Shown: piece by piece, positions 1 to 51,075 of the stretch | Layout of the letters: each line of letters begins with the position of its first letter | Numbering within the stretch: the first letter of the stretch is position 1 | Origin: a virus | Virus record (IMG/VR): IMGVR_UViG_3300010401_000013 | Location: 1 to 51,075 of that record | Reading direction: 5' to 3' (one strand) | Length of the DNA: 51,075 bases | The notes under the pieces: generated by a model | The model's database searches: none | Seen by the model: the letters and a program-made list of their open reading frames with translations, nothing else | What the model was told of the DNA's origin: nothing | Translations under genes and position numbers: made by a program

Positions 1-123
1 CTCCAAACAAGTCGTTTGCAAAACCCTAAACAAAACTGCCGTCTACTCGAAAGTAAACGGCAGCAATATAATCAAACTACCAGACCCACCAAGAGAAGCT
101 ACTGACTCAAGGCCGGTATCAAA
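1..123. repeat. Terminal direct repeat, left copy
   Basis: These bases are identical to 50953-51075. The repeat falls inside the C-terminal coding part of the DUF3987-like ATPase gene, which stays open across the join. I infer a circular assembly overlap or a circularly permuted genome rather than a dedicated noncoding terminal repeat. Confidence 0.95.
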
Positions 124-133
124 CTTGATTTGA
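1..133 (+). CDS. C-terminal end of the DUF3987-like ATPase (continues from the window's right end)
   Basis: Partial gene. Reading on from 51075 through the shared repeat, the frame continues here and stops at TGA 131-133 after the residues SNLI. It contributes the last ~44 residues of the protein that starts at 49727. It overlaps the convergent 1444-residue virion gene tail to tail by 35 bases (99-133), so the two arms meet with no intergenic space. See 49727-51075 for function. Confidence 0.85.
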   Translation, partial: SKQVVCKTLNKTAVYSKVNGSNIIKLPDPPREATDSRPVSNLI

Positions 134-3100
134 ATTCTTTCATTCCCTTTAACTTGAAATATGCTTGTAGCCTTCGCTGAGCTTCCGCTTCCCCTTGATT
201 TCTGTTCAAGAAATTCAAATAGCTTGACTGCTCTTGAGGCTCACTTGGGAATATCTTCGTATCCTCCGACGACGATTTTAGTCCCCGAAGCTTGCTTGTC
301 AGTTTCTGAATATCTATGTTCCCTGAACCATCTTTGGAAGACTCAATGGCTTGCTGAACGAGCGTGGATGCTTCTGCCGGTAACTTATTTAGGTCAGCCT
401 CTTTATCAAAGGCACGCTCACTGGACTTACTCGCTACCCCTTGCATTGGTCGATACGAGTCTTGGGGAGTCGAAGTACCCTGTAACTTCCGAAAAACTGA
501 CAAGTCCCGGGCATCCTCCTTCGATTGAGTTTCTTCGGATAAGTGATTCCTTCCTACCCTCAACGCTTGAACTTGATTAATCAAGAATTCTGGAATCAAT
601 GAAGACATTACCGATATCGGAGATTCACCATTATCCAAAGCCTGTCTTGCATCTACTGTTGCATCGACCAAATTTTCCACTCCACCAGCTAGCGGATTCC
701 CACTTAATTGTGGTGTGCGTTTGTTCACAAGAAGGTCAGTCGCCGTCTTTGCAATATCTCCAGCTATTCCCATATAACTACCCATCTGCATCAACGCAAC
801 CACAGTAGCAATTTCCTGTTCCTTATTTCCAGATTCAAGGGCTTCGCTCACAGTCGGATCAGACTGCTTCTTTCCGTTCAGGAACTGAGCGAGTTCGCCT
901 ACAACCTTACCACCCACAGCAGAACCAATAGTAGCGAGTAGAAGGGGTTTAAAGTCTCCACGTTTAGCTGGCTGTATAACATCTTTATGGATGTTATTGA
1001 ATCGTTCGATAGACCAACGCTGTAATGGAAAAAGAGTGCTAGCAACAGGATGGTCGAACATACCAGCAGGCAAACCGCGGGCGTCATACGTGCCTTGAAG
1101 GCGATCAGTGAAATTCTTGCCCACTTGTGCGAGTTCCTGCTGTCCCCACTCAGCGATTGGTTTTTCATTTAGCGTCGAAAAGTTCTCCAACCATTTCGTT
1201 GCTTTGGAGTCACCCCCTAAGGACCTGGCAAGATTGAGTTTAGCCAACTCGACACCCAAACCATGGGTGAAAATCCGCGACGACTGTTCCAGAAGGTCTC
1301 GTCCCTGATACTTGCGTAACGCGTTGGCAATGTTATTGAGCCGTTCAACAGTAGAAGACTCATCCAAGATGTTGTTCCAGCGTTTGTAGTCAAGACGTGA
1401 GTTTCTGGAACCGTATTCGAGAGATTCTTTTGCATAGTCTTTCCATCCTTTGAGGGCTTTGCCGAATGCACCTAGATCTTCAACGTGTTGTAGATATGGT
1501 GCAGCAAGAAAGGGAACAGAGGCAACATCTTTAGCACCAGACACAGGTCCGAGCAAGCCGTTAGTTAGGACTCGTTGCAAGGATTGAAAAACCGGTGCCC
1601 GACGGCGAGGGAATTCATCAGTGACGAACTTCATGGCATTGACTACTGGTGTGCTTCCGCTGATATTCTGCACGCCCTCTACGTCCGGTGAAGTTGCTCC
1701 AGATGGTTGCTCAACTTTCAGGGCAGCAGCTATGTCTGGATGCTTCTGTAATTCTTCGTAATAAGCTAGTGTCTTTGCCGAACGCCTCCCATAACGAGCA
1801 AGTGTGTGCAGAGCATCCTGTTCTCGTAAAGCTTCTGGAATTCCAAAGCCACGGACTTTTGTTAAAGCATTAAAATATTGACTACCTGTGGAATTCCCCA
1901 AAGCAGAGACGTAGTCGTTAATCTTCTGTAAAGCGTCCTCATGCGAGACTTTACCCTTCGATTGTTCGACCACATGATCTGCCCAGACTTCTTTAGCTTT
2001 CTGTGCACGTGCGCTTTCAGGTTCCTGTGTAAACACCCTAACCGCATCTGTCGAAAGCATGTCTGGCCAGTAGTGTTCGGAGACTGCGCCTTTATGTGGA
2101 TTGCCGTTAGCGTCAAAGACTGGTAAGCCGACCTGATTTTGATATTCCCGCACGCTCTTCATCAAAGGTTGCAAAACATCAACAGCTTTCTTGGCACCTT
2201 GCGATAGTATTGTATCATCCACATTCTCACCACGAAACCGGTCTCGCATGTAGTCCGCAGCTTCCTGAATTTCAGACTTGTTGACACCCTGTTTGGAGAG
2301 TTCTTTTAAGGGAACATCCAAGAACTGAGCTTCCAATTTATCTTGACGAGCGAAGAAATTCTTCAAGCCTTCCGCAGCACGTTTTCCTGTGGGTCCAAGT
2401 TCAGCCACTTTGTCCACAGCTGGTTTGATAGCTGATCCAATAGACTTAAGGGTGGAGAATTTCTCAGGAGAAAGGTCCAGAGATTCTGAATCAGTAGATT
2501 CTCCCTTCGTAATCGGCTGCGTCTTTGCAGCAGTGCCTTCTTGCTTCCCGCCCGCTTCAACATTCTTTGGGTCAAGTAATAGTTTTCGCGCAAACAATCT
2601 CGCATAGTCATCTGGATTTTGTGTTAACCGTGCTTTCAACGCCGAAGCTGCATCTCGCAGGCCACTACGAAAAGGTGAATCCTGTTCGGAAAGTTTCTGG
2701 ACAGTTGCTTGGCCAACTTTCGACGTGAGAAATTCCTCTACGTCTCCTTGATTCTTGGCACTCCACTCTTTGAAGGCTGGAGAATCTTTCACCACATTCT
2801 CAATCTTCTGTGCATGTCCTGCAACATCCACGCCAGCAACAGACTTTAGGTAGTTCCAAAATGCGTGGAAGGCTTCATGCGGAAGTGTTTCTTGATTTGC
2901 GTCCTTGCGAGAGACTTTAATCAGGGTGTCGTCAATTCCCTTGCGGACTAGTGCCACACCACGAACTGGTTGTCCTTCGTGCGTGATAGAGTTATCCTCC
3001 TCCACTTTGTAATTGCGGAAATTCGCACCAAGTTTCTTGAAATACTCAAGCATCGACTTGGTTGCTGGTTTGGACATAAGTTCGCTGCGGACCTGTTGAA

Positions 3101-4433
3101 AGAAAGGATAGGGAACTTCAGAATTTTCTGATGCGGGGACTTTAGCCGGTTGCCCAGCAAGAGCAACCTCACGAGTATTCTCAACAGGCGGCAACTCTCT
3201 GGGTTCTGGGGTTACTTCCCGCATCGCCTTCGTCTTCTCAACCTCTTGCTCTCCAAGAATAGATGCTTGATTCTCCGTTTCTAGTTCCTTCCTCAAAGCA
3301 TCTCTCCGCTTCTCATCTGCAATCTTCAACTTCTCATTCTCAGCAGCAATCTTCGCTGCATCTTCATTCTCTTTCCGCGTAACGGCTTTAGCTAATTCTT
3401 CTGGATCATTAGCAAGTGCTTCCTGTTGAGCTTCAAGTTTCAACTCTTGAGTTGCCGACTTCTTATTTGGCACTACGTCAACAGGCGCAGTGGTTAGCTG
3501 CTTCTCATACTCTGCATCCAATTTTGGCTCGTCGATCCTCGTCTCACCAAGTGACTGCTTCTCAAGGCGAGGAGGAACTTCATCTGGTAACTTAGCGACA
3601 TTCTCTGCAATTTCCTGTCCGGCCAGGGTTCCAGGTCCTTCCTGTTCCAGCATTCTATACTGTTCATCCGTGATTGTTGGATGCACACCAACCATTCTCC
3701 CAAGTTTGGTAGGTGAGGTTGATAATCCACCTCCAGCCATCTCAATTGCCAATTCTGCTGGGTCAACATCTTGTCCTTGGAATTTATGGTAACCGGCTAC
3801 AGCAGCAGGAACACCAGCACCAATACCTGCATTGACCAAAGTGCCTACTTGTCCTGGGGTCATCTCTGTTCTAGCCGCTGGACCTGCAAGACGACTAATC
3901 AAATTGATGATTCCGCTTCCTAGTTGCTTGGTTCCTTCTACAGACGGACGAACCACCGCTCCGCCACCAACCACATTACCAAAAGCGGACGCAAGGTTGT
4001 GTTCTTGCCTCGCACGTTGCAAGTAATCTACCGCTGCTTGTGGAAGCAGTTTCTCCTGCAATGCATTAGCTCCAGCACCTGCTGCCATACCTGCGCCAAT
4101 GCCTGCTGGAATCCCGACCACAGGAGTCATACTAGAAGTTGCACCACCAACTGCACTGCCAACTCCCATTGCAGCAAGAGAGGGCAAGACATTTGCTGCT
4201 GCATTCGCAAGAAAAGCACCAGTCTTAGAGGTTGTTGGCGCGACAGGAGATTCAGCAGCGTCCTGTTTTAAGACTCCTGGGATAGTAGGAGACGAGGCAA
4301 CGCTAGGAAATCCTTGAGATGCAGCAGTCTCAATAGGCATTAGACTTGACGTTGCCTCATCAAAAGTATACTTTGCAGGGTCCTGTCCTGCGTTCAATAC
4401 TATGTTACGCCGCTGTTCCTCTGTGTATGGCAT
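99..4433 (-). CDS. Giant internal/ejection virion protein with HExxH motif
   Basis: 1444 residues, the last gene of the virion operon and the largest. Its length and position match the largest internal core (ejection) protein of T7-like phages (gp16, ~1300 aa). Residues ~70-130 are an Ala/Gly-rich hydrophobic stretch that could insert in membrane. Residues ~330-400 are a charged Lys/Glu helix. Around residues 518-522 sits HEAFH within the context LPHEAFHAFWNYL, a zincin-like HExxH signature of the kind seen in phage 'polyvalent' proteins carried into the host with DNA. The rest is helical and unassigned. ATG at 4433 follows the 412-residue gene by 3 bases. Protease activity is inferred from the motif only; no transglycosylase motif was recognised. 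Confidence 0.75.
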   Translation of the reverse strand: MPYTEEQRRNIVLNAGQDPAKYTFDEATSSLMPIETAASQGFPSVASSPTIPGVLKQDAAESPVAPTTSKTGAFLANAAANVLPSLAAMGVGSAVGGATSSMTPVVGIPAGIGAGMAAGAGANALQEKLLPQAAVDYLQRARQEHNLASAFGNVVGGGAVVRPSVEGTKQLGSGIINLISRLAGPAARTEMTPGQVGTLVNAGIGAGVPAAVAGYHKFQGQDVDPAELAIEMAGGGLSTSPTKLGRMVGVHPTITDEQYRMLEQEGPGTLAGQEIAENVAKLPDEVPPRLEKQSLGETRIDEPKLDAEYEKQLTTAPVDVVPNKKSATQELKLEAQQEALANDPEELAKAVTRKENEDAAKIAAENEKLKIADEKRRDALRKELETENQASILGEQEVEKTKAMREVTPEPRELPPVENTREVALAGQPAKVPASENSEVPYPFFQQVRSELMSKPATKSMLEYFKKLGANFRNYKVEEDNSITHEGQPVRGVALVRKGIDDTLIKVSRKDANQETLPHEAFHAFWNYLKSVAGVDVAGHAQKIENVVKDSPAFKEWSAKNQGDVEEFLTSKVGQATVQKLSEQDSPFRSGLRDAASALKARLTQNPDDYARLFARKLLLDPKNVEAGGKQEGTAAKTQPITKGESTDSESLDLSPEKFSTLKSIGSAIKPAVDKVAELGPTGKRAAEGLKNFFARQDKLEAQFLDVPLKELSKQGVNKSEIQEAADYMRDRFRGENVDDTILSQGAKKAVDVLQPLMKSVREYQNQVGLPVFDANGNPHKGAVSEHYWPDMLSTDAVRVFTQEPESARAQKAKEVWADHVVEQSKGKVSHEDALQKINDYVSALGNSTGSQYFNALTKVRGFGIPEALREQDALHTLARYGRRSAKTLAYYEELQKHPDIAAALKVEQPSGATSPDVEGVQNISGSTPVVNAMKFVTDEFPRRRAPVFQSLQRVLTNGLLGPVSGAKDVASVPFLAAPYLQHVEDLGAFGKALKGWKDYAKESLEYGSRNSRLDYKRWNNILDESSTVERLNNIANALRKYQGRDLLEQSSRIFTHGLGVELAKLNLARSLGGDSKATKWLENFSTLNEKPIAEWGQQELAQVGKNFTDRLQGTYDARGLPAGMFDHPVASTLFPLQRWSIERFNNIHKDVIQPAKRGDFKPLLLATIGSAVGGKVVGELAQFLNGKKQSDPTVSEALESGNKEQEIATVVALMQMGSYMGIAGDIAKTATDLLVNKRTPQLSGNPLAGGVENLVDATVDARQALDNGESPISVMSSLIPEFLINQVQALRVGRNHLSEETQSKEDARDLSVFRKLQGTSTPQDSYRPMQGVASKSSERAFDKEADLNKLPAEASTLVQQAIESSKDGSGNIDIQKLTSKLRGLKSSSEDTKIFPSEPQEQSSYLNFLNRNQGEAEAQRRLQAYFKLKGMKEFKSSLIPALSQ

Positions 4434-4436
4434 AGG

Positions 4437-5675
4437 TTATTGAGGAATACCACCTTGAGAACCTGAATACTTCATGAACAACCTAATCAATTCCATTGGG
4501 TTGAATGCCCCAGGATTCGGTCCACCAAAAGCATTCATGACATCTTGAGGTTGCTGAACTCCAGGAATCGTAGTTGGCTTATACGATGGGTTGCTAGCAG
4601 GAGTTACCACGTTTGCCGTCGGTACATTGGTATTGTTATTATACAATCCTGCATTGCCAACTCCAGGAACCATTCCACCAGTCGGTTGAGGGGGATTGGG
4701 ATTCGGTTGAGCAACAGGAATCGACATTGGAGGCATTACCGCTGTTCTGGATTCAGTTGTCTTAGGAACCTGCCCAAGAGTCATCTGTCCAGTTTTTGGG
4801 TCTTTAACAGGACCAGTCCCAAAACTAGTCATCGACTGTTGTGGAATCATGCCACGAATTGGAGAGGGAGATGGTGATAATCCTGGAATCCCAGAAGGTT
4901 CATAAACTAGACCGCCTTCAGGAACGGACACAGCAGAATTCTTGAACAGCGACCCAACTGGTGCATAATTTTCTGCTGTCTTGCCTGCCGCAAAAGAGTT
5001 GTAGGTTGCCGGATCGTTGGCAAACTTACTTGCCATATTCACGTTTCCTGCTTGGCCACTAATGATTCCTGGGACCACACTTGAATCGTATGACTGCCTG
5101 TTTCCTGGAGTGTCGAGAATGCCCATTCGACCAAGAACACCTGTCGATGTTGCATTGTTGGCTACATCTTTTTCTGCGTCACGTTTTGCCTCAACAATCT
5201 TGATTGCGTCAGCCGTGGAAACTCCCTGTTGCTGCAAAGCATGCGTGTGCCTGACATCCTCCAAAGCCCGAGTGGCTTCAATTTCTTTCTGTTTCAGAGC
5301 CAACTGTGCAGCATTGTCGGCAGAATGGACATCAAGCTGTCCTTGGTTACCAAGCTTCTGCAAAGCGACCTGATTCGGGAAATTCTGAGCATTAAGTCCC
5401 TGATTGATGTCAAGAGTCTTGTTAATCTCGCCAGCAGTATTTGTCCTGCCAAGCAACTTGTCTAGCCAGTTGCGTTTATCCACCGCACGCAAAGTTGCTT
5501 GACTGTTTCCTGCCGGTGCATCTGGATTCCCCGTCCCAGCTTCGTCGAATTCACTGCCTGCTGGAGTTCCAGCCATCTCATAATTTCCACCCTGCCCTGC
5601 ACCTCCTCCAATTCCAGCAAGGAAGCCGAGATTCATCTTACCACCGCCGCCATGAGGTTTACGAGGAGTTGCCAT
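4437..5675 (-). CDS. Gly/Pro/Asn-rich virion protein, probable internal core protein
   Basis: 412 residues between the 178-residue gene and the giant ejection protein, spaced 1 and 3 bases from them. The N-terminus is Gly-rich and low-complexity, residues ~80-180 look like an alpha-helical, Gln/Ala-rich segment (IEATRALEDVRHTHALQQQG), and the C-terminal half is a Pro/Asn/Gly-rich disordered region. This composition and the slot just upstream of the largest virion gene fit a gp15-like internal virion or ejection protein. No catalytic motif is visible. The assignment rests on position. Confidence 0.55.
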   Translation of the reverse strand: MATPRKPHGGGGKMNLGFLAGIGGGAGQGGNYEMAGTPAGSEFDEAGTGNPDAPAGNSQATLRAVDKRNWLDKLLGRTNTAGEINKTLDINQGLNAQNFPNQVALQKLGNQGQLDVHSADNAAQLALKQKEIEATRALEDVRHTHALQQQGVSTADAIKIVEAKRDAEKDVANNATSTGVLGRMGILDTPGNRQSYDSSVVPGIISGQAGNVNMASKFANDPATYNSFAAGKTAENYAPVGSLFKNSAVSVPEGGLVYEPSGIPGLSPSPSPIRGMIPQQSMTSFGTGPVKDPKTGQMTLGQVPKTTESRTAVMPPMSIPVAQPNPNPPQPTGGMVPGVGNAGLYNNNTNVPTANVVTPASNPSYKPTTIPGVQQPQDVMNAFGGPNPGAFNPMELIRLFMKYSGSQGGIPQ

Positions 5676-5676
5676 A

Positions 5677-6213
5677 TTATTTGTCTCCGTTCATATAACG
5701 AGCAATACTTCTACCAACTTCAGTAAGTCCATCAGCAGAATGTGTTTCAGTAGGTTTGTCCAAATCCTTAATCTGGTTGGACCAGATGCTATCCCGGAAC
5801 TTCATGGAATTTTCTTGTAACACACAAGTTCCCCTCACCAATCCCAAGATTGTGAAGATCATCAACTCGCCACAGAGTGACAGGAACCTGCTTGCCTGTC
5901 GTTTCCATTCCTCAGTTGCATGTTCCCATTTCAGCGAGTCACGATATTGGGTGGCAACAAGAACATCAATCTGATACAAGACTCCAATGTTCTCTTGGTA
6001 GAAGCGGCAGGAGAATACGTCACGCGCCATGTTGGTGATGTCGAGAAGCTGGCTATTCAAATCCCTGTGTGGCCTCTCCTTGTCGCAGGGTTGGTCTCGG
6101 TCAATAAAGTCATCCACAGCATGGATATACTGTGCATATTTTATTGCGAAGATTTTCGCTGCGTCATTGCCGTCCAGTAAATCCAGATATTCTTTTGAGT
6201 TAATGTCCACCAT
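5677..6213 (-). CDS. Unknown 178-residue protein
   Basis: Not recognised. The sequence is well folded in appearance, rich in Asp, Arg and aromatics, with a hydrophobic segment near residues 120-140 (FLSLCGELMIFTILGLVRG). It overlaps the upstream cupin-like gene by 14 bases and is followed 1 base later by the Gly-rich virion gene. With the next two genes it forms a compact three-gene block inserted among tail and internal virion genes, so it may be a non-structural passenger rather than a virion part. Confidence 0.6.
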   Translation of the reverse strand: MVDINSKEYLDLLDGNDAAKIFAIKYAQYIHAVDDFIDRDQPCDKERPHRDLNSQLLDITNMARDVFSCRFYQENIGVLYQIDVLVATQYRDSLKWEHATEEWKRQASRFLSLCGELMIFTILGLVRGTCVLQENSMKFRDSIWSNQIKDLDKPTETHSADGLTEVGRSIARYMNGDK

Positions 6214-6583
6214 AAAGTTGAAAATCTTCTGAGACTGAGGTTGGAGTGTAGCCGTTTAGATAGGTTTCGCGAGTGAAGATTATTAGCCACTTCTTCTCGT
6301 TGATGAACGAATGAGCTTCTTCTGGACCAATCACCATTTTCTTAAAAAAATCTTTCCAGAAGGTAACGTATTTTGTCTTCCAAGCACCCTGTTTACGAAT
6401 CTTAAACTCGGCGTCTCCGTAAATGTATCGCAAGTTGACCACTTGATTCTTATGCAAGTGTGCCTTACACTCATAGCCGGGAGGACAAAACCATATCTCA
6501 CAAGCAGTGTTGCCAATATGCCCAAGCTTCAATCCCCAACAGGATTCGTGGCGCAGGATTTTAGGAAGTCCGAAGTTCATCAA
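6200..6583 (-). CDS. Cupin-like protein
   Basis: 127 residues. The pattern CEIWFCPPGYECKAHLHKN followed by an acidic-aromatic strand pair and then IGPEEAHSF and WLIIFTRE resembles a cupin fold: the HxH of motif 1 (AHLHKN) and the P-x-x-x-H of motif 2 (GPEEAHSF). Such small cupins bind a metal or sugar, but the ligand cannot be read from the sequence. Overlaps both neighbours by 14-23 bases, so it is translated as part of the block. Two adjacent Met codons (6583, 6580) can start it. Confidence 0.6.
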   Translation of the reverse strand: MMNFGLPKILRHESCWGLKLGHIGNTACEIWFCPPGYECKAHLHKNQVVNLRYIYGDAEFKIRKQGAWKTKYVTFWKDFFKKMVIGPEEAHSFINEKKWLIIFTRETYLNGYTPTSVSEDFQLYGGH

Positions 6584-6764
6584 AACTCCATTCTACTTTA
6601 GGTTGTTTACGAACTTCCGTGAGAAGTTCTAAGCATTTGTGATGCACCTGCTTCATGTAACCAACAGGATCATAAGTATTCTTAGCTGCAACCTTATGCA
6701 TCTCGTATGCAAAGTATATAGGAATTTCTCTCCTGTTACTGAGATCAAATTGGGCTTCTAGCAT
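6561..6764 (-). CDS. Unknown 67-residue protein
   Basis: Small, charged, soluble-looking protein with the conserved-looking segment YFAYEMHKVAAKNTYDPVGY. Overlaps the preceding virion gene by 7 bases and the cupin-like gene by 23 bases, which supports it being translated. No family recognised. Confidence 0.55.
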   Translation of the reverse strand: MLEAQFDLSNRREIPIYFAYEMHKVAAKNTYDPVGYMKQVHHKCLELLTEVRKQPKVEWSFDELRTS

Positions 6765-7585
6765 GACACACTTCCCATAATTTGTGCAACACGATCCAAG
6801 CTGTCACGTTGCTGAGATGCCAGATTCTGTTGATTGGTTACATTTGCGGCCGAAACTCCAAGCAAGTTGTTTGTCAGGTTAGCCGTCTGTCCTCCAAGAT
6901 TTCCTTGCAAGCTTCCTGTCAACTGATTTGCTGCGTAGTTGTTATTTGAAGGCTTTCCTGTCGCGACTTGGGCAACATCAATGCCTGATTTCGCACCAGT
7001 CTGCAACCCCTGAAATGTATTCAACGCATTCGTCAAGTCTGCCCGCTTCTTACTCAAAGCGTCCCCAAAAGACCCAGCAGCCGCAAGTGTAGTTGTCTGT
7101 GCTTGCGGATTAAATCCATTCGCACCATTCAGTCGATTGATTCCACGTTCCTCTTGCGCTAATTCACTGCCACTCAAGGCATTAGGGTCCATTCCACCAA
7201 TCAACTTCTGAAATGCTTCGCTTGCGGCTTTACGATTAGCAAAGAATTCTGGATCAGTTGCCATCTGTTGAGCAAGAACTTCCTGATTCAAAGCCTTCCC
7301 AGGACCAGAAAGTGCATTCAAGTCTGCCTGTGCGGTATTCGTGACATTCGACGAATAAATATCCTGCCCAACCTTATTCAACTGCGGGGCATACTTACTA
7401 TACAAGTCTGCCTGCAATTGCTGATTCTGAGGAGCAATGACATTTTGTGCATTCTGTGTGGCCTGTTCCACAGGAAGAATGTTCTCGGTATAAGTTTTGA
7501 TCAGCGCAGGAAGATTAGCAACTAATCCCTGGAGGGCTTGTGCTGTCGATTCGCCTGCTGATTGTGGTGCTGGGTCGCCGCCCAT
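6758..7585 (-). CDS. Probable internal virion protein (gp14-like)
   Basis: 275 residues rich in Ala, Gln, Asn and Ser, predominantly helical, with no Cys until the last residue. It lies after the nozzle and gp13-like genes, where T7-like phages place internal core protein gp14. Coiled or helical Gln/Ala repeats (NAQNVIAPQNQQLQADLYSK) are typical of ejection proteins. ATG at 7585 lies inside the end of the upstream gene (64-base overlap). Confidence 0.55.
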   Translation of the reverse strand: MGGDPAPQSAGESTAQALQGLVANLPALIKTYTENILPVEQATQNAQNVIAPQNQQLQADLYSKYAPQLNKVGQDIYSSNVTNTAQADLNALSGPGKALNQEVLAQQMATDPEFFANRKAASEAFQKLIGGMDPNALSGSELAQEERGINRLNGANGFNPQAQTTTLAAAGSFGDALSKKRADLTNALNTFQGLQTGAKSGIDVAQVATGKPSNNNYAANQLTGSLQGNLGGQTANLTNNLLGVSAANVTNQQNLASQQRDSLDRVAQIMGSVSC

Positions 7586-7935
7586 AGTTTTAAGATTAGA
7601 GAGTTAGTCCGACCTGTTATATACCGTCCCCGTCGATTAGCAGTAATTGTCCATCCTGGGAACTGTTCTTGAAAGTGAAGGATGAAGGATCGTAGGCATT
7701 CCGAAGAGGAAAGTATGTGTGAAATATGAAGCGTGGCGTTCTCACTGTGCGTCCTGTAAAGAACAATTCCTTCCAACCCCTTTGGACTTCTTCCTGTATG
7801 GATTCTTGTTCCAGGATCGGTGAGCAGTCTAATGAGTTGGCTAAGAGACCACTCCCCATCAAATGCTTTTTTTGCTCTTGGATGCTTGAAGACATAAACT
7901 AGAATCTCAAGGAGTCCGCCGTGTGGTTGTGTCAT
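7522..7935 (-). CDS. gp13/GNAT-like small virion-assembly protein
   Basis: 137 residues starting at ATG 7935. The central block (GLEGIVLYRTHSENATLHISH, then a helix, then FPGWTITANRRGR) resembles the small acetyltransferase-like protein often found next to internal core genes in T7-like phages. Overlaps the nozzle gene by 29 bases upstream and the next gene by 64 bases. A longer in-frame start at 7965 would add 10 residues inside the nozzle gene and is less likely. Enzymatic activity is not shown. Confidence 0.5.
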   Translation of the reverse strand: MTQPHGGLLEILVYVFKHPRAKKAFDGEWSLSQLIRLLTDPGTRIHTGRSPKGLEGIVLYRTHSENATLHISHILSSSECLRSFILHFQEQFPGWTITANRRGRYITGRTNSLILKLWAATQHHNQQANRQHKPSRD

Positions 7936-9571
7936 TTGTGGCCTGCTGAACAGGAGAAACGTCAACAGTCTGATACTGCAAGTCGTAGCAAACTGCGGTT
8001 AATTGTGCATCAGTGTCCCAAGAAATTTCAGCACCAACTCGGAATCCACGATTGGCAATTGGATTGTTTCCCCCTAGAAGTTGATAATTTGGACGCACTG
8101 GAAAGCCTGCAATCACTGTATTTTTGATTGCTTTACGCAAGACTTGTGTACAGAGGGGAATTTCATCAACATACCAAGTAGCAGCAAGGGTGCCATCCGT
8201 GGTTGGAGACTTAACAAGAGCGTTGACACCAACTAGAATGGTTTGCAATTTTTGATTGGGAGGGCAGTGGTCGCAAGGGTAGAAACGAACAAGGTCAGTT
8301 TCTGTTTCGTGAGCATACAATTCTAGAGATTCACCCTCCGAAGTTAGGGCAAATACTCGTTGCTTGTTGCCCACACGACTAACCGACAGTTGGACCATCT
8401 CACCAAAGAATCCTGTCGGCGTATCGTAGGCTTCCCAAATTTGTAGGATTCGATTATAGGCTATAATACAGCGACCAAACGGTGTCTCACACAGAAAAAG
8501 AACATACTGCTTGTAGTTCACTCCACCAACCGTTGATGGTTGTGTAATGTTTTCAAAAATTCCAAGAATTGGAGAGGCGATTCCCTGGTTATCCTGCACT
8601 GTGGCAATCAAATCTGTTACACAAGTGATGCCCTCCTGTCCAATGATATACGTATCTGTCTTGCTTGGAATGAATGCGAAAGGGCCAGAAATGGGATACT
8701 CCCAAGTGGAAATAGTTTGGTATATTGGCTCCCCAAAAAGTAGAGTTGCAGTGTTCTTAGATACTTGAAAAACATTTCGTTGAGTGCCAACAAGGAAAGT
8801 TCCAGGGGTAACAGTCTTTCCTAGTGCTATAATCTGGTCAAACCCAACTTGATAAGAGACTTGCTTGGCACCACCAGCTAATTCACTTGGTAACTTCTGA
8901 CCATTGGTATCAATAATCACCATGAAGTCAACTGGCCTCCCACTTACCGAACGTAGAATGCTAATTCCATCCCTGTCCACCATATACAACACACCGTCGG
9001 CAAACATCGGTCTAGTCCCAATCGGCACATATTCTCGATTGTCGTCAGTCCACTGCTGGTAATTCTGAGTCACTCGGGAGGTTCCGTCTGCAAGTATTAA
9101 CCAAGGTTGGTTAATTCCGTCCATTGCAATAACAGCAGCAGGAGATGGGGCAAGTGGTGAAGAATCATACTGGACACCATAAGCAGCAGAAGCTTCGTCC
9201 ACCAAAGTCCTAGGATAGTTGATTGTGCTTCCGGGAATCAACTCTGCAAAAATGATTGGTGCCGTTGGTGACATCAAGAATCCGCCTATCTGATTGTAAG
9301 CACTTCCGACAATACTAATATCACGATAGAATGCCTTCCCGTCCACAAACATTAGGCGGAATTGTCCGAAGTTGTAGTTGCCCTGATAAACAGTTCCTAC
9401 AGGCACGACTTCAGCTACAGCCTTCTTGTTAGGCTGTATGACCTTCTTTAATGACCGAGCATTGAACAGTGTGAAATAGCAGTTCTCTGCTATCTTACTG
9501 TTGTCGCCCAGTAAAGTATTGAGGCCACCGCTGAAATCTGAACGCACGACTGTCGCGTCTATCATACCCAT
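7907..9571 (-). CDS. Tail nozzle / tail tubular protein B-like
   Basis: 554 residues, almost entirely beta strand, beginning with the 'SDFSGGLNT' type N-terminus that is characteristic of phage nozzle and stabilisation proteins. Repeated strand motifs with IDTNGQKL, VGTQRNVFQV and YIIGQEGITCV fit a beta-propeller-like fold. It follows the adaptor-like gene, which it overlaps by 77 bases. The predicted role is the distal part of the short tail through which DNA leaves. The family is inferred from order, length and fold pattern. Confidence 0.65.
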   Translation of the reverse strand: MGMIDATVVRSDFSGGLNTLLGDNSKIAENCYFTLFNARSLKKVIQPNKKAVAEVVPVGTVYQGNYNFGQFRLMFVDGKAFYRDISIVGSAYNQIGGFLMSPTAPIIFAELIPGSTINYPRTLVDEASAAYGVQYDSSPLAPSPAAVIAMDGINQPWLILADGTSRVTQNYQQWTDDNREYVPIGTRPMFADGVLYMVDRDGISILRSVSGRPVDFMVIIDTNGQKLPSELAGGAKQVSYQVGFDQIIALGKTVTPGTFLVGTQRNVFQVSKNTATLLFGEPIYQTISTWEYPISGPFAFIPSKTDTYIIGQEGITCVTDLIATVQDNQGIASPILGIFENITQPSTVGGVNYKQYVLFLCETPFGRCIIAYNRILQIWEAYDTPTGFFGEMVQLSVSRVGNKQRVFALTSEGESLELYAHETETDLVRFYPCDHCPPNQKLQTILVGVNALVKSPTTDGTLAATWYVDEIPLCTQVLRKAIKNTVIAGFPVRPNYQLLGGNNPIANRGFRVGAEISWDTDAQLTAVCYDLQYQTVDVSPVQQATNDTTTRRTP

Positions 9572-10550
9572 GTGATCGTCCTATCCATTTACTGCCACCG
9601 AAATCCATTGGTTTATCTTCGGAACCTTCTTGGTCAAAGTTGACCGCTGAGAAGTAATCTGAATACATCTTAGAGAAGTCATTCTTCTCTGTTTGTGAAA
9701 TTGAATTATTGGAGGTTCCACCAAGCACACCCCATATGATAACATTGTCATACTGGTTGTTACCTACCATGTCTGAAGGGAAAATAAGCGGCTGAAATCG
9801 TTGCTTATAGCAGCAGTCAACAGCGGTGGCTGGGTAAAGATAGACAATCGGGAAATCAAAAACCTGAACAATCATATAACGCGAGAACGTCTGATTGTTT
9901 GGAATTCGTGCAAGTTCCCTATCATTGGCGTCTGTGACTACTGCATCACCAACAGATGCTGACCTCACACGCAAGGTATTATCAGGATTCCAGACGAACT
10001 TCTGGATGGAGGCAATACCCTCGTTGGATATTGGATTGAGCGGAGAGAACTGGTTGGTTGTTAACTTAACCGTTTCTCCTGGAGCAAATACCAGTTCTTC
10101 CTCTACCTTACCTGCCAAATTTGTTGCACCATTAATGACCACCCTGACAGTATTGGTGTCGGGCTTTGTCAGGGTCACCGTCAACGGTGCCGTGCTTGCC
10201 ATGTTTCTCTCAAGAGGTCCAGTTCTTAGTATACGGAAGTTACAATAATCCGCTGCCGACCAGTTGGAATTATGGTATTTCGGACCCAATGACTGTTGGG
10301 AAATTCTAGCATTCCAGAGATAGACACGGAATCCGCGGGGAATACCCACATACCCAGGCAAAGTGACGCTGTTGGTGTCCAGACAATAATTGAATGTGAA
10401 CTCAAATAGATTCTTATCCAAGTCTACCTGATTATACGCATTCTCTGCCACTATGTTGATCTCGTCGACAAGCCAGTCATACATATCCGAATTGGTGACA
10501 TCCAGATTTAGCTTCTGGGCACACTTTCTATGAATGTATTCGAGGGACAT
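9495..10550 (-). CDS. Head-tail adaptor / tail tubular protein A-like
   Basis: 351 residues. The N-terminal helical part (YIHRKCAQKLNLDVTNSDMY, then DWLVDEINIVAENAYNQVD) and the central block giving the residues of 'PGYVGIPRGFRVYLWNARIS' resemble gp11-type adaptor proteins that dock on the portal. The C-terminus is Arg/aromatic-rich. Located directly upstream of the nozzle gene, the standard order. Overlaps it by 77 bases, an unusually long overlap. Confidence 0.6.
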   Translation of the reverse strand: MSLEYIHRKCAQKLNLDVTNSDMYDWLVDEINIVAENAYNQVDLDKNLFEFTFNYCLDTNSVTLPGYVGIPRGFRVYLWNARISQQSLGPKYHNSNWSAADYCNFRILRTGPLERNMASTAPLTVTLTKPDTNTVRVVINGATNLAGKVEEELVFAPGETVKLTTNQFSPLNPISNEGIASIQKFVWNPDNTLRVRSASVGDAVVTDANDRELARIPNNQTFSRYMIVQVFDFPIVYLYPATAVDCCYKQRFQPLIFPSDMVGNNQYDNVIIWGVLGGTSNNSISQTEKNDFSKMYSDYFSAVNFDQEGSEDKPMDFGGSKWIGRSHGYDRRDSRAFRFQRWPQYFTGRQQ

Positions 10551-10555
10551 AAGAC

Positions 10556-11677
10556 TTACGGGAATTTAACTGCGTAACCTTTGATCCGCCAGTTTGCCGG
10601 TGTGATATTTCGCAAAGTTCCAGGAACTGCTCTATCATAAACTGTTGGGCCTCCGGCACCCTCAGACGTTAACCATGGAAAGGGTGCCAGTCCAATCAAA
10701 GTTGCATTTGCGTAAGCTGCCGGGGTGGTATAGTTGCTGTTCACCTGAAAGTTAACTGGAAAATTCACCTCGTCATTGGCCACATATCCGTATTCTGGGG
10801 TGACATTCACCAAGGTGAACCAAAATTGATCTGGCTGAACAGTCAGTCCATGGCTGAAGGTAACTACTGCATTATCTAAGACTGGAACAGCAGCATAACT
10901 TGGAACTGGAGTGCGATAGGTGTTGACCTGAGAAGATGCTGTAACCAATGTCACAGAACCATCCGCCCCAACAGCCAGTGTCTTGCCTGCATTGCCCGAT
11001 CCACCAGTAACTAGAGAAGCTAACGGAACGGTTTGACTTCCAAGAAGTGTGGCTAAGGTTACCCATTCGTTTCCTGTTCGTCCTGCGTTAGTTCTGAGAA
11101 TACTAAGGGCCGCTCCAAACTGAATAGACGATGGATTTACCACATTCGTCTGTAGATTTAACTCATCAACAATCGAAAATAGCTTCCACTCTAATACTCC
11201 AGTCCCGTTAACATACAAGAAAGTATTTGGGTCACCTGGAACTATTGCCGCAATCGCAAGTGACCCGTTAGGTATGATGCTTCCAGGAGCAACCAACTCG
11301 AAAGCTGTAGAGCCTCCATTAATCCGCAATACAAATCCGCCAGATGACGACGGGGCAAACAGCTTATTGATAGTGATGATGCCATTCGAAATTTGATCCG
11401 CAGAAGTAATTGCATCATCGCCCACAGCTTGCGCTGCCCAGGTTGCCGGAGCAGACACAAAATAATGAAATACTCCTGTATCGTCCATCCAAATAACATT
11501 CTCAAGAAATGCTTGAGGCCAGTCAACAGTGGATGGTGCGGCAGTAGATTTCAATACCAACCCCAATCCAATTCCTGTGTTAACCCCACCTTCCTGCACC
11601 ATCTGCAAGTATTGTGCGGCGGAAAGATTTGGTTGTCCTGTAGGGTCAAGACCGGCAAGAAAAAATTGAACAGGCAT
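10556..11677 (-). CDS. Tail fibre-like structural protein
   Basis: 373 residues, beta-rich with many Gly, Ser, Thr and Val and short strand repeats (GSLAIAAIVPGDPNTFLYV, GDDAITSADQISNGIITINK). These are typical of trimeric tail fibres or appendages. Sits 5 bases from the adaptor gene and 6 bases from the 185-residue structural gene. No enzymatic motif is seen. Receptor binding is inferred only. Confidence 0.5.
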   Translation of the reverse strand: MPVQFFLAGLDPTGQPNLSAAQYLQMVQEGGVNTGIGLGLVLKSTAAPSTVDWPQAFLENVIWMDDTGVFHYFVSAPATWAAQAVGDDAITSADQISNGIITINKLFAPSSSGGFVLRINGGSTAFELVAPGSIIPNGSLAIAAIVPGDPNTFLYVNGTGVLEWKLFSIVDELNLQTNVVNPSSIQFGAALSILRTNAGRTGNEWVTLATLLGSQTVPLASLVTGGSGNAGKTLAVGADGSVTLVTASSQVNTYRTPVPSYAAVPVLDNAVVTFSHGLTVQPDQFWFTLVNVTPEYGYVANDEVNFPVNFQVNSNYTTPAAYANATLIGLAPFPWLTSEGAGGPTVYDRAVPGTLRNITPANWRIKGYAVKFP

Positions 11678-11683
11678 AGATAT

Positions 11684-12241
11684 TTAAACTCGTGGATTGT
11701 TAAAAATAGAAGGAATTGGGCAAGGGAGAGGTTCCCAAATGTTGGCGTTGGTTGTCACTCCATTATCCTCAGTGGGTGGATAGTAGGCGTTGATGATATC
11801 CAACAATTTTGAAGTCCTCAGAATCATAGGTGCAGCATTCAAGATTGTTGTGCTACCATTATTGATTGTCCAGACTTCAAAAACTACTCCAGCAGCAGGG
11901 AGTGTTTCTCCGGCATACAATGGATAATGTAACACCATTAAGTCACTTGACCAGATCAGGCGGCGATTGGGATTGTAAGGCGCGTCCGCTGAGGGCCACC
12001 TAACTGCAAGAACAAAGTTGTTCATTGCAAACTGGTTTGGGACAAACAAGTCGCTGATTGCCCAATTTTCCGAGAAGGTTACGTCAAATTCAAGCGCAAT
12101 ATATGATGCCCCAAGCCAATCAAAGCCATTTAACATGAACGCAGGAATAGTGACAGTTGCAAGTCCCTGTTGTGCAACCACTACAGGCTTGTAGTAGATC
12201 ATCAAACTCGACTGAAACAGTCCTATTCCTTGAGTGTTCAT
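11684..12241 (-). CDS. Minor structural protein, unassigned
   Basis: 185 residues, strand-rich with regular hydrophobic alternation (WLGASYIALEFDVTFSENWA), no signal peptide. Its ATG overlaps the stop of the spanin-like lipoprotein gene by 4 bases, so it is translationally coupled to the lysis cluster. Position between the lysis and tail genes suggests a virion component. Family not recognised. Confidence 0.45.
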   Translation of the reverse strand: MNTQGIGLFQSSLMIYYKPVVVAQQGLATVTIPAFMLNGFDWLGASYIALEFDVTFSENWAISDLFVPNQFAMNNFVLAVRWPSADAPYNPNRRLIWSSDLMVLHYPLYAGETLPAAGVVFEVWTINNGSTTILNAAPMILRTSKLLDIINAYYPPTEDNGVTTNANIWEPLPCPIPSIFNNPRV

Positions 12242-12450
12242 TTCCCTTTAATTATCTCCTGCAACTCTGCATCATTTAACTTCCTGAGTATCTCCAGCAT
12301 CCGACTTGTTGGGACGAAATACCCATCATAAACATTTGTCGAGACACTATTCGCTGGCAAGTGTGTGACACGCTGGTCATCGCGGATTACTATTAGTTGC
12401 GTCTGGCAACTTACGCAAAGAATCGTCAAGCAACTCATTAACAGCAACAT
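12238..12450 (-). CDS. Outer-membrane spanin-like lipoprotein (Rz1-like)
   Basis: 70 residues from ATG 12450. The N-terminus MLLLMSCLTILCVSC is a short signal with a lipobox-like CVSC, so mature protein would start at Cys15. A short periplasmic part follows, ending in a Lys/Glu helix. The start lies inside the previous membrane-protein gene in another frame (74-base overlap), the hallmark layout of embedded Rz/Rz1 spanin pairs. The -3 position of the lipobox is Cys rather than Leu, which is unusual. A longer frame to 12561 has no signal and is disfavoured. Confidence 0.5.
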   Translation of the reverse strand: MLLLMSCLTILCVSCQTQLIVIRDDQRVTHLPANSVSTNVYDGYFVPTSRMLEILRKLNDAELQEIIKGK

Positions 12451-12586
12451 CGTTGCCTGTGGTGAGAGCTTTGTTGATTGCTGCCTCTTTCGCGTCATGT
12501 GCAATTGTTGGATCATCCTTGTGGTTGTAATACCTGTAGATGAAGAAGGCAATGAGCGCAACAGCAGTTCCTATGGTTGCCCACAT
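12377..12586 (-). CDS. Inner-membrane spanin-like protein (Rz-like)
   Basis: 69 residues: one N-terminal membrane helix (ATIGTAVALIAFFIYRYY) followed by a charged, helical tail, which gives an N-in/C-out topology. Overlaps the lipoprotein gene in a different frame and abuts the holin-like gene (stop at 12587-12589). Together these suggest an inner-membrane spanin. It is short for that family, so a generic lysis accessory membrane protein remains possible. Confidence 0.5.
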   Translation of the reverse strand: MWATIGTAVALIAFFIYRYYNHKDDPTIAHDAKEAAINKALTTGNDVAVNELLDDSLRKLPDATNSNPR

Positions 12587-13000
12587 TTATTTGGTGGTGA
12601 TAGTAGTTGTGACAGGTGCCGTTGTAGTAACAACACCGGTGCTTGCAGCTGAAGTCTTAACAAACGAGCGGGCAATCGTATAAATTGCTGCCAAGGTATC
12701 AATCGCCACAGCCTCAGCAACGGGCAAGGGATGCCCAAGTGCGTCAAGAACACCCTGCCCAAGAATCACCACAAGAATCAGAATCCATTCAGTAGTCGTT
12801 CGTCCAGCTTTGATGGTAGGAAGATCACGTTGAACAACCTGGATTGCCTGTGGAACTTCAGCCACAATTGCTGGAATGTCCTGTGCCACATTCTTGATTC
12901 CACCAGACTTGTAGTCCGAAATCGCCTTTTTTACAATCGCCTCAATCTTGGCTGTCTCGTCGCTCAACTCTTTAACTGCCGTTTGTGTTGCTTGATCCAT
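12587..13000 (-). CDS. Holin-like membrane protein
   Basis: 137 residues. A charged N-terminal helical half (ELSDETAKIEAIVKKAISDY) is followed by two hydrophobic helices at ~93-107 (WILILVVILGQGVLDAL) and ~112-128 (VAEAVAIDTLAAIYTIA). The two-helix hydrophobic core and the place next to the spanin-like pair suit a holin. No endolysin gene lies beside it; the only cell-wall hydrolase candidate is at 41.7-42.0 kb. Confidence 0.5.
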   Translation of the reverse strand: MDQATQTAVKELSDETAKIEAIVKKAISDYKSGGIKNVAQDIPAIVAEVPQAIQVVQRDLPTIKAGRTTTEWILILVVILGQGVLDALGHPLPVAEAVAIDTLAAIYTIARSFVKTSAASTGVVTTTAPVTTTITTK

Positions 13001-13016
13001 TTTATCGTCTTTCTAT

Positions 13017-13340
13017 TTACTTGGTTACGTGTGGTCCGAAATGTTCCAGCAGCTTGATACCAAGTTCTAAAGCAGCTATTATGCCACCACCTGCGTAGAT
13101 TATCCGTTCTGTCCTTTTAAATGCTGGAATCAAATCCTCGTTAATTACCTTCTGCATTTGTTTTGTTCCTTCTCGCAATCCCTGATTCTCATCTGTCCCA
13201 TAAACTGTAGCATTAAGTTTGTCAACATGTTCTTTCATGGTTTTCCGCTCAGCTTCAGCTAATTGAGTTTTGATTTCTAGGTCGTTGATGCGACCAGATA
13301 ATGCGTTAATCTCGTAGAATTGTTTCGTATCATCTTCCAT
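13017..13340 (-). CDS. Coiled-coil membrane protein, XhlA-like holin accessory
   Basis: 107 residues: residues 1-70 form a charged coiled coil (GRINDLEIKTQLAEAERKTM) and a single membrane helix lies near the C-terminus (ERIIYAGGGIIAALELGIKL). This layout is that of haemolysin XhlA-type proteins found in phage lysis cassettes. Sits between the tiny 24-residue membrane peptide and the holin-like gene, spaced 1 and 16 bases. Confidence 0.5.
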   Translation of the reverse strand: MEDDTKQFYEINALSGRINDLEIKTQLAEAERKTMKEHVDKLNATVYGTDENQGLREGTKQMQKVINEDLIPAFKRTERIIYAGGGIIAALELGIKLLEHFGPHVTK

Positions 13341-13341
13341 A

Positions 13342-13416
13342 TTATTTACGACTTGGAAGTTTCGCTGCGTTGAGGATTACGACCAGACAAATTGAAAATA
13401 GAACAGCGAGGATCAT
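13342..13416 (-). CDS. 24-residue membrane peptide
   Basis: Small frame from ATG 13416 to TAA 13342: a hydrophobic helix (ILAVLFSICLVVILNAAKL) with a basic end. It starts 6 bases after the tail hydrolase gene and its stop is 1 base before the XhlA-like start, so it fills the only gap in the operon. Size and place fit a micro-holin or lysis regulator, but no homology can be claimed. Confidence 0.4.
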   Translation of the reverse strand: MILAVLFSICLVVILNAAKLPSRK

Positions 13417-13422
13417 AGCTAC

Positions 13423-16400
13423 TCAATTCTCACCAACTATAAACCAATCATAGGTAGATGTGTCCGTAGCTGTTGCAGTTACTGTAAACTGTGATCCAGG
13501 AGTTACAGCATACGTTGGCATTAACGCTGGAGTTCCGCCAACAGTGCGAAGTGAAAAAAAGATATGGTCAGTAGCAGCAACTGTAGTATTACTAACTGTA
13601 GCGCCTCCTGCAACTAGCGTTACAGTTCCAAGTCTACAATTAGCTCCCGCTTTAAGATAGATACCCTTACCAAGTGATGCAAACTTCAAGTCAACAGCTG
13701 TTATGGTTACTTCATCACTTTTAACAGACAACTTAGTTGAACCAGTTCCAGCCGTCGATGTGGCAAAATCAAGCTGGCCATTTCGTGTTGATGCAGTAGA
13801 AGTCCAAGTGTTCTGCTGTTTGGCAGTTATAGAAGCCCCCAAAAAGACGGTAGAAGACGTAGTGGTAAAATTATACTGAGCAAGAATAGAACTAGGAGTT
13901 CCAGAATTGTCAGTATTTGCATATGACATCGCAGGAGAACTTGTGCCCGCATAAGACAACTGTAAACCTCCAGCTAGCCCCCAAGTTGAAGACCCGGCAA
14001 AGGGACCTGGACCAGCTCCTTGATAAAATAAACCATTGACAGGCGCCGCACTTAAATCTGCTCCAGTTCCACCTTTAGTTTCCGGAACAATACCTGTATA
14101 GGTTGTTGCCACGCTACCAGCAGAAGTTGTAACATCTCCGGTTAACGCCGGGAATCTAGCCGCTGCAAGTGTCCCTGTAACCTCACTGCTGCTCAAGTCT
14201 GTAGGACCATTCGTCAATAATCCACCAGAACCCCATCGAGTTGGGAAGTTAGTCCCACCACTATTCGTGAACGCATTAACTACTGTCACCCCTCCCGCAC
14301 TAATCCTAACCTGCGGAACTGTTGCTGGAGAAATTGTAATACTGCTACCCTCTATCGACAACGGAAAGTATGTTGAGTTACTTGCTGTAAGTATGTGTGC
14401 CGTGCCTGACTGGACATATTGTCCAAGGTAATGTTGGTTCGATGGAGGAGTTGCTCCACCTGTCACCCAGGTTCCAGGAACATAGAGGAAGGTTGCAGCA
14501 CCTCCATTACGAAAATCAAAGTTCAACGCCCGTGCCTGCATTGGCAACCAAGCAGAAGCTCCAAAATCTCGCGAATCCAAGAAACCAGTTCCACTTGCCA
14601 TGATCCAACTTGTTGCCTGTCCAAAAGTTGGAGCAACAGCAGCAGCGGGAAATGAATAAGTCGGAGGTGTCCAAAGTCCAGGACCATTAGTTAAGACCAT
14701 GACTCCTGTGTAGGTTGGAGCACTAGCAGTAGGAGCACCTCTAAACCAGACCATCCCGTCTGCCGCAGTGTCACCTCTCCAGCGTTGCACCCAAGACGCT
14801 TTTGAAGTGTCAACTAGACGATCCGAGAATGGATTGTAATTTTGTCGAAGCTCCAAAATACCGGCCGTCGACGAAACAAACGAATGCTGGCTATTAATCC
14901 AAGTGACATTGTTTGAGACCAACAATCCTGAAGTGGTATCAGGTGCAATATCAATCGCATTACCCCAAAGATTCAATTTCTTGTAGGTTGTTGCTGGGTC
15001 ATAAGCTAGAACATATCCTTGCGGGGCATTATATGCAAGAAATACTCCGGCTTTCGGGTAAACTAGTGGTCCACCAGTTGTGCCCACTCCGTTATCGAGG
15101 TTCAAGTATCCCTTAATAAAAGCATTTCCACCCACTCCCAAGCCGTAACCGTCTGGCATCGGAGTTCCACCAAGATTTATCGCCAATCCGCCAGGTCCTT
15201 GTGGATTTATAACCACCGGACCATTTGTCTTACCTACACCAGATTGTGAGAAGATTGTTACCGCCCCACGATTCGTGTCCCATCCTACAAACAAACCGTT
15301 AGTTCCAGTATCAGAATAGAATTTTGCTGTGCTGCTTGCTGGATTGACCGCAGAAGTTCCAATCACACGTTCTGGATTGATTATTCGGCAAGCATCAGCA
15401 ACCGCCTGCCCGATCAGAATCATGCCCGCCGCATTTGGATGCAAATGGTCACCGGAATCATACCCTGATTGTAGAGTGCTATAATAATAGGCATCCGTCA
15501 GAGCGTTTGCAGTGCCCACATAAGGATCAGCATCGACAAGAATTGAGTCTGTAGACAATGATCGCTGCTCAATAAATTGCTGGAGAGGCTTCTTATCAGT
15601 CGAAGTGCTTCCACTTGGAAACACTCGACACCAAATAATCTTAATTCCTGCTGTCGTCAATGCATTTGCAATGCTGGTTAGATTATTTGTTATTGTCCCA
15701 ATCGCCACCACACCATTTAAATCGTTAACTCCACCTTCCAAAAGCACAGCTTTAGGATGCAAGTTGATAACATCATTTGTCACCCTAGCCAACTCTAAAG
15801 TTGTCGTATTCCCAGGCACGCCCATATTCTGAAAGGTGATTCCACCGAGACGTTGGGCAGCATTGTAGGTAATCGTCAAGGCTGTATTAAATGGATTACT
15901 GCCGTTATTTGTAGTAAATGCGGTATTGGTAAAACCACCACTAATAATCGAATCCCCGAAGCCCACAATAGAAGGCGCTCGCATATAAGCCTCTAGCGGA
16001 AAAGCAAACCCACTCAACTGCGTCTGGGCATGCCAGTTATATCCGACTGTCCCTGGAGTGGAAGTCGTCACCCAAACACTGCCAGTTGGTGCTCCAGTGT
16101 AAGCAACGAAATTCTGCACAGTCGCCGTTGAATATTCAAATCGAAATCCTTGGTAGTCACCCTCTTGAACAGAGGTGATTGGAGTAGCAAGGTTCACCAA
16201 GTTGGTGACACCAGCAACAAGAGAGGGTAGAAAGTTGTCGCTTGTCCCAACCAAATCAAAGGTTCCCAAGGCGTTAGTCCTCCAAACTTTAGCATAAACT
16301 GCGGAGAGTCCAGTCAATACCGAAGCATAAACCCGCACCTGACTAATGGTTCCCGTCTGCCGGATGCGATAATAATGGACATCGGTAATTCCCTCATAAG

Positions 16401-16884
16401 CTGTCCCGCTTGTTGCCCCAAAATTAGCTGCTCCACCTATTGCCGGTTGGTAAGGAGCAACAATCACCAGATTCGTGTTCGGAGTAAAATCAATATTCGT
16501 GACAGTTCCTGTGAAAGTTACCGAACCATTGGTTGAGTTGGTGGTTGAACCTCCAATAATATTTGGATTAAACAGTGTGATGTTCGACATCCCAATATTG
16601 TTGATTGCCAGTTGCAATACCCAACGACCATTTGTAGCATTAGGGGGATACGGAGCATAGATGTTTGAGGCGTTAGTTGCTAACACTGACCCCCTGATAT
16701 AAGTGAACATCCCCTGCCCGCCATCATTCACGTTTGTTGTCCCAACCACGAAGACATTTGTCATCGTGTTATTCGGGGTTAGACTTAACAGATTTGTCAG
16801 TGTGTTGCCAGACAGGACTGTCCTATCTTGAGCAACTCCTATCAACCACAACAACAAACCAAAAATCACAAATAATTTTCTCAT
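13423..16884 (-). CDS. Tail fibre/spike with GDSL (SGNH) hydrolase domain and signal peptide
   Basis: 1153 residues. Residues 1-20 (RKLFVIFGLLLWLIGVAQD) look like a Sec signal peptide, odd for a virion protein. Residues ~50-95 have a Gly-rich fibre-binding pattern ending in NGRW. An SGNH hydrolase domain spans ~305-500: block I FGDSI with catalytic Ser312, block II GVPG, block III GGVND, block V DHLHPN with Asp479/His482. The remaining ~650 residues are Ser/Thr/Gly/Asn-rich beta repeats ending in a domain common in phage tail fibres (TDTSTYDWFIV). Likely role: deacylating or esterase activity on host surface glycans during adsorption. Coupled to the upstream gene by a 4-base ATGA overlap. Confidence 0.75.
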   Translation of the reverse strand: MRKLFVIFGLLLWLIGVAQDRTVLSGNTLTNLLSLTPNNTMTNVFVVGTTNVNDGGQGMFTYIRGSVLATNASNIYAPYPPNATNGRWVLQLAINNIGMSNITLFNPNIIGGSTTNSTNGSVTFTGTVTNIDFTPNTNLVIVAPYQPAIGGAANFGATSGTAYEGITDVHYYRIRQTGTISQVRVYASVLTGLSAVYAKVWRTNALGTFDLVGTSDNFLPSLVAGVTNLVNLATPITSVQEGDYQGFRFEYSTATVQNFVAYTGAPTGSVWVTTSTPGTVGYNWHAQTQLSGFAFPLEAYMRAPSIVGFGDSIISGGFTNTAFTTNNGSNPFNTALTITYNAAQRLGGITFQNMGVPGNTTTLELARVTNDVINLHPKAVLLEGGVNDLNGVVAIGTITNNLTSIANALTTAGIKIIWCRVFPSGSTSTDKKPLQQFIEQRSLSTDSILVDADPYVGTANALTDAYYYSTLQSGYDSGDHLHPNAAGMILIGQAVADACRIINPERVIGTSAVNPASSTAKFYSDTGTNGLFVGWDTNRGAVTIFSQSGVGKTNGPVVINPQGPGGLAINLGGTPMPDGYGLGVGGNAFIKGYLNLDNGVGTTGGPLVYPKAGVFLAYNAPQGYVLAYDPATTYKKLNLWGNAIDIAPDTTSGLLVSNNVTWINSQHSFVSSTAGILELRQNYNPFSDRLVDTSKASWVQRWRGDTAADGMVWFRGAPTASAPTYTGVMVLTNGPGLWTPPTYSFPAAAVAPTFGQATSWIMASGTGFLDSRDFGASAWLPMQARALNFDFRNGGAATFLYVPGTWVTGGATPPSNQHYLGQYVQSGTAHILTASNSTYFPLSIEGSSITISPATVPQVRISAGGVTVVNAFTNSGGTNFPTRWGSGGLLTNGPTDLSSSEVTGTLAAARFPALTGDVTTSAGSVATTYTGIVPETKGGTGADLSAAPVNGLFYQGAGPGPFAGSSTWGLAGGLQLSYAGTSSPAMSYANTDNSGTPSSILAQYNFTTTSSTVFLGASITAKQQNTWTSTASTRNGQLDFATSTAGTGSTKLSVKSDEVTITAVDLKFASLGKGIYLKAGANCRLGTVTLVAGGATVSNTTVAATDHIFFSLRTVGGTPALMPTYAVTPGSQFTVTATATDTSTYDWFIVGEN

Positions 16885-17360
16885 AACATCTCAAAACGGC
16901 CAGCACCAGAAATATCATCAGGTTGAACGACATTAAAATCATCCGCTGTCTCCACACTAGACGGATTCCACAAGTAACGAAATCCTTGCCCGTCTCCTGG
17001 GGTAAGGTGATAAAGTGTTGTGTAAATAACTTTCTGAAAACGTCTTTCTGCCGTTACTGTTCTTAAGTCCGCCACACCATTATACGCTGGTGTTCCGACT
17101 TGAAGTTGGACAATTTGATCCTCAAGAAGTTGCAAAATCGCCACCAACCCACTCAAATCTATGGTGATAGTTCCAAATCCCCCAACCAATGCTTTCCGAA
17201 CCTGTTGCCAAATAGCCTCCTCTTTAACATTATACTGAGCAAGAGTAACCTCCTTTTGAATAACTCCCTGCGACAAAACCGCCCAATGCTCAGGCAATCC
17301 AGCAATATTGCCTGCCGTTACTGTAAACGTCCCAATATTGTTAAAATCTATGTCGGCCAT
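16881..17360 (-). CDS. Fibre-associated protein with glycan-binding type tail motif
   Basis: 159 residues from ATG 17360, just after a T-run that ends an intrinsic terminator. The C-terminal part (TPGDGQGFRYLWNPSSVETA, ending SGAGRFEML) repeats the Gly-x-Gly-x-F-x-W ... GRW pattern seen near the N-terminus of the GDSL protein, so the two probably share an attachment or binding module. Residues ~75-95 are a Leu/Gln helix (LVAILQLLEDQIVQLQVG) suited to trimerisation. An upstream in-frame start at 17405 would sit in the terminator and is unlikely. Confidence 0.55.
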   Translation of the reverse strand: MADIDFNNIGTFTVTAGNIAGLPEHWAVLSQGVIQKEVTLAQYNVKEEAIWQQVRKALVGGFGTITIDLSGLVAILQLLEDQIVQLQVGTPAYNGVADLRTVTAERRFQKVIYTTLYHLTPGDGQGFRYLWNPSSVETADDFNVVQPDDISGAGRFEML

Positions 17361-17363
17361 AAC

Positions 17364-17407
17364 AAAAAAAAAGTTTGGGTGATAGTTTGCTGTCCTACCA
17401 CCCAAAC
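17364..17407 (-). terminator. Intrinsic terminator after the capsid unit
   Basis: On the minus strand a perfect 9-bp stem (GTTTGGGTG / CACCCAAAC, arms 17399-17407 and 17373-17381) with a 17-base loop is followed by nine T residues (17364-17372). It lies 13 bases beyond the stop of the 166-residue gene, so transcripts from the capsid promoter would end here. Confidence 0.85.
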
Positions 17408-17419
17408 CAACCTAACCGA

Positions 17420-17920
17420 TTAGAACGCCGGAGCGTAAGTCACGAAGATAGTCCCTGGAGCGGAACTGTAGACCGTGACACCAAGTGTGGTATAAGCACC
17501 AACCGATGCCCGACCCACAGGAAGCGTGGTTCCCATCGTCTGGATAACACTCAGAACTGGTGCCGCAGCCGTGGACACATCGTTGCTCGTCGCCACATTA
17601 CTGATGGCGTTGAAGAAGTTAGTGGTCACGATGCCAAGCGAGTTCGTATATACGTTGGTATAAACAATATTTGTCTCGCTGTAGCTGTAATACGCTGGAC
17701 GCACCAAGTTTGTGCTATTCGTCCGCGTGTCGTAGAGGAAGGATAGGTCGTTAGTGTTCGTTGCGGAGGTGCTAACGAACGACACACTCTGCAACCTATA
17801 CTGACCTTGCAAGATGTTGGTGATCGTCCCAGCGGGGATTGATTTCACCAACAGTGTTTGAGCTTGTGTGGCAGTTACTAGCACACACAATCCGATGATG
17901 TAACTAAGAAGTTTCTTCAT
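17420..17920 (-). CDS. Signal-peptide protein following the capsid gene
   Basis: 166 residues. Residues 1-20 (KKLLSYIIGLCVLVTATQA) are a textbook Sec signal peptide with an AxA-type site (TQA-Q). The mature part is beta-rich and loaded with Thr-Asn pairs (SATNTNDLSF, TNVYTNSLGIVTTNF), like secreted proteins of Verrucomicrobia. It shares the capsid transcription unit (28-base gap, terminator behind), so it should be made in large amounts. Possible roles are decoration or an exported surface protein; a signal peptide argues for export. Function unknown. Confidence 0.6.
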   Translation of the reverse strand: MKKLLSYIIGLCVLVTATQAQTLLVKSIPAGTITNILQGQYRLQSVSFVSTSATNTNDLSFLYDTRTNSTNLVRPAYYSYSETNIVYTNVYTNSLGIVTTNFFNAISNVATSNDVSTAAAPVLSVIQTMGTTLPVGRASVGAYTTLGVTVYSSAPGTIFVTYAPAF

Positions 17921-17948
17921 ATTCTTTGTTCCTTGTTGTTAAGAACTG

Positions 17949-19355
17949 TTAACCGACCGCCGTGCCTTGAACCGTCACATTAGGCTCAGAAGCAAACGGA
18001 CCCTTCGTGCGACGATACAGAATCGGCGTCACCGAACGAAACTCAACTGGCAAGCAACCAAAAGTCGCCTCAGAGATGAGTTGCAAGTTGTGCTTGAACT
18101 GGTTGTTGTCGATGACTTTGCCAGCATCGTCCAACGACAGAACATTGTCAGTCATCAGAACTTCACCGTTCCAGTTCATCGCCCGAAGCTTCTCCGGCTC
18201 ATACTTCTTGGACCAAGGCCCTGGAGGCATTCCAACTTTCAAGCCACGATAACCAACTTCACCGGCAATGAAGCCAATCTCAAACTGTGCGACATTAGGG
18301 TCTTGTTGTGTGCCAGCAGGAAACCCGCGTGAATACAATGGATTAGGAATCGTCTCCTGGAAGTTCGGAGCATTCGGATTCATCTCAATCGTCTCAGGCT
18401 CGGGCCAAGTAATGGCAGGAGTATCATTCGTCGTCTTGATGTTGAACCTCAGAGGGAGAACATCGAACTGAACGGTAACGTCGTCGAACGGAGTTCCATG
18501 AAACTTCTGGCCAACAATGTCCAACTGGATAGGACGATTTTGCCGTAGGTAAGGATCAAACGTCCATTGCCGATAAGCACTCGCACCCATCGACAAGAGA
18601 TACTTGCCATCAGCCAACTTGTCACGCTTCGAGACTTCAGTTCCCTCGAACGGAGGAATCCGCAAGTCGTCAGAAAGGATGTTGCATACACGCTCAGTGT
18701 TAATCAAGTCCAAGGTTCCACCAGTCCCAGATGCTCCACGGTTACCAACACGCAAGGCCATGTTGATCCAGAAAGCGTCGTCTTTCGTTGGTGTCCCCGT
18801 TGCCGTTACATTAGTTCCAGGAAGAGGAATACCAACAGGAGCCTCAACTAGATAAGTTCCTTGAGTGTCGTCGCAGATGTAGATATATCGCGACCAGTAG
18901 AGGAACTGAGTGCGGTAGAAGAGTTCCCGAAACCGCATCACCTGATCATTGATGTCGTTCAGGGTATACTGAACGTGATCGTTGAAGAAGGTGGTAAAGT
19001 CTTGGTAAAAGTTGAATACCGGAGACTTAAACTGATGCCAGCAGACTTGCGCCTGAGTCGTTGTTTCACGCGTGGTGATATAATCAACGAGAGGCGTAAT
19101 CCCAATGACTTTCGGATTCGCAAACTGTCGCAAGTTCGGAGAAGGTTCCTTCCGAACAGATTTCATGATCGGACCCATGTTCTGCTGCCATGGGCGTTCA
19201 TTCACCATGTTCGAATAACACTGCCACATTTTGCCTTTGCGATACTGTTCCTGCGCAAAGTAAAACGGGAGAGAATTGTAGAGTGCTGTGTCCTGCTCTG
19301 ACCAGAGATTCGTAAGAGGATTCTGGTCAATAGAAGGAACTGCTAGAAGTGCCAT
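17949..19355 (-). CDS. Major capsid protein (probable)
   Basis: 468 residues, located directly after the scaffold-like gene in the usual portal-scaffold-capsid order. Mixed alpha/beta with a long helix near 110-150 (FFNDHVQYTLNDINDQVMRF), no signal peptide, no catalytic motif. Its own promoter-like site (19504-19519) and a 150-base structured leader, plus a terminator after the next gene, indicate separately boosted expression, as expected of the capsid. An HK97-type fold is expected but cannot be proven from sequence here. Confidence 0.7.
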   Translation of the reverse strand: MALLAVPSIDQNPLTNLWSEQDTALYNSLPFYFAQEQYRKGKMWQCYSNMVNERPWQQNMGPIMKSVRKEPSPNLRQFANPKVIGITPLVDYITTRETTTQAQVCWHQFKSPVFNFYQDFTTFFNDHVQYTLNDINDQVMRFRELFYRTQFLYWSRYIYICDDTQGTYLVEAPVGIPLPGTNVTATGTPTKDDAFWINMALRVGNRGASGTGGTLDLINTERVCNILSDDLRIPPFEGTEVSKRDKLADGKYLLSMGASAYRQWTFDPYLRQNRPIQLDIVGQKFHGTPFDDVTVQFDVLPLRFNIKTTNDTPAITWPEPETIEMNPNAPNFQETIPNPLYSRGFPAGTQQDPNVAQFEIGFIAGEVGYRGLKVGMPPGPWSKKYEPEKLRAMNWNGEVLMTDNVLSLDDAGKVIDNNQFKHNLQLISEATFGCLPVEFRSVTPILYRRTKGPFASEPNVTVQGTAVG

Positions 19356-19386
19356 AAGTTCCTGAAAAGATTACTGACAGTTAAAT

Positions 19387-19409
19387 TTACACTTTTTCCG
19401 CAAGTGTAA
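19387..19409. other. Leader hairpin of the capsid transcript
   Basis: Perfect 8-bp inverted repeat TTACACTT / AAGTGTAA with a 7-base loop, 32 bases upstream of the capsid ATG. On the minus-strand RNA it would fold in the capsid leader, possibly stabilising the message or acting as a processing site. Two smaller inverted repeats (TCCTT/AAGGA and GGCC/GGCC) lie further upstream at 19430-19462. Confidence 0.6.
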
Positions 19410-19492
19410 GTTAGCGGTTCCTGTAATCCCTCCTTGAAGGATGGCCTGAGAAGACTGGCCGCAAAATAGAAATCCTAGATAACTAAAATGCT

Positions 19493-19529
19493 AAAGCTAC
19501 CTAAGCATCAAGTATGCCAAGGTAGCTTT
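19493..19529. repeat. 10-bp inverted repeat enclosing the capsid promoter-like site
   Basis: AAAGCTACCT (19493-19502) and AGGTAGCTTT (19520-19529) are perfect complements around a 17-base spacer that contains the -24/-12-like element. As RNA it would form a hairpin after the scaffold gene; as DNA it is a dyad operator around the promoter. The 11-mer AAAGCTACCTA recurs at 26441-26451 in the divergent control region. Confidence 0.7.
19504..19519 (-). promoter_or_regulatory. Sigma-54-like promoter for the capsid unit
   Basis: Minus strand TGGCATACTTGATGCT: a -24 TGGCA and a -12 TGCT with the diagnostic GG-N10-GC spacing. Transcription would start near 19493, ~138 bases before the capsid ATG. 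It lies in the only long gap of the virion operon. Confidence 0.55.
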
Positions 19530-19554
19530 GAGCAACTGACTTTGGAGTTGAAAA

Positions 19555-20820
19555 TTACTCTATTTCACCTTTCAACCGCCTAAATGTATCCTCATTGATT
19601 TCAGGCACGACCGACTGTTGCCCATTAGTCGTCCTGCTTGCTCCACTATTCGCTGCTGTCGCTGTTGGTCCTGCTTGTCGAGCATTCTGTTTACTTACCG
19701 CAGCACCATTTTCTTTGTTCCTCAGCAATTTCACCATCTCCAGAGACTCCATCGCCAAGGTTGCCATATGCACGGCAAACGGCCATAGAACATTCTGCTT
19801 GCTGACTCCAATCTTCAACATTTCCGTCTCTACCGCCGACAATTTCTTCTTACCATCGTCCGACTTGTAGATGTCTTTGCAGACAAAATCGATTGCCCGC
19901 TGGACATTCTGTTGAACTTGGGCATTCTGTTGCTTGTGTTGGTTGACGAATCCATCAAGCTTCCCTTGAAGTCCTTGCTTGTGTCCACTAATTGCCGTCA
20001 AGTTTCGCAATAAGGTGATTTCCGCCTCAGGACTCGCTACCTGTTTCGGTCCTTGGACGATTCCACCCTTTCCATCGTCATGCAGGTTTGTCCATTCTTT
20101 CCCGTTCTTAACATTCGTCAATTGCTGAACGTAATGAGCCTCCACTTTCTCAGCGGTTGTCAACTCGTTTGTCAACTGTCCAAATTCTGGGGTTAGTACA
20201 TAAGCATTCTCAGCCTCATAGTAAGATCGTTGTGCCTCCTTGCCGTCAAAAGACTTGACCTTGCCCTCTAATTCGGTTGCTTTCGCCTTAAGTGCCTCAT
20301 GCTCGACTTTCGTCTTCTCATACTCTTTCAACAATGGAGCAACCTTCGAGAAGTCATTGTTATGCAAAGACTTTGCAACCTCCAGCAGGTTTCCCGACAA
20401 TCCTGAATAGTCTCTTGCAGACTGTTTTCCTGTCGTTACTTTAGGTGGCTGAGACTGTTGCTGCTGCCCTTTACTCTTGTCCTCAGGTGTGCCCTCAGGT
20501 GTATCCTCAGACAGGCCGTCGCCAAGGAGTTTCTTCATCCGCTCCAAGCCTGCATCTTCGCTATTTTCCGTTTCTGGATTCTCGTCGAGAGTTGCCTGTC
20601 GCTTAGGGGCTTGGTCAGTGGTTACTGGTGCATTCTCGGTGGTTGTTGTGGTTGCTTCTTGTGATTCCTCCTCACCACCTGTCCCATTCTGCATCTGTGC
20701 GAATGATGTTGCAGAGGTGGACGAGACTGGTGTTGACTTACTTCCACCTGCCGCTCCAAGTAAGGCTAGCGGTCCTGAGGCTGCTGCCGGCGCTGCTTGA
20801 TTACTGTTGTCGTCTGGCAT
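19555..20820 (-). CDS. Scaffolding protein (probable)
   Basis: 421 residues, very hydrophilic. Residues 1-130 are a disordered Ser/Thr/Gln/Glu-rich tail with DTPEGTPED. Residues ~150-200 are a coiled coil (EYEKTKVEHEALKAKATELE). The C-terminal half is helical and ends in a charged segment. This composition and the position between portal and capsid fit a scaffold that shapes the procapsid and then leaves. A 25-base stretch inside it (20481-20505) is exactly repeated, inverted, at 32736-32760. Confidence 0.7.
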   Translation of the reverse strand: MPDDNSNQAAPAAASGPLALLGAAGGSKSTPVSSTSATSFAQMQNGTGGEEESQEATTTTTENAPVTTDQAPKRQATLDENPETENSEDAGLERMKKLLGDGLSEDTPEGTPEDKSKGQQQQSQPPKVTTGKQSARDYSGLSGNLLEVAKSLHNNDFSKVAPLLKEYEKTKVEHEALKAKATELEGKVKSFDGKEAQRSYYEAENAYVLTPEFGQLTNELTTAEKVEAHYVQQLTNVKNGKEWTNLHDDGKGGIVQGPKQVASPEAEITLLRNLTAISGHKQGLQGKLDGFVNQHKQQNAQVQQNVQRAIDFVCKDIYKSDDGKKKLSAVETEMLKIGVSKQNVLWPFAVHMATLAMESLEMVKLLRNKENGAAVSKQNARQAGPTATAANSGASRTTNGQQSVVPEINEDTFRRLKGEIE

Positions 20821-20823
20821 AAG

Positions 20824-21120
20824 TTACTGACTTTCGATTAGGTCTGAGGTTCCTGTTTTGATTTGTTTGATACACTCCTCTAAGGTTGCTGCTACCGTCA
20901 CTGCACGCAACAATGCTAAATGCTCATGCTGTCGCTTGGAGATTTCAACCATCCGTTTCTGCTTTGTCACCAATATGCTTTCTAGTTCCCGCAACAACGC
21001 CTGACAACCTTCCTGTGCTAGAAACTGCTTACGCAGAAGGTTGCGGACTTCCTGAGGTTGGGACGTTAGTGGACTGGTTAGATGCTGGACTTGCTCCAGA
21101 GTTGGATTGCTGTTGACCAT
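20824..21120 (-). CDS. Small helical protein overlapping the portal gene end
   Basis: 98 residues, mostly helical with a Lys/Arg/Glu pattern (LVTKQKRMVEISKRQHEHLA). Its first ~30 codons overlap the end of the portal gene in another frame, and its stop is 3 bases before the scaffold ATG. Family not recognised; an assembly accessory role is inferred from position. A shorter start inside the overlap cannot be excluded. Confidence 0.5.
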   Translation of the reverse strand: MVNSNPTLEQVQHLTSPLTSQPQEVRNLLRKQFLAQEGCQALLRELESILVTKQKRMVEISKRQHEHLALLRAVTVAATLEECIKQIKTGTSDLIESQ

Positions 21121-22930
21121 TTTGTTGATTAGGTTGTGGTTGAACTCCTGCTAGCTGTTGGGCTGCCTGTATCATCTGTTGCACTTGTTGCACTTTGTCA
21201 GGCATGATCTTGGCAATATCAGGGAGCATCGCCTGAACAACTTGTGACAGTGCAAGCAAGGTATTCTTCATCATGTCACCCTGTTGCAACAATAGCGCAA
21301 AATCTTTGCCGTCCTCTGGCAACAGGAGTTCCAGAAACTTCTGCAAGTATGACGAGACGATTGTTGTTCCCTGTATCATTGGCCATGCATTTGCCATTTT
21401 CGTCAAGCGATCCTGACGCTTGATGACATCGGAGTCGCCTGCTGCAAGGACTCGATAATGCTGGGCAAGGACCATTTGGTCATTATCAATTAACAACTCT
21501 GGCTCTGTCTTGCCCGGAAGTGTTGTCATCACCTTCTTGCCAACCAGATAGATTATATTCTGCTGCGCCAAGTTTTTTGCAATCTTGAAGATAAACGTAT
21601 ATGCTTGGTGGATGAAGTTGCTATACATCGATATGCTGATACCGTTCAACGACTGCGTATCCTCCACACTAGCATCTACTTCTGCTGCCGTTGGTCTTGT
21701 CCTTCCCGTTTTTGACTGCAAGGCTGCCGTTGCCTGTCCTGCATCTTGCATCTGATTGGTCCTGCGCAATTGCAAGAACCTCATGAAGTTGGGGTCAGAG
21801 GGCGGAAGATTAAAGAATCCAATCTTCTTGTTGTAAACTAATCCTGTCCTGATTTTAACAGAGGTCTCCTTCAATGCCGATCCCTGCGATTCTGGGTCGT
21901 CAAGGTATGCATAGACACCGGACCCACGCACGAAGTTATTGGCTAACGCTGACATTCCTGTCGTCTGAAGTTCTTGCTCAAACTCCTGCAAGAAGACAAT
22001 TCCACGCGACAATCCCAATTCCTGTTGTGAGGTCTGGTAATATTGATATGCGAAGTAGGGTAATTCTATCAGACCTACAGGTTGCCACTGTTCTTGCTGT
22101 GGAACTGGCGGAACTCCAGGTAGGGGTAGTTGTTGTGCTGCCTGTTGTGCCTGTCCAAACTGTGGATTTGGAATCTTGAATCCTAATTCCACCCGTTGAG
22201 GTTCACGCAACCACTTCTTAGCATCTCCATCTTTCGAATACCACAGGCTGTAGATCTGATTACCGTCGTCGCTATTCTTGTAGGTTACTTTATAGACAAT
22301 GAACAGGAAAGTCAGAAAATCCTGCTGTTCTTCACGACTTTTCACTAAAGCATCCACAACTTCCTGTGAAAATCCAAACTCTACCACCTTTTCTTGCAAC
22401 TGATCGGCGGTATATCGATAGATGCGAATAACACAAGAATTGTCATCCATCTTGATTGCTCGACGGTTGTAGATGAAATCTAGGGGCGAAACAAACTCAA
22501 GTGCAAGCTTCAGAGGTTTCGTCTCATCGTAGACAACTTCTGCAAATGCAATTCCGTGTGACAATCCTGCGTCGATGATCTTATAATGTTCTGTCAACCA
22601 TCCATTATATTTGCATCCTGTGTTGAATGCTGTTTCCAAAACCGCAGGATCATCGTCGGGAAAGTGGACGTTATCGAGTTTTACCAAGCGTGGACCAGAA
22701 AGATAGCTCAGAAATGCCGGAAGTTCTCGACGAATGGTGCTATCGATCACCCTGTCGGGAATCAACGTCTCGTCACTCAACAACCGACCATTCACTCGCT
22801 CTTCCTCCACACTAACATCCACAAACCTGGTGTCGTTCTCGCTTCGATAGACAGGTTCCACCTGTGTTATGAAATCAGAAATCATCTGCGAGAACTTCTT
22901 GGAGGACTTGTCGTAATCGAAAAGCTTCAT
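21029..22930 (-). CDS. Portal protein
   Basis: 633 residues from ATG 22930; an upstream in-frame GTG at 22957 would overlap the terminase gene by 22 bases and is less likely. It follows the large terminase and precedes the scaffold, the classical portal slot. It shows the long alpha/beta body of T7/P22-sized portals, with a segment LEFVSPLDFIYNRRAIKMDD typical of head-tail connectors, and a disordered Gln/Asn/Ser-rich C-terminus. It would form the dodecameric ring through which DNA enters and leaves the head. Confidence 0.75.
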   Translation of the reverse strand: MKLFDYDKSSKKFSQMISDFITQVEPVYRSENDTRFVDVSVEEERVNGRLLSDETLIPDRVIDSTIRRELPAFLSYLSGPRLVKLDNVHFPDDDPAVLETAFNTGCKYNGWLTEHYKIIDAGLSHGIAFAEVVYDETKPLKLALEFVSPLDFIYNRRAIKMDDNSCVIRIYRYTADQLQEKVVEFGFSQEVVDALVKSREEQQDFLTFLFIVYKVTYKNSDDGNQIYSLWYSKDGDAKKWLREPQRVELGFKIPNPQFGQAQQAAQQLPLPGVPPVPQQEQWQPVGLIELPYFAYQYYQTSQQELGLSRGIVFLQEFEQELQTTGMSALANNFVRGSGVYAYLDDPESQGSALKETSVKIRTGLVYNKKIGFFNLPPSDPNFMRFLQLRRTNQMQDAGQATAALQSKTGRTRPTAAEVDASVEDTQSLNGISISMYSNFIHQAYTFIFKIAKNLAQQNIIYLVGKKVMTTLPGKTEPELLIDNDQMVLAQHYRVLAAGDSDVIKRQDRLTKMANAWPMIQGTTIVSSYLQKFLELLLPEDGKDFALLLQQGDMMKNTLLALSQVVQAMLPDIAKIMPDKVQQVQQMIQAAQQLAGVQPQPNQQNGQQQSNSGASPASNQSTNVPTSGSPQPSA

Positions 22931-22935
22931 GGCTG

Positions 22936-24606
22936 TTAATTCTTCAATTGCTTCCACCTGTTACGTGTGGAGGAGTTAGATCGTGAGTTGATTAATGTTC
23001 CGAGATTCAAATAGCAGAGTTGCTCTTGCTTATGCGTGGATTGGGAAGACTTCAAGTATCGCGACCAAGCTTCTTGCGTGTCACGTTCTTGCGTGGATAC
23101 ATGGGTATCTACCACTTCTGCCGTTCCCACAAAAGCATCCGGCTTCACATTCGCATACGCGAGAACATAGGCATCCGCGCGGTCTGGTGATCCATGCCCG
23201 CGTAATTTTGCATCAATCTTTGACTCCAAACTCATGACGCCTGCGTCTGACGGCTTGTTGAAATACCTGTTGCTCAACTGGTCTTTCAACGTCTCGTCAT
23301 GCTTGGGGATGATTAAGGTTCTGTGTTGTAGATGCAACTTGACGTTGTAGTATAATTCTATTCCGCGGTTCCTGAACCTTGCTGGATTAGCTGCTTTAGA
23401 CTCATTCCGCAACCTTCTAATTGGCCACCCTCTATCTGCAAGCATGGTAATCAGTGCTCGTCCTAATCCACCCTCATCACCGTTCACATTATCGGGCACA
23501 AGACCTTTTGCCCGCCACTTATCAAGAAACGCCGCAAGCCTATTGACTACGTAGTTTGCGTCCTTGTTCCTGAAGAACTCTACGTCAACTACCATGTTGC
23601 CATCTATGATGTATCCTCCGCATTCATCTCCACCAATCGACAGGGAGAAGTCAATTCCTGCACGTAAGATTCCCTCACCTTCTCGCTTGTGTGCTGGTGG
23701 ATGTAGGATCAAGTCGTCAATTAACGCCCTACTGATTACTGTCGTTTCCTCCTGTGAGGTGAACTCACTCCAGAATTGGCTACGCAATATTGCATCTCCT
23801 GCACCGTAATATCCTTGATCGGCTTCTGCTTTCTCTCGTGAGATGTGGGGACATTCATCTATGGTCACCTTGCGAAATGAATACTTCCACGCTTGTCGTG
23901 GTTGTCGCATCTCTATCGCATCTCGATAGTGTTTGTAGAAATCTCCACCTGTGGAACCTGCTGACGACACTTCTATCCAGTAGTTGTAGGTGCATCGATT
24001 CAGTCCCCGGAAGTTGCCTGTTGGGATGCCCTTGGCTTCGTTCAAGACGATTGCACAGTCTCGTCCTGGGGAGTCGTCAAACGGATGGTAACCTTCCGCT
24101 TTATTTGCCTCGTCTGTCACGAACATGTAAATCTCGCTGCCTGTCAAGGTGCAGATAATATGCTGCTTTCGTATGCGGAAGAACTCGCCACCCATGTTCT
24201 TGTTGATGCATTCGCATAGCCTTACGATTCCTGGTTCAGTCTGGGTATTCAGCTGCTTGAAGGAACCTGACGTGATGATGCATCGACTACGGATTTTGCA
24301 ACAGGCGAACCATACAGCGAATAAAGCGATGCAATAGGCATCCTTGCCTGAGCCATTTGCTGCAAGTAACAAGAACTTGCACGGGTCCTCAATGCTAAAC
24401 GGCTGCTCACAGATAAACGTGGAGATTTCCTTCTGCCAGTCGTAGAGGTCTTTCTTATGAGTAGCCAATTCCGGCAATGCCCAAATGCCCAATTCTGCAT
24501 AGCTGGTGAACGCCAGTGGTGCATACTGGTTGCCTATCTCACCAAGAATCTCTCGATACTCGTCGTTCGAGAATTCTGTGGTAGTTGTTGTGTAGTCGGC
24601 GAGCAC
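22936..24606 (-). CDS. terL: Terminase large subunit
   Basis: 556 residues. ATPase domain: Walker A LAANGSGKDA at ~81-90, Walker B-like CAIVLNEA at ~184-191. Nuclease domain: acidic strand AGIDFSLSIGGDECGG (~305-320), NVNGDEGGLG (~360) and the C-terminal SPDRADAYVLAYAN (~490), matching the RNase H-like metal-binding acids of terminases. It pumps DNA into the procapsid and cuts it. The GTG start at 24606 abuts the stop of the upstream gene. Length matches the family. Confidence 0.9.
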   Translation of the reverse strand: MLADYTTTTTEFSNDEYREILGEIGNQYAPLAFTSYAELGIWALPELATHKKDLYDWQKEISTFICEQPFSIEDPCKFLLLAANGSGKDAYCIALFAVWFACCKIRSRCIITSGSFKQLNTQTEPGIVRLCECINKNMGGEFFRIRKQHIICTLTGSEIYMFVTDEANKAEGYHPFDDSPGRDCAIVLNEAKGIPTGNFRGLNRCTYNYWIEVSSAGSTGGDFYKHYRDAIEMRQPRQAWKYSFRKVTIDECPHISREKAEADQGYYGAGDAILRSQFWSEFTSQEETTVISRALIDDLILHPPAHKREGEGILRAGIDFSLSIGGDECGGYIIDGNMVVDVEFFRNKDANYVVNRLAAFLDKWRAKGLVPDNVNGDEGGLGRALITMLADRGWPIRRLRNESKAANPARFRNRGIELYYNVKLHLQHRTLIIPKHDETLKDQLSNRYFNKPSDAGVMSLESKIDAKLRGHGSPDRADAYVLAYANVKPDAFVGTAEVVDTHVSTQERDTQEAWSRYLKSSQSTHKQEQLCYLNLGTLINSRSNSSTRNRWKQLKN

Positions 24607-24882
24607 TTAATTATTCGTCCAGAAGGATAGTGTCTGGTTGGTCAAGAGATGGTCGTGATAGGCATTAGTCAACTGCTGCCAGTATTTCTCTGGAATCAGT
24701 GGAATTAACGTGTGCTCCCATTTCAATGCCAGTTGATTCGTTAGTTTTAACATTTCTCCCGGCTTCACATACACTATCGTAAGATTCTTTGACTCTGTCC
24801 AAGTGATGTCACTGCTCTTGGTTGCTGCTGCAATTGTTGACCCAAGAATTAGACTGGCTACCAGTAATTTTGTTTTATTCAT
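24607..24882 (-). CDS. Small exported protein with signal peptide
   Basis: 91 residues from ATG 24882. Residues 1-21 (NKTKLLVASLILGSTIAAA) are a Sec signal peptide; the mature ~70 residues are soluble with many Asn/Trp/Tyr. Its stop touches the terminase GTG. An upstream in-frame start at 24960 would put 26 charged residues before the signal and lies inside an inverted repeat, so it is disfavoured. Function unknown; a periplasmic role during infection or lysis is plausible. Confidence 0.5.
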   Translation of the reverse strand: MNKTKLLVASLILGSTIAAATKSSDITWTESKNLTIVYVKPGEMLKLTNQLALKWEHTLIPLIPEKYWQQLTNAYHDHLLTNQTLSFWTNN

Positions 24883-24905
24883 ATTGTCGTTAGCACGAGA
24901 GAAAA

Positions 24906-24993
24906 CCAACTCAGTTTGTTTCTCGAAGTGTGTGTTCATGGATGACTCTCTCACAAGCATCCGTCCTCAAGGTCCCTCCTTCAACTGAGTTGG
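24906..24993. repeat. Long-range 11-bp inverted repeat upstream of the exported protein
   Basis: CCAACTCAGTT (24906-24916) and AACTGAGTTGG (24983-24993) are perfect complements, with an inner GGATG/CATCC pair in the loop. On the minus-strand RNA this would fold into a two-stage hairpin between the membrane-protein gene and the signal-peptide gene, followed by a short T-rich run. Possible attenuator or processing site. Confidence 0.55.
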
Positions 24994-25000
24994 TTTAAAA

Positions 25001-25177
25001 TCAAGGCAGGTAACCCTTCACAGCCCACGCAAACATGGTGGTTGTCGCTAACCACAATGGCGCATAAATCCAGATTGGCCACCGGGGTTTGTCATGCTCA
25101 ACCAAGTCTGCTGAAATGATGAATAGCATGCCTGTCACGAAAGTTTCGCAACCTAAACAGAAGCAGAATGTCAACAT
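25001..25177 (-). CDS. Two-helix membrane micro-protein
   Basis: 58 residues from ATG 25177, which follows the TGA of the upstream 43-residue gene by one base. Two hydrophobic helices (LTFCFCLGCETFVTGMLFII and IWIYAPLWLATTTMFAWAV) flank a charged loop. A longer frame from a TTG at 25258 would overlap the upstream gene. Role unknown; could be holin-like or an exclusion protein. Confidence 0.5.
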   Translation of the reverse strand: MLTFCFCLGCETFVTGMLFIISADLVEHDKPRWPIWIYAPLWLATTTMFAWAVKGYLP

Positions 25178-25178
25178 A

Positions 25179-25310
25179 TCAATATCCCATCCATTTAAGT
25201 ATCTTCCAAATGAGAGTTCCCACAAGACCAACAATCCCAATGCAGCACAATACTGCAACCAAGAATGTCCAGAGCTTTGCTCCTTGATAGATGTCGTGTT
25301 GGGTGGGCAT
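25179..25310 (-). CDS. 43-residue single-helix membrane protein
   Basis: Starts at ATG 25310, 4 bases after the terminase small subunit stop, and ends one base before the next ATG. A membrane helix at ~14-34 (WTFLVAVLCCIGIVGLVGTL) is followed by a Lys/Trp anchor. Tight spacing on both sides supports translation. Function unknown. Confidence 0.5.
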   Translation of the reverse strand: MPTQHDIYQGAKLWTFLVAVLCCIGIVGLVGTLIWKILKWMGY

Positions 25311-25314
25311 AATG

Positions 25315-25974
25315 TTATTCAATCACCGAAGCTTCCTCAATGATGGTTACCGGAGTCTCAATCACAGCACCAACTTCATTCACGGTCTTAATGACGTTCG
25401 GGTTGTTCTGGTCCAAACTTCCAGGTCCGATTCCTCGTGCTCGTCGGATGGCCTCATTTAACTTCAGAACACTAATTTGCATGAATTCCCGGGCAGGGTC
25501 GTTATAGGAGTTCCCGGCTTGTGAGTAGTTGTTCCGCTTGTCTTTAATCAAGACGTTCGATGCTTTGATTCGGACATGCTCGTCTGGGCTGCTCAATGCC
25601 AATTCCAACAATCCCCGACAAACCATCCTATATTCCTCGTCGGTGATTGCCGATTGCAAGGGAACACCATCCGCTTTACGGATGTCCACTTCATATCCTG
25701 TTGCTCGTCGACTACTACCGCTATCCCCATTGAATGATGGCCCACCATTCCCATTCGCTGCCACTGCTCTTTGCCGTGAAGCATCTTGTGCCAGCCGTTC
25801 TGCCTTCGCCATAAGTTCTGCTTTCACAGCTTCACGATACTTTGCACTGTTGTCATTCAGCAATTTTTTAACAACACCCGTATCCAGCTTCAACTCCGTG
25901 GCGATGCGATCTATGGTGAGCCCGGTCTGCTCATACATAGTCTTCGCCAACATTGTTGCTAGTTGGGTGTTCAT
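25315..25974 (-). CDS. Terminase small subunit-like DNA-binding protein
   Basis: 219 residues. Residues ~15-45 form a helix-turn-helix (GLTIDRIATELKLDTGVVKK), followed by a Lys/Arg/Ala helix and a Gly/Ser linker, then a mixed C-terminal half. Small terminase subunits have this N-terminal HTH and recognise the packaging site. The large subunit lies three small genes downstream. GGAG sits 10 bases before the ATG. Confidence 0.6.
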   Translation of the reverse strand: MNTQLATMLAKTMYEQTGLTIDRIATELKLDTGVVKKLLNDNSAKYREAVKAELMAKAERLAQDASRQRAVAANGNGGPSFNGDSGSSRRATGYEVDIRKADGVPLQSAITDEEYRMVCRGLLELALSSPDEHVRIKASNVLIKDKRNNYSQAGNSYNDPAREFMQISVLKLNEAIRRARGIGPGSLDQNNPNVIKTVNEVGAVIETPVTIIEEASVIE

Positions 25975-25978
25975 CTTA

Positions 25979-26242
25979 TTATGCCTCCGCTCCTGTCCAC
26001 TGCTTAACGTCTTCCACCTTCAACCCCACCGGTTTTACCACACTTACCGCTCCCGCCAAGTCACCCAGGCCGTTGCTCTTCTTCATTATTCTATCCACCT
26101 GTTTCTCTGTTTCCCTCTCACACTCTTTTACCACTTCCACTATTTCAGGCCTCTCCCAAAACTCGTCCATCGCCCGCCTAACAATCTCCCTGCTCGCTTC
26201 TACCACCATCCCACAAATTTCTTTCTCTCCAGTTGTCAACAT
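25979..26242 (-). CDS. First gene of the late operon, unknown helical protein
   Basis: 87 residues from ATG 26242 (an in-frame GTG at 26248 and an internal ATG at 26209 are alternatives). Charged amphipathic helices (SREIVRRAMDEFWERPEIVE and a Glu/Lys coiled segment). Directly downstream of the best sigma-54-like site (26254-26269): the predicted start near 26243 would make the ATG at 26242 leaderless, or favour the internal start. Family not recognised. Confidence 0.45.
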   Translation of the reverse strand: MLTTGEKEICGMVVEASREIVRRAMDEFWERPEIVEVVKECERETEKQVDRIMKKSNGLGDLAGAVSVVKPVGLKVEDVKQWTGAEA

Positions 26243-26253
26243 GCTCACATCTG

Positions 26254-26269
26254 AGCAATATCCCTGCCA
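26254..26269 (-). promoter_or_regulatory. Sigma-54-like promoter of the virion operon
   Basis: Minus strand TGGCAGGGATATTGCT: -24 TGGCA and -12 TTGCT with GG-N10-GC spacing, the closest match in the window to the TGGCAC-N5-TTGC consensus. It is the first promoter-like site before the 26-kb leftward operon. Confidence 0.6.
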
Positions 26270-26574
26270 GTGTTAATGGAGTTTAGTGATCTTATCATTT
26301 TAGGTTTCTTGGGGGTGTAAAATTTGTGAGTGGTTCATAGTAAGAGGTTTTCGAAAATTTCGATTCGCTTTCGCTACTCAGTATATACTCAGTCTATATT
26401 GTGATAGTGTCTACGTTAACGATAACGGACCGGTAACGATAAAGCTACCTATGGGATACCAATGCGTCAAATTTTCACGCATAAGGCGTGAGATTCACGC
26501 GTGCAAGATGCAATGGACCACTACAGGTTGTAGTATGGTGAAGTAGGTATACCACATATAGACATTGGCACGGG

Positions 26575-26590
26575 TGGAGCGCAGGTTGCT
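26575..26590 (+). promoter_or_regulatory. Sigma-54-like promoter of the rightward leader
   Basis: TGGAGCGCAGGTTGCT keeps TGG, TTGCT and GG-N10-GC but departs from TGGCA. Predicted transcription start is near 26601, the first base before the large hairpin at 26602-26684. Weaker match than the other sites. Confidence 0.35.
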
Positions 26591-26601
26591 ATGTTAGGTC
26601 A

Positions 26602-26684
26602 CTGTGTGGAGCTAGTCCCTAGCGTTCAATGGTTAGGCCTGTGCTAACCATTGGCCGCTGAAGACAGTAGCTCCCAGAGCACAG
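26602..26684 (+). ncRNA. Long bulged hairpin, structured 5' leader or small RNA
   Basis: Nested perfect stems CTGTG/CACAG, GGAGCTA/TAGCTCC, AGCG/CGCT and CAATGGTTAG/CTAACCATTG (26627-26636 with 26644-26653, 7-base loop), separated by small internal loops, form one 83-base rod. There is no coding potential. Its 5' edge coincides with the predicted start of the 26575 promoter-like site. Not a tRNA: no T arm precedes the TAGCTCC strand. Confidence 0.5.
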
Positions 26685-27047
26685 TCCCAGCTTGGTTTAC
26701 ATATTCGGACACTTAACCAGTGTTACAGCGGGCGCGGACCTTGACAGTCCATTCTGCCGCAGAAGCAAGTAAGAGCCACTGTATATAGTGGATAGCTCGG
26801 AAGCGGCTACGTAATCAATCGTAGGTTCCATGCATATATAACGGGAATGATCCAAAGTAATGGATGCCATAAGCGGGACCATAGGTTGATGACTCGCTTG
26901 ACCATGAAACGGAATCCCTCGGAGTAGGTCAAGACTCTCGAACAATAACTTGACCGAAGCTTGACAATTGATAGTGACAAAGCAATGACTCGCCTAGTCG
27001 AGCATAGAGTAGCTTCCCTTGTGAAGTGAAAGCTAGAATCAATTGTC

Positions 27048-27093
27048 GAGTCTTCTCAACAGTCGACATGAAGTCGACTGTTGAGCATGACTC
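27048..27093 (+). promoter_or_regulatory. Stop-to-start hairpin element 1
   Basis: Outer stem GAGTC/GACTC (27048-27052, 27089-27093), a 2/3-base internal loop, then a 13-bp inner stem (27055-27067 with 27073-27085) closing a 5-base loop. The start codon at 27095 follows one base after the outer stem; there is no room for a Shine-Dalgarno sequence. Same architecture as elements 2 and 3. Confidence 0.75.
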
Positions 27094-27094
27094 T

Positions 27095-27268
27095 ATGAAG
27101 CTGGTAAAATACAAAGATAAGGAGTATTACGTTGAGGAGTTTCAAGATTTCATAACAGGCGAGAAAACCTTTGAAGCGGCATCTGTTGATGTTAATATTC
27201 ATGCGTATGGCATAACACCGGAATTGGCATTAGAACGCTGCCACAAAGCGGCACTAGAGAATGAGTAG
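27095..27268 (+). CDS. Small early protein 1, unknown
   Basis: 57 residues from ATG 27095, soluble, mixed alpha/beta (KYKDKEYYVEEFQDFITGEK). First gene of the rightward arm. The start sits at the foot of hairpin element 1 and overlaps the stop of a mini-frame ATG ACT CTA TGA (27087-27098), suggesting translation by reinitiation. The gene's stop TAG is itself part of hairpin element 2. No family recognised. Confidence 0.55.
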   Translation: MKLVKYKDKEYYVEEFQDFITGEKTFEAASVDVNIHAYGITPELALERCHKAALENE

Positions 27269-27315
27269 AGTCTTCTGGCGGAATGGCAATAACGTCGTTT
27301 CGCCAGCATGACTCT
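27267..27315 (+). promoter_or_regulatory. Stop-to-start hairpin element 2
   Basis: Outer stem AGAGTC/GACTCT (27267-27272, 27310-27315), small internal loop, inner 9-bp stem CTGGCGGAA/TTTCGCCAG with one G-U pair, 14-base loop. The 5' strand uses bases of the previous stop codon and the 3' strand ends directly at the next ATG (27316). Confidence 0.75.
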
Positions 27316-27492
27316 ATGACGCAGCATCAGGTAGTTAAAATCCATCTTGACGGCAATCGCCAAGTCAAGCAAGTTGAATACCTACACGGAACAATTGTCA
27401 ATATTAAATCCCGTGATATGACAATTAAAGAGTGTATGGAACTCATGGCCAGCTTGGGCGCATATATCGTCAAACAAACAATTGGGCGTTAA
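27316..27492 (+). CDS. Small early protein 2, unknown
   Basis: 58 residues from ATG 27316, beta-rich N-terminus and a C-terminal helix (TIKECMELMASLGAYIVKQT). Preceded by the same 12-base ATGACTCTATGA as gene 1, again making a three-codon leader frame that ends on the start codon. Stop TAA 27490-27492 lies in hairpin element 3. No family recognised. Confidence 0.55.
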   Translation: MTQHQVVKIHLDGNRQVKQVEYLHGTIVNIKSRDMTIKECMELMASLGAYIVKQTIGR

Positions 27493-27538
27493 GCCCTTTC
27501 AACTGTCGCAATCACGTTGACAGTTGAACAATGCTTAA
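27489..27538 (+). promoter_or_regulatory. Stop-to-start hairpin element 3
   Basis: Outer stem TTAAGC/GCTTAA (27489-27494, 27533-27538), internal loop CCT/CAAT, inner 10-bp stem TTCAACTGTC/GACAGTTGAA, 11-base loop. Stem sequences differ completely from elements 1 and 2 while the layout is kept, i.e. pairing is conserved rather than sequence. The last stem base is the A of ATG 27538. Confidence 0.75.
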
Positions 27539-27981
27539 TGAACACCGAAATTCAAACACAGCAACAAGACAACTCTACGCTCGCCTTTCCCATTGCTGGC
27601 ACTCCCCGTTTCCAACTGGACGCCTCCGGGATGAAATGGCGTGACTATCGGAAGGCGGCAGGAATCGACGATAAGTCACCAATGGACAAGGTGAAGGCGG
27701 CACAGAAGGAATTCAAGGCGCAACAGAAACAGGCGTTCAAACAGGCGAAGCAGTTGGCAGGGTTGTTAATCAATGATGACAGCTTCCGGCAGGTGAAACT
27801 GACCTGTCATACGGATAAGAAAGGGTATCGGGTATTCTCCGTGCGTGGAACCACAAAGGCGCTGAAGGTTCCTAAAGCGTTGGCGGACGAGGCTGAGAAA
27901 CCTGTTAGTGAAATGAGCGTGGAAGAGCTTGAAGCAATCATTGCAGAGCGGAAAGCTGTGGTGACTGTGGAAGCGGCCTAA
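27538..27981 (+). CDS. Early protein 3, basic helical, unknown
   Basis: 147 residues. Residues ~45-80 are a Lys/Gln/Ala helix (KVKAAQKEFKAQQKQAFKQA), the middle is beta (KLTCHTDKKGYRVFSVRGT) and the C-terminus is a Glu-rich helix. Base composition is more GC-rich than the flanking small genes. The ATG at 27538 is at the base of hairpin element 3; an upstream TTG at 27517 lies within the hairpin and is rejected. Abundant Lys could suggest nucleic-acid binding, unproven. Confidence 0.55.
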   Translation: MNTEIQTQQQDNSTLAFPIAGTPRFQLDASGMKWRDYRKAAGIDDKSPMDKVKAAQKEFKAQQKQAFKQAKQLAGLLINDDSFRQVKLTCHTDKKGYRVFSVRGTTKALKVPKALADEAEKPVSEMSVEELEAIIAERKAVVTVEAA

Positions 27982-28048
27982 GTCAATCGAACAAGAGCTT
28001 CTTGTGAATACAGGAGGCTCCTTTCGGTTTACTTCAACACTCAATAAC

Positions 28049-28174
28049 ATGATAACCATCACCATTACTAACGGCGTGGATACTTACACAAAAGAAGTTG
28101 CTCCTGCGGAGATTGACGAAGTCATTGCCTTCTGTGCTCTTGGATTCTGGCGGATTGTCGCGGTGAACGCTTAA
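28049..28174 (+). CDS. 41-residue protein, unknown
   Basis: Frame from ATG 28049 to TAA 28174, beginning with alternating Ile/Thr and ending VAPAEIDEVIAFCALGFWRI. The 67-base gap before it contains ACAAGA/TCTTGT and AGGAG/CTCCT hairpins. Short and unassigned. Confidence 0.45.
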   Translation: MITITITNGVDTYTKEVAPAEIDEVIAFCALGFWRIVAVNA

Positions 28175-28229
28175 AATTCCACGATGCCTACCGTGGCGAC
28201 GGCCTCCTGGGTTTCTTAGTGGTTGTGTT

Positions 28230-28316
28230 ATGAATCCACATCGTGCATTGGAACGGAACTTGGTGATTCTTCTGCTACTATCTAGCGTTCTACTTGCCAT
28301 TAAACTCCTCTCATGA
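28230..28316 (+). CDS. 28-residue membrane micro-protein
   Basis: One hydrophobic helix (LVILLLLSSVLLAIKLLS) after a short charged N-terminus. Its TGA overlaps the next ATG (ATGA, 28313-28316), the standard coupling in this genome. Function unknown. Confidence 0.45.
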   Translation: MNPHRALERNLVILLLLSSVLLAIKLLS

Positions 28317-28495
28317 TTCTCAAACGCAAGATTCACCCACCACGCAAAATCACCAGAATCTTTCCACAACGCACAACTGTCTATTACTTTCCTGTTAGTT
28401 GGACACTTGATGAGAAATTGGCTTTCGTTTGCAAGCGATGGCCTCGAAAAGTTGTAGGATTAAGACCAAAGACGCTAGAAATCTGGTTGAAATAG
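28313..28495 (+). CDS. Basic 60-residue protein, unknown
   Basis: Lys/Arg-rich (LKRKIHPPRKITRIFPQRTT), coupled to the preceding micro-protein by ATGA. Last gene before the origin-like block; a GCCAT/ATGGC hairpin with a pyrimidine run follows at 28538-28560 and may end this transcript. Confidence 0.5.
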   Translation: MILKRKIHPPRKITRIFPQRTTVYYFPVSWTLDEKLAFVCKRWPRKVVGLRPKTLEIWLK

Positions 28496-28958
28496 AATGA
28501 GAAATTAGCCCTTTCATAAAACTTATCAAGTTGTTATGCCATTTTATGGCCTTCTTCTTATTCTTTATCTTTTTTATATATTTTTTTATATTTTTTTTCT
28601 TTTTTAATAACTTTTTAGCAGGAAGTTCTTGGTGAGACTTGATTTGATAAAGTGGCATAAAGTGGCATAAAACGGTGTTAAATCGGCATAAAATGGCATA
28701 AACATAGATAGGGAAAAAGAAAGAAGTGATAAGGAGAGATAAAGACATAGGATGGAATGTGAAAAGGGGTTAGCAGGAATTTAGCAGTGTGGTAGTGGTG
28801 ATTTAGGAATGTCTTCTTTTTCCATAAGATCTATAGGCCAATTTATGCCCAATTATGCCAGTTTATGCCACTTCCCGGGCGGGAATGGCTGAAAAGGTCG
28901 TGCTAAAAAGATATGAGAAAAGAAATGAATCATAAGGCGGAGATAAAGGATGCATAAG
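28496..28958. other. Candidate replication origin: iterons around an AT-rich tract
   Basis: No gene. An ~80-base stretch of almost pure A/T (28541-28620) is flanked by repeats of TGGCATAA(A): direct copies at 28653, 28663, 28684 (CGGCATAAA) and 28694, and inverted copies (TTATGCC) at 28534, 28842, 28853 and 28862. Iterons beside an easily melted tract are the usual make-up of a replication origin. The initiator that would bind them is not identified. Confidence 0.6.
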
Positions 28959-28974
28959 TGGCATGATAAGTGCT
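28959..28974 (+). promoter_or_regulatory. Sigma-54-like promoter for the 29-kb gene block
   Basis: TGGCATGATAAGTGCT: TGGCA-N7-TGCT with GG-N10-GC. Predicted start near 28985, upstream of the genes beginning at 29010/29066. Its -24 half resembles the neighbouring iterons, so an iteron remnant is an alternative reading. Confidence 0.5.
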
Positions 28975-29009
28975 AAATGCGAGGACAGTTAGTAGTTATC
29001 AGATCACCT

Positions 29010-29069
29010 ATGAATAAGCATCAAAGGGAAATTAATAAGCTGTTCAGACAAAGAAGCGTGACAATATGA
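29010..29069 (+). CDS. 19-residue basic leader peptide (tentative)
   Basis: ATG 29010 opens a short frame (MNKHQREINKLFRQRSVTI) whose TGA overlaps the next ATG at 29066 as ATGA. It would be the first frame of a transcript from the 28959 site. Too short to be sure of. Confidence 0.3.
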   Translation: MNKHQREINKLFRQRSVTI

Positions 29070-29338
29070 GAACAATCTACAAATATCCAATAGCTAGCAG
29101 GGACCAACAAACCATCCAGATGGGCCACAATGCAAAGCCAATTGCTGTGCAGTTTCAGCATGGAGTATTGTGTATTTGGGCAGAGGTGGAGAATCATCCA
29201 TTGTATGCAAAACTTCCAACAAAAGTGACGGTGTCCATCTACGGCACTGGACACCCACTACCAGACGAAAGCTTGGAAGAGCGGTATCTTGGAACGGTGC
29301 AACAGGATGGTCTAGTTTGGCATGTTTATACGTTATGA
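29066..29338 (+). CDS. DUF7352-like phage protein
   Basis: 90 residues. The opening MRTIYKYPI, the middle HNAKPIAVQFQHGVLCIWAE and the 'YGTGHPLP' block match a widespread small phage family (DUF7352) of unknown function. Coupled by ATGA on both sides. An early accessory protein by position. Confidence 0.75.
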   Translation: MRTIYKYPIASRDQQTIQMGHNAKPIAVQFQHGVLCIWAEVENHPLYAKLPTKVTVSIYGTGHPLPDESLEERYLGTVQQDGLVWHVYTL

Positions 29339-29520
29339 ATGAAAATAATCTACCAGTGGTTGAATTCACAATGTGGAAATCAACAGGAGGCTACAACATC
29401 AAATGTGTTTGCCACTCACGAGGATACTTGAAGATATGGAACTACATTCCAGCCTTGAAGCTGGCATCAGCAATAATCGAGAAAGTCTATAAAGCTATTG
29501 AAAACTCCACAGATTTATGA
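29335..29520 (+). CDS. 61-residue protein, unknown
   Basis: Starts at ATG 29335 inside the TGA of the DUF7352 gene and ends in the ATGA of the next. Beta-rich first half with two Cys (NIKCVCHSRGYLKIW), then a C-terminal helix (LKLASAIIEKVYKAIENS). A longer in-frame start overlapping the DUF7352 gene is rejected. Family not recognised. Confidence 0.5.
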   Translation: MNENNLPVVEFTMWKSTGGYNIKCVCHSRGYLKIWNYIPALKLASAIIEKVYKAIENSTDL

Positions 29521-29795
29521 ACCCACCAATTAACCTACCACTCACTATCCACGTCACGCAAGAGGACATAGACGAGGGAGTCCAAGAAGATTGCGAGAGA
29601 TGTCCAGTGGCAAGGGCAGTAGAACGAGCAACGGGCATTTCAACAGTTGTGCAATTTGAGAGAATCTCTGTTAACTGCCAAAACAAAGTAGTATTCGTAA
29701 CACCAACATACGTCAGAATATTCATCAAGGCATTTGACGAAACAAGACTCGTAACACCATTCAGCTTCACCCTAACCGAGAATGACCGCGTATGA
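29517..29795 (+). CDS. Small phage protein with CxxCPxAR motif (paralogue of 33586)
   Basis: 92 residues. The pattern VTQEDIDEG ... CERCPVARAV, a variable beta segment with VN, and a C-terminal PFSFTL is common among small phage proteins of unknown function. The gene at 33586-33864 shows the same layout, so the two are probably old duplicates. Coupled by ATGA to both neighbours. Confidence 0.6.
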   Translation: MNPPINLPLTIHVTQEDIDEGVQEDCERCPVARAVERATGISTVVQFERISVNCQNKVVFVTPTYVRIFIKAFDETRLVTPFSFTLTENDRV

Positions 29796-30046
29796 CAACC
29801 ACCACGTTAATCACCATTCTCAAGCAACTTCCCGAACAGGAAGTGACAACAGGATTGTTAGCGGCATATGGAGTGCTGAACAATCCACAGGAGGAGTTGG
29901 ATGCTGAGTTTAAAAAACTTGAAGGAATGCTCTCGGGTGACGACAGGCTAATGCCTGGTAGAGAATCAGACTTTGTAAAGTCTCTTTCGAAGGTTAAGCA
30001 TCTTCGGAAGTTCATTGAGAATATTAAATACAAAGCGACAACATGA
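29792..30046 (+). CDS. 84-residue helical protein, unknown
   Basis: Mostly helical and acidic in the middle (QEELDAEFKKLEGMLSGDDR). Coupled by ATGA to both neighbours. A GG-N10-GC match inside it (29862-29877) is considered chance. No family recognised. Confidence 0.5.
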   Translation: MTTTTLITILKQLPEQEVTTGLLAAYGVLNNPQEELDAEFKKLEGMLSGDDRLMPGRESDFVKSLSKVKHLRKFIENIKYKATT

Positions 30047-30219
30047 AAAACTGCCATATCCGAATCACGTTATCCAGCACCTACACAATCGCAACAATTC
30101 AATGGGTAGACTCAACCACAGGAAAAGTCAAAGGAACCTTTGGACGAGAAGAAATCTGTAAGTTAATCTACATCCTGGGAAGGAGACTAAGTGGACACAA
30201 AAGTAAGCCAACAATCTAA
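30043..30219 (+). CDS. 58-residue protein, unknown
   Basis: Frame from ATG 30043 (overlapping the previous TGA) to TAA 30219. Beta strands followed by a basic helix (EEICKLIYILGRRLSGHKS). Last gene of this coupled run; a promoter-like site follows at 30256. Confidence 0.5.
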   Translation: MKNCHIRITLSSTYTIATIQWVDSTTGKVKGTFGREEICKLIYILGRRLSGHKSKPTI

Positions 30220-30255
30220 GGCATAACAACCAGATAAAGATTCTTAACAACCAAC

Positions 30256-30271
30256 TGGCATGCAACCTGCT
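30256..30271 (+). promoter_or_regulatory. Sigma-54-like promoter upstream of the 30295 gene
   Basis: TGGCATGCAACCTGCT: TGGCA-N7-TGCT with GG-N10-GC, in the 75-base gap between two gene runs. TAACA and TGTTA lie on either side. Predicted start near 30282, beside a five-codon frame (ATG 30281) whose TGA overlaps the next ATG. Confidence 0.5.
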
Positions 30272-30294
30272 GTTAGACGCATGTCCTCAATCTC

Positions 30295-30804
30295 ATGAAA
30301 GACAAACAAACTATAGACGCAACAGGTGTCAAGATGCACAAGGTGGAGTTGACAGATAGGGAAGTCACATTCTTAAAAGACGCAATACATATTGTGATGG
30401 AGACAGAAACAGGAACATTTCTGTGTGGTCTAGAGGAATGTGTGAACATCCTAAAGAAGCTTGAAGACAGTATCAAACAAAAATCTCCATCCAAACCTCT
30501 CCGTTGGTTTCTCTACAACCAAAATAATTCAGGTAGAGAATTCGTCAAAGACGATAAAGTCGATGAATATGTCTTCATTGAGGCACACGGCGCAACGGAG
30601 GCAAATGCTCTCGCAGAGAAGCTCGGAATCTATTTTGATGGCTGCCAGAAAAAAATAGACTGTTTTTGTTGTGGAGATAGGTGGACAGAATGTTGGGTAG
30701 ATGAACATGGAACAGAGACAGTGGAACTCTACGGCAAGCCACTAGACGCCAATAGAGCAGGACGCAGCAAAATCTGGAATTACGAGACGTTGAGGAAACT
30801 CTAA
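30295..30804 (+). CDS. DUF7296-like phage protein with zinc-like CxCCGDRW motif
   Basis: 169 residues. Residues ~70-169 carry WFLYNQNNSG, YVFIEAHGATEANALAEKLG, YFDGCQKKIDCFCCGDRW: the signature of a common phage family (DUF7296), with Cys residues that may bind metal. The first ~65 residues (EVTFLKDAIHIVMETETGT) are an extra helical module. Function unknown. Confidence 0.7.
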   Translation: MKDKQTIDATGVKMHKVELTDREVTFLKDAIHIVMETETGTFLCGLEECVNILKKLEDSIKQKSPSKPLRWFLYNQNNSGREFVKDDKVDEYVFIEAHGATEANALAEKLGIYFDGCQKKIDCFCCGDRWTECWVDEHGTETVELYGKPLDANRAGRSKIWNYETLRKL

Positions 30805-30810
30805 GACAAC

Positions 30811-31098
30811 ATGAAGACAGTTATCTTATCTGTCAAAGACGTTCAACGCCTACGAACACTTCTAGGAAAGAGTGAAAAGATTAAGAAATTCAACAGTCAT
30901 AAATGCTTCCCACTGTGCGAAAATTGTCTGCCAATAAACACACTATTGAGTAGCCTGTGGAATGCTTGGTATGACAACCGAGAAACAGGAAAGAAACCAA
31001 CAATAGAGCTATCAGATAGCATGTTAAAGATTTGTATCGCCGCACTTCCAGAGAAGTCGAAAGATCAGATAGTGAGGGCATTAAGGAAGAAACTCTAA
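30811..31098 (+). CDS. 95-residue protein with Cys/His cluster, unknown
   Basis: The middle has HKCFPLCENCLP, a possible zinc site, between helical ends (VKDVQRLRTLLGKSEKIKKF and KSKDQIVRALRKKL). Six bases after the previous gene. Family not recognised. Confidence 0.5.
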   Translation: MKTVILSVKDVQRLRTLLGKSEKIKKFNSHKCFPLCENCLPINTLLSSLWNAWYDNRETGKKPTIELSDSMLKICIAALPEKSKDQIVRALRKKL

Positions 31099-31100
31099 TT

Positions 31101-31147
31101 TTAATCAACCAGCGCTCTACTGGCGATTAATTAGCAACGGCTAGAGC
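31101..31147 (+). promoter_or_regulatory. Hairpin with possible pseudoknot, and sigma-54-like site
   Basis: TTAATC/GATTAA (31101-31106, 31125-31130) encloses CCAG/CTGG with loop CGCTCTA. The loop bases GCTCTA (31114-31119) are complementary to TAGAGC at 31142-31147, allowing a pseudoknot or a competing fold. Overlapping it at 31121-31136, TGGCGATTAATTAGCA has GG-N10-GC spacing (weaker -12). An A-rich leader then runs to the ATG at 31185. Confidence 0.45.
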
Positions 31148-31184
31148 ACAACAAGAACCAAACAAACAAGCAGAAAGAAACAAT

Positions 31185-31829
31185 ATGTCAGATGGAACTC
31201 CAGTTAGTGGAACACCCGTAGCGACCGCAGAGGGAGAAAAGACAGTCAAAGAAATCAAGCCCCTTTATGTCGAGGGCACAAACGAGGATATCCGCAAGGT
31301 AATCCCGATGCTTGATCCAGTCTCCCGTAATGGCGTATCCTGCGCCATCAACGCGGGACAAACGAAACACGGGCAAAAGCAAGGTCGGTATTACATGAAG
31401 CTCAAGGTTGAGGACTTGTCGTATCCTGACCTTTTGCAGTTTGTGGGTGAATCGGAAGTCAAGGGCATTCTGGTGAAGGAACTTGCCCTGCTCTGTCGTC
31501 AGTGGACCGATCAAGCATCGTCCATGAATGCTGAGGGTAAGGTTTCTCTCGAAGTCTGGAAGACCTGCGCTCAGAATCTCCTCGTTGTTCGTGTCAGCTT
31601 GGAGTCTCTCCAGGAGCAACTGGACACTGCATTCGAGGAGTTCACAGCGTTGTTTGGTCCAGATGGCGAATTGCTGCCTGACTCGCCTGACACCAAGCCC
31701 CAAGATACCAACAAGGCGAAGTTCATGCAGTATCTTGGACGCACTCGGGAGTTGCAGAAGCAGATCAGCAAAATTGAGGCAGACAGGGCGGCCAAGAAGC
31801 AGGGTGGCAGTGGTAATGGGTTGGATTGA
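31185..31829 (+). CDS. 214-residue protein with C-terminal coiled coil, unknown
   Basis: Soluble protein with a flexible Thr/Gly/Pro N-terminus, a central alpha/beta part (YYMKLKVEDLSYPDLLQFVG) and C-terminal coiled coil (SLESLQEQLDTAFEEFTALF; LGRTRELQKQISKIEADRAA). Its codons are more GC-rich than the adjacent small genes and it has its own promoter-like site and A-rich leader, so it may be abundant. Family not recognised. Confidence 0.55.
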   Translation: MSDGTPVSGTPVATAEGEKTVKEIKPLYVEGTNEDIRKVIPMLDPVSRNGVSCAINAGQTKHGQKQGRYYMKLKVEDLSYPDLLQFVGESEVKGILVKELALLCRQWTDQASSMNAEGKVSLEVWKTCAQNLLVVRVSLESLQEQLDTAFEEFTALFGPDGELLPDSPDTKPQDTNKAKFMQYLGRTRELQKQISKIEADRAAKKQGGSGNGLD

Positions 31830-31843
31830 GTAGTGTCTAGTTA

Positions 31844-31888
31844 ACAGACAGGCATGGTCAAGAGTCACTAATGACCATGCAAGTCTGT
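31844..31888 (+). promoter_or_regulatory. Two-part intergenic hairpin
   Basis: Outer ACAGAC/GTCTGT, internal loop AG/AA, inner GCATGGTC/GACCATGC, 13-base loop. This is the same two-stage layout as the elements at 27.0-27.5 kb but 31 bases before the next ATG. Candidate processing or stabilising site. Confidence 0.6.
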
Positions 31889-31919
31889 CAACAGCAGAAC
31901 AGTCGGAATACTTCACAAT

Positions 31920-32192
31920 ATGAAACCTTCTGAATTACTTGACTCACCTGAGAAGTGGACAACTGGAGAATTAGCTAGGGACAAGGACGGAAATAAATGT
32001 GATCCACTAAGTCCAGAAGCAGTTTGTTGGTGTATTGAAGGCGCATACAGGAGGGTGTATGGTTACGATATGGAGGCGATAATTGGAGTGTTCTTGATAC
32101 GACAACTAGGACTAACGGAGACTGCATTCAGGTTCAACGACTCTCACACCTTCGAGGAAGTCCGGCAGGTTCTAATAAACGCTGACCTATAA
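31920..32192 (+). CDS. DUF6197-like protein
   Basis: 90 residues. The opening with LLDSPEKWTTGELARDKDG, then AVCWCIEGAYRRVYG, fits the DUF6197 family of small proteins found in phages and bacteria, of unknown function. Follows the hairpin at 31844. Confidence 0.65.
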   Translation: MKPSELLDSPEKWTTGELARDKDGNKCDPLSPEAVCWCIEGAYRRVYGYDMEAIIGVFLIRQLGLTETAFRFNDSHTFEEVRQVLINADL

Positions 32193-32197
32193 TTTCC

Positions 32198-32272
32198 CAA
32201 CCATAGGTAATGCTACGACACACCATGATCCAGCATGCATGTCCGGAATATGAGCATAACCGGCTATGGTTG
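32198..32272. repeat. 9-bp inverted repeat in front of the tRNA-like element
   Basis: CAACCATAG (32198-32206) and CTATGGTTG (32264-32272) are perfect complements 57 bases apart, ending 7 bases before the tRNA-like acceptor stem. The loop contains GCATGCAT. May insulate or process the following RNA. Confidence 0.5.
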
Positions 32273-32279
32273 GAGTTAG

Positions 32280-32375
32280 GCGCACATAGTTCAACGGCAG
32301 AACGTAGAAGTCCGAGACACGAAAGTGGAGTAGGCATCCAAATGCTGAATGTCGGTTCGATTCCGACTGTGCGCG
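32280..32375 (+). tRNA. tRNA-like element with abnormal anticodon region
   Basis: A perfect 7-bp acceptor stem GCGCACA/TGTGCGC (32280-32286, 32368-32374), a D arm GTTC-AACGGCA-GAAC, and a perfect T arm GTCGG-TTCGATT-CCGAC (32351-32367) are clear. Between the D and T arms are 47 bases instead of ~22. A CCA triplet sits in TCCAAA (32357 side upstream, ~32337-32342) flanked by GGCA/TGCT, hinting at Trp, but no standard 5-bp/7-base anticodon arm forms. A CAC-GAAA-GTG hairpin lies in the extra part. It could be a class II-like tRNA, a tRNA with an insertion, or a tRNA mimic. Confidence 0.5.
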
Positions 32376-32382
32376 GTGATTT

Positions 32383-32449
32383 ACCCAACATCAATGAAAC
32401 CAACAACCCACGTTGTGGACTTGCTGAGTGCAACTTGTTGGTGTTGGGT
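32383..32449 (+). ncRNA. Long hairpin after the tRNA-like element
   Basis: ACCCAAC and ACCAACAA on the 5' side pair with the contiguous TTGTTGGT-GTTGGGT (32435-32449), with a 9-base bulge and an inner CCAC/GTGG loop. A short TTCTTCTT run follows. It could be a terminator or the 3' processing signal of the tRNA-like RNA. Confidence 0.5.
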
Positions 32450-32464
32450 TCTTCTTAAAATATT

Positions 32465-32707
32465 ATGAAATATCTTGCAATAATCAACAGTGACTATCCG
32501 GGAGTAAAGATAGAAGATAGCAATGAGAACACTCATACGGCAGTGGTAGTAAACTCAGATGCTATTGACAGTGTCGGCATGTTTGAGGATGGAGAGGTTT
32601 ACATTCAAACAAATGAAGAAGTCTACTACTTCACAAGTAACGTCCCACAACAAACCCAGCAGGTATTTGCTTGGATACTCAAGCAACTAGGCGAAGCCAA
32701 GTATTAA
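32465..32707 (+). CDS. 80-residue protein, unknown
   Basis: Beta-rich acidic protein (DSVGMFEDGEVYIQTNEEVY) with a C-terminal helix. Starts 15 bases after the 32383-32449 hairpin and ends 1 base before the next start. Family not recognised. Confidence 0.5.
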   Translation: MKYLAIINSDYPGVKIEDSNENTHTAVVVNSDAIDSVGMFEDGEVYIQTNEEVYYFTSNVPQQTQQVFAWILKQLGEAKY

Positions 32708-32708
32708 C

Positions 32709-32981
32709 ATGAGCATGAGCATGAGCATGAGCAACGATACACCTGAGGGCACACCTGAGGGCACAAACCACTGGCCAGGACTTGCAACCAAGCGTTGCGT
32801 GTGTGGATATCCAGCAGAGGTAGATTCCACACACGCAACGCAAGACAATGGGATGCGAGTAAAACTGTTCTACTTCAAATGCTGCCACTTTGAACACAAA
32901 GGTCCATTAGCATTCAGTGAACAGAAAGCAAGAGAATTGTGGAACCAGAAATACGCAAAAAATTCTAACTACAAAGACTAA
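32709..32981 (+). CDS. Lar-like zinc-ribbon protein with repetitive start
   Basis: 90 residues. KRCVCGYPAEV ... FKCCHFEHKG ... SEQKARELWNQK is the layout of small Lar-like (restriction-alleviation-like) zinc ribbons common in phages. The gene begins with four tandem ATGAGC units (32709-32732), giving four in-frame starts, then a tandem ACACCTGAGGGC repeat encoding DTPEGTPEGT. That stretch is an exact 25-base inverted copy of part of the scaffold gene. A similar zinc ribbon is at 47422. Confidence 0.6.
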   Translation: MSMSMSMSNDTPEGTPEGTNHWPGLATKRCVCGYPAEVDSTHATQDNGMRVKLFYFKCCHFEHKGPLAFSEQKARELWNQKYAKNSNYKD

Positions 32982-33307
32982 TGACCTCCCGACAGCTATC
33001 CATAGCCCTCGCCACAGGCTTCACCATTATCAACACTTCCCTTTGGCTAGACTATCGTGGAGTTGGGCAACGACTGCCGAAAACTTTACCAGGTGAGGCG
33101 TTGAAGACAAATTATTCTTTCAACATCAACATTGGTGAAGGAATGTCAAACACTGAGGAAGTCATCCTGCACGACGTGCCAACCTTGGATTTCGGTAGTG
33201 GCGTTCGCTTGCCACTGCTACCAACGTCCTCACAGCATGACCTGACAAACACTTTGAGGCAATTTACAACGCACGCAGATTTCAGATACATAAAGACGAA
33301 TCGTTAA
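32981..33307 (+). CDS. 108-residue protein, unknown
   Basis: Starts on the last base of the previous stop (TAATG). N-terminal weak hydrophobic segment (LSIALATGFTIINTSLWL), then beta-rich with little charge. No family recognised. Confidence 0.45.
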   Translation: MTSRQLSIALATGFTIINTSLWLDYRGVGQRLPKTLPGEALKTNYSFNINIGEGMSNTEEVILHDVPTLDFGSGVRLPLLPTSSQHDLTNTLRQFTTHADFRYIKTNR

Positions 33308-33312
33308 CAACT

Positions 33313-33561
33313 ATGAAAACAGAACTAATCGCAGTTAAAGAGGTAGTGAGGAACCAAAAGAAGGAAGGTCTTTACGAGACAAGACAAGGAACGGCAGTGG
33401 TCCTGGTGGCAACGTCAGGACTGAAGGCTATGGTTGTCCATTATGGCTGTCATTACGAACTGGAAATGAACTGTGGAGATATGGTTTCAGCCGCAAGCAA
33501 CTTTGAACAATACTGGAAACGCCTACCAGCAGGAAGTCAAGTGCTGTTGACACAGGAATAA
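33313..33561 (+). CDS. 82-residue protein, unknown
   Basis: Alternating strands and charged turns (LYETRQGTAVVLVATSGLKA; HYELEMNCGDMVSAASNF). Six bases after the previous gene. Family not recognised. Confidence 0.5.
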   Translation: MKTELIAVKEVVRNQKKEGLYETRQGTAVVLVATSGLKAMVVHYGCHYELEMNCGDMVSAASNFEQYWKRLPAGSQVLLTQE

Positions 33562-33585
33562 CACAACTACCAATACCAAAACACT

Positions 33586-33864
33586 ATGAAACCAACTGGA
33601 ATAATCAAAACACGAGTCACCAAGAAGGATGTGGAGGAAGCTGAGAAGCATCGAGGAGAATCTTGCATTACACTTAGCTGTCCAATTGCAAGAAGTCTAC
33701 GAAAGAAATGGGACACAGTATCGGTTGGGTATAAATCAGCAAAGGTCAATGGCCACTCTTACTGGCTTGATAAACTGGGAGAAACCATCTCAAGCCAGTT
33801 CTCTTTTGAAAAGAAGACTTCTACTGGATGGGTAACACTAACACCATTCTCCACGAATGTCTAA
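33586..33864 (+). CDS. Small phage protein, CPIAR type (paralogue of 29517)
   Basis: 92 residues with RVTKKDVEEA ... CPIARSLRKK ... VNGHSYWLD, parallel to VTQEDIDEG ... CPVARAV ... VN in the 29517 gene. Same length and layout indicate common descent. Overlaps the next gene by 8 bases. Function unknown. Confidence 0.6.
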   Translation: MKPTGIIKTRVTKKDVEEAEKHRGESCITLSCPIARSLRKKWDTVSVGYKSAKVNGHSYWLDKLGETISSQFSFEKKTSTGWVTLTPFSTNV

Positions 33865-34453
33865 CCAACCACCATCCAAGCCATACGAGGCATTTCCTGA
33901 GGACATTCCTGTCACCATAGAACGAGCAGGAATCGGAACGGCAACCGACATCAAGACACAAGGATTGCCTTTGTGTGTGGTTTTAAGGATGCTGATGAAC
34001 AAGTCGGGGCATTTCATTTGGTCAGCGGTCTATGATGCCCACGACTTTGTGAAGGTGGACGTGAAACTGGCGAAAGAATTGGAACGACTAGACCCAGATG
34101 AAACCTTGCTGCACGTCCAGTGGGAAGACTTTGAGGGGAAACCAATCCTGTTTCACGATAAGTGGAGTGACCGAGTGATCCCGAATGTTGCCTGCGTCTG
34201 GCACATTCATGCTTGGCGAACATCAGTTGCACGGTGGCTATGGCAACAACATGCGTCCGAAGCACAACGACAGGCAAGGTTTCAGGAAGTGGAGGCGTAT
34301 AATACGTTCGTATCGTTAATCGAGAAACAAGATGGGATTTCCACCAAACAAGCAGAGGAAATGGCAAGGTTCATCATCAAAGGAAAATACAAACCTATGG
34401 CACGAGTTTATGGTTGGGATTTAGAAGCGAGGAAGGAGATTGAGAGGGTATGA
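33857..34453 (+). CDS. 198-residue protein, unknown
   Basis: Soluble alpha/beta protein rich in Trp/His in its middle (VACVWHIHAWRTSVARWLWQ) and with a helical C-terminus (FVSLIEKQDGISTKQAEEMA). Coupled by ATGA to the micro-membrane cluster that follows. No catalytic motif was recognised. Confidence 0.55.
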   Translation: MSNQPPSKPYEAFPEDIPVTIERAGIGTATDIKTQGLPLCVVLRMLMNKSGHFIWSAVYDAHDFVKVDVKLAKELERLDPDETLLHVQWEDFEGKPILFHDKWSDRVIPNVACVWHIHAWRTSVARWLWQQHASEAQRQARFQEVEAYNTFVSLIEKQDGISTKQAEEMARFIIKGKYKPMARVYGWDLEARKEIERV

Positions 34454-34593
34454 ACAAAAGAAAATTGTGGTTAATAATTACCTGGTGGGTTCTGCTAGGA
34501 CTATTACATGTAGGATTGCTAGTCACATCCGGATTCTTTATTGTCAAGTTTCTACTACTGGCAATTAAGTTTATGGAAAAGTCAATCCAATGA
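34450..34593 (+). CDS. Membrane micro-protein A (47 aa)
   Basis: Two hydrophobic helices (LWLIITWWVLLGLLHVGLL and FFIVKFLLLAIKF) with basic ends. First of four tiny membrane proteins in a row, coupled by ATGA on both sides. Role unknown. Confidence 0.5.
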   Translation: MNKRKLWLIITWWVLLGLLHVGLLVTSGFFIVKFLLLAIKFMEKSIQ

Positions 34594-34721
34594 ACAACCT
34601 GCCGCCTGAAGGCATTCCGCCCAAATACGAAGAACAAGATAACCTTTGGTATATGGCGATTTGGTTGATTGCGTCAGTGGTTATCGCAAGCGTGTTGTTA
34701 GTTTTGTTTTTCTCGTTATGA
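34590..34721 (+). CDS. Membrane micro-protein B (43 aa)
   Basis: A short soluble N-terminus (NNLPPEGIPPKYEEQDN) followed by one helix (MAIWLIASVVIASVLLVLFF). ATGA overlaps at both ends. Topology probably N-in or N-out single pass; role unknown. Confidence 0.5.
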   Translation: MNNLPPEGIPPKYEEQDNLWYMAIWLIASVVIASVLLVLFFSL

Positions 34722-34816
34722 AACGTATAGCAATCGACACATTCATACTATTCTGCTTGTCACTAGCAATGGCGTGTTTAATTATCTTTATACTCCACCT
34801 TGCTGGATGTCAATAG
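34718..34816 (+). CDS. Membrane micro-protein C (32 aa)
   Basis: One hydrophobic helix (FILFCLSLAMACLIIFILHL) ending in LAGCQ, which has the form of a lipobox (L-A-G-C) at the very C-terminus but leaves only one residue after the Cys. Coupled to gene B by ATGA. Role unknown. Confidence 0.4.
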   Translation: MKRIAIDTFILFCLSLAMACLIIFILHLAGCQ

Positions 34817-34817
34817 T

Positions 34818-34937
34818 ATGAAAGAACTAGATTTTCTGCGTGCAATCCGAAGTGAACTGCAAGACATCAAGTTGCTGTTAATCATTATAGCTGGCTTTCA
34901 GTTCTTCACTGTAGTAGCAGTCCTCTTCTACAAATGA
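34818..34937 (+). CDS. Membrane micro-protein D (39 aa)
   Basis: A charged N-terminal helix (KELDFLRAIRSELQDIK) leads into one membrane helix (LLLIIIAGFQFFTVVAVLFY). Starts 1 base after gene C and overlaps the next ATG by ATGA. Last of the four; role unknown. Confidence 0.5.
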   Translation: MKELDFLRAIRSELQDIKLLLIIIAGFQFFTVVAVLFYK

Positions 34938-35464
34938 AACTCTTCTTCTTGTCACTCAACCCACAACAAGCAGCGGAAATGCTGGACGACAGGAACCTGG
35001 AAACTTGTTGTGCGGAACAGTGGAAGTGGTTGCCGGATGTAGAACTGGAAGTTAACAGACCTAGAACCAAGTCTGAGGATTGGGTAAGGGTAACCTTAGA
35101 AAATCGTGTAACACTAGGCATCTTCTCCTCATATTGCCACCTAGAATTTAAATACCGCAACAACACGTGGCACCATCAAGAACCAAAATTTAACTGGTAT
35201 TTTAGCCTACTGTGTAAGAAAGCAGACCACGAGCATTTGCCTGTCGTTATGCGTGTAGTGGTTCCTCAAGTGGAACAAGATGTCAGGAAAGCCTTTCGAG
35301 GCCAAGACATCGCCAAAGCCTACCAGCAACATTATCTGCATTCGGCAGAGAGTTGGAATGCTGTGTGGACCAAGCGTGAGGTTCCAGAATTTTACAGACA
35401 GCATCTAGCCGAGACTCAAATGATAAGAATGAAGAATCAACGAATGACTTTCGCGATAAACTAA
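34934..35464 (+). CDS. Pyrimidine dimer DNA glycosylase-like protein
   Basis: 176 residues. The N-terminus SLNPQQAAEMLDDRNLETCC follows the pattern of a phage/bacterial family annotated as pyrimidine dimer DNA glycosylase (xDPxxAAxxLDDxRLxKM). The C-terminal pattern DIAKAYQQHYLHSAESWNAV ... REVPEFY fits its AYRxYY...W...PxFY end. Members often act in DNA repair or are uncharacterised. The usual His/Lys of the first block is altered here, so activity is uncertain. Confidence 0.5.
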   Translation: MKLFFLSLNPQQAAEMLDDRNLETCCAEQWKWLPDVELEVNRPRTKSEDWVRVTLENRVTLGIFSSYCHLEFKYRNNTWHHQEPKFNWYFSLLCKKADHEHLPVVMRVVVPQVEQDVRKAFRGQDIAKAYQQHYLHSAESWNAVWTKREVPEFYRQHLAETQMIRMKNQRMTFAIN

Positions 35465-35469
35465 TAAAT

Positions 35470-37362
35470 ATGGACCTCCCCAAAAACTTTGACTTGTCCT
35501 TGCTGCCACCTGAGAACCCTGCGTTGCAATCTAATCGCCTAGAACGATTTCAGTATAACGCATCAAACAAGCTTTGTTATGCCTTCCTCGTCGCCGGTAA
35601 GTCTGCCATCCAGCTAATTGGTGGAACCGGCGTAGGAAAAACATGGATAGGTGGCAACTTCCTGGCACGCCTGAAAGCAGCAGGCAAGGATCGTGCACCA
35701 CACAATACATTCACACCTTATCCTTTTTGGTGGATAACCACAGCAAACTGTGTGGAACCGGTTCGTAGGGAACTCACCCAAGGGTTTGGCTTACAAGAAT
35801 TCGATGACTTTTGGGTAACCAACTACGATCAACTCCGGTCAAAAGAAGGTGAGAAGTTCTTCAGCGAGAAGACCGTAGTGCGAGATGGCGTAGAGGTTCT
35901 TGAAGTGGTTGTGCAGCATCGTCTCCTTCCCCGTGTAATCATCATCGACGAATCCCAGAAAGTCAAGAATCCAAAAACCAAGCAGCATCGATACATTCAG
36001 GCGATAATCAAACTTCCCAGGGAGATTCGCCCATGGATCATCTTCATGTCGGCAACACCCTGGACACGGGTGATTGACGCTAAGTGTTTCGTGACAGCAT
36101 CGGAGATTCCATTGCTTGGCTTCCCCGTAGATGATAGCCATTGGGATGAAGTCTCCGCAAATATCTCAACCGACGGTGACCCAATGCTGCATTCGCCGAA
36201 GGCAATCGGGACACTAAGGGATTTGAGTGAGGATTGGATCATTGACATCCCAACCATTACCGGTAAGTATCGTGCCTACAACTCCTGTAAGTTGATTGAC
36301 TTTAAGAATGTGGAAAGCCGGGCAAGGTATCTTGCAGCTTGGGAGAGGTTCGAGCAGAAGTGTGCAAAAATGGGGAGAGATACACCTAACGGCCACTTCG
36401 AGGAACTTGTGGCTTTGGGGCAATTCAGGCAAGCAGCGGAATTGGAACGTGCAGAAATCTTTGCGGATGAAGCTGTTAGCAGGTTGGCCAAAGACAACAA
36501 GTCCATCATCATTGCCGCCGCTTTTCGCGGAACCATTGCACGCTGTGTCCGTTATATGATTAAGAAGCATGGCGTCAAGCGTGAGGATATATCTCTTATC
36601 TGGGGAGGCGACGATTCCTTTGAGCAATCTGGTCGGTTAACGCAGAAGGAGATCATGGACTACGGGTTTCGGATTGCTAAGGGTGAGAAACTCCCCGAAG
36701 CTATCTGGCGAAAGCTGAATAAGGAATTGGCCACAGCAGATGAGGATGTCCAAGAGATTAAGGAACTGGCGGGTGTAAAGTTAGACTTAGGCAGCCAATC
36801 CCGAGAACAACGACAACGGGAAATTGACAGGTTCCAAACCTCTCGCACGAGGATTTGCCTCTTCACCCAAGCATCTGGTGGAACTGGGGTTTCCCTACAT
36901 CACACCAATCAGTGGTTTGAGGTATTCTACAAGAAGCATTTCACTTGCTTAAATCCTACCGAAGCACCAGAGCATCGGGAATATCGATCGAACGCTACAG
37001 GCAAGGTCTTTCGCTCTTATCCCAGGTATGTGATGGTGACGCCCACATATTCCGGACAAGACTTTGTCCAGACACTTGGACGAGGGCATCGGTCAATGTT
37101 TAGTTTGTCAGACACGTATCAAGATGTTTGCTGGTTCCGTAATACAAAGGAAGAGGATGTCATGGATATTGTCCAGACAAAATTGCATTGCCTATCGAAA
37201 GCCATCAAGCAACGAGAAACGTGGCATGACGTTCTGCGTAAGCCCAAGAAGGAACGGATGGTTGATCCTGCGGAAGCTGCCTTGAAAGCTGTGAATGAAG
37301 AATACATTGCAGCAGATGGAGATGTTAACGAAGGAGAGAGTGAACAGGAGGAGAATGAATGA
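35470..37362 (+). CDS. SNF2/DEAD-like superfamily 2 helicase
   Basis: 630 residues. Motif I GGTGVGKT (51-58), motif [10 protein letters not shown] (~157-163), motif III SATPWT (~194), a second RecA-like lobe with SGGTGVSLH (~470) and motif [12 protein letters not shown] (~535). The DESQ box and the GxGHR arginine pattern fit SNF2/DEAH-like DNA translocases of phage replication modules. Probable role: remodelling or unwinding DNA during replication or recombination. Coupled by 4 bases to the sigma-54-type activator gene. Confidence 0.75.
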
Positions 37363-38108
37363 ATGTAATTGACACCCCAATAGACCCACGAACCTATAAT
37401 CCCCAAGTCCACGAAGACTTTGCTCGTGGATACTTGAACAAATTAATTACCGCCGATCCTGAAATGCAGAAACAGAAACGGATTGCGGAGAAGCTGGCAG
37501 GCCTGTCCGATCCTGTCCTGATTCTTGGAGAGACAGGCACAGGAAAGGAACTCTTAGCGCGAGCAATGGGTGGAATCAGGCATCCATTTGTATCCGTGAA
37601 CTGTGCAGCAATCACCGAATCCTTGGCAGAGAGTGAACTCTTTGGACACAAGCGTGGATCGTTCACCGGGGCAATCGCGGATCATCAAGGGTATTTTGAA
37701 CAAGCAGCAGGAGGTTGCATATTCCTAGATGAAATCAATAGCTTGCCGTTGAACATGCAAGCGAAATTACTCCGTGTATTAGATGGTGGCGAATACCGTA
37801 AGGTGGGTGCTGAGAAGGTGGAGAAGATTAGTTGCCGAATAATTGCTGCCTCAAACTATGTTAGCCTAACTCATGCTGATTCTCAATTCAGAACTGATCT
37901 TTATTGGAGATTGGCCACATATTCAATCATAACGATTCCGCTATGGAGAAGGGAGCAGGATGCCGTTAACTATATGTCTTCACAAGGGATGTCTGGACTG
38001 GATTTGACAACAGCTTTAAGTGACACCAGAGTGTTTAAGTCAGGCAACTACCGTGAAATGTTCGCGTATGTGAAACGCTGGAAATTTGAAAGGAGTTTGA
38101 GTCTATGA
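37359..38108 (+). CDS. Stand-alone sigma-54 activator AAA+ domain
   Basis: 249 residues, essentially only the AAA+ core of bacterial enhancer-binding proteins: Walker A GETGTGKE (57-64), SELFGHKRG then GSFTGA (100-105, the sigma-54-contacting loop, Ala to Ser), Walker B FLDE (122-125), arginine fingers in FRTDLYWRL (Arg178, Arg184), sensor II SGNYRE (~232). There is no N-terminal receiver and no C-terminal Fis-type HTH. Known activators without DNA-binding domains (e.g. FlgR) work from solution. It would open sigma-54 promoters using ATP; the phage carries several such sites. Confidence 0.85.
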
Positions 38109-38458
38109 TCAGTCACCAGTTTGCAGAAGGGATAACCAAAAGTGGAAAATATCCAGAAACACAGGCATGGAAAATAGCAGAGGAATTGGACCTAATATTA
38201 GTCTGGAGTGAGTATCCTGGAGTTGTAAGATTCCATGGATTGGTAAATGACGACAAGCATTGTGTGGTTGGGGAAAGGATAATTAAATTCTACCTACCGG
38301 AAGCTGGGCAGACTTTAACCTATCTTCAAGAACGTAGAGTGGGTGGAACCTTTCTGACCGTTGCTGCCGACTGTTCTACAGGAAGATTCATAGTCGCTGA
38401 GTCTAAAGAATATCAGTCAATTGGAGTTGTTCTAAATAAAAGGAGTTTGAAGATATGA
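38105..38458 (+). CDS. 117-residue protein, unknown
   Basis: Mixed alpha/beta, soluble ([20 protein letters not shown]). A clear Shine-Dalgarno AAAGGAG precedes the ATG, which overlaps the activator stop. Following the activator so closely, it may be its partner or regulator, but nothing in the sequence proves this. Confidence 0.5.
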
Positions 38459-38604
38459 CAGAAGAACAGTATCAGGAGATTTTGAAGTTGAGAGATGCGG
38501 CAATAGAAGAAGCTGACGACATGGATTATTTCACTGGCCGAGCAGACGCCATCGAATCTGTGATGATAATTCTCGATAAACCGCTACCACCACGACGCGA
38601 CTAA
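38455..38604 (+). CDS. 49-residue acidic protein, unknown
   Basis: Helical and acidic (EEQYQEILKLRDAAIEEADD). Preceded by AAAAGGAG at a good distance and coupled by ATGA to the 117-residue gene. Family not recognised. Confidence 0.5.
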   Translation: MTEEQYQEILKLRDAAIEEADDMDYFTGRADAIESVMIILDKPLPPRRD

Positions 38605-38612
38605 ATTTAAAT

Positions 38613-38798
38613 ATGACAAAAGAAGAATATGATGCAGAATTTCTAAGGCTGACGTCAGCACCAATTACCCATCCATTTTGGGAAACGTGCAGAGCAGAAG
38701 TTAACGACCTTAGAGAGAAGATTGGATACTCTCCAGAACTTGCGAGGTTTGAATATTTAGCCAAAGCAATTGGATACAGACTCGGATACGAAACCTAA
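38613..38798 (+). CDS. 61-residue helical protein, unknown
   Basis: Helical throughout (KEEYDAEFLRLTSAPITHPF; ELARFEYLAKAIGYRLGYE). Small gaps on both sides (8 and 3 bases). Family not recognised. Confidence 0.5.
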   Translation: MTKEEYDAEFLRLTSAPITHPFWETCRAEVNDLREKIGYSPELARFEYLAKAIGYRLGYET

Positions 38799-38801
38799 CC
38801 T

Positions 38802-39377
38802 ATGCCCCACTCCTACAAAAATCGACGAGCAGCAATGGAAGTCCAAGAATGGGTGGACATGGTTCTCGCCGAACCTGGTGCAGAATTCGAGATCAACCCA
38901 CTCGAAAAGAATATGAACTTGGTGTCTCTCCAAACTTATATTTCCGGTGGCTTCTCCTACATGCGAGAACAAGCTAAGTCACCCAAAGAGCGTGCAGAAA
39001 TTGACAACATGCGACGACGTATTGTCATCAAAAGGGATAAGGATAAGTTGATACTCACCGCAAAACCAGATGGATTCAATCGTTCATTGTTGAAACGCCG
39101 TGGAAGCGGCGCTCATATGGTGATAGATGGGCATGCGAAGTCGCATAAAGTGGAGCAACCAGAACCAATTGCTGGAACTGTATTTGACATCATGGAGTTT
39201 GCAACCAAGTTTCAGACATTTTACGAATCCGCGAAGGAGAACGAGGAGATGGTAGTCGTATACGATAACTACCTAACCGGAGCAGACAAGCAGGCGATTC
39301 ATGATTTTCTTGAGTCGTCAGAGAGTTTCAAGTGCGTGGTGGATAGAAACAAAATAACCGTGAGGAGGGTAGCCTAA
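38802..39377 (+). CDS. 191-residue basic protein, unknown
   Basis: Lys/Arg-rich (NMRRRIVIKRDKDKLILTAK) with a beta central part and an acidic C-terminal region (FYESAKENEEMVVVYDNYLT). The basic patch could contact nucleic acid. Lies in the replication arm; family not recognised. Confidence 0.5.
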   Translation: MPHSYKNRRAAMEVQEWVDMVLAEPGAEFEINPLEKNMNLVSLQTYISGGFSYMREQAKSPKERAEIDNMRRRIVIKRDKDKLILTAKPDGFNRSLLKRRGSGAHMVIDGHAKSHKVEQPEPIAGTVFDIMEFATKFQTFYESAKENEEMVVVYDNYLTGADKQAIHDFLESSESFKCVVDRNKITVRRVA

Positions 39378-39378
39378 T

Positions 39379-39519
39379 ATGAAAGTCAAAGAACTAATTG
39401 AGGAGTTGCAGGCGTTGGAGAAACCGGAGGCTAAAGTAATTTTCTATGGATATGACTTCCAATATGCGATTGACTATGTAGCTTATGATCCAAAAGAGAA
39501 CACAGTTGATCTTCAATGA
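39379..39519 (+). CDS. 46-residue protein of a common small phage type
   Basis: MKVKELIEELQALEKPEAKV is the typical opening of a widespread small phage protein of unknown function, followed by a two-strand end (FYGYDFQYAIDYVAYD). Ends in ATGA with the next gene. Confidence 0.55.
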   Translation: MKVKELIEELQALEKPEAKVIFYGYDFQYAIDYVAYDPKENTVDLQ

Positions 39520-39740
39520 CCATCGAAGAATTCCTTGGACTTTCCGCAGACGACTTCGCACGAATGTCCGACGAAGAAATCATGACACACTTGCAACCAT
39601 ATCTTGCTGCAAGCAGGCCAGCAGAAGGAAAGAAATTCGCCAGCAAGGATCAAATCGTGACCACCCAACGAACGAACAAACGAAAGAATATGATGAGTAT
39701 GATTGAAGGATATTTAAAAAAGCATGGAGAGCCGCTATGA
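39516..39740 (+). CDS. 74-residue protein, unknown
   Basis: Acidic helical N-terminus (IEEFLGLSADDFARMSDEEI) and basic C-terminal half (QRTNKRKNMMSMIEGYLKK). ATGA coupling on both sides. A small nucleic-acid-associated role is possible. Confidence 0.5.
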   Translation: MTIEEFLGLSADDFARMSDEEIMTHLQPYLAASRPAEGKKFASKDQIVTTQRTNKRKNMMSMIEGYLKKHGEPL

Positions 39741-39931
39741 CATCAATAACCTGCGACGAGTGCGGAAAAGTTATCGAAGGTTTATCTGGAATTCCAACAC
39801 AAGAAAGGTCAGTGAGGCTAAAGCTTAGAGGCGAGGTAACTTTTGAACTAAAGGTCAAGAAAGAGAATGCTGACATCTGTTGGCCTTGTGCTAAGATGTT
39901 ATTGGTGAAAGTTTTTTCATCTATACAATGA
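39737..39931 (+). CDS. Small zinc-ribbon protein
   Basis: 64 residues with two Cys pairs, ITCDECGKV near the start and ICWPCAK near the end, a probable structural zinc site. Overlaps both neighbours by 4 bases. No enzymatic part is visible. Confidence 0.55.
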   Translation: MTSITCDECGKVIEGLSGIPTQERSVRLKLRGEVTFELKVKKENADICWPCAKMLLVKVFSSIQ

Positions 39932-40857
39932 AACCCACCATCCGCATAGACGCCTCATCCTTAGTTTATTCAGCGTGCATTCGACGCTTCTACTGGACAG
40001 TCGTCGACGGCTATCGAGAAGACGACCACGGATTTGAGAACACTGCGATGCATTTGGGATCAGCCTACCACATATTCGCAGAACACTTCTATAAGGACCG
40101 CTCCGAAGAACTTGCGATGCTTGCTGGTCGAAAGTATTTTCTGTCGAAGCGCTTCAAACCCGGACCCAAGCAGCAGTTTATCGACTTGCCGTATTTTATG
40201 TCGATGTGTGCGCAGGGTGCTTTGTATCTGTCGAACTCTCCATTTCAACCAGTAACGGTGGGTGACCAACCACTAGTAGAAATCAAGTTCGAGATTCCTG
40301 TGCATGAAGATGACCATTGTAGAATCTGCCTTTGTGGCACCATCGATAAGGTAGGGAAGTTCAAGAACGGACCTTACGCAATCGGCGATTACAAAGTTTC
40401 CAACGCAAGCGATCCGCAGAAGTATTTCGAGCAACATAAACTCTCGACTCAATTGCTCACTTACCTTTGGGCCTTACGATGGTTTTCTCGCGAGAAAGAA
40501 GCTATCGCAGAAATCTGGAATGGTGGGCAGGTAGGAATATTCATTGATGGAGTATTCCACCACGGCAAAATTGGGATGGTAGATTTTTTACGCAGTGACG
40601 TTATCTATGTGCCAGAGAAACTGATTGACGCTTATGAGTGCCAACTGCACACAGTAGCAAGAGGACTTGCATTTGCGATGAAGCACAGAGATAAAGTAGA
40701 GCCTCCACCTGAAGGCATTATTAATGGCTCCTGTTCCTCGTATTCTTCACAATGCAAATTCGTTGGTGTCTGTGGTGCAACTGAACCTGAGATTGGAAAA
40801 CTATGCCTAGAACAAAACTTCGTGAAAAAAGAATACAACCCGTTGGAGTTTCGCTAA
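39928..40857 (+). CDS. Cas4/RecB-like PD-(D/E)XK nuclease with Fe-S cysteines
   Basis: 309 residues. Motifs in order: Cys17 (SACIRRFYW), GSAYHIFAEHF (GxxxH), GTIDKV and IGDYKVS (the D...D-x-K core, ~140-155), QLLTYLWALR (QxxxY, ~175), and a C-terminal Cys trio CSSYSSQCKFVGVC (~271-284). The four Cys match a 4Fe-4S cluster of Cas4/AddB-type exonucleases. Probable role: DNA end resection in phage recombination or host DNA breakdown. No CRISPR genes are nearby. Confidence 0.8.
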   Translation: MKPTIRIDASSLVYSACIRRFYWTVVDGYREDDHGFENTAMHLGSAYHIFAEHFYKDRSEELAMLAGRKYFLSKRFKPGPKQQFIDLPYFMSMCAQGALYLSNSPFQPVTVGDQPLVEIKFEIPVHEDDHCRICLCGTIDKVGKFKNGPYAIGDYKVSNASDPQKYFEQHKLSTQLLTYLWALRWFSREKEAIAEIWNGGQVGIFIDGVFHHGKIGMVDFLRSDVIYVPEKLIDAYECQLHTVARGLAFAMKHRDKVEPPPEGIINGSCSSYSSQCKFVGVCGATEPEIGKLCLEQNFVKKEYNPLEFR

Positions 40858-40864
40858 ACAACTT

Positions 40865-41134
40865 ATGAGCACTCAACTAATGGGACTTCGACGTGATGTT
40901 GCTGAATGCCTTGAGAAATTCTCACGAGCAGCGGCAATGGAATACATGCAGAAGATTCGAGATGAACAACCAACCTATAGCGAGGAGAAAGTTAAGCAGG
41001 TCTTTGACGAATACATGCAACCGTCTGCGGCGGTTCATGCTTTGGCGTTGTTCATTCAAGGATTGATTGATACTAACGGAAAACACATACAACTACCGAG
41101 CAAAGAGTATATCGCTAGAAAGTTTAAGATATGA
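40865..41134 (+). CDS. 89-residue helical protein, unknown
   Basis: All-helical, charged (AMEYMQKIRDEQPTYSEEKV). Sits between the nuclease and the kinase, overlapping the latter by 4 bases. Family not recognised. Confidence 0.5.
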   Translation: MSTQLMGLRRDVAECLEKFSRAAAMEYMQKIRDEQPTYSEEKVKQVFDEYMQPSAAVHALALFIQGLIDTNGKHIQLPSKEYIARKFKI

Positions 41135-41727
41135 ACCTCATAGCATTCACAGGACACTCTGGAGTTGGGAAGGATACGGTGGCCTCAATACTTGAAGAAC
41201 TCATTTCGATACCTGACTTCTGTCCGGTGGTTATTCACGTTAAAACCTCTGACTATATAGCCCTGCAACTGGCTAGGGTAATTAAAGCTGACCAGTTCCA
41301 TATGTTGGAAGCAAGAAGCACGGAGCCTAAATTGATCAGAGAAATCCTCAAGGCTGCTGGAAATTGGGTCAGGGAAATGGAGTTAGAGTATCTTGACAAC
41401 CTAGTCCACTCGACTCTTGAAGACTACCCACTAGGTACAGACGACTACTTCTTGCTCACAGGCATCAGGTTCCCAGACGAGATTACCACCATAATCAACA
41501 ACTACAACGCAACCATCATCCGCATCACCAATCCACGTATCCCAATCCATGATCCATCTCACGATACTGTTAGGCATATCAATGACCTCCCCTACCATTA
41601 TGTCATCCCAAACACTGGCACCATTGACGACCTTCGAGCAACGGTCACCAAGCTCTGGAACGAGACTAGATTCTCGTCAGTTGGACGCCCTCTTATCTGC
41701 CCTGGCACTTGTGGAGACGGGGAATAA
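41131..41727 (+). CDS. Deoxynucleoside monophosphate kinase-like protein
   Basis: 198 residues. P-loop GHSGVGKDT (8-16), a helix AAGNWVREMELEYLDN, a strand LTGIRFPDEI and IIRITNPRIP with a His/Asp-rich end resemble T4 gp1-type dNMP kinases, which convert dNMPs to dNDPs for DNA synthesis. The last ~50 bases are also read in another frame as the start of the transglycosylase gene. Confidence 0.65.
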   Translation: MNLIAFTGHSGVGKDTVASILEELISIPDFCPVVIHVKTSDYIALQLARVIKADQFHMLEARSTEPKLIREILKAAGNWVREMELEYLDNLVHSTLEDYPLGTDDYFLLTGIRFPDEITTIINNYNATIIRITNPRIPIHDPSHDTVRHINDLPYHYVIPNTGTIDDLRATVTKLWNETRFSSVGRPLICPGTCGDGE

Positions 41728-42043
41728 TCCCCATGCTATTGGTGCTCGTGGTGAGATTAGCGAGTATCAAATAATGCCAGCTTTATGGAGGATTTATTCC
41801 CAAAGACTTGGCACTAAAAATGCTCGGAGTATAGCATCCTCAATTCTCCACGATAACTATGCATGGTATGTTCGTCTATATTCTAGACCACCGTTTCCAG
41901 AAGAACAATACTGTATATGGAATCTGGGAAAAACTAAGTTCAGATGCACAACTAAATCAGGCAAGTTCCTACCTATCAGAATAAAAGTAGTTCAGAATTT
42001 TGCAAATACCTACCATGAGCAACTTAAACGACTTGGCAAATAA
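41681..42043 (+). CDS. Lytic transglycosylase (SLT-like lysozyme fold), endolysin candidate
   Basis: ~120 residues beginning with LDALLSALALVETGNNPHAI, the SLT pattern (catalytic Glu in VETGNNP), then ARGEISEYQIMPALW as the second block (GxxxxYQI). The start is uncertain: TTG 41681 gives a compact domain, while ATGs at 41549, 41582 and 41600 extend it into the kinase gene by up to 179 bases. It ends 29 bases into the next gene. As the only muramidase-type gene, it is the best endolysin candidate, far from the holin/spanin genes. Confidence 0.65.
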   Translation: MDALLSALALVETGNNPHAIGARGEISEYQIMPALWRIYSQRLGTKNARSIASSILHDNYAWYVRLYSRPPFPEEQYCIWNLGKTKFRCTTKSGKFLPIRIKVVQNFANTYHEQLKRLGK

Positions 42044-42869
42044 GGTGGCACCACTAGTAGCTACATCAGGTTTTGCGCAACAAGTCTCAGTCGCTGATCC
42101 GCTAGCGTTTCTCTCGTCGATTGTTGAATATTCAGACAATCCAAAATCCTCACAGATACGCTTGTTGATTATCTCCAAGAACGGACTTGGTAAAACTTGG
42201 TCGGCGTTAACAGCACCTAACCCGATTGTCTGTGACTTCGACCGCGGGATGCTTGCACACCAAGACCGGAAGATTCCAACATTGAACTTCTATGACGTAG
42301 ATTTCTGCAAGAAGATAAATCCACAGAAACCCAATGCCCGTGACGCCTTTGAACAATGGCTCTGTTTTCCGGGGACTAAGACCGGAGCAGAACACATTCC
42401 AGCAGGACACACTTTAATCATCGACTCTTGGACAGGGTTGCAAGACTTTGAGGGACAGCAGACAGACATTGCACCTAAAGTCACAGCAAAGGGGAAGGAA
42501 GATGGTTACGCCAAATGGGCAACCAAGTTAGAGTATGCAACCAAGATTTGCTTGCGGTTGCAGACTCTTGCCTGTCATGTGATTGTCACCGCCCATGAAG
42601 ATGAAATGAAGGACGAGAATGGTGCATTGATGAATCGTGTGATGCCACTCATGCAAGGCAAGTTCCAACAGAAGATGGGGAATTACTTCACGCATATCGT
42701 CAGGATGCTCGTAACCTCGAAAAATACGCTCAACTCTACAGGCAAGATCGAATCTGTCCAAAGTGAATGGTGGTGGCAGTGTCAGACCGACGACAATTTC
42801 GCGGCAAAGTGCCGTGGACGTAACGACAAATACAAAGTTCCCGCAAGATGGGAATGCCTTCCGCAGTGA
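42015..42869 (+). CDS. Sak4-like RecA-fold ATPase
   Basis: 284 residues from ATG 42015 (a TTG at 42000 is less likely). Walker A SKNGLGKT (54-61), IVCDFDRG (~78), Walker B HTLIIDSW (~135) and HVIVTAHEDE (~190) match the Sak4/RecA-like single-strand annealing ATPases of phages. Probable role: homologous recombination together with an SSB (a candidate is at 43539). Codon use is GC-richer than in small neighbours. Confidence 0.7.
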   Translation: MSNLNDLANKVAPLVATSGFAQQVSVADPLAFLSSIVEYSDNPKSSQIRLLIISKNGLGKTWSALTAPNPIVCDFDRGMLAHQDRKIPTLNFYDVDFCKKINPQKPNARDAFEQWLCFPGTKTGAEHIPAGHTLIIDSWTGLQDFEGQQTDIAPKVTAKGKEDGYAKWATKLEYATKICLRLQTLACHVIVTAHEDEMKDENGALMNRVMPLMQGKFQQKMGNYFTHIVRMLVTSKNTLNSTGKIESVQSEWWWQCQTDDNFAAKCRGRNDKYKVPARWECLPQ

Positions 42870-42887
42870 ACCTAATAAAAAACTAAT

Positions 42888-43166
42888 ATGGATATAAATA
42901 CTAAAACACCACAGCCACTTGAAACTGGCGGGATTGGACAACCAAAATTCACGCCGACTGAACAAGAACAGATTGAAAGGACATTCACTTATCATGCACC
43001 AAAGGGTGACCAGCAAACTCGATATGTGCAATTGCGAGAGAAAGCGAAAGAGCTTGCTTATCTGATTGCAAGTAATTGTCCAGCAAGTCGCGAAAAGTCA
43101 CTAGCCATGACAAGCTTGCAACAAGTAACTATGTGGGCCAACGCCTCAATTGCAATTAACGAATAA
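42888..43166 (+). CDS. acb2: Acb2-like anti-CBASS protein
   Basis: 92 residues. From residue ~29 the sequence ERTFTYHAPKGDQQTRYVQL, then REKAKELAYLIASNCPASRE and KSLAMTSLQQVTMWANASIA is a near-complete match to the Acb2 (Tad1-like hook) family. Acb2 forms hexamers that sequester cyclic di- and trinucleotide signals, blocking CBASS and related host defences. A flexible N-terminal 28 residues precede the domain. Position among recombination genes is common for this family. Confidence 0.85.
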   Translation: MDINTKTPQPLETGGIGQPKFTPTEQEQIERTFTYHAPKGDQQTRYVQLREKAKELAYLIASNCPASREKSLAMTSLQQVTMWANASIAINE

Positions 43167-43170
43167 CATT

Positions 43171-43476
43171 ATGCCCGACGAAACCTTTACAAACGCAGAC
43201 GGCCAGACAATCGACGAGCGCAAAGCTCAGATCGCACAACAGCAACAGGATCAAGACAATGCCCGACTCTCTGATCTAATCGCCAGCAACTACAAACGCA
43301 TGTTTGCCCATCCAGTTGCCGGACCTCTTGCCGCCCAGCTGAATGCCTTGCGTGGCCAGTATCTATCAATGGGCGGTGACATCCAAGAGACTGCCAGCAA
43401 TCGTGCTGTAGCGGCAGGACTTGCAAACTTGATCTTACCTTTCATTGATTCCGTGTCTCAGCTTCCAGGAATCTAA
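43171..43476 (+). CDS. 101-residue protein, unknown
   Basis: Helical with a Gln-rich segment (ERKAQIAQQQQDQDNARLSD) and an Ala-rich helical second half (HPVAGPLAAQLNALRGQYLS). ATG 43171 chosen because the longer frame overlaps Acb2. Family not recognised. Confidence 0.5.
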   Translation: MPDETFTNADGQTIDERKAQIAQQQQDQDNARLSDLIASNYKRMFAHPVAGPLAAQLNALRGQYLSMGGDIQETASNRAVAAGLANLILPFIDSVSQLPGI

Positions 43477-43538
43477 CAATTTCTCCCTAAAGAGAAACAC
43501 GAAACAAACAACAAACAAAAACATAACAAACTAAATAT

Positions 43539-44039
43539 ATGGCAGTATTCAACAAGTCCGATCTCGTGGCCGCTGGTGCAATCAAGCTCCCTACCGGCTG
43601 CTATCATTATCGTTGCATCTCCTCCAAGATTGCAATCTCACGGAAGTCTGGCGCGAAGATGTTCGTCAATCAATGGGAACTCTATTCCCCGGAGAAGGTG
43701 GAAGTTGGCGGCGTGGTCGCAATCATCGCTGGCCAGAAGTTCACTGATCGTGTGGTGATTTCTCCGAAGGCAATCCCCTTTGCCTTCCAGAACTTCTTCA
43801 ACATCTTGCTCCCTGATCTTGACACGATCAACGACGAGGATGATGCACAGTTGGACGCAATCTGCAAACGGATTGACAGTCTTGCGGTGCGTGGAGTCCT
43901 TTCTTGGGAAGAGTCGTTCGTGATGGACGGGGAAGATAAAGTGCTTGATAGTGACACCAACCAGCCAATCTCGAATGGCTGGCAGGTGAATGTCAGGAAG
44001 CACCTCGGGTTCTCAACCATCCAACCTCCGGCGTTCTGA
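43539..44039 (+). CDS. Candidate single-stranded DNA-binding protein (DUF669-like)
   Basis: 166 residues, beta-rich (YHYRCISSKIAISRKSGAKM; FVNQWELYSPEKVEVGGVVA) with a helical acidic middle. The fold pattern and place after Sak4 recall DUF669/SSB-like proteins of phage recombination modules. The leader has a TTTCTC/GAGAAA hairpin (43480-43497) and an A-rich stretch, as before other probably abundant proteins. Assignment is by pattern and context. Confidence 0.45.
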   Translation: MAVFNKSDLVAAGAIKLPTGCYHYRCISSKIAISRKSGAKMFVNQWELYSPEKVEVGGVVAIIAGQKFTDRVVISPKAIPFAFQNFFNILLPDLDTINDEDDAQLDAICKRIDSLAVRGVLSWEESFVMDGEDKVLDSDTNQPISNGWQVNVRKHLGFSTIQPPAF

Positions 44040-44040
44040 T

Positions 44041-44226
44041 ATGATACGAGAAGTGAAAATAGTTCAAGAGGAGGATGTGTCTATGGCAGAACACTATACT
44101 AATGAACATCTTCGTAAAGGATGGACATTGGTATCAGGACTAACTTGCGAGCATGGAGTGTGGAGAGCAGTTCTACATGACATGAAAGAGGACGTTCCAC
44201 CAGCACCGGAAACGGAAAACTTCTAG
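44041..44226 (+). CDS. 61-residue protein, unknown
   Basis: Soluble, strand-helix-strand (IREVKIVQEEDVSMAEHYTN; HLRKGWTLVSGLTCEHGVWR). Starts one base after the SSB-like gene stop. Resembles short sporadic phage domains of unknown function. Confidence 0.5.
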   Translation: MIREVKIVQEEDVSMAEHYTNEHLRKGWTLVSGLTCEHGVWRAVLHDMKEDVPPAPETENF

Positions 44227-44237
44227 TCCCATCAACA

Positions 44238-44266
44238 CTTGCCCATCTAGTGTGAGGGTGGGCAAG
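44238..44266 (+). promoter_or_regulatory. Intergenic hairpin before the polymerase block
   Basis: Perfect 8-bp CTTGCCCA/TGGGCAAG with a 13-base loop; an alternative ACACT/AGTGT fold overlaps it. A Shine-Dalgarno GAGGAG follows at a good distance from the next ATG. No U-run, so probably not a terminator. Confidence 0.5.
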
Positions 44267-44285
44267 ATTGAGGAGATTAAATAAT

Positions 44286-44423
44286 ATGATTATATTTATT
44301 CCACCATCTTCAGATGAAGAATGCGATCCGGTCTTTGTAATGATAGTAATAATATTAAGCTGCATAGTAGGACTATGTGTAGTAGTCACTGCGGCATGGA
44401 TAGCATTAAGCGGAACTTGGTAA
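44286..44423 (+). CDS. 45-residue membrane micro-protein
   Basis: One membrane helix (VMIVIILSCIVGLCVVVTAA) after an acidic N-terminus (PPSSDEECDP). A GAGGAG ribosome-binding site precedes it and its TAA shares a base with the polymerase ATG. Role unknown. Confidence 0.5.
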   Translation: MIIFIPPSSDEECDPVFVMIVIILSCIVGLCVVVTAAWIALSGTW

Positions 44424-45955
44424 TGAGACACCCACCAACCCAACCCTATAATGGAATTACCATTGTTCTCTCACACCCTTCACGATTTGACACTGAACGC
44501 CTATTATCTGGGACAGCGGGAGCGTTCTTTGAGGATCATTGTCTCTGTTCAAATCTAGCAGCTTATGACATCCGCACAGCAAATGACCAGAATCCTCTTA
44601 TCAGTGGAACGAAGTCTGTCCTACTACTCGGACAGTTGGCAGTCACACGATATACTGCCGAGCAAGCAACCATCCATAAGCTCCACGGAAGTCCTATTAC
44701 AATACGAAAAGAATTATCAAGAGATTGCTCGTTGGCACAGGTCTATGGCATCCCAAGTTACTTCCCTCAAGACGCCCAAGACCCAATAGACTATGAGTCA
44801 CTCAAGAATCCCCGTTGCCCAACTTATACTGGAACCCTTGTTGGAGGGGGAAATAAAGACGGAGACGAGGATGACGAGGATGACGGTGGAGGAGTCCAGA
44901 AGGGAAGGCACACAATCGTCTCGCGAAAGAACTACCGTTTCTGGTTGCAACAAGACACGCGCAAAGCAAAGATGCTGGCATTTACTTATAATGGTATTTT
45001 GCCGACCAGCAATTGTCGGATAGACGCACCATGTGATCCTTATGAAGCAGTCACAGTTCTCAACGAAGCAAGAGAAGGTTTTCTATATCTGGACATTGAA
45101 ACCGACACTGAGCAGAACATCAACTGTGTGGGCTTTGCTGTTAACGACTCTAACATATATGTGTTTCCTCTACTCGATTGCCAGTATAAACTATTCTTTG
45201 GGCCTGCGGTTACTGCTAAGTTTATACGTGCTTTTGTTGTGGCTATGTCACGTCTCACTACTATTTGCCACAACTCGTTCTTCGATGTCCTAGTTCTTGC
45301 TTGGAAATACCACTTGCCAATTGGCCGCCAACATTATGATACGATGGTCGCAATGCGTCGAGCGTTCCCTGAGTGTGAGATTGCATTGTCACATGCCATT
45401 TCCTTATACACTTGGGCTAACTACCACAAAGATGCAGGGGTGTTTATGCCATACAACAGACAGCAAGAGCAACAACTTTGGAATTACAATGCTCTTGATG
45501 TCAAGGCCACAAGAGAGGTTCATATTGAACAGGCTCGCAGAGCTTCATGTGATGAAGGTCTTCAGGCGTCAATAACGCAAGGGAATTCAATGATCTATAC
45601 TTATATTCTCATGTCCCTTCTGGGGATGCGATACGCCAAGCAGGAGGTTACTAGTTTGATGACCGAGAATGATAAGTTGATGACACAGTTGTTGAGGCTT
45701 TCAAAATTGATCCTGCAAGAGGAATTTCTGCCCACCTCTCCAAAACAATGTGCAACCTATTTTCAAGAAGCAATGGGTTATCCTGTCTTGAAACGCAAGG
45801 AAAAGACTGGCAATCCAGTTTGGGATGAGGATGTTCTGCGAAAACTCAAAATCCGAAACCCACTGAATAAGATGATTGATATTTGTTTACGCTATCGTGG
45901 CGTAAAGAAAGAGACTGGAAGTTTAAAATTCATACCATGGAAGGAGATGCCTTGA
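44423..45955 (+). CDS. DNA polymerase I (family A), N-terminal half: UDG-like and 3'-5' exonuclease
   Basis: 510 residues from ATG 44423. Residues ~15-130 resemble the uracil-DNA-glycosylase-like domain fused to some phage polymerases (LLSGTAGAFFE, KSVLLLGQLAV). The exonuclease domain has ExoI LDIETDTE (Asp224, Glu226), ExoII HNSFFDVLVLAW (~290) and ExoIII NYNALDVKATR (~365). A thumb-like helical part follows and the frame ends at ...TGSLKFIPWKEMP, just before the palm should begin. The rest of the polymerase is a separate gene at 48693. The two parts would have to associate to work. Confidence 0.8.
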   Translation: MRHPPTQPYNGITIVLSHPSRFDTERLLSGTAGAFFEDHCLCSNLAAYDIRTANDQNPLISGTKSVLLLGQLAVTRYTAEQATIHKLHGSPITIRKELSRDCSLAQVYGIPSYFPQDAQDPIDYESLKNPRCPTYTGTLVGGGNKDGDEDDEDDGGGVQKGRHTIVSRKNYRFWLQQDTRKAKMLAFTYNGILPTSNCRIDAPCDPYEAVTVLNEAREGFLYLDIETDTEQNINCVGFAVNDSNIYVFPLLDCQYKLFFGPAVTAKFIRAFVVAMSRLTTICHNSFFDVLVLAWKYHLPIGRQHYDTMVAMRRAFPECEIALSHAISLYTWANYHKDAGVFMPYNRQQEQQLWNYNALDVKATREVHIEQARRASCDEGLQASITQGNSMIYTYILMSLLGMRYAKQEVTSLMTENDKLMTQLLRLSKLILQEEFLPTSPKQCATYFQEAMGYPVLKRKEKTGNPVWDEDVLRKLKIRNPLNKMIDICLRYRGVKKETGSLKFIPWKEMP

Positions 45956-46311
45956 ATGCATACACACTAAAGCTACAGGAAGAAGAACAGGCCATTGACA
46001 GTTTACAAAAATTGATCAGGGAATCCTACTCTAACGCAGTAGAGCATGGATTTCATAATGACGAGTTTAACTTTGGAGAAAAGATCGCGCTGATTCATGC
46101 AGAATTATCTGAGGCACTTGAAGCTAAGCGAGAAAATAGCCAGTCTACAGGTAAGATTGGAAATTTTGATCACATAACTGAAGAGCTTGCCGATGCCTGT
46201 ATTCGTATTTTTGACCTAGCTGAAAGGATGGGCCTGCCACTGGCTCCAGCAATTATTGCAAAGCAGAAGTATAACCGCTCACGACCATACAAACATGGAA
46301 AAGCATTTTGA
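45937..46311 (+). CDS. MazG-like nucleotide pyrophosphohydrolase
   Basis: 124 residues from ATG 45937, overlapping the polymerase half by 19 bases. The metal-binding helices EKIALIHAELSEALEAKREN (ExxE) and EELADACIRIFDLAERMG (ExxxD) are those of MazG/all-alpha NTP-PPases. Role: hydrolyses dNTPs or NTPs to monophosphates, cleaning up the nucleotide pool or lowering alarmone signals. Encoded with other replication enzymes. Confidence 0.75.
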   Translation: MEGDALNAYTLKLQEEEQAIDSLQKLIRESYSNAVEHGFHNDEFNFGEKIALIHAELSEALEAKRENSQSTGKIGNFDHITEELADACIRIFDLAERMGLPLAPAIIAKQKYNRSRPYKHGKAF

Positions 46312-46477
46312 ATGTTGTGACAAAGGCAAAGACGCAACACAAGTAATGTCTATTGTTCGAAACGGCGTGACAGAATATTCACGATACTGCGAATACTGCA
46401 AGAAACAGACAGCATTCTACAAAACCTTAGACCCAATCGTTAAAGAATGGAAAGAGTTATGCCAACAAACCAAATGA
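46295..46477 (+). CDS. Small zinc-ribbon protein
   Basis: 60 residues from ATG 46295, with ECCDKG near the start and RYCEYCKKQ in the middle, two Cys pairs likely binding zinc. Overlaps MazG by 17 bases and the next gene by 4. Function unknown. Confidence 0.5.
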   Translation: MEKHFECCDKGKDATQVMSIVRNGVTEYSRYCEYCKKQTAFYKTLDPIVKEWKELCQQTK

Positions 46478-46605
46478 ACAAAAACACCGAATACCTGAAA
46501 TGCGAGAAATGCAAGATCATGTTTAAGATTGATCCATACAACGTAGAAGAATGCAAACGCAAACATTGTTTTATGTGTAGTCCAGAGATTAAGGATGAAG
46601 ATTAA
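46474..46605 (+). CDS. 43-residue zinc-ribbon protein
   Basis: CEKCKIMF and CFMCSPE give a four-Cys site. ATGA coupling to the previous zinc ribbon. A run of small Cys-rich proteins in the inserted segment between the polymerase halves. Confidence 0.5.
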   Translation: MNKNTEYLKCEKCKIMFKIDPYNVEECKRKHCFMCSPEIKDED

Positions 46606-46614
46606 GGATTTGAT

Positions 46615-46845
46615 ATGGACACAAAAATTAAAAACTGCCTGGGCTGGAAATGTTTCATATCAATAAAGCTGGAAGGAACTCTGTGTCTTGAGTATTGCGG
46701 AGAACTTATTGCGTTTGACAAGAATAATAGGCGTTATTATTGCATAGAAGCTGCGGGGACCAGAATAAAGTTTGAAAGCAGCCAAGTCTATGACATTGTA
46801 GAAACCCAAGGAACCGATCCCAAATTTGAGATTATTCTATACTGA
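46615..46845 (+). CDS. 76-residue protein, unknown
   Basis: Beta-rich (KCFISIKLEGTLCLEYCGEL; YYCIEAAGTRIKFESSQVYD). AAGGA lies upstream of the ATG. Ends 2 bases before the exonuclease start. Family not recognised. Confidence 0.5.
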   Translation: MDTKIKNCLGWKCFISIKLEGTLCLEYCGELIAFDKNNRRYYCIEAAGTRIKFESSQVYDIVETQGTDPKFEIILY

Positions 46846-46847
46846 TT

Positions 46848-47432
46848 ATGTATGCCATCATAGACACCGAGACAACCGGACTTCCGATCAAGTCCTTGCC
46901 AATCACGCACCAAGCACAGCCACATATTATTTCCCTCGGCTGCCTGTTGCTTGATGAGAACTTCACCATTAAGCGTGCCCTCCATGAACTTGTGCAACCA
47001 GATGGCTGGACGGTTCCTGCGGAAGCTGAACAGTGGAATGGATTGACGCAGGCACAGTGCATGAAGTATGGCAGGCGACTCTGTGAAATCATGGACCGCG
47101 TAGATGATATCCTAGGTCACGCACGTTTTACCTTAATCTACAACGCAGAGTTTGACGAAGCAATGCTTGATCGTGAAGGGTATTTGTCGGTCTTGAAACT
47201 AACCTTATCACGTTGTGCAATGAAAGCCGCAACGCAGGCTTGCAAGATTCCAGGTCGACGTGGAGACGGCTATAAGTGGCCAAAACTCACCGAAGCATAT
47301 TCCTCGATTGTCGGTATGCAGTTAGTCGACGCTCATAATGCGCTTGCGGATTGTATGGCGACGGCACAGATAGCAAAGGTTCTAAGTCGTAGTAGTCGCT
47401 GGAATATTGTGGAGAACACTTATGGAAATTAA
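46848..47432 (+). CDS. DEDDh 3'-5' exonuclease (DnaQ-like)
   Basis: 194 residues. ExoI IIDTETTGL (5-13), ExoII LIYNAEFDEAML (~98-109), ExoIII DAHNALADCMAT with the His of the DEDDh subtype (~163). Probable proofreading or RNA/DNA end-trimming nuclease; the split polymerase already has its own DEDDy exonuclease domain, so this is a second one. Overlaps the next gene by 11 bases. Confidence 0.85.
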   Translation: MYAIIDTETTGLPIKSLPITHQAQPHIISLGCLLLDENFTIKRALHELVQPDGWTVPAEAEQWNGLTQAQCMKYGRRLCEIMDRVDDILGHARFTLIYNAEFDEAMLDREGYLSVLKLTLSRCAMKAATQACKIPGRRGDGYKWPKLTEAYSSIVGMQLVDAHNALADCMATAQIAKVLSRSSRWNIVENTYGN

Positions 47433-47607
47433 ACCCTGCAAGTCTTGCGGAAATAAGAAGCCACACTACTTATGTCTCACCAGTGATCCACCTTATTACA
47501 AGTTAGTATGCATTGGAACTTGTGGAATGTCGACTGGAAATCACAGGACATACGAAGAGGCCCGGCAAGAGTGGAATAAGAAGCAGAAGGACGAAGATGA
47601 AAACTAA
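47422..47607 (+). CDS. Lar-like zinc-ribbon protein 2
   Basis: 61 residues from ATG 47422: KPCKSCGNKKP ... LVCIGTCGM ... TYEEARQEWNKK, the CxxC...CxxxC...A..WN layout of Lar-like proteins, as in the 32709 gene. Possible restriction alleviation or general zinc protein. Overlaps both neighbours by 11 bases. Confidence 0.6.
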   Translation: MEIKPCKSCGNKKPHYLCLTSDPPYYKLVCIGTCGMSTGNHRTYEEARQEWNKKQKDEDEN

Positions 47608-48418
47608 CTGGACCAACTCTGACCGTCCGATGCTCGTATCTGACGGCTCGGTTGAAGACTTAAAATCGGGAAACTGGAAACCTGACTGGTTCTACGGATG
47701 TTACTGGCAGGAGAAACTGAATGGTGTCCGAGCACATGTAGTTGGTAAGACTCTAATGACCCGGCAGCTGAAAGTCATCAAGCGTGAATGCTTGCCACAC
47801 ATATACGAAGAACTCGAAGCTCGTAACTGGCCACAGCTAGATGGTGAACTCTTTGCAGCAGGAAGACATTTCCAAGATATTTGTGGGATGGTCACGCCGA
47901 ATCGCAAATCTGCACCAGTCTCGTGCGAGGATATTAAGTTCATGGTGTTTGACCTGAAATCCAAAAAGGTGCAGTATGATAGGTTTGGAGAACTGTCTGG
48001 ATTATTGCCTTGCAAGCATATTGATCTTCTTGAAACGTGGCATGGATATCCTGATTATAAAGTGTTTGAGAAGATCAAGTCTCGTGGAGGTGAGGGACTT
48101 ATTGCCAGAAATTCCACAGGAGAATACAAGCCTGGAATCAGGTCAACGGACGTGGTTAGGTTTAAAGTCCGGAAGGAGATGGTTGTTAGAATAACCAACT
48201 GGATTGAAGGAGAGGGAAAACACTATGGAAGATTGGGAGCCTTGGTGGTGACAAGCAAAGAAGGAGAGAAATTTAAAGTAGGCACTGGATTCTCAGACGG
48301 TCAACGTATTATGTATGATTACGATAATACTGTTGGAAGGTTCGCAGAAATCGAATACGAGATGCTGTCGCGTGATGGAATTCCGTTGAAACCTTCGTTT
48401 GTTAAGTTTGTGGAATAG
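47597..48418 (+). CDS. ATP-dependent DNA ligase
   Basis: 273 residues from ATG 47597. Motif I EKLNGVRAHV (catalytic Lys, K-x-N-G variant, ~39), motif III QLDGELFA (~86), motif IIIa-like FMVFDL (~122), motif IV GGEGLIAR (~167), motif V RFKVRKEMVV (~190), then an OB-fold with GTGFSDGQR (~235). It is a compact two-domain phage ligase that seals nicks in replicating DNA. The usual K-x-D-G is K-L-N-G, seen in some phage ligases. Confidence 0.85.
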   Translation: MKTNWTNSDRPMLVSDGSVEDLKSGNWKPDWFYGCYWQEKLNGVRAHVVGKTLMTRQLKVIKRECLPHIYEELEARNWPQLDGELFAAGRHFQDICGMVTPNRKSAPVSCEDIKFMVFDLKSKKVQYDRFGELSGLLPCKHIDLLETWHGYPDYKVFEKIKSRGGEGLIARNSTGEYKPGIRSTDVVRFKVRKEMVVRITNWIEGEGKHYGRLGALVVTSKEGEKFKVGTGFSDGQRIMYDYDNTVGRFAEIEYEMLSRDGIPLKPSFVKFVE

Positions 48419-48424
48419 GCGACT

Positions 48425-48700
48425 ATGAGCAAACGTAACTCCACCTTACGCCGTAAACGTTATAAAGCCCGAAAAGCTTTCGATGAAATCAATCGTCATT
48501 TGTGGCCATGGCAACGGCAGCTTCTAAGTGCGTTCACTAGTAACGCCAAGAAGCTTGAACGGCGGTTGAAAAGCGGCATGCGCCGAAGACCAAAAGATAC
48601 AACTATGTATCACAGGCTACGACTTATTTGCGAACCAATCTTTGCCACCCTTCCACCAGAACACCGCACACTCATTCCAATAATCTATCGCCGTGGCTAG
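48425..48700 (+). CDS. 91-residue very basic protein, unknown
   Basis: Arg/Lys-rich throughout (KRNSTLRRKRYKARKAF; KKLERRLKSGMRRRPKDTT) and helical. Its stop overlaps the GTG start of the polymerase C-terminal gene by 8 bases. It could bind nucleic acid or help join the polymerase halves; neither is shown. Confidence 0.5.
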   Translation: MSKRNSTLRRKRYKARKAFDEINRHLWPWQRQLLSAFTSNAKKLERRLKSGMRRRPKDTTMYHRLRLICEPIFATLPPEHRTLIPIIYRRG

Positions 48701-49730
48701 GCACCCTCTCCTCTGCACCTTAGCTAACTACCCACGCAACACTTGCGGGTGGGGCTTAGCTGTTACAAATACCCTAAGACTAGCATCCCGCAAGCTATTT
48801 AAATATGGAACCAATCTTCAGAATCCCTCTGCAAGAATCTGTGAAATCTACATCCCCGACGCGGGATACAAGTTCGGACAAGTTGACCAAGCGGGAGCGG
48901 AGGCGAAAGTTGTTGCGTATCTCTGTCGGCACGGTAATCTGCGTGATTTATTTATTAGCGGCATTAAACCTCATGTGTTTGTCGCAATGCATGTATTTGC
49001 TGATTTATGGGAGAAGTCAGTGCTTGGTCCTATTGGGGATTCTATCAAGCCTTATATCAATTGCAGCGTCCCTGTTCTTAACAGTCTGCCCAATTTTCGC
49101 CTACTTAATAAGGCGATAAAAAATTCTGAACGTGAATATTACGTTGGCAAAAAATTATGCCACTCTTGCAACTACGGCGTAGGTTGGTCCACGTTTCAAG
49201 ATACGGTAATGAAGGATTCTGAGAATACGGTCTGCCTATCTAACGACGAAGCAAAATACTATCACGGAATGTATCATGATATCTTTCCAGAAATTCAAGA
49301 GTGGCATCACAGGGTTAAGCAAGAGGTTCTTGAGACGAAAATGTTACGAAATCTGTTTGGCTATCCACGTCAATTTACCCAAGGATTATCATATGCTTTC
49401 TGGAAGGAATGGTATGCTTTCGTTCCACAGTCCACAGTGGCAACAATCACTAACATCGCCACAGTTGAGATGCAGCAGCATATCGAAGATAAAAAACTTG
49501 ATTGGCACCTACTCAATAATAAGCACGACAGTTTCCTATGTGAATTCCCAGACAGTGTGGCAGATGAACACGCCTGGGTTTTGGAAGCTAGAAAACTTAT
49601 TGAGAAAGACTTAGTTGCACCCGACGGCACACCTTTTAAAATGGGAAGCGAAGCACATACAGGCTTTAATTGGGGTAAGTATAACGAAGAGGAAAATCCA
49701 AATGGTTTACGAGAATATACGTTACAGTGA
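48693..49730 (+). CDS. DNA polymerase I (family A), C-terminal half: palm and fingers
   Basis: 345 residues. GTG 48693 is the first possible start, since an in-frame stop lies at 48681. The sequence opens directly at the block TNTLRLASRKLFKYGTNLQN (cf. TxTGRLSS...NLQN). Motif A GQVDQAGAEAKVVAY (~64), DxH-type KPHVFVAMHVF (~92), motif B with REYYVGKKLCHSCNYGVGW (~147), motif C NKHDSFLCE (HDS, ~271). It is a complete polymerase palm and fingers, lacking the N-terminal domains found at 44423. Overlaps the next gene by 4 bases. Confidence 0.85.
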   Translation: MARHPLLCTLANYPRNTCGWGLAVTNTLRLASRKLFKYGTNLQNPSARICEIYIPDAGYKFGQVDQAGAEAKVVAYLCRHGNLRDLFISGIKPHVFVAMHVFADLWEKSVLGPIGDSIKPYINCSVPVLNSLPNFRLLNKAIKNSEREYYVGKKLCHSCNYGVGWSTFQDTVMKDSENTVCLSNDEAKYYHGMYHDIFPEIQEWHHRVKQEVLETKMLRNLFGYPRQFTQGLSYAFWKEWYAFVPQSTVATITNIATVEMQQHIEDKKLDWHLLNNKHDSFLCEFPDSVADEHAWVLEARKLIEKDLVAPDGTPFKMGSEAHTGFNWGKYNEEENPNGLREYTLQ

Positions 49731-51075
49731 GCACACCCTGGGAAGATTGGCTAGTGGTTAACCGCAACAATATGTCGCCAGACATATACCAAAAGTATGC
49801 GTTCTATTTCATGATAGGAGCGGCACTGCAAAGGCGTGTGTGGGTTAACAACGAGGAGAGGCCATTATTTCCTAATATGTTCGGATTTCTTGTTGGCCCT
49901 GCCGCTCTTGGTAAGGGTGGAATCCTGAAACCAGTTCAAGACCTGCTTGGATTCCATCGCCTAACAGACAAAGCAAAAGTTTTTGACGAGCAACGAGTTA
50001 AGGCTGACGCGATCCAACTCTTGAAGTCTCCCGAATTCTACACTCCACAGATTCTGGCTAAGAGTGGACAGCCGCTATTTGCGCTTGCACCATCCTCTAC
50101 TTCATTTGAAGATTTGGTTGAAAAGCTATTTCTGACCATTCGAACTTACACCAATACTGACGAGACTGGAAAGTCAACCGTCTATACTTACAGACCCTGG
50201 GTATTCTTGCTTGAAGAATTAAACTCACTATTCAAGAAAGGTTACTCTAACGTCAACAATCTGCTTCTCTGCTTGTATGATAACTCACCTTACCTGCACT
50301 CCACCAAAACTGGCGGTGAAACCTTCCTGAAGAATACCTGTGTCTCCATGCTTGCTGGGTGTGTCCCCAAATTTATAGAAGAATGCATGGGAAACAGCAT
50401 GCTCTCTGACGGACTTGCGTCACGGACATTCATTGTTTATGCCTCGGAAAATAAAGGCCTGATTTTTGAACCTCCTGCAACTACACCAGACCAGATTGAA
50501 GCAAGGTATAATATCCTTTGCTGGCTCAAGAAACTGTATGATGTTTTCGGCCGATGCACCTACACTCCCAAAGCTCGTGAGTTGGGACAGTTCTATGTGG
50601 AAAAATCCATTAAGGCTCCAGGTAACCCAGCCAAGTGCTTGCAACCATTCTACGGCCGCATGTCTGCACACCTTCCAAAATTGTGCATGGCTGTCCACTT
50701 CTCACGCTCATTAAATTATGTCATCACCGAGCGTGACGTAGAGGATGCTTGGTCCTTAATTCAAGAACTTGAAGTGCAGATGGATGTTCCTTTACGCACA
50801 CTAGGAATGAGCCGTGAAGCGGTGCTCGCAGAACGCATCGTCTCTTGGTTGGAAAAGCGCCCCGAACGAACCAAAGAAGAAATCATCGTAGAGCACATTC
50901 AGTATGCGAAACCTATTGAAATCTACGAAGCAATCACCTACCTTCTTACCATCTCCAAACAAGTCGTTTGCAAAACCCTAAACAAAACTGCCGTCTACTC
51001 GAAAGTAAACGGCAGCAATATAATCAAACTACCAGACCCACCAAGAGAAGCTACTGACTCAAGGCCGGTATCAAA
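49727..51075 (+). CDS. DUF3987-like P-loop ATPase (helicase/primase-associated), continues at position 1
   Basis: Starts at GTG 49727 inside the TGA of the polymerase gene; 449 residues here and a further few after the join, ending at TGA 131-133. Total ~451 unique residues when the 123-base repeat is counted once. FLVGPAALGKGG (~54-65) is a Walker A variant and WVFLLEEL (~159) a Walker B; this pattern (GPxxxGKGG) is that of DUF3987/phage primase-helicase-type ATPases. Probable role: replication helicase or loader. No separate primase domain was recognised. Confidence 0.7.
   Translation, partial: MSTPWEDWLVVNRNNMSPDIYQKYAFYFMIGAALQRRVWVNNEERPLFPNMFGFLVGPAALGKGGILKPVQDLLGFHRLTDKAKVFDEQRVKADAIQLLKSPEFYTPQILAKSGQPLFALAPSSTSFEDLVEKLFLTIRTYTNTDETGKSTVYTYRPWVFLLEELNSLFKKGYSNVNNLLLCLYDNSPYLHSTKTGGETFLKNTCVSMLAGCVPKFIEECMGNSMLSDGLASRTFIVYASENKGLIFEPPATTPDQIEARYNILCWLKKLYDVFGRCTYTPKARELGQFYVEKSIKAPGNPAKCLQPFYGRMSAHLPKLCMAVHFSRSLNYVITERDVEDAWSLIQELEVQMDVPLRTLGMSREAVLAERIVSWLEKRPERTKEEIIVEHIQYAKPIEIYEAITYLLTISKQVVCKTLNKTAVYSKVNGSNIIKLPDPPREATDSRPVS
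50953..51075. repeat. Terminal direct repeat, right copy
   Basis: Exact copy of 1-123. Marks where the circular map was opened; subtracting it gives about 50,952 bases. Confidence 0.95.

Follow-up and report, generated by a model that had tools for sequence, protein, structure and literature searches.

Phages retarget the host RNA polymerase through new sigma factors, anti-sigma factors, antiterminators or polymerases of their own. In T4, gp55, gp33 and gp45 redirect the host polymerase, and the virion genes are switched on together. The closest bacterial systems to the phage locus considered here are the sigma-54 promoters, which read TGGCAY-R-N4-5-TGCW with GG-N10-GC, a pattern also found in the phage, and the activators of the NtrC, PspF, NifA and FleQ families, which share with the phage protein an AAA+ domain with Walker A and B motifs, a GAFTGA loop, an arginine finger and sensor II. 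A C-terminal enhancer-binding helix-turn-helix (HTH) is usual, though not universal, in bacterial enhancer-binding proteins. DctD250, which consists of the AAA+ domain only, needs no enhancer to activate sigma-54 promoters (PMC3844500), and Chlamydia CtcC is a natural sigma-54 activator that has no DNA-binding domain (PMC7482065). Among phages, PHROG 7998, filed as of unknown function, gathers genes that encode the AAA+ domain of sigma-54 activators, and phage MT121960 (DP SC_2_H4_2017) carries a 304-aa form of the activator without an HTH; for neither is a promoter set recorded. In the 38.7 kb of MT121960 that was read there is one strong site, and this phage was not placed in the family described below. 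A limited check of the literature, with few subscription journals or preprints covered, found no phage sigma-54 regulon described.

We analysed a window of 51,075 nt of virus DNA (IMGVR_UViG_3300010401_000013, record positions 1 to 51,075). A sequence-only reading of this DNA had proposed a set of sigma-54-like promoters served by a phage-encoded activator, and that activator is real (Table 1). Its protein scores 182.5 bits against Sigma54_activat, for which the curated cut-off is 20.2, and its nearest solved structures are the AAA+ domains of NtrC, FleQ, NifA and PspF. Walker A (GETGTGKE), Walker B, the sigma-54 contact loop of the GAFTGA type (GSFTGA), the arginine finger and sensor II (GNYRE) are all found. 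Just 56 residues lie ahead of Walker A and 16 past sensor II, and neither a regulatory domain nor a C-terminal HTH or other DNA-binding domain was found in the protein. Thus, unlike the bacterial activators, the phage protein is encoded in a lytic-type phage genome and lacks both the enhancer-binding HTH and the regulatory domain. It is a natural protein, whereas DctD250 is a laboratory construct engineered from DctD, and it has no regulatory domain, whereas CtcC keeps one and serves a bacterial regulon. Sigma-54 itself (Sigma54_AID PF00309, Sigma54_DBD PF04552) was not found in the window record in a search that detected its positive controls; since the phage encodes no sigma-54, the sigma must be the host's. 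In contrast to T4, which replaces sigma, the phage would therefore keep the sigma-54 of its host and supply only the ATP-driven activator. The helicase-like gene directly 5' of the activator gene overlaps it by 4 nt, and the two probably form one operon; in 22 genomes, no sigma-54 site was found between the helicase and activator starts.

Six promoter sites had been proposed. The four main ones are present exactly as described, TGGCA-N7-TGCT with GG-N10-GC: 26254-26269 (-), TGGCAGGGATATTGCT; 19504-19519 (-), TGGCATACTTGATGCT; 28959-28974 (+), TGGCATGATAAGTGCT; and 30256-30271 (+), TGGCATGCAACCTGCT. All four are intergenic and oriented toward the adjoining gene block. The plain string is non-specific because it is also found in genes, with three exact copies at 8180 (-), 13071 (-) and 41809 (+), and with at most one mismatch it gives 25 matches against 14.6 expected; a matrix scan was therefore used. 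The 18-position matrix was trained on the 29 sigma-54 sites listed as intergenic for Salmonella (PMC3844500 Table 3), which are independent of the window phage and score 15.9-23.0 themselves. The highest score in the window belongs to 13069 (-), which had been overlooked; it lies 69 nt ahead of gene 12587-13000 and within the 3' portion of gene 13017-13340. It is followed by 19502 (-), 28959 (+) and 26252 (-), and then by 16487 (-) and 30256 (+), both at 14.5; the four strong sites are the window's four top intergenic matches. The two weaker proposals, 31121-31136 (+) and 26575-26590 (+), score -5.5 and 8.7 and are not supported as sites. The proposed set accordingly stands for four of its six members, and the gene-internal 13069 has to be added to it. 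Five window sites have GG at -24 and GC at -12 with the exact N10 spacing and score in or near the promoter range.

The capsid site, 147 nt upstream of the capsid gene start, has a predicted transcription start near 19493 and a leader of ~138 nt, and the 26252 site a predicted start near 26243. The capsid leader (19356-19534 (-) region, 138 nt) folds better than shuffles (z -2.5). The low score of the 26252 site with the family matrix is due to its TGGCAG, which is absent from 45 family capsid sites; 28959 is the window's best site with that matrix. At 30256 the estimated leader is merely ~13 nt, with no clear ribosome-binding site. Overall, compared with the sites of the family, those of the window itself score at the weak end of the range or lower still.

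Table 1. Predicted promoters and associated genes in the window (scores refer to the Salmonella and family matrices)
Feature	Coordinates	Strand	Evidence
Putative sigma-54 -24/-12 promoter of major capsid gene	19502..19519	-	Salmonella matrix 17.1; site conserved in family
Putative sigma-54 promoter, head of terminase/virion operon	26252..26269	-	Salmonella matrix 15.4; family matrix only 9.4
Putative sigma-54 promoter, head of rightward (replication) arm	28959..28976	+	Salmonella matrix 16.6; family matrix 18.1
Putative sigma-54 promoter before 30295-30804, rightward arm	30256..30273	+	Salmonella matrix 14.5; family matrix 17.5
Probable further sigma-54 promoter	13069..13086	-	Salmonella matrix 19.1; family matrix 17.2
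Minimal sigma-54 activator (AAA+), 249 aa	37359..38108	+	Sigma54_activat PF00158, E 6.6e-54
Helicase-like gene directly 5' of activator	35470..37362	+	phrog_62 DNA helicase, E 1.3e-14
Major capsid protein (predicted), 468 aa	17949..19355	-	Homologues in 22 relatives; predicted structure
Terminase large subunit	22936..24606	-	tblastn to annotated Akkermansia phage terminases, E 2e-38
Gene ahead of terminase	25315..25974	-	Homologues are the first genes behind a sigma-54 site in relatives

The comparison with the shuffled window, a check that the sequence-only reading had itself suggested, came out in favour of the sites. Four intergenic matches reach 14.4 against 0.115 expected, and none of 1000 shuffles attained this number, a figure that is slightly flattering because the threshold was placed just under the weakest of the four sites; at a stricter threshold of 15.3, three intergenic matches are found against 0.064 expected. 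In the whole window, six matches score at least 14.4 (0.83 expected; at most four in 300 shuffles), and the reversed window sequence gives none. Five control phages, none of them among the activator search matches listed, gave no match in 172 kb, compared with 5.7 per 50 kb in the phage family. Matches to sigma-70-like promoters in 26100-31300 are no commoner than chance, and for this reason no early promoter is named.

Relatives of the phage were not found by single-protein searches of IMG/VR with the window capsid, activator, terminase and polymerase, nor by a two-row activator profile run against the same collection. A degenerate DNA pattern for the region of the GAFTGA sigma-54 contact loop retrieved 76 IMG/VR contigs, which split into host-like activators with an HTH and a short class, many members of which lie on 47-56-kb contigs. 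From the short class, 28 contigs were read piecewise. Terminase, portal, capsid protein and tail genes, as well as helicase, split DNA polymerase, exonuclease and activator, are common to the window and 18-27 of the 28, and the window is therefore a divergent member of an uncultivated phage family with genomes of ~50 kb. None of 50,697 phage records contains a relative of the window's capsid protein. The capsid assignment is based on a predicted structure of moderate confidence, which matches the phage N4 capsid (E 3.2e-9, prob 1.00) and also resembles other HK97-fold capsids. The similarity of the terminase to those of Akkermansia phages no more than hints at a host in the Verrucomicrobiota. 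An attempt to find the host by capsid homology in GTDB genomes yielded two 8-kb contigs in unrelated bins, one of them a Saccharibacterium, and is not believed. In 50 distinct family activators, the Walker motifs, the arginine finger, the G[AS][FY]TGA loop and the sensor II arginine are near-invariant, with a median of 17 residues past sensor II; these are short AAA+ proteins, almost always without a regulatory or DNA-binding domain. The family's activators cluster together in the tree with weak support.

Across the 28 contigs, 136 sites score at least 14.4 against 21 expected, 92 of them intergenic (2.5 expected). Upstream of the capsid gene, the best sense-strand match lies above threshold in all 20 scorable relatives, with a median score of 19.8 and mostly 110-210 nt from the capsid start. 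By comparison, each of 13 other gene families has an upstream site in just 0-2 genomes. Moreover, when spaced word pairs were counted de novo across 18 capsid leaders, TGGC-N8-TGCT and GGCA-N7-TGCT came first, each in 18/18, where the same count on shuffled leaders reaches a maximum of 5. This recurrence bears on the view that the matches arose by chance and were picked by eye, which could appeal to the copies of the plain string within genes and to the failure of two of the six proposed sites. The shuffles, the reversed sequence, the family conservation and the de novo discovery all speak against chance; it is refuted for the capsid site and deserves almost no credence for the set, though a single site such as 30256 is still possibly a chance match.

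Conservation also bears on the capsid site being primarily a transcription terminator, with the promoter match as a by-product. Indeed, the 19502 site, which lies between the scaffold gene and the capsid gene, is covered by a 16-pair hairpin (-25.3 kcal/mol, z -4.9) that is followed by TTTT on the minus strand. However, relatives have the promoter site at this place but do not share the hairpin. Both may operate, as read-through RNA could end at a hairpin that embeds the new promoter, and the terminator as the primary role is very improbable.

Promoter sites also recur elsewhere in the family genomes. A site no more than 2.5 kb before the terminase, at the operon head, is found in 13 of 19 genomes, and rightward-arm sites before the helicase in 17 of 22, the window included in both cases. 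Of 14 further genomes that were scored, four have sites in the capsid-to-tail segment, where 13069 lies in the window. The gap behind the activator gene holds a site in 16/20 genomes and lacks it in the window. Just behind the activator, 18 relatives (L111, L089, L148 and others) encode an unknown protein family of ~205 aa that has a sigma-54 site of its own and is absent from the window. Family sites cluster at operon heads and are rare within operons; in contrast to the bacterial promoters, the phage sites head virion operons. For 30256 and 13069 the proof is weaker, consisting of the score together with arm-level or segment-level conservation, and they are best regarded as candidates.

This distribution also bears on whether the TGGCAT words, and in particular that of the 28959 site, represent repeat copies from a replication origin (the TGGCATAA iterons, 28650-28873) instead of promoters. 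Several TGGCATAA-like repeats in both orientations do lie beside an AT-rich stretch within ~300 nt of 28959. Nevertheless, the iterons have no -12 half and obtain no score in the matrix scan, an origin repeat cannot account for the capsid and terminase sites, and relatives too have rightward-arm sites, all of which leaves this explanation only a slim chance.

Because the first contigs had been picked for having the activator, a new search was made with the capsid profile alone. A strong site precedes the capsid gene in 54 of the 77 loci so obtained, many of which are the same contigs or near-copies of one another, and a further 15 have a weaker GG-N10-GC site. Equal-sized shifted windows elsewhere give 0-1 matches in 61-74 loci. 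Eight loci have no capsid-leader site, and six of these (L209, L211, L223, L231, L234, L235) have a strong site before an upstream gene of ~1000-1240 aa. The activator is encoded in all 32 of the longer capsid-sampled records tested (40-55 kb). Thus, a large phage family has kept both the promoter set and the activator, and this holds even with sampling that is blind to the activator. Many of the loci with the weaker site belong to a subgroup (L179, L181, L184-L187, L193 and similar) that has TGGCATATCGTTAGCAAW before the capsid gene, with TAGC in place of TTGC at -12, and also a divergent activator; perhaps both reflect a different host sigma-54.

The joint occurrence of activator and promoters is relevant to the question of whose activator they serve. 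The sites might answer to the host's own stress or nitrogen activators, with the phage protein doing something else, such as inhibiting or decoying host sigma-54 transcription. The phage activator does lack a DNA-binding domain, and at promoters with enhancers full-length activators outperform truncated ones (PMC3844500). On the other side, the ATPase and sigma-54-contact motifs are all kept in the 50 distinct activators, and family members that have the promoters also have the activator. A small chance is left to this possibility.

Several other features of the genome were recorded. The divergent region 26210-29065 (~2.8 kb) is rich in short inverted repeats and poor in convincing genes, and 28530-28875 within it is origin-like, with opposed TGGCATAA repeats round AT-rich DNA. 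An enhancer role for the 12-mer TAAAGCTACCTA, found near 19491 and 26440, was rejected, AAAGCTACC not being over-represented and the activator having no HTH; likewise, the dyad round 19502 was rejected as a conserved operator or terminator, as relatives do not share it. The family A DNA polymerase is encoded in two ORFs, 44321-45955 (+) and 48693-49730 (+), separated by ~2.7 kb that include a DNA ligase; both halves have homologues in 23-24 relatives, and no intein sequence was found at the break. A 96-nt tRNA with a long insert or variable arm lies at 32280-32375 (+) (44 bits in Rfam; missed by ARAGORN) and overlaps the 82-aa ORF 32210-32458, which may therefore be false. The 1153-aa virion-arm protein encoded at 13423-16884 (-) has a lipase-like region (residues 304-567) and a region annotated as polysaccharide deacetylase (1040-1150), and is possibly a receptor-degrading tail protein.

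Taken together, it is very likely that the sites are genuine -24/-12 promoters for the host sigma-54 RNA polymerase, fired by the activator that the phage supplies. The proposal of sigma-54 promoters with a phage activator is thus supported, but 'late' does not describe all of the sites, as two of them head the rightward replication arm. We infer that transcription from the sites depends on host sigma-54, and we infer its temporal order as follows. Host sigma-54 holoenzyme would sit at the phage sites as silent closed complexes while activator produced from the helicase-activator operon builds up; by hydrolysing ATP, the activator would then open these complexes. Having no DNA-binding domain, it would act from solution and without enhancers, as DctD250 does. 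The capsid, terminase and further blocks would come on together, coupled to the build-up of the activator. The rightward-arm sites upstream of the activator gene could feed back positively on the activator operon, in which case the first round of activator would need a sigma-70 promoter or a host activator. Moreover, nothing in the activator would direct it to particular promoters, and host sigma-54 genes should therefore be activated as well.

Judging from these sequence features, the phage very probably delays its virion genes until it throws a switch of its own. Phage retargeting of the host polymerase is in itself already known; a route in which the phage provides the ATPase for the ATP-driven sigma-54 pathway is, as far as could be checked, undescribed. 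It offers a checkable reason for the presence of such genes in phages, where they are filed under PHROG 7998 as of 'unknown function', and it supplies natural sigma-54 activators without a DNA-binding domain together with matching promoters. We consider the wider reading evenly balanced, namely, that the virion programme of a widespread uncultivated phage family is built on the host sigma-54 pathway, and that the family's enhancer-free activator opens all sigma-54 promoters in the cell, those of the capsid and terminase operons and of the entire host regulon, at once. The sigma-54 promoter reading predicts rpoN-dependent infection and narrows the possible hosts; if the wider reading is true, such phages would be obligately restricted to rpoN-bearing hosts.
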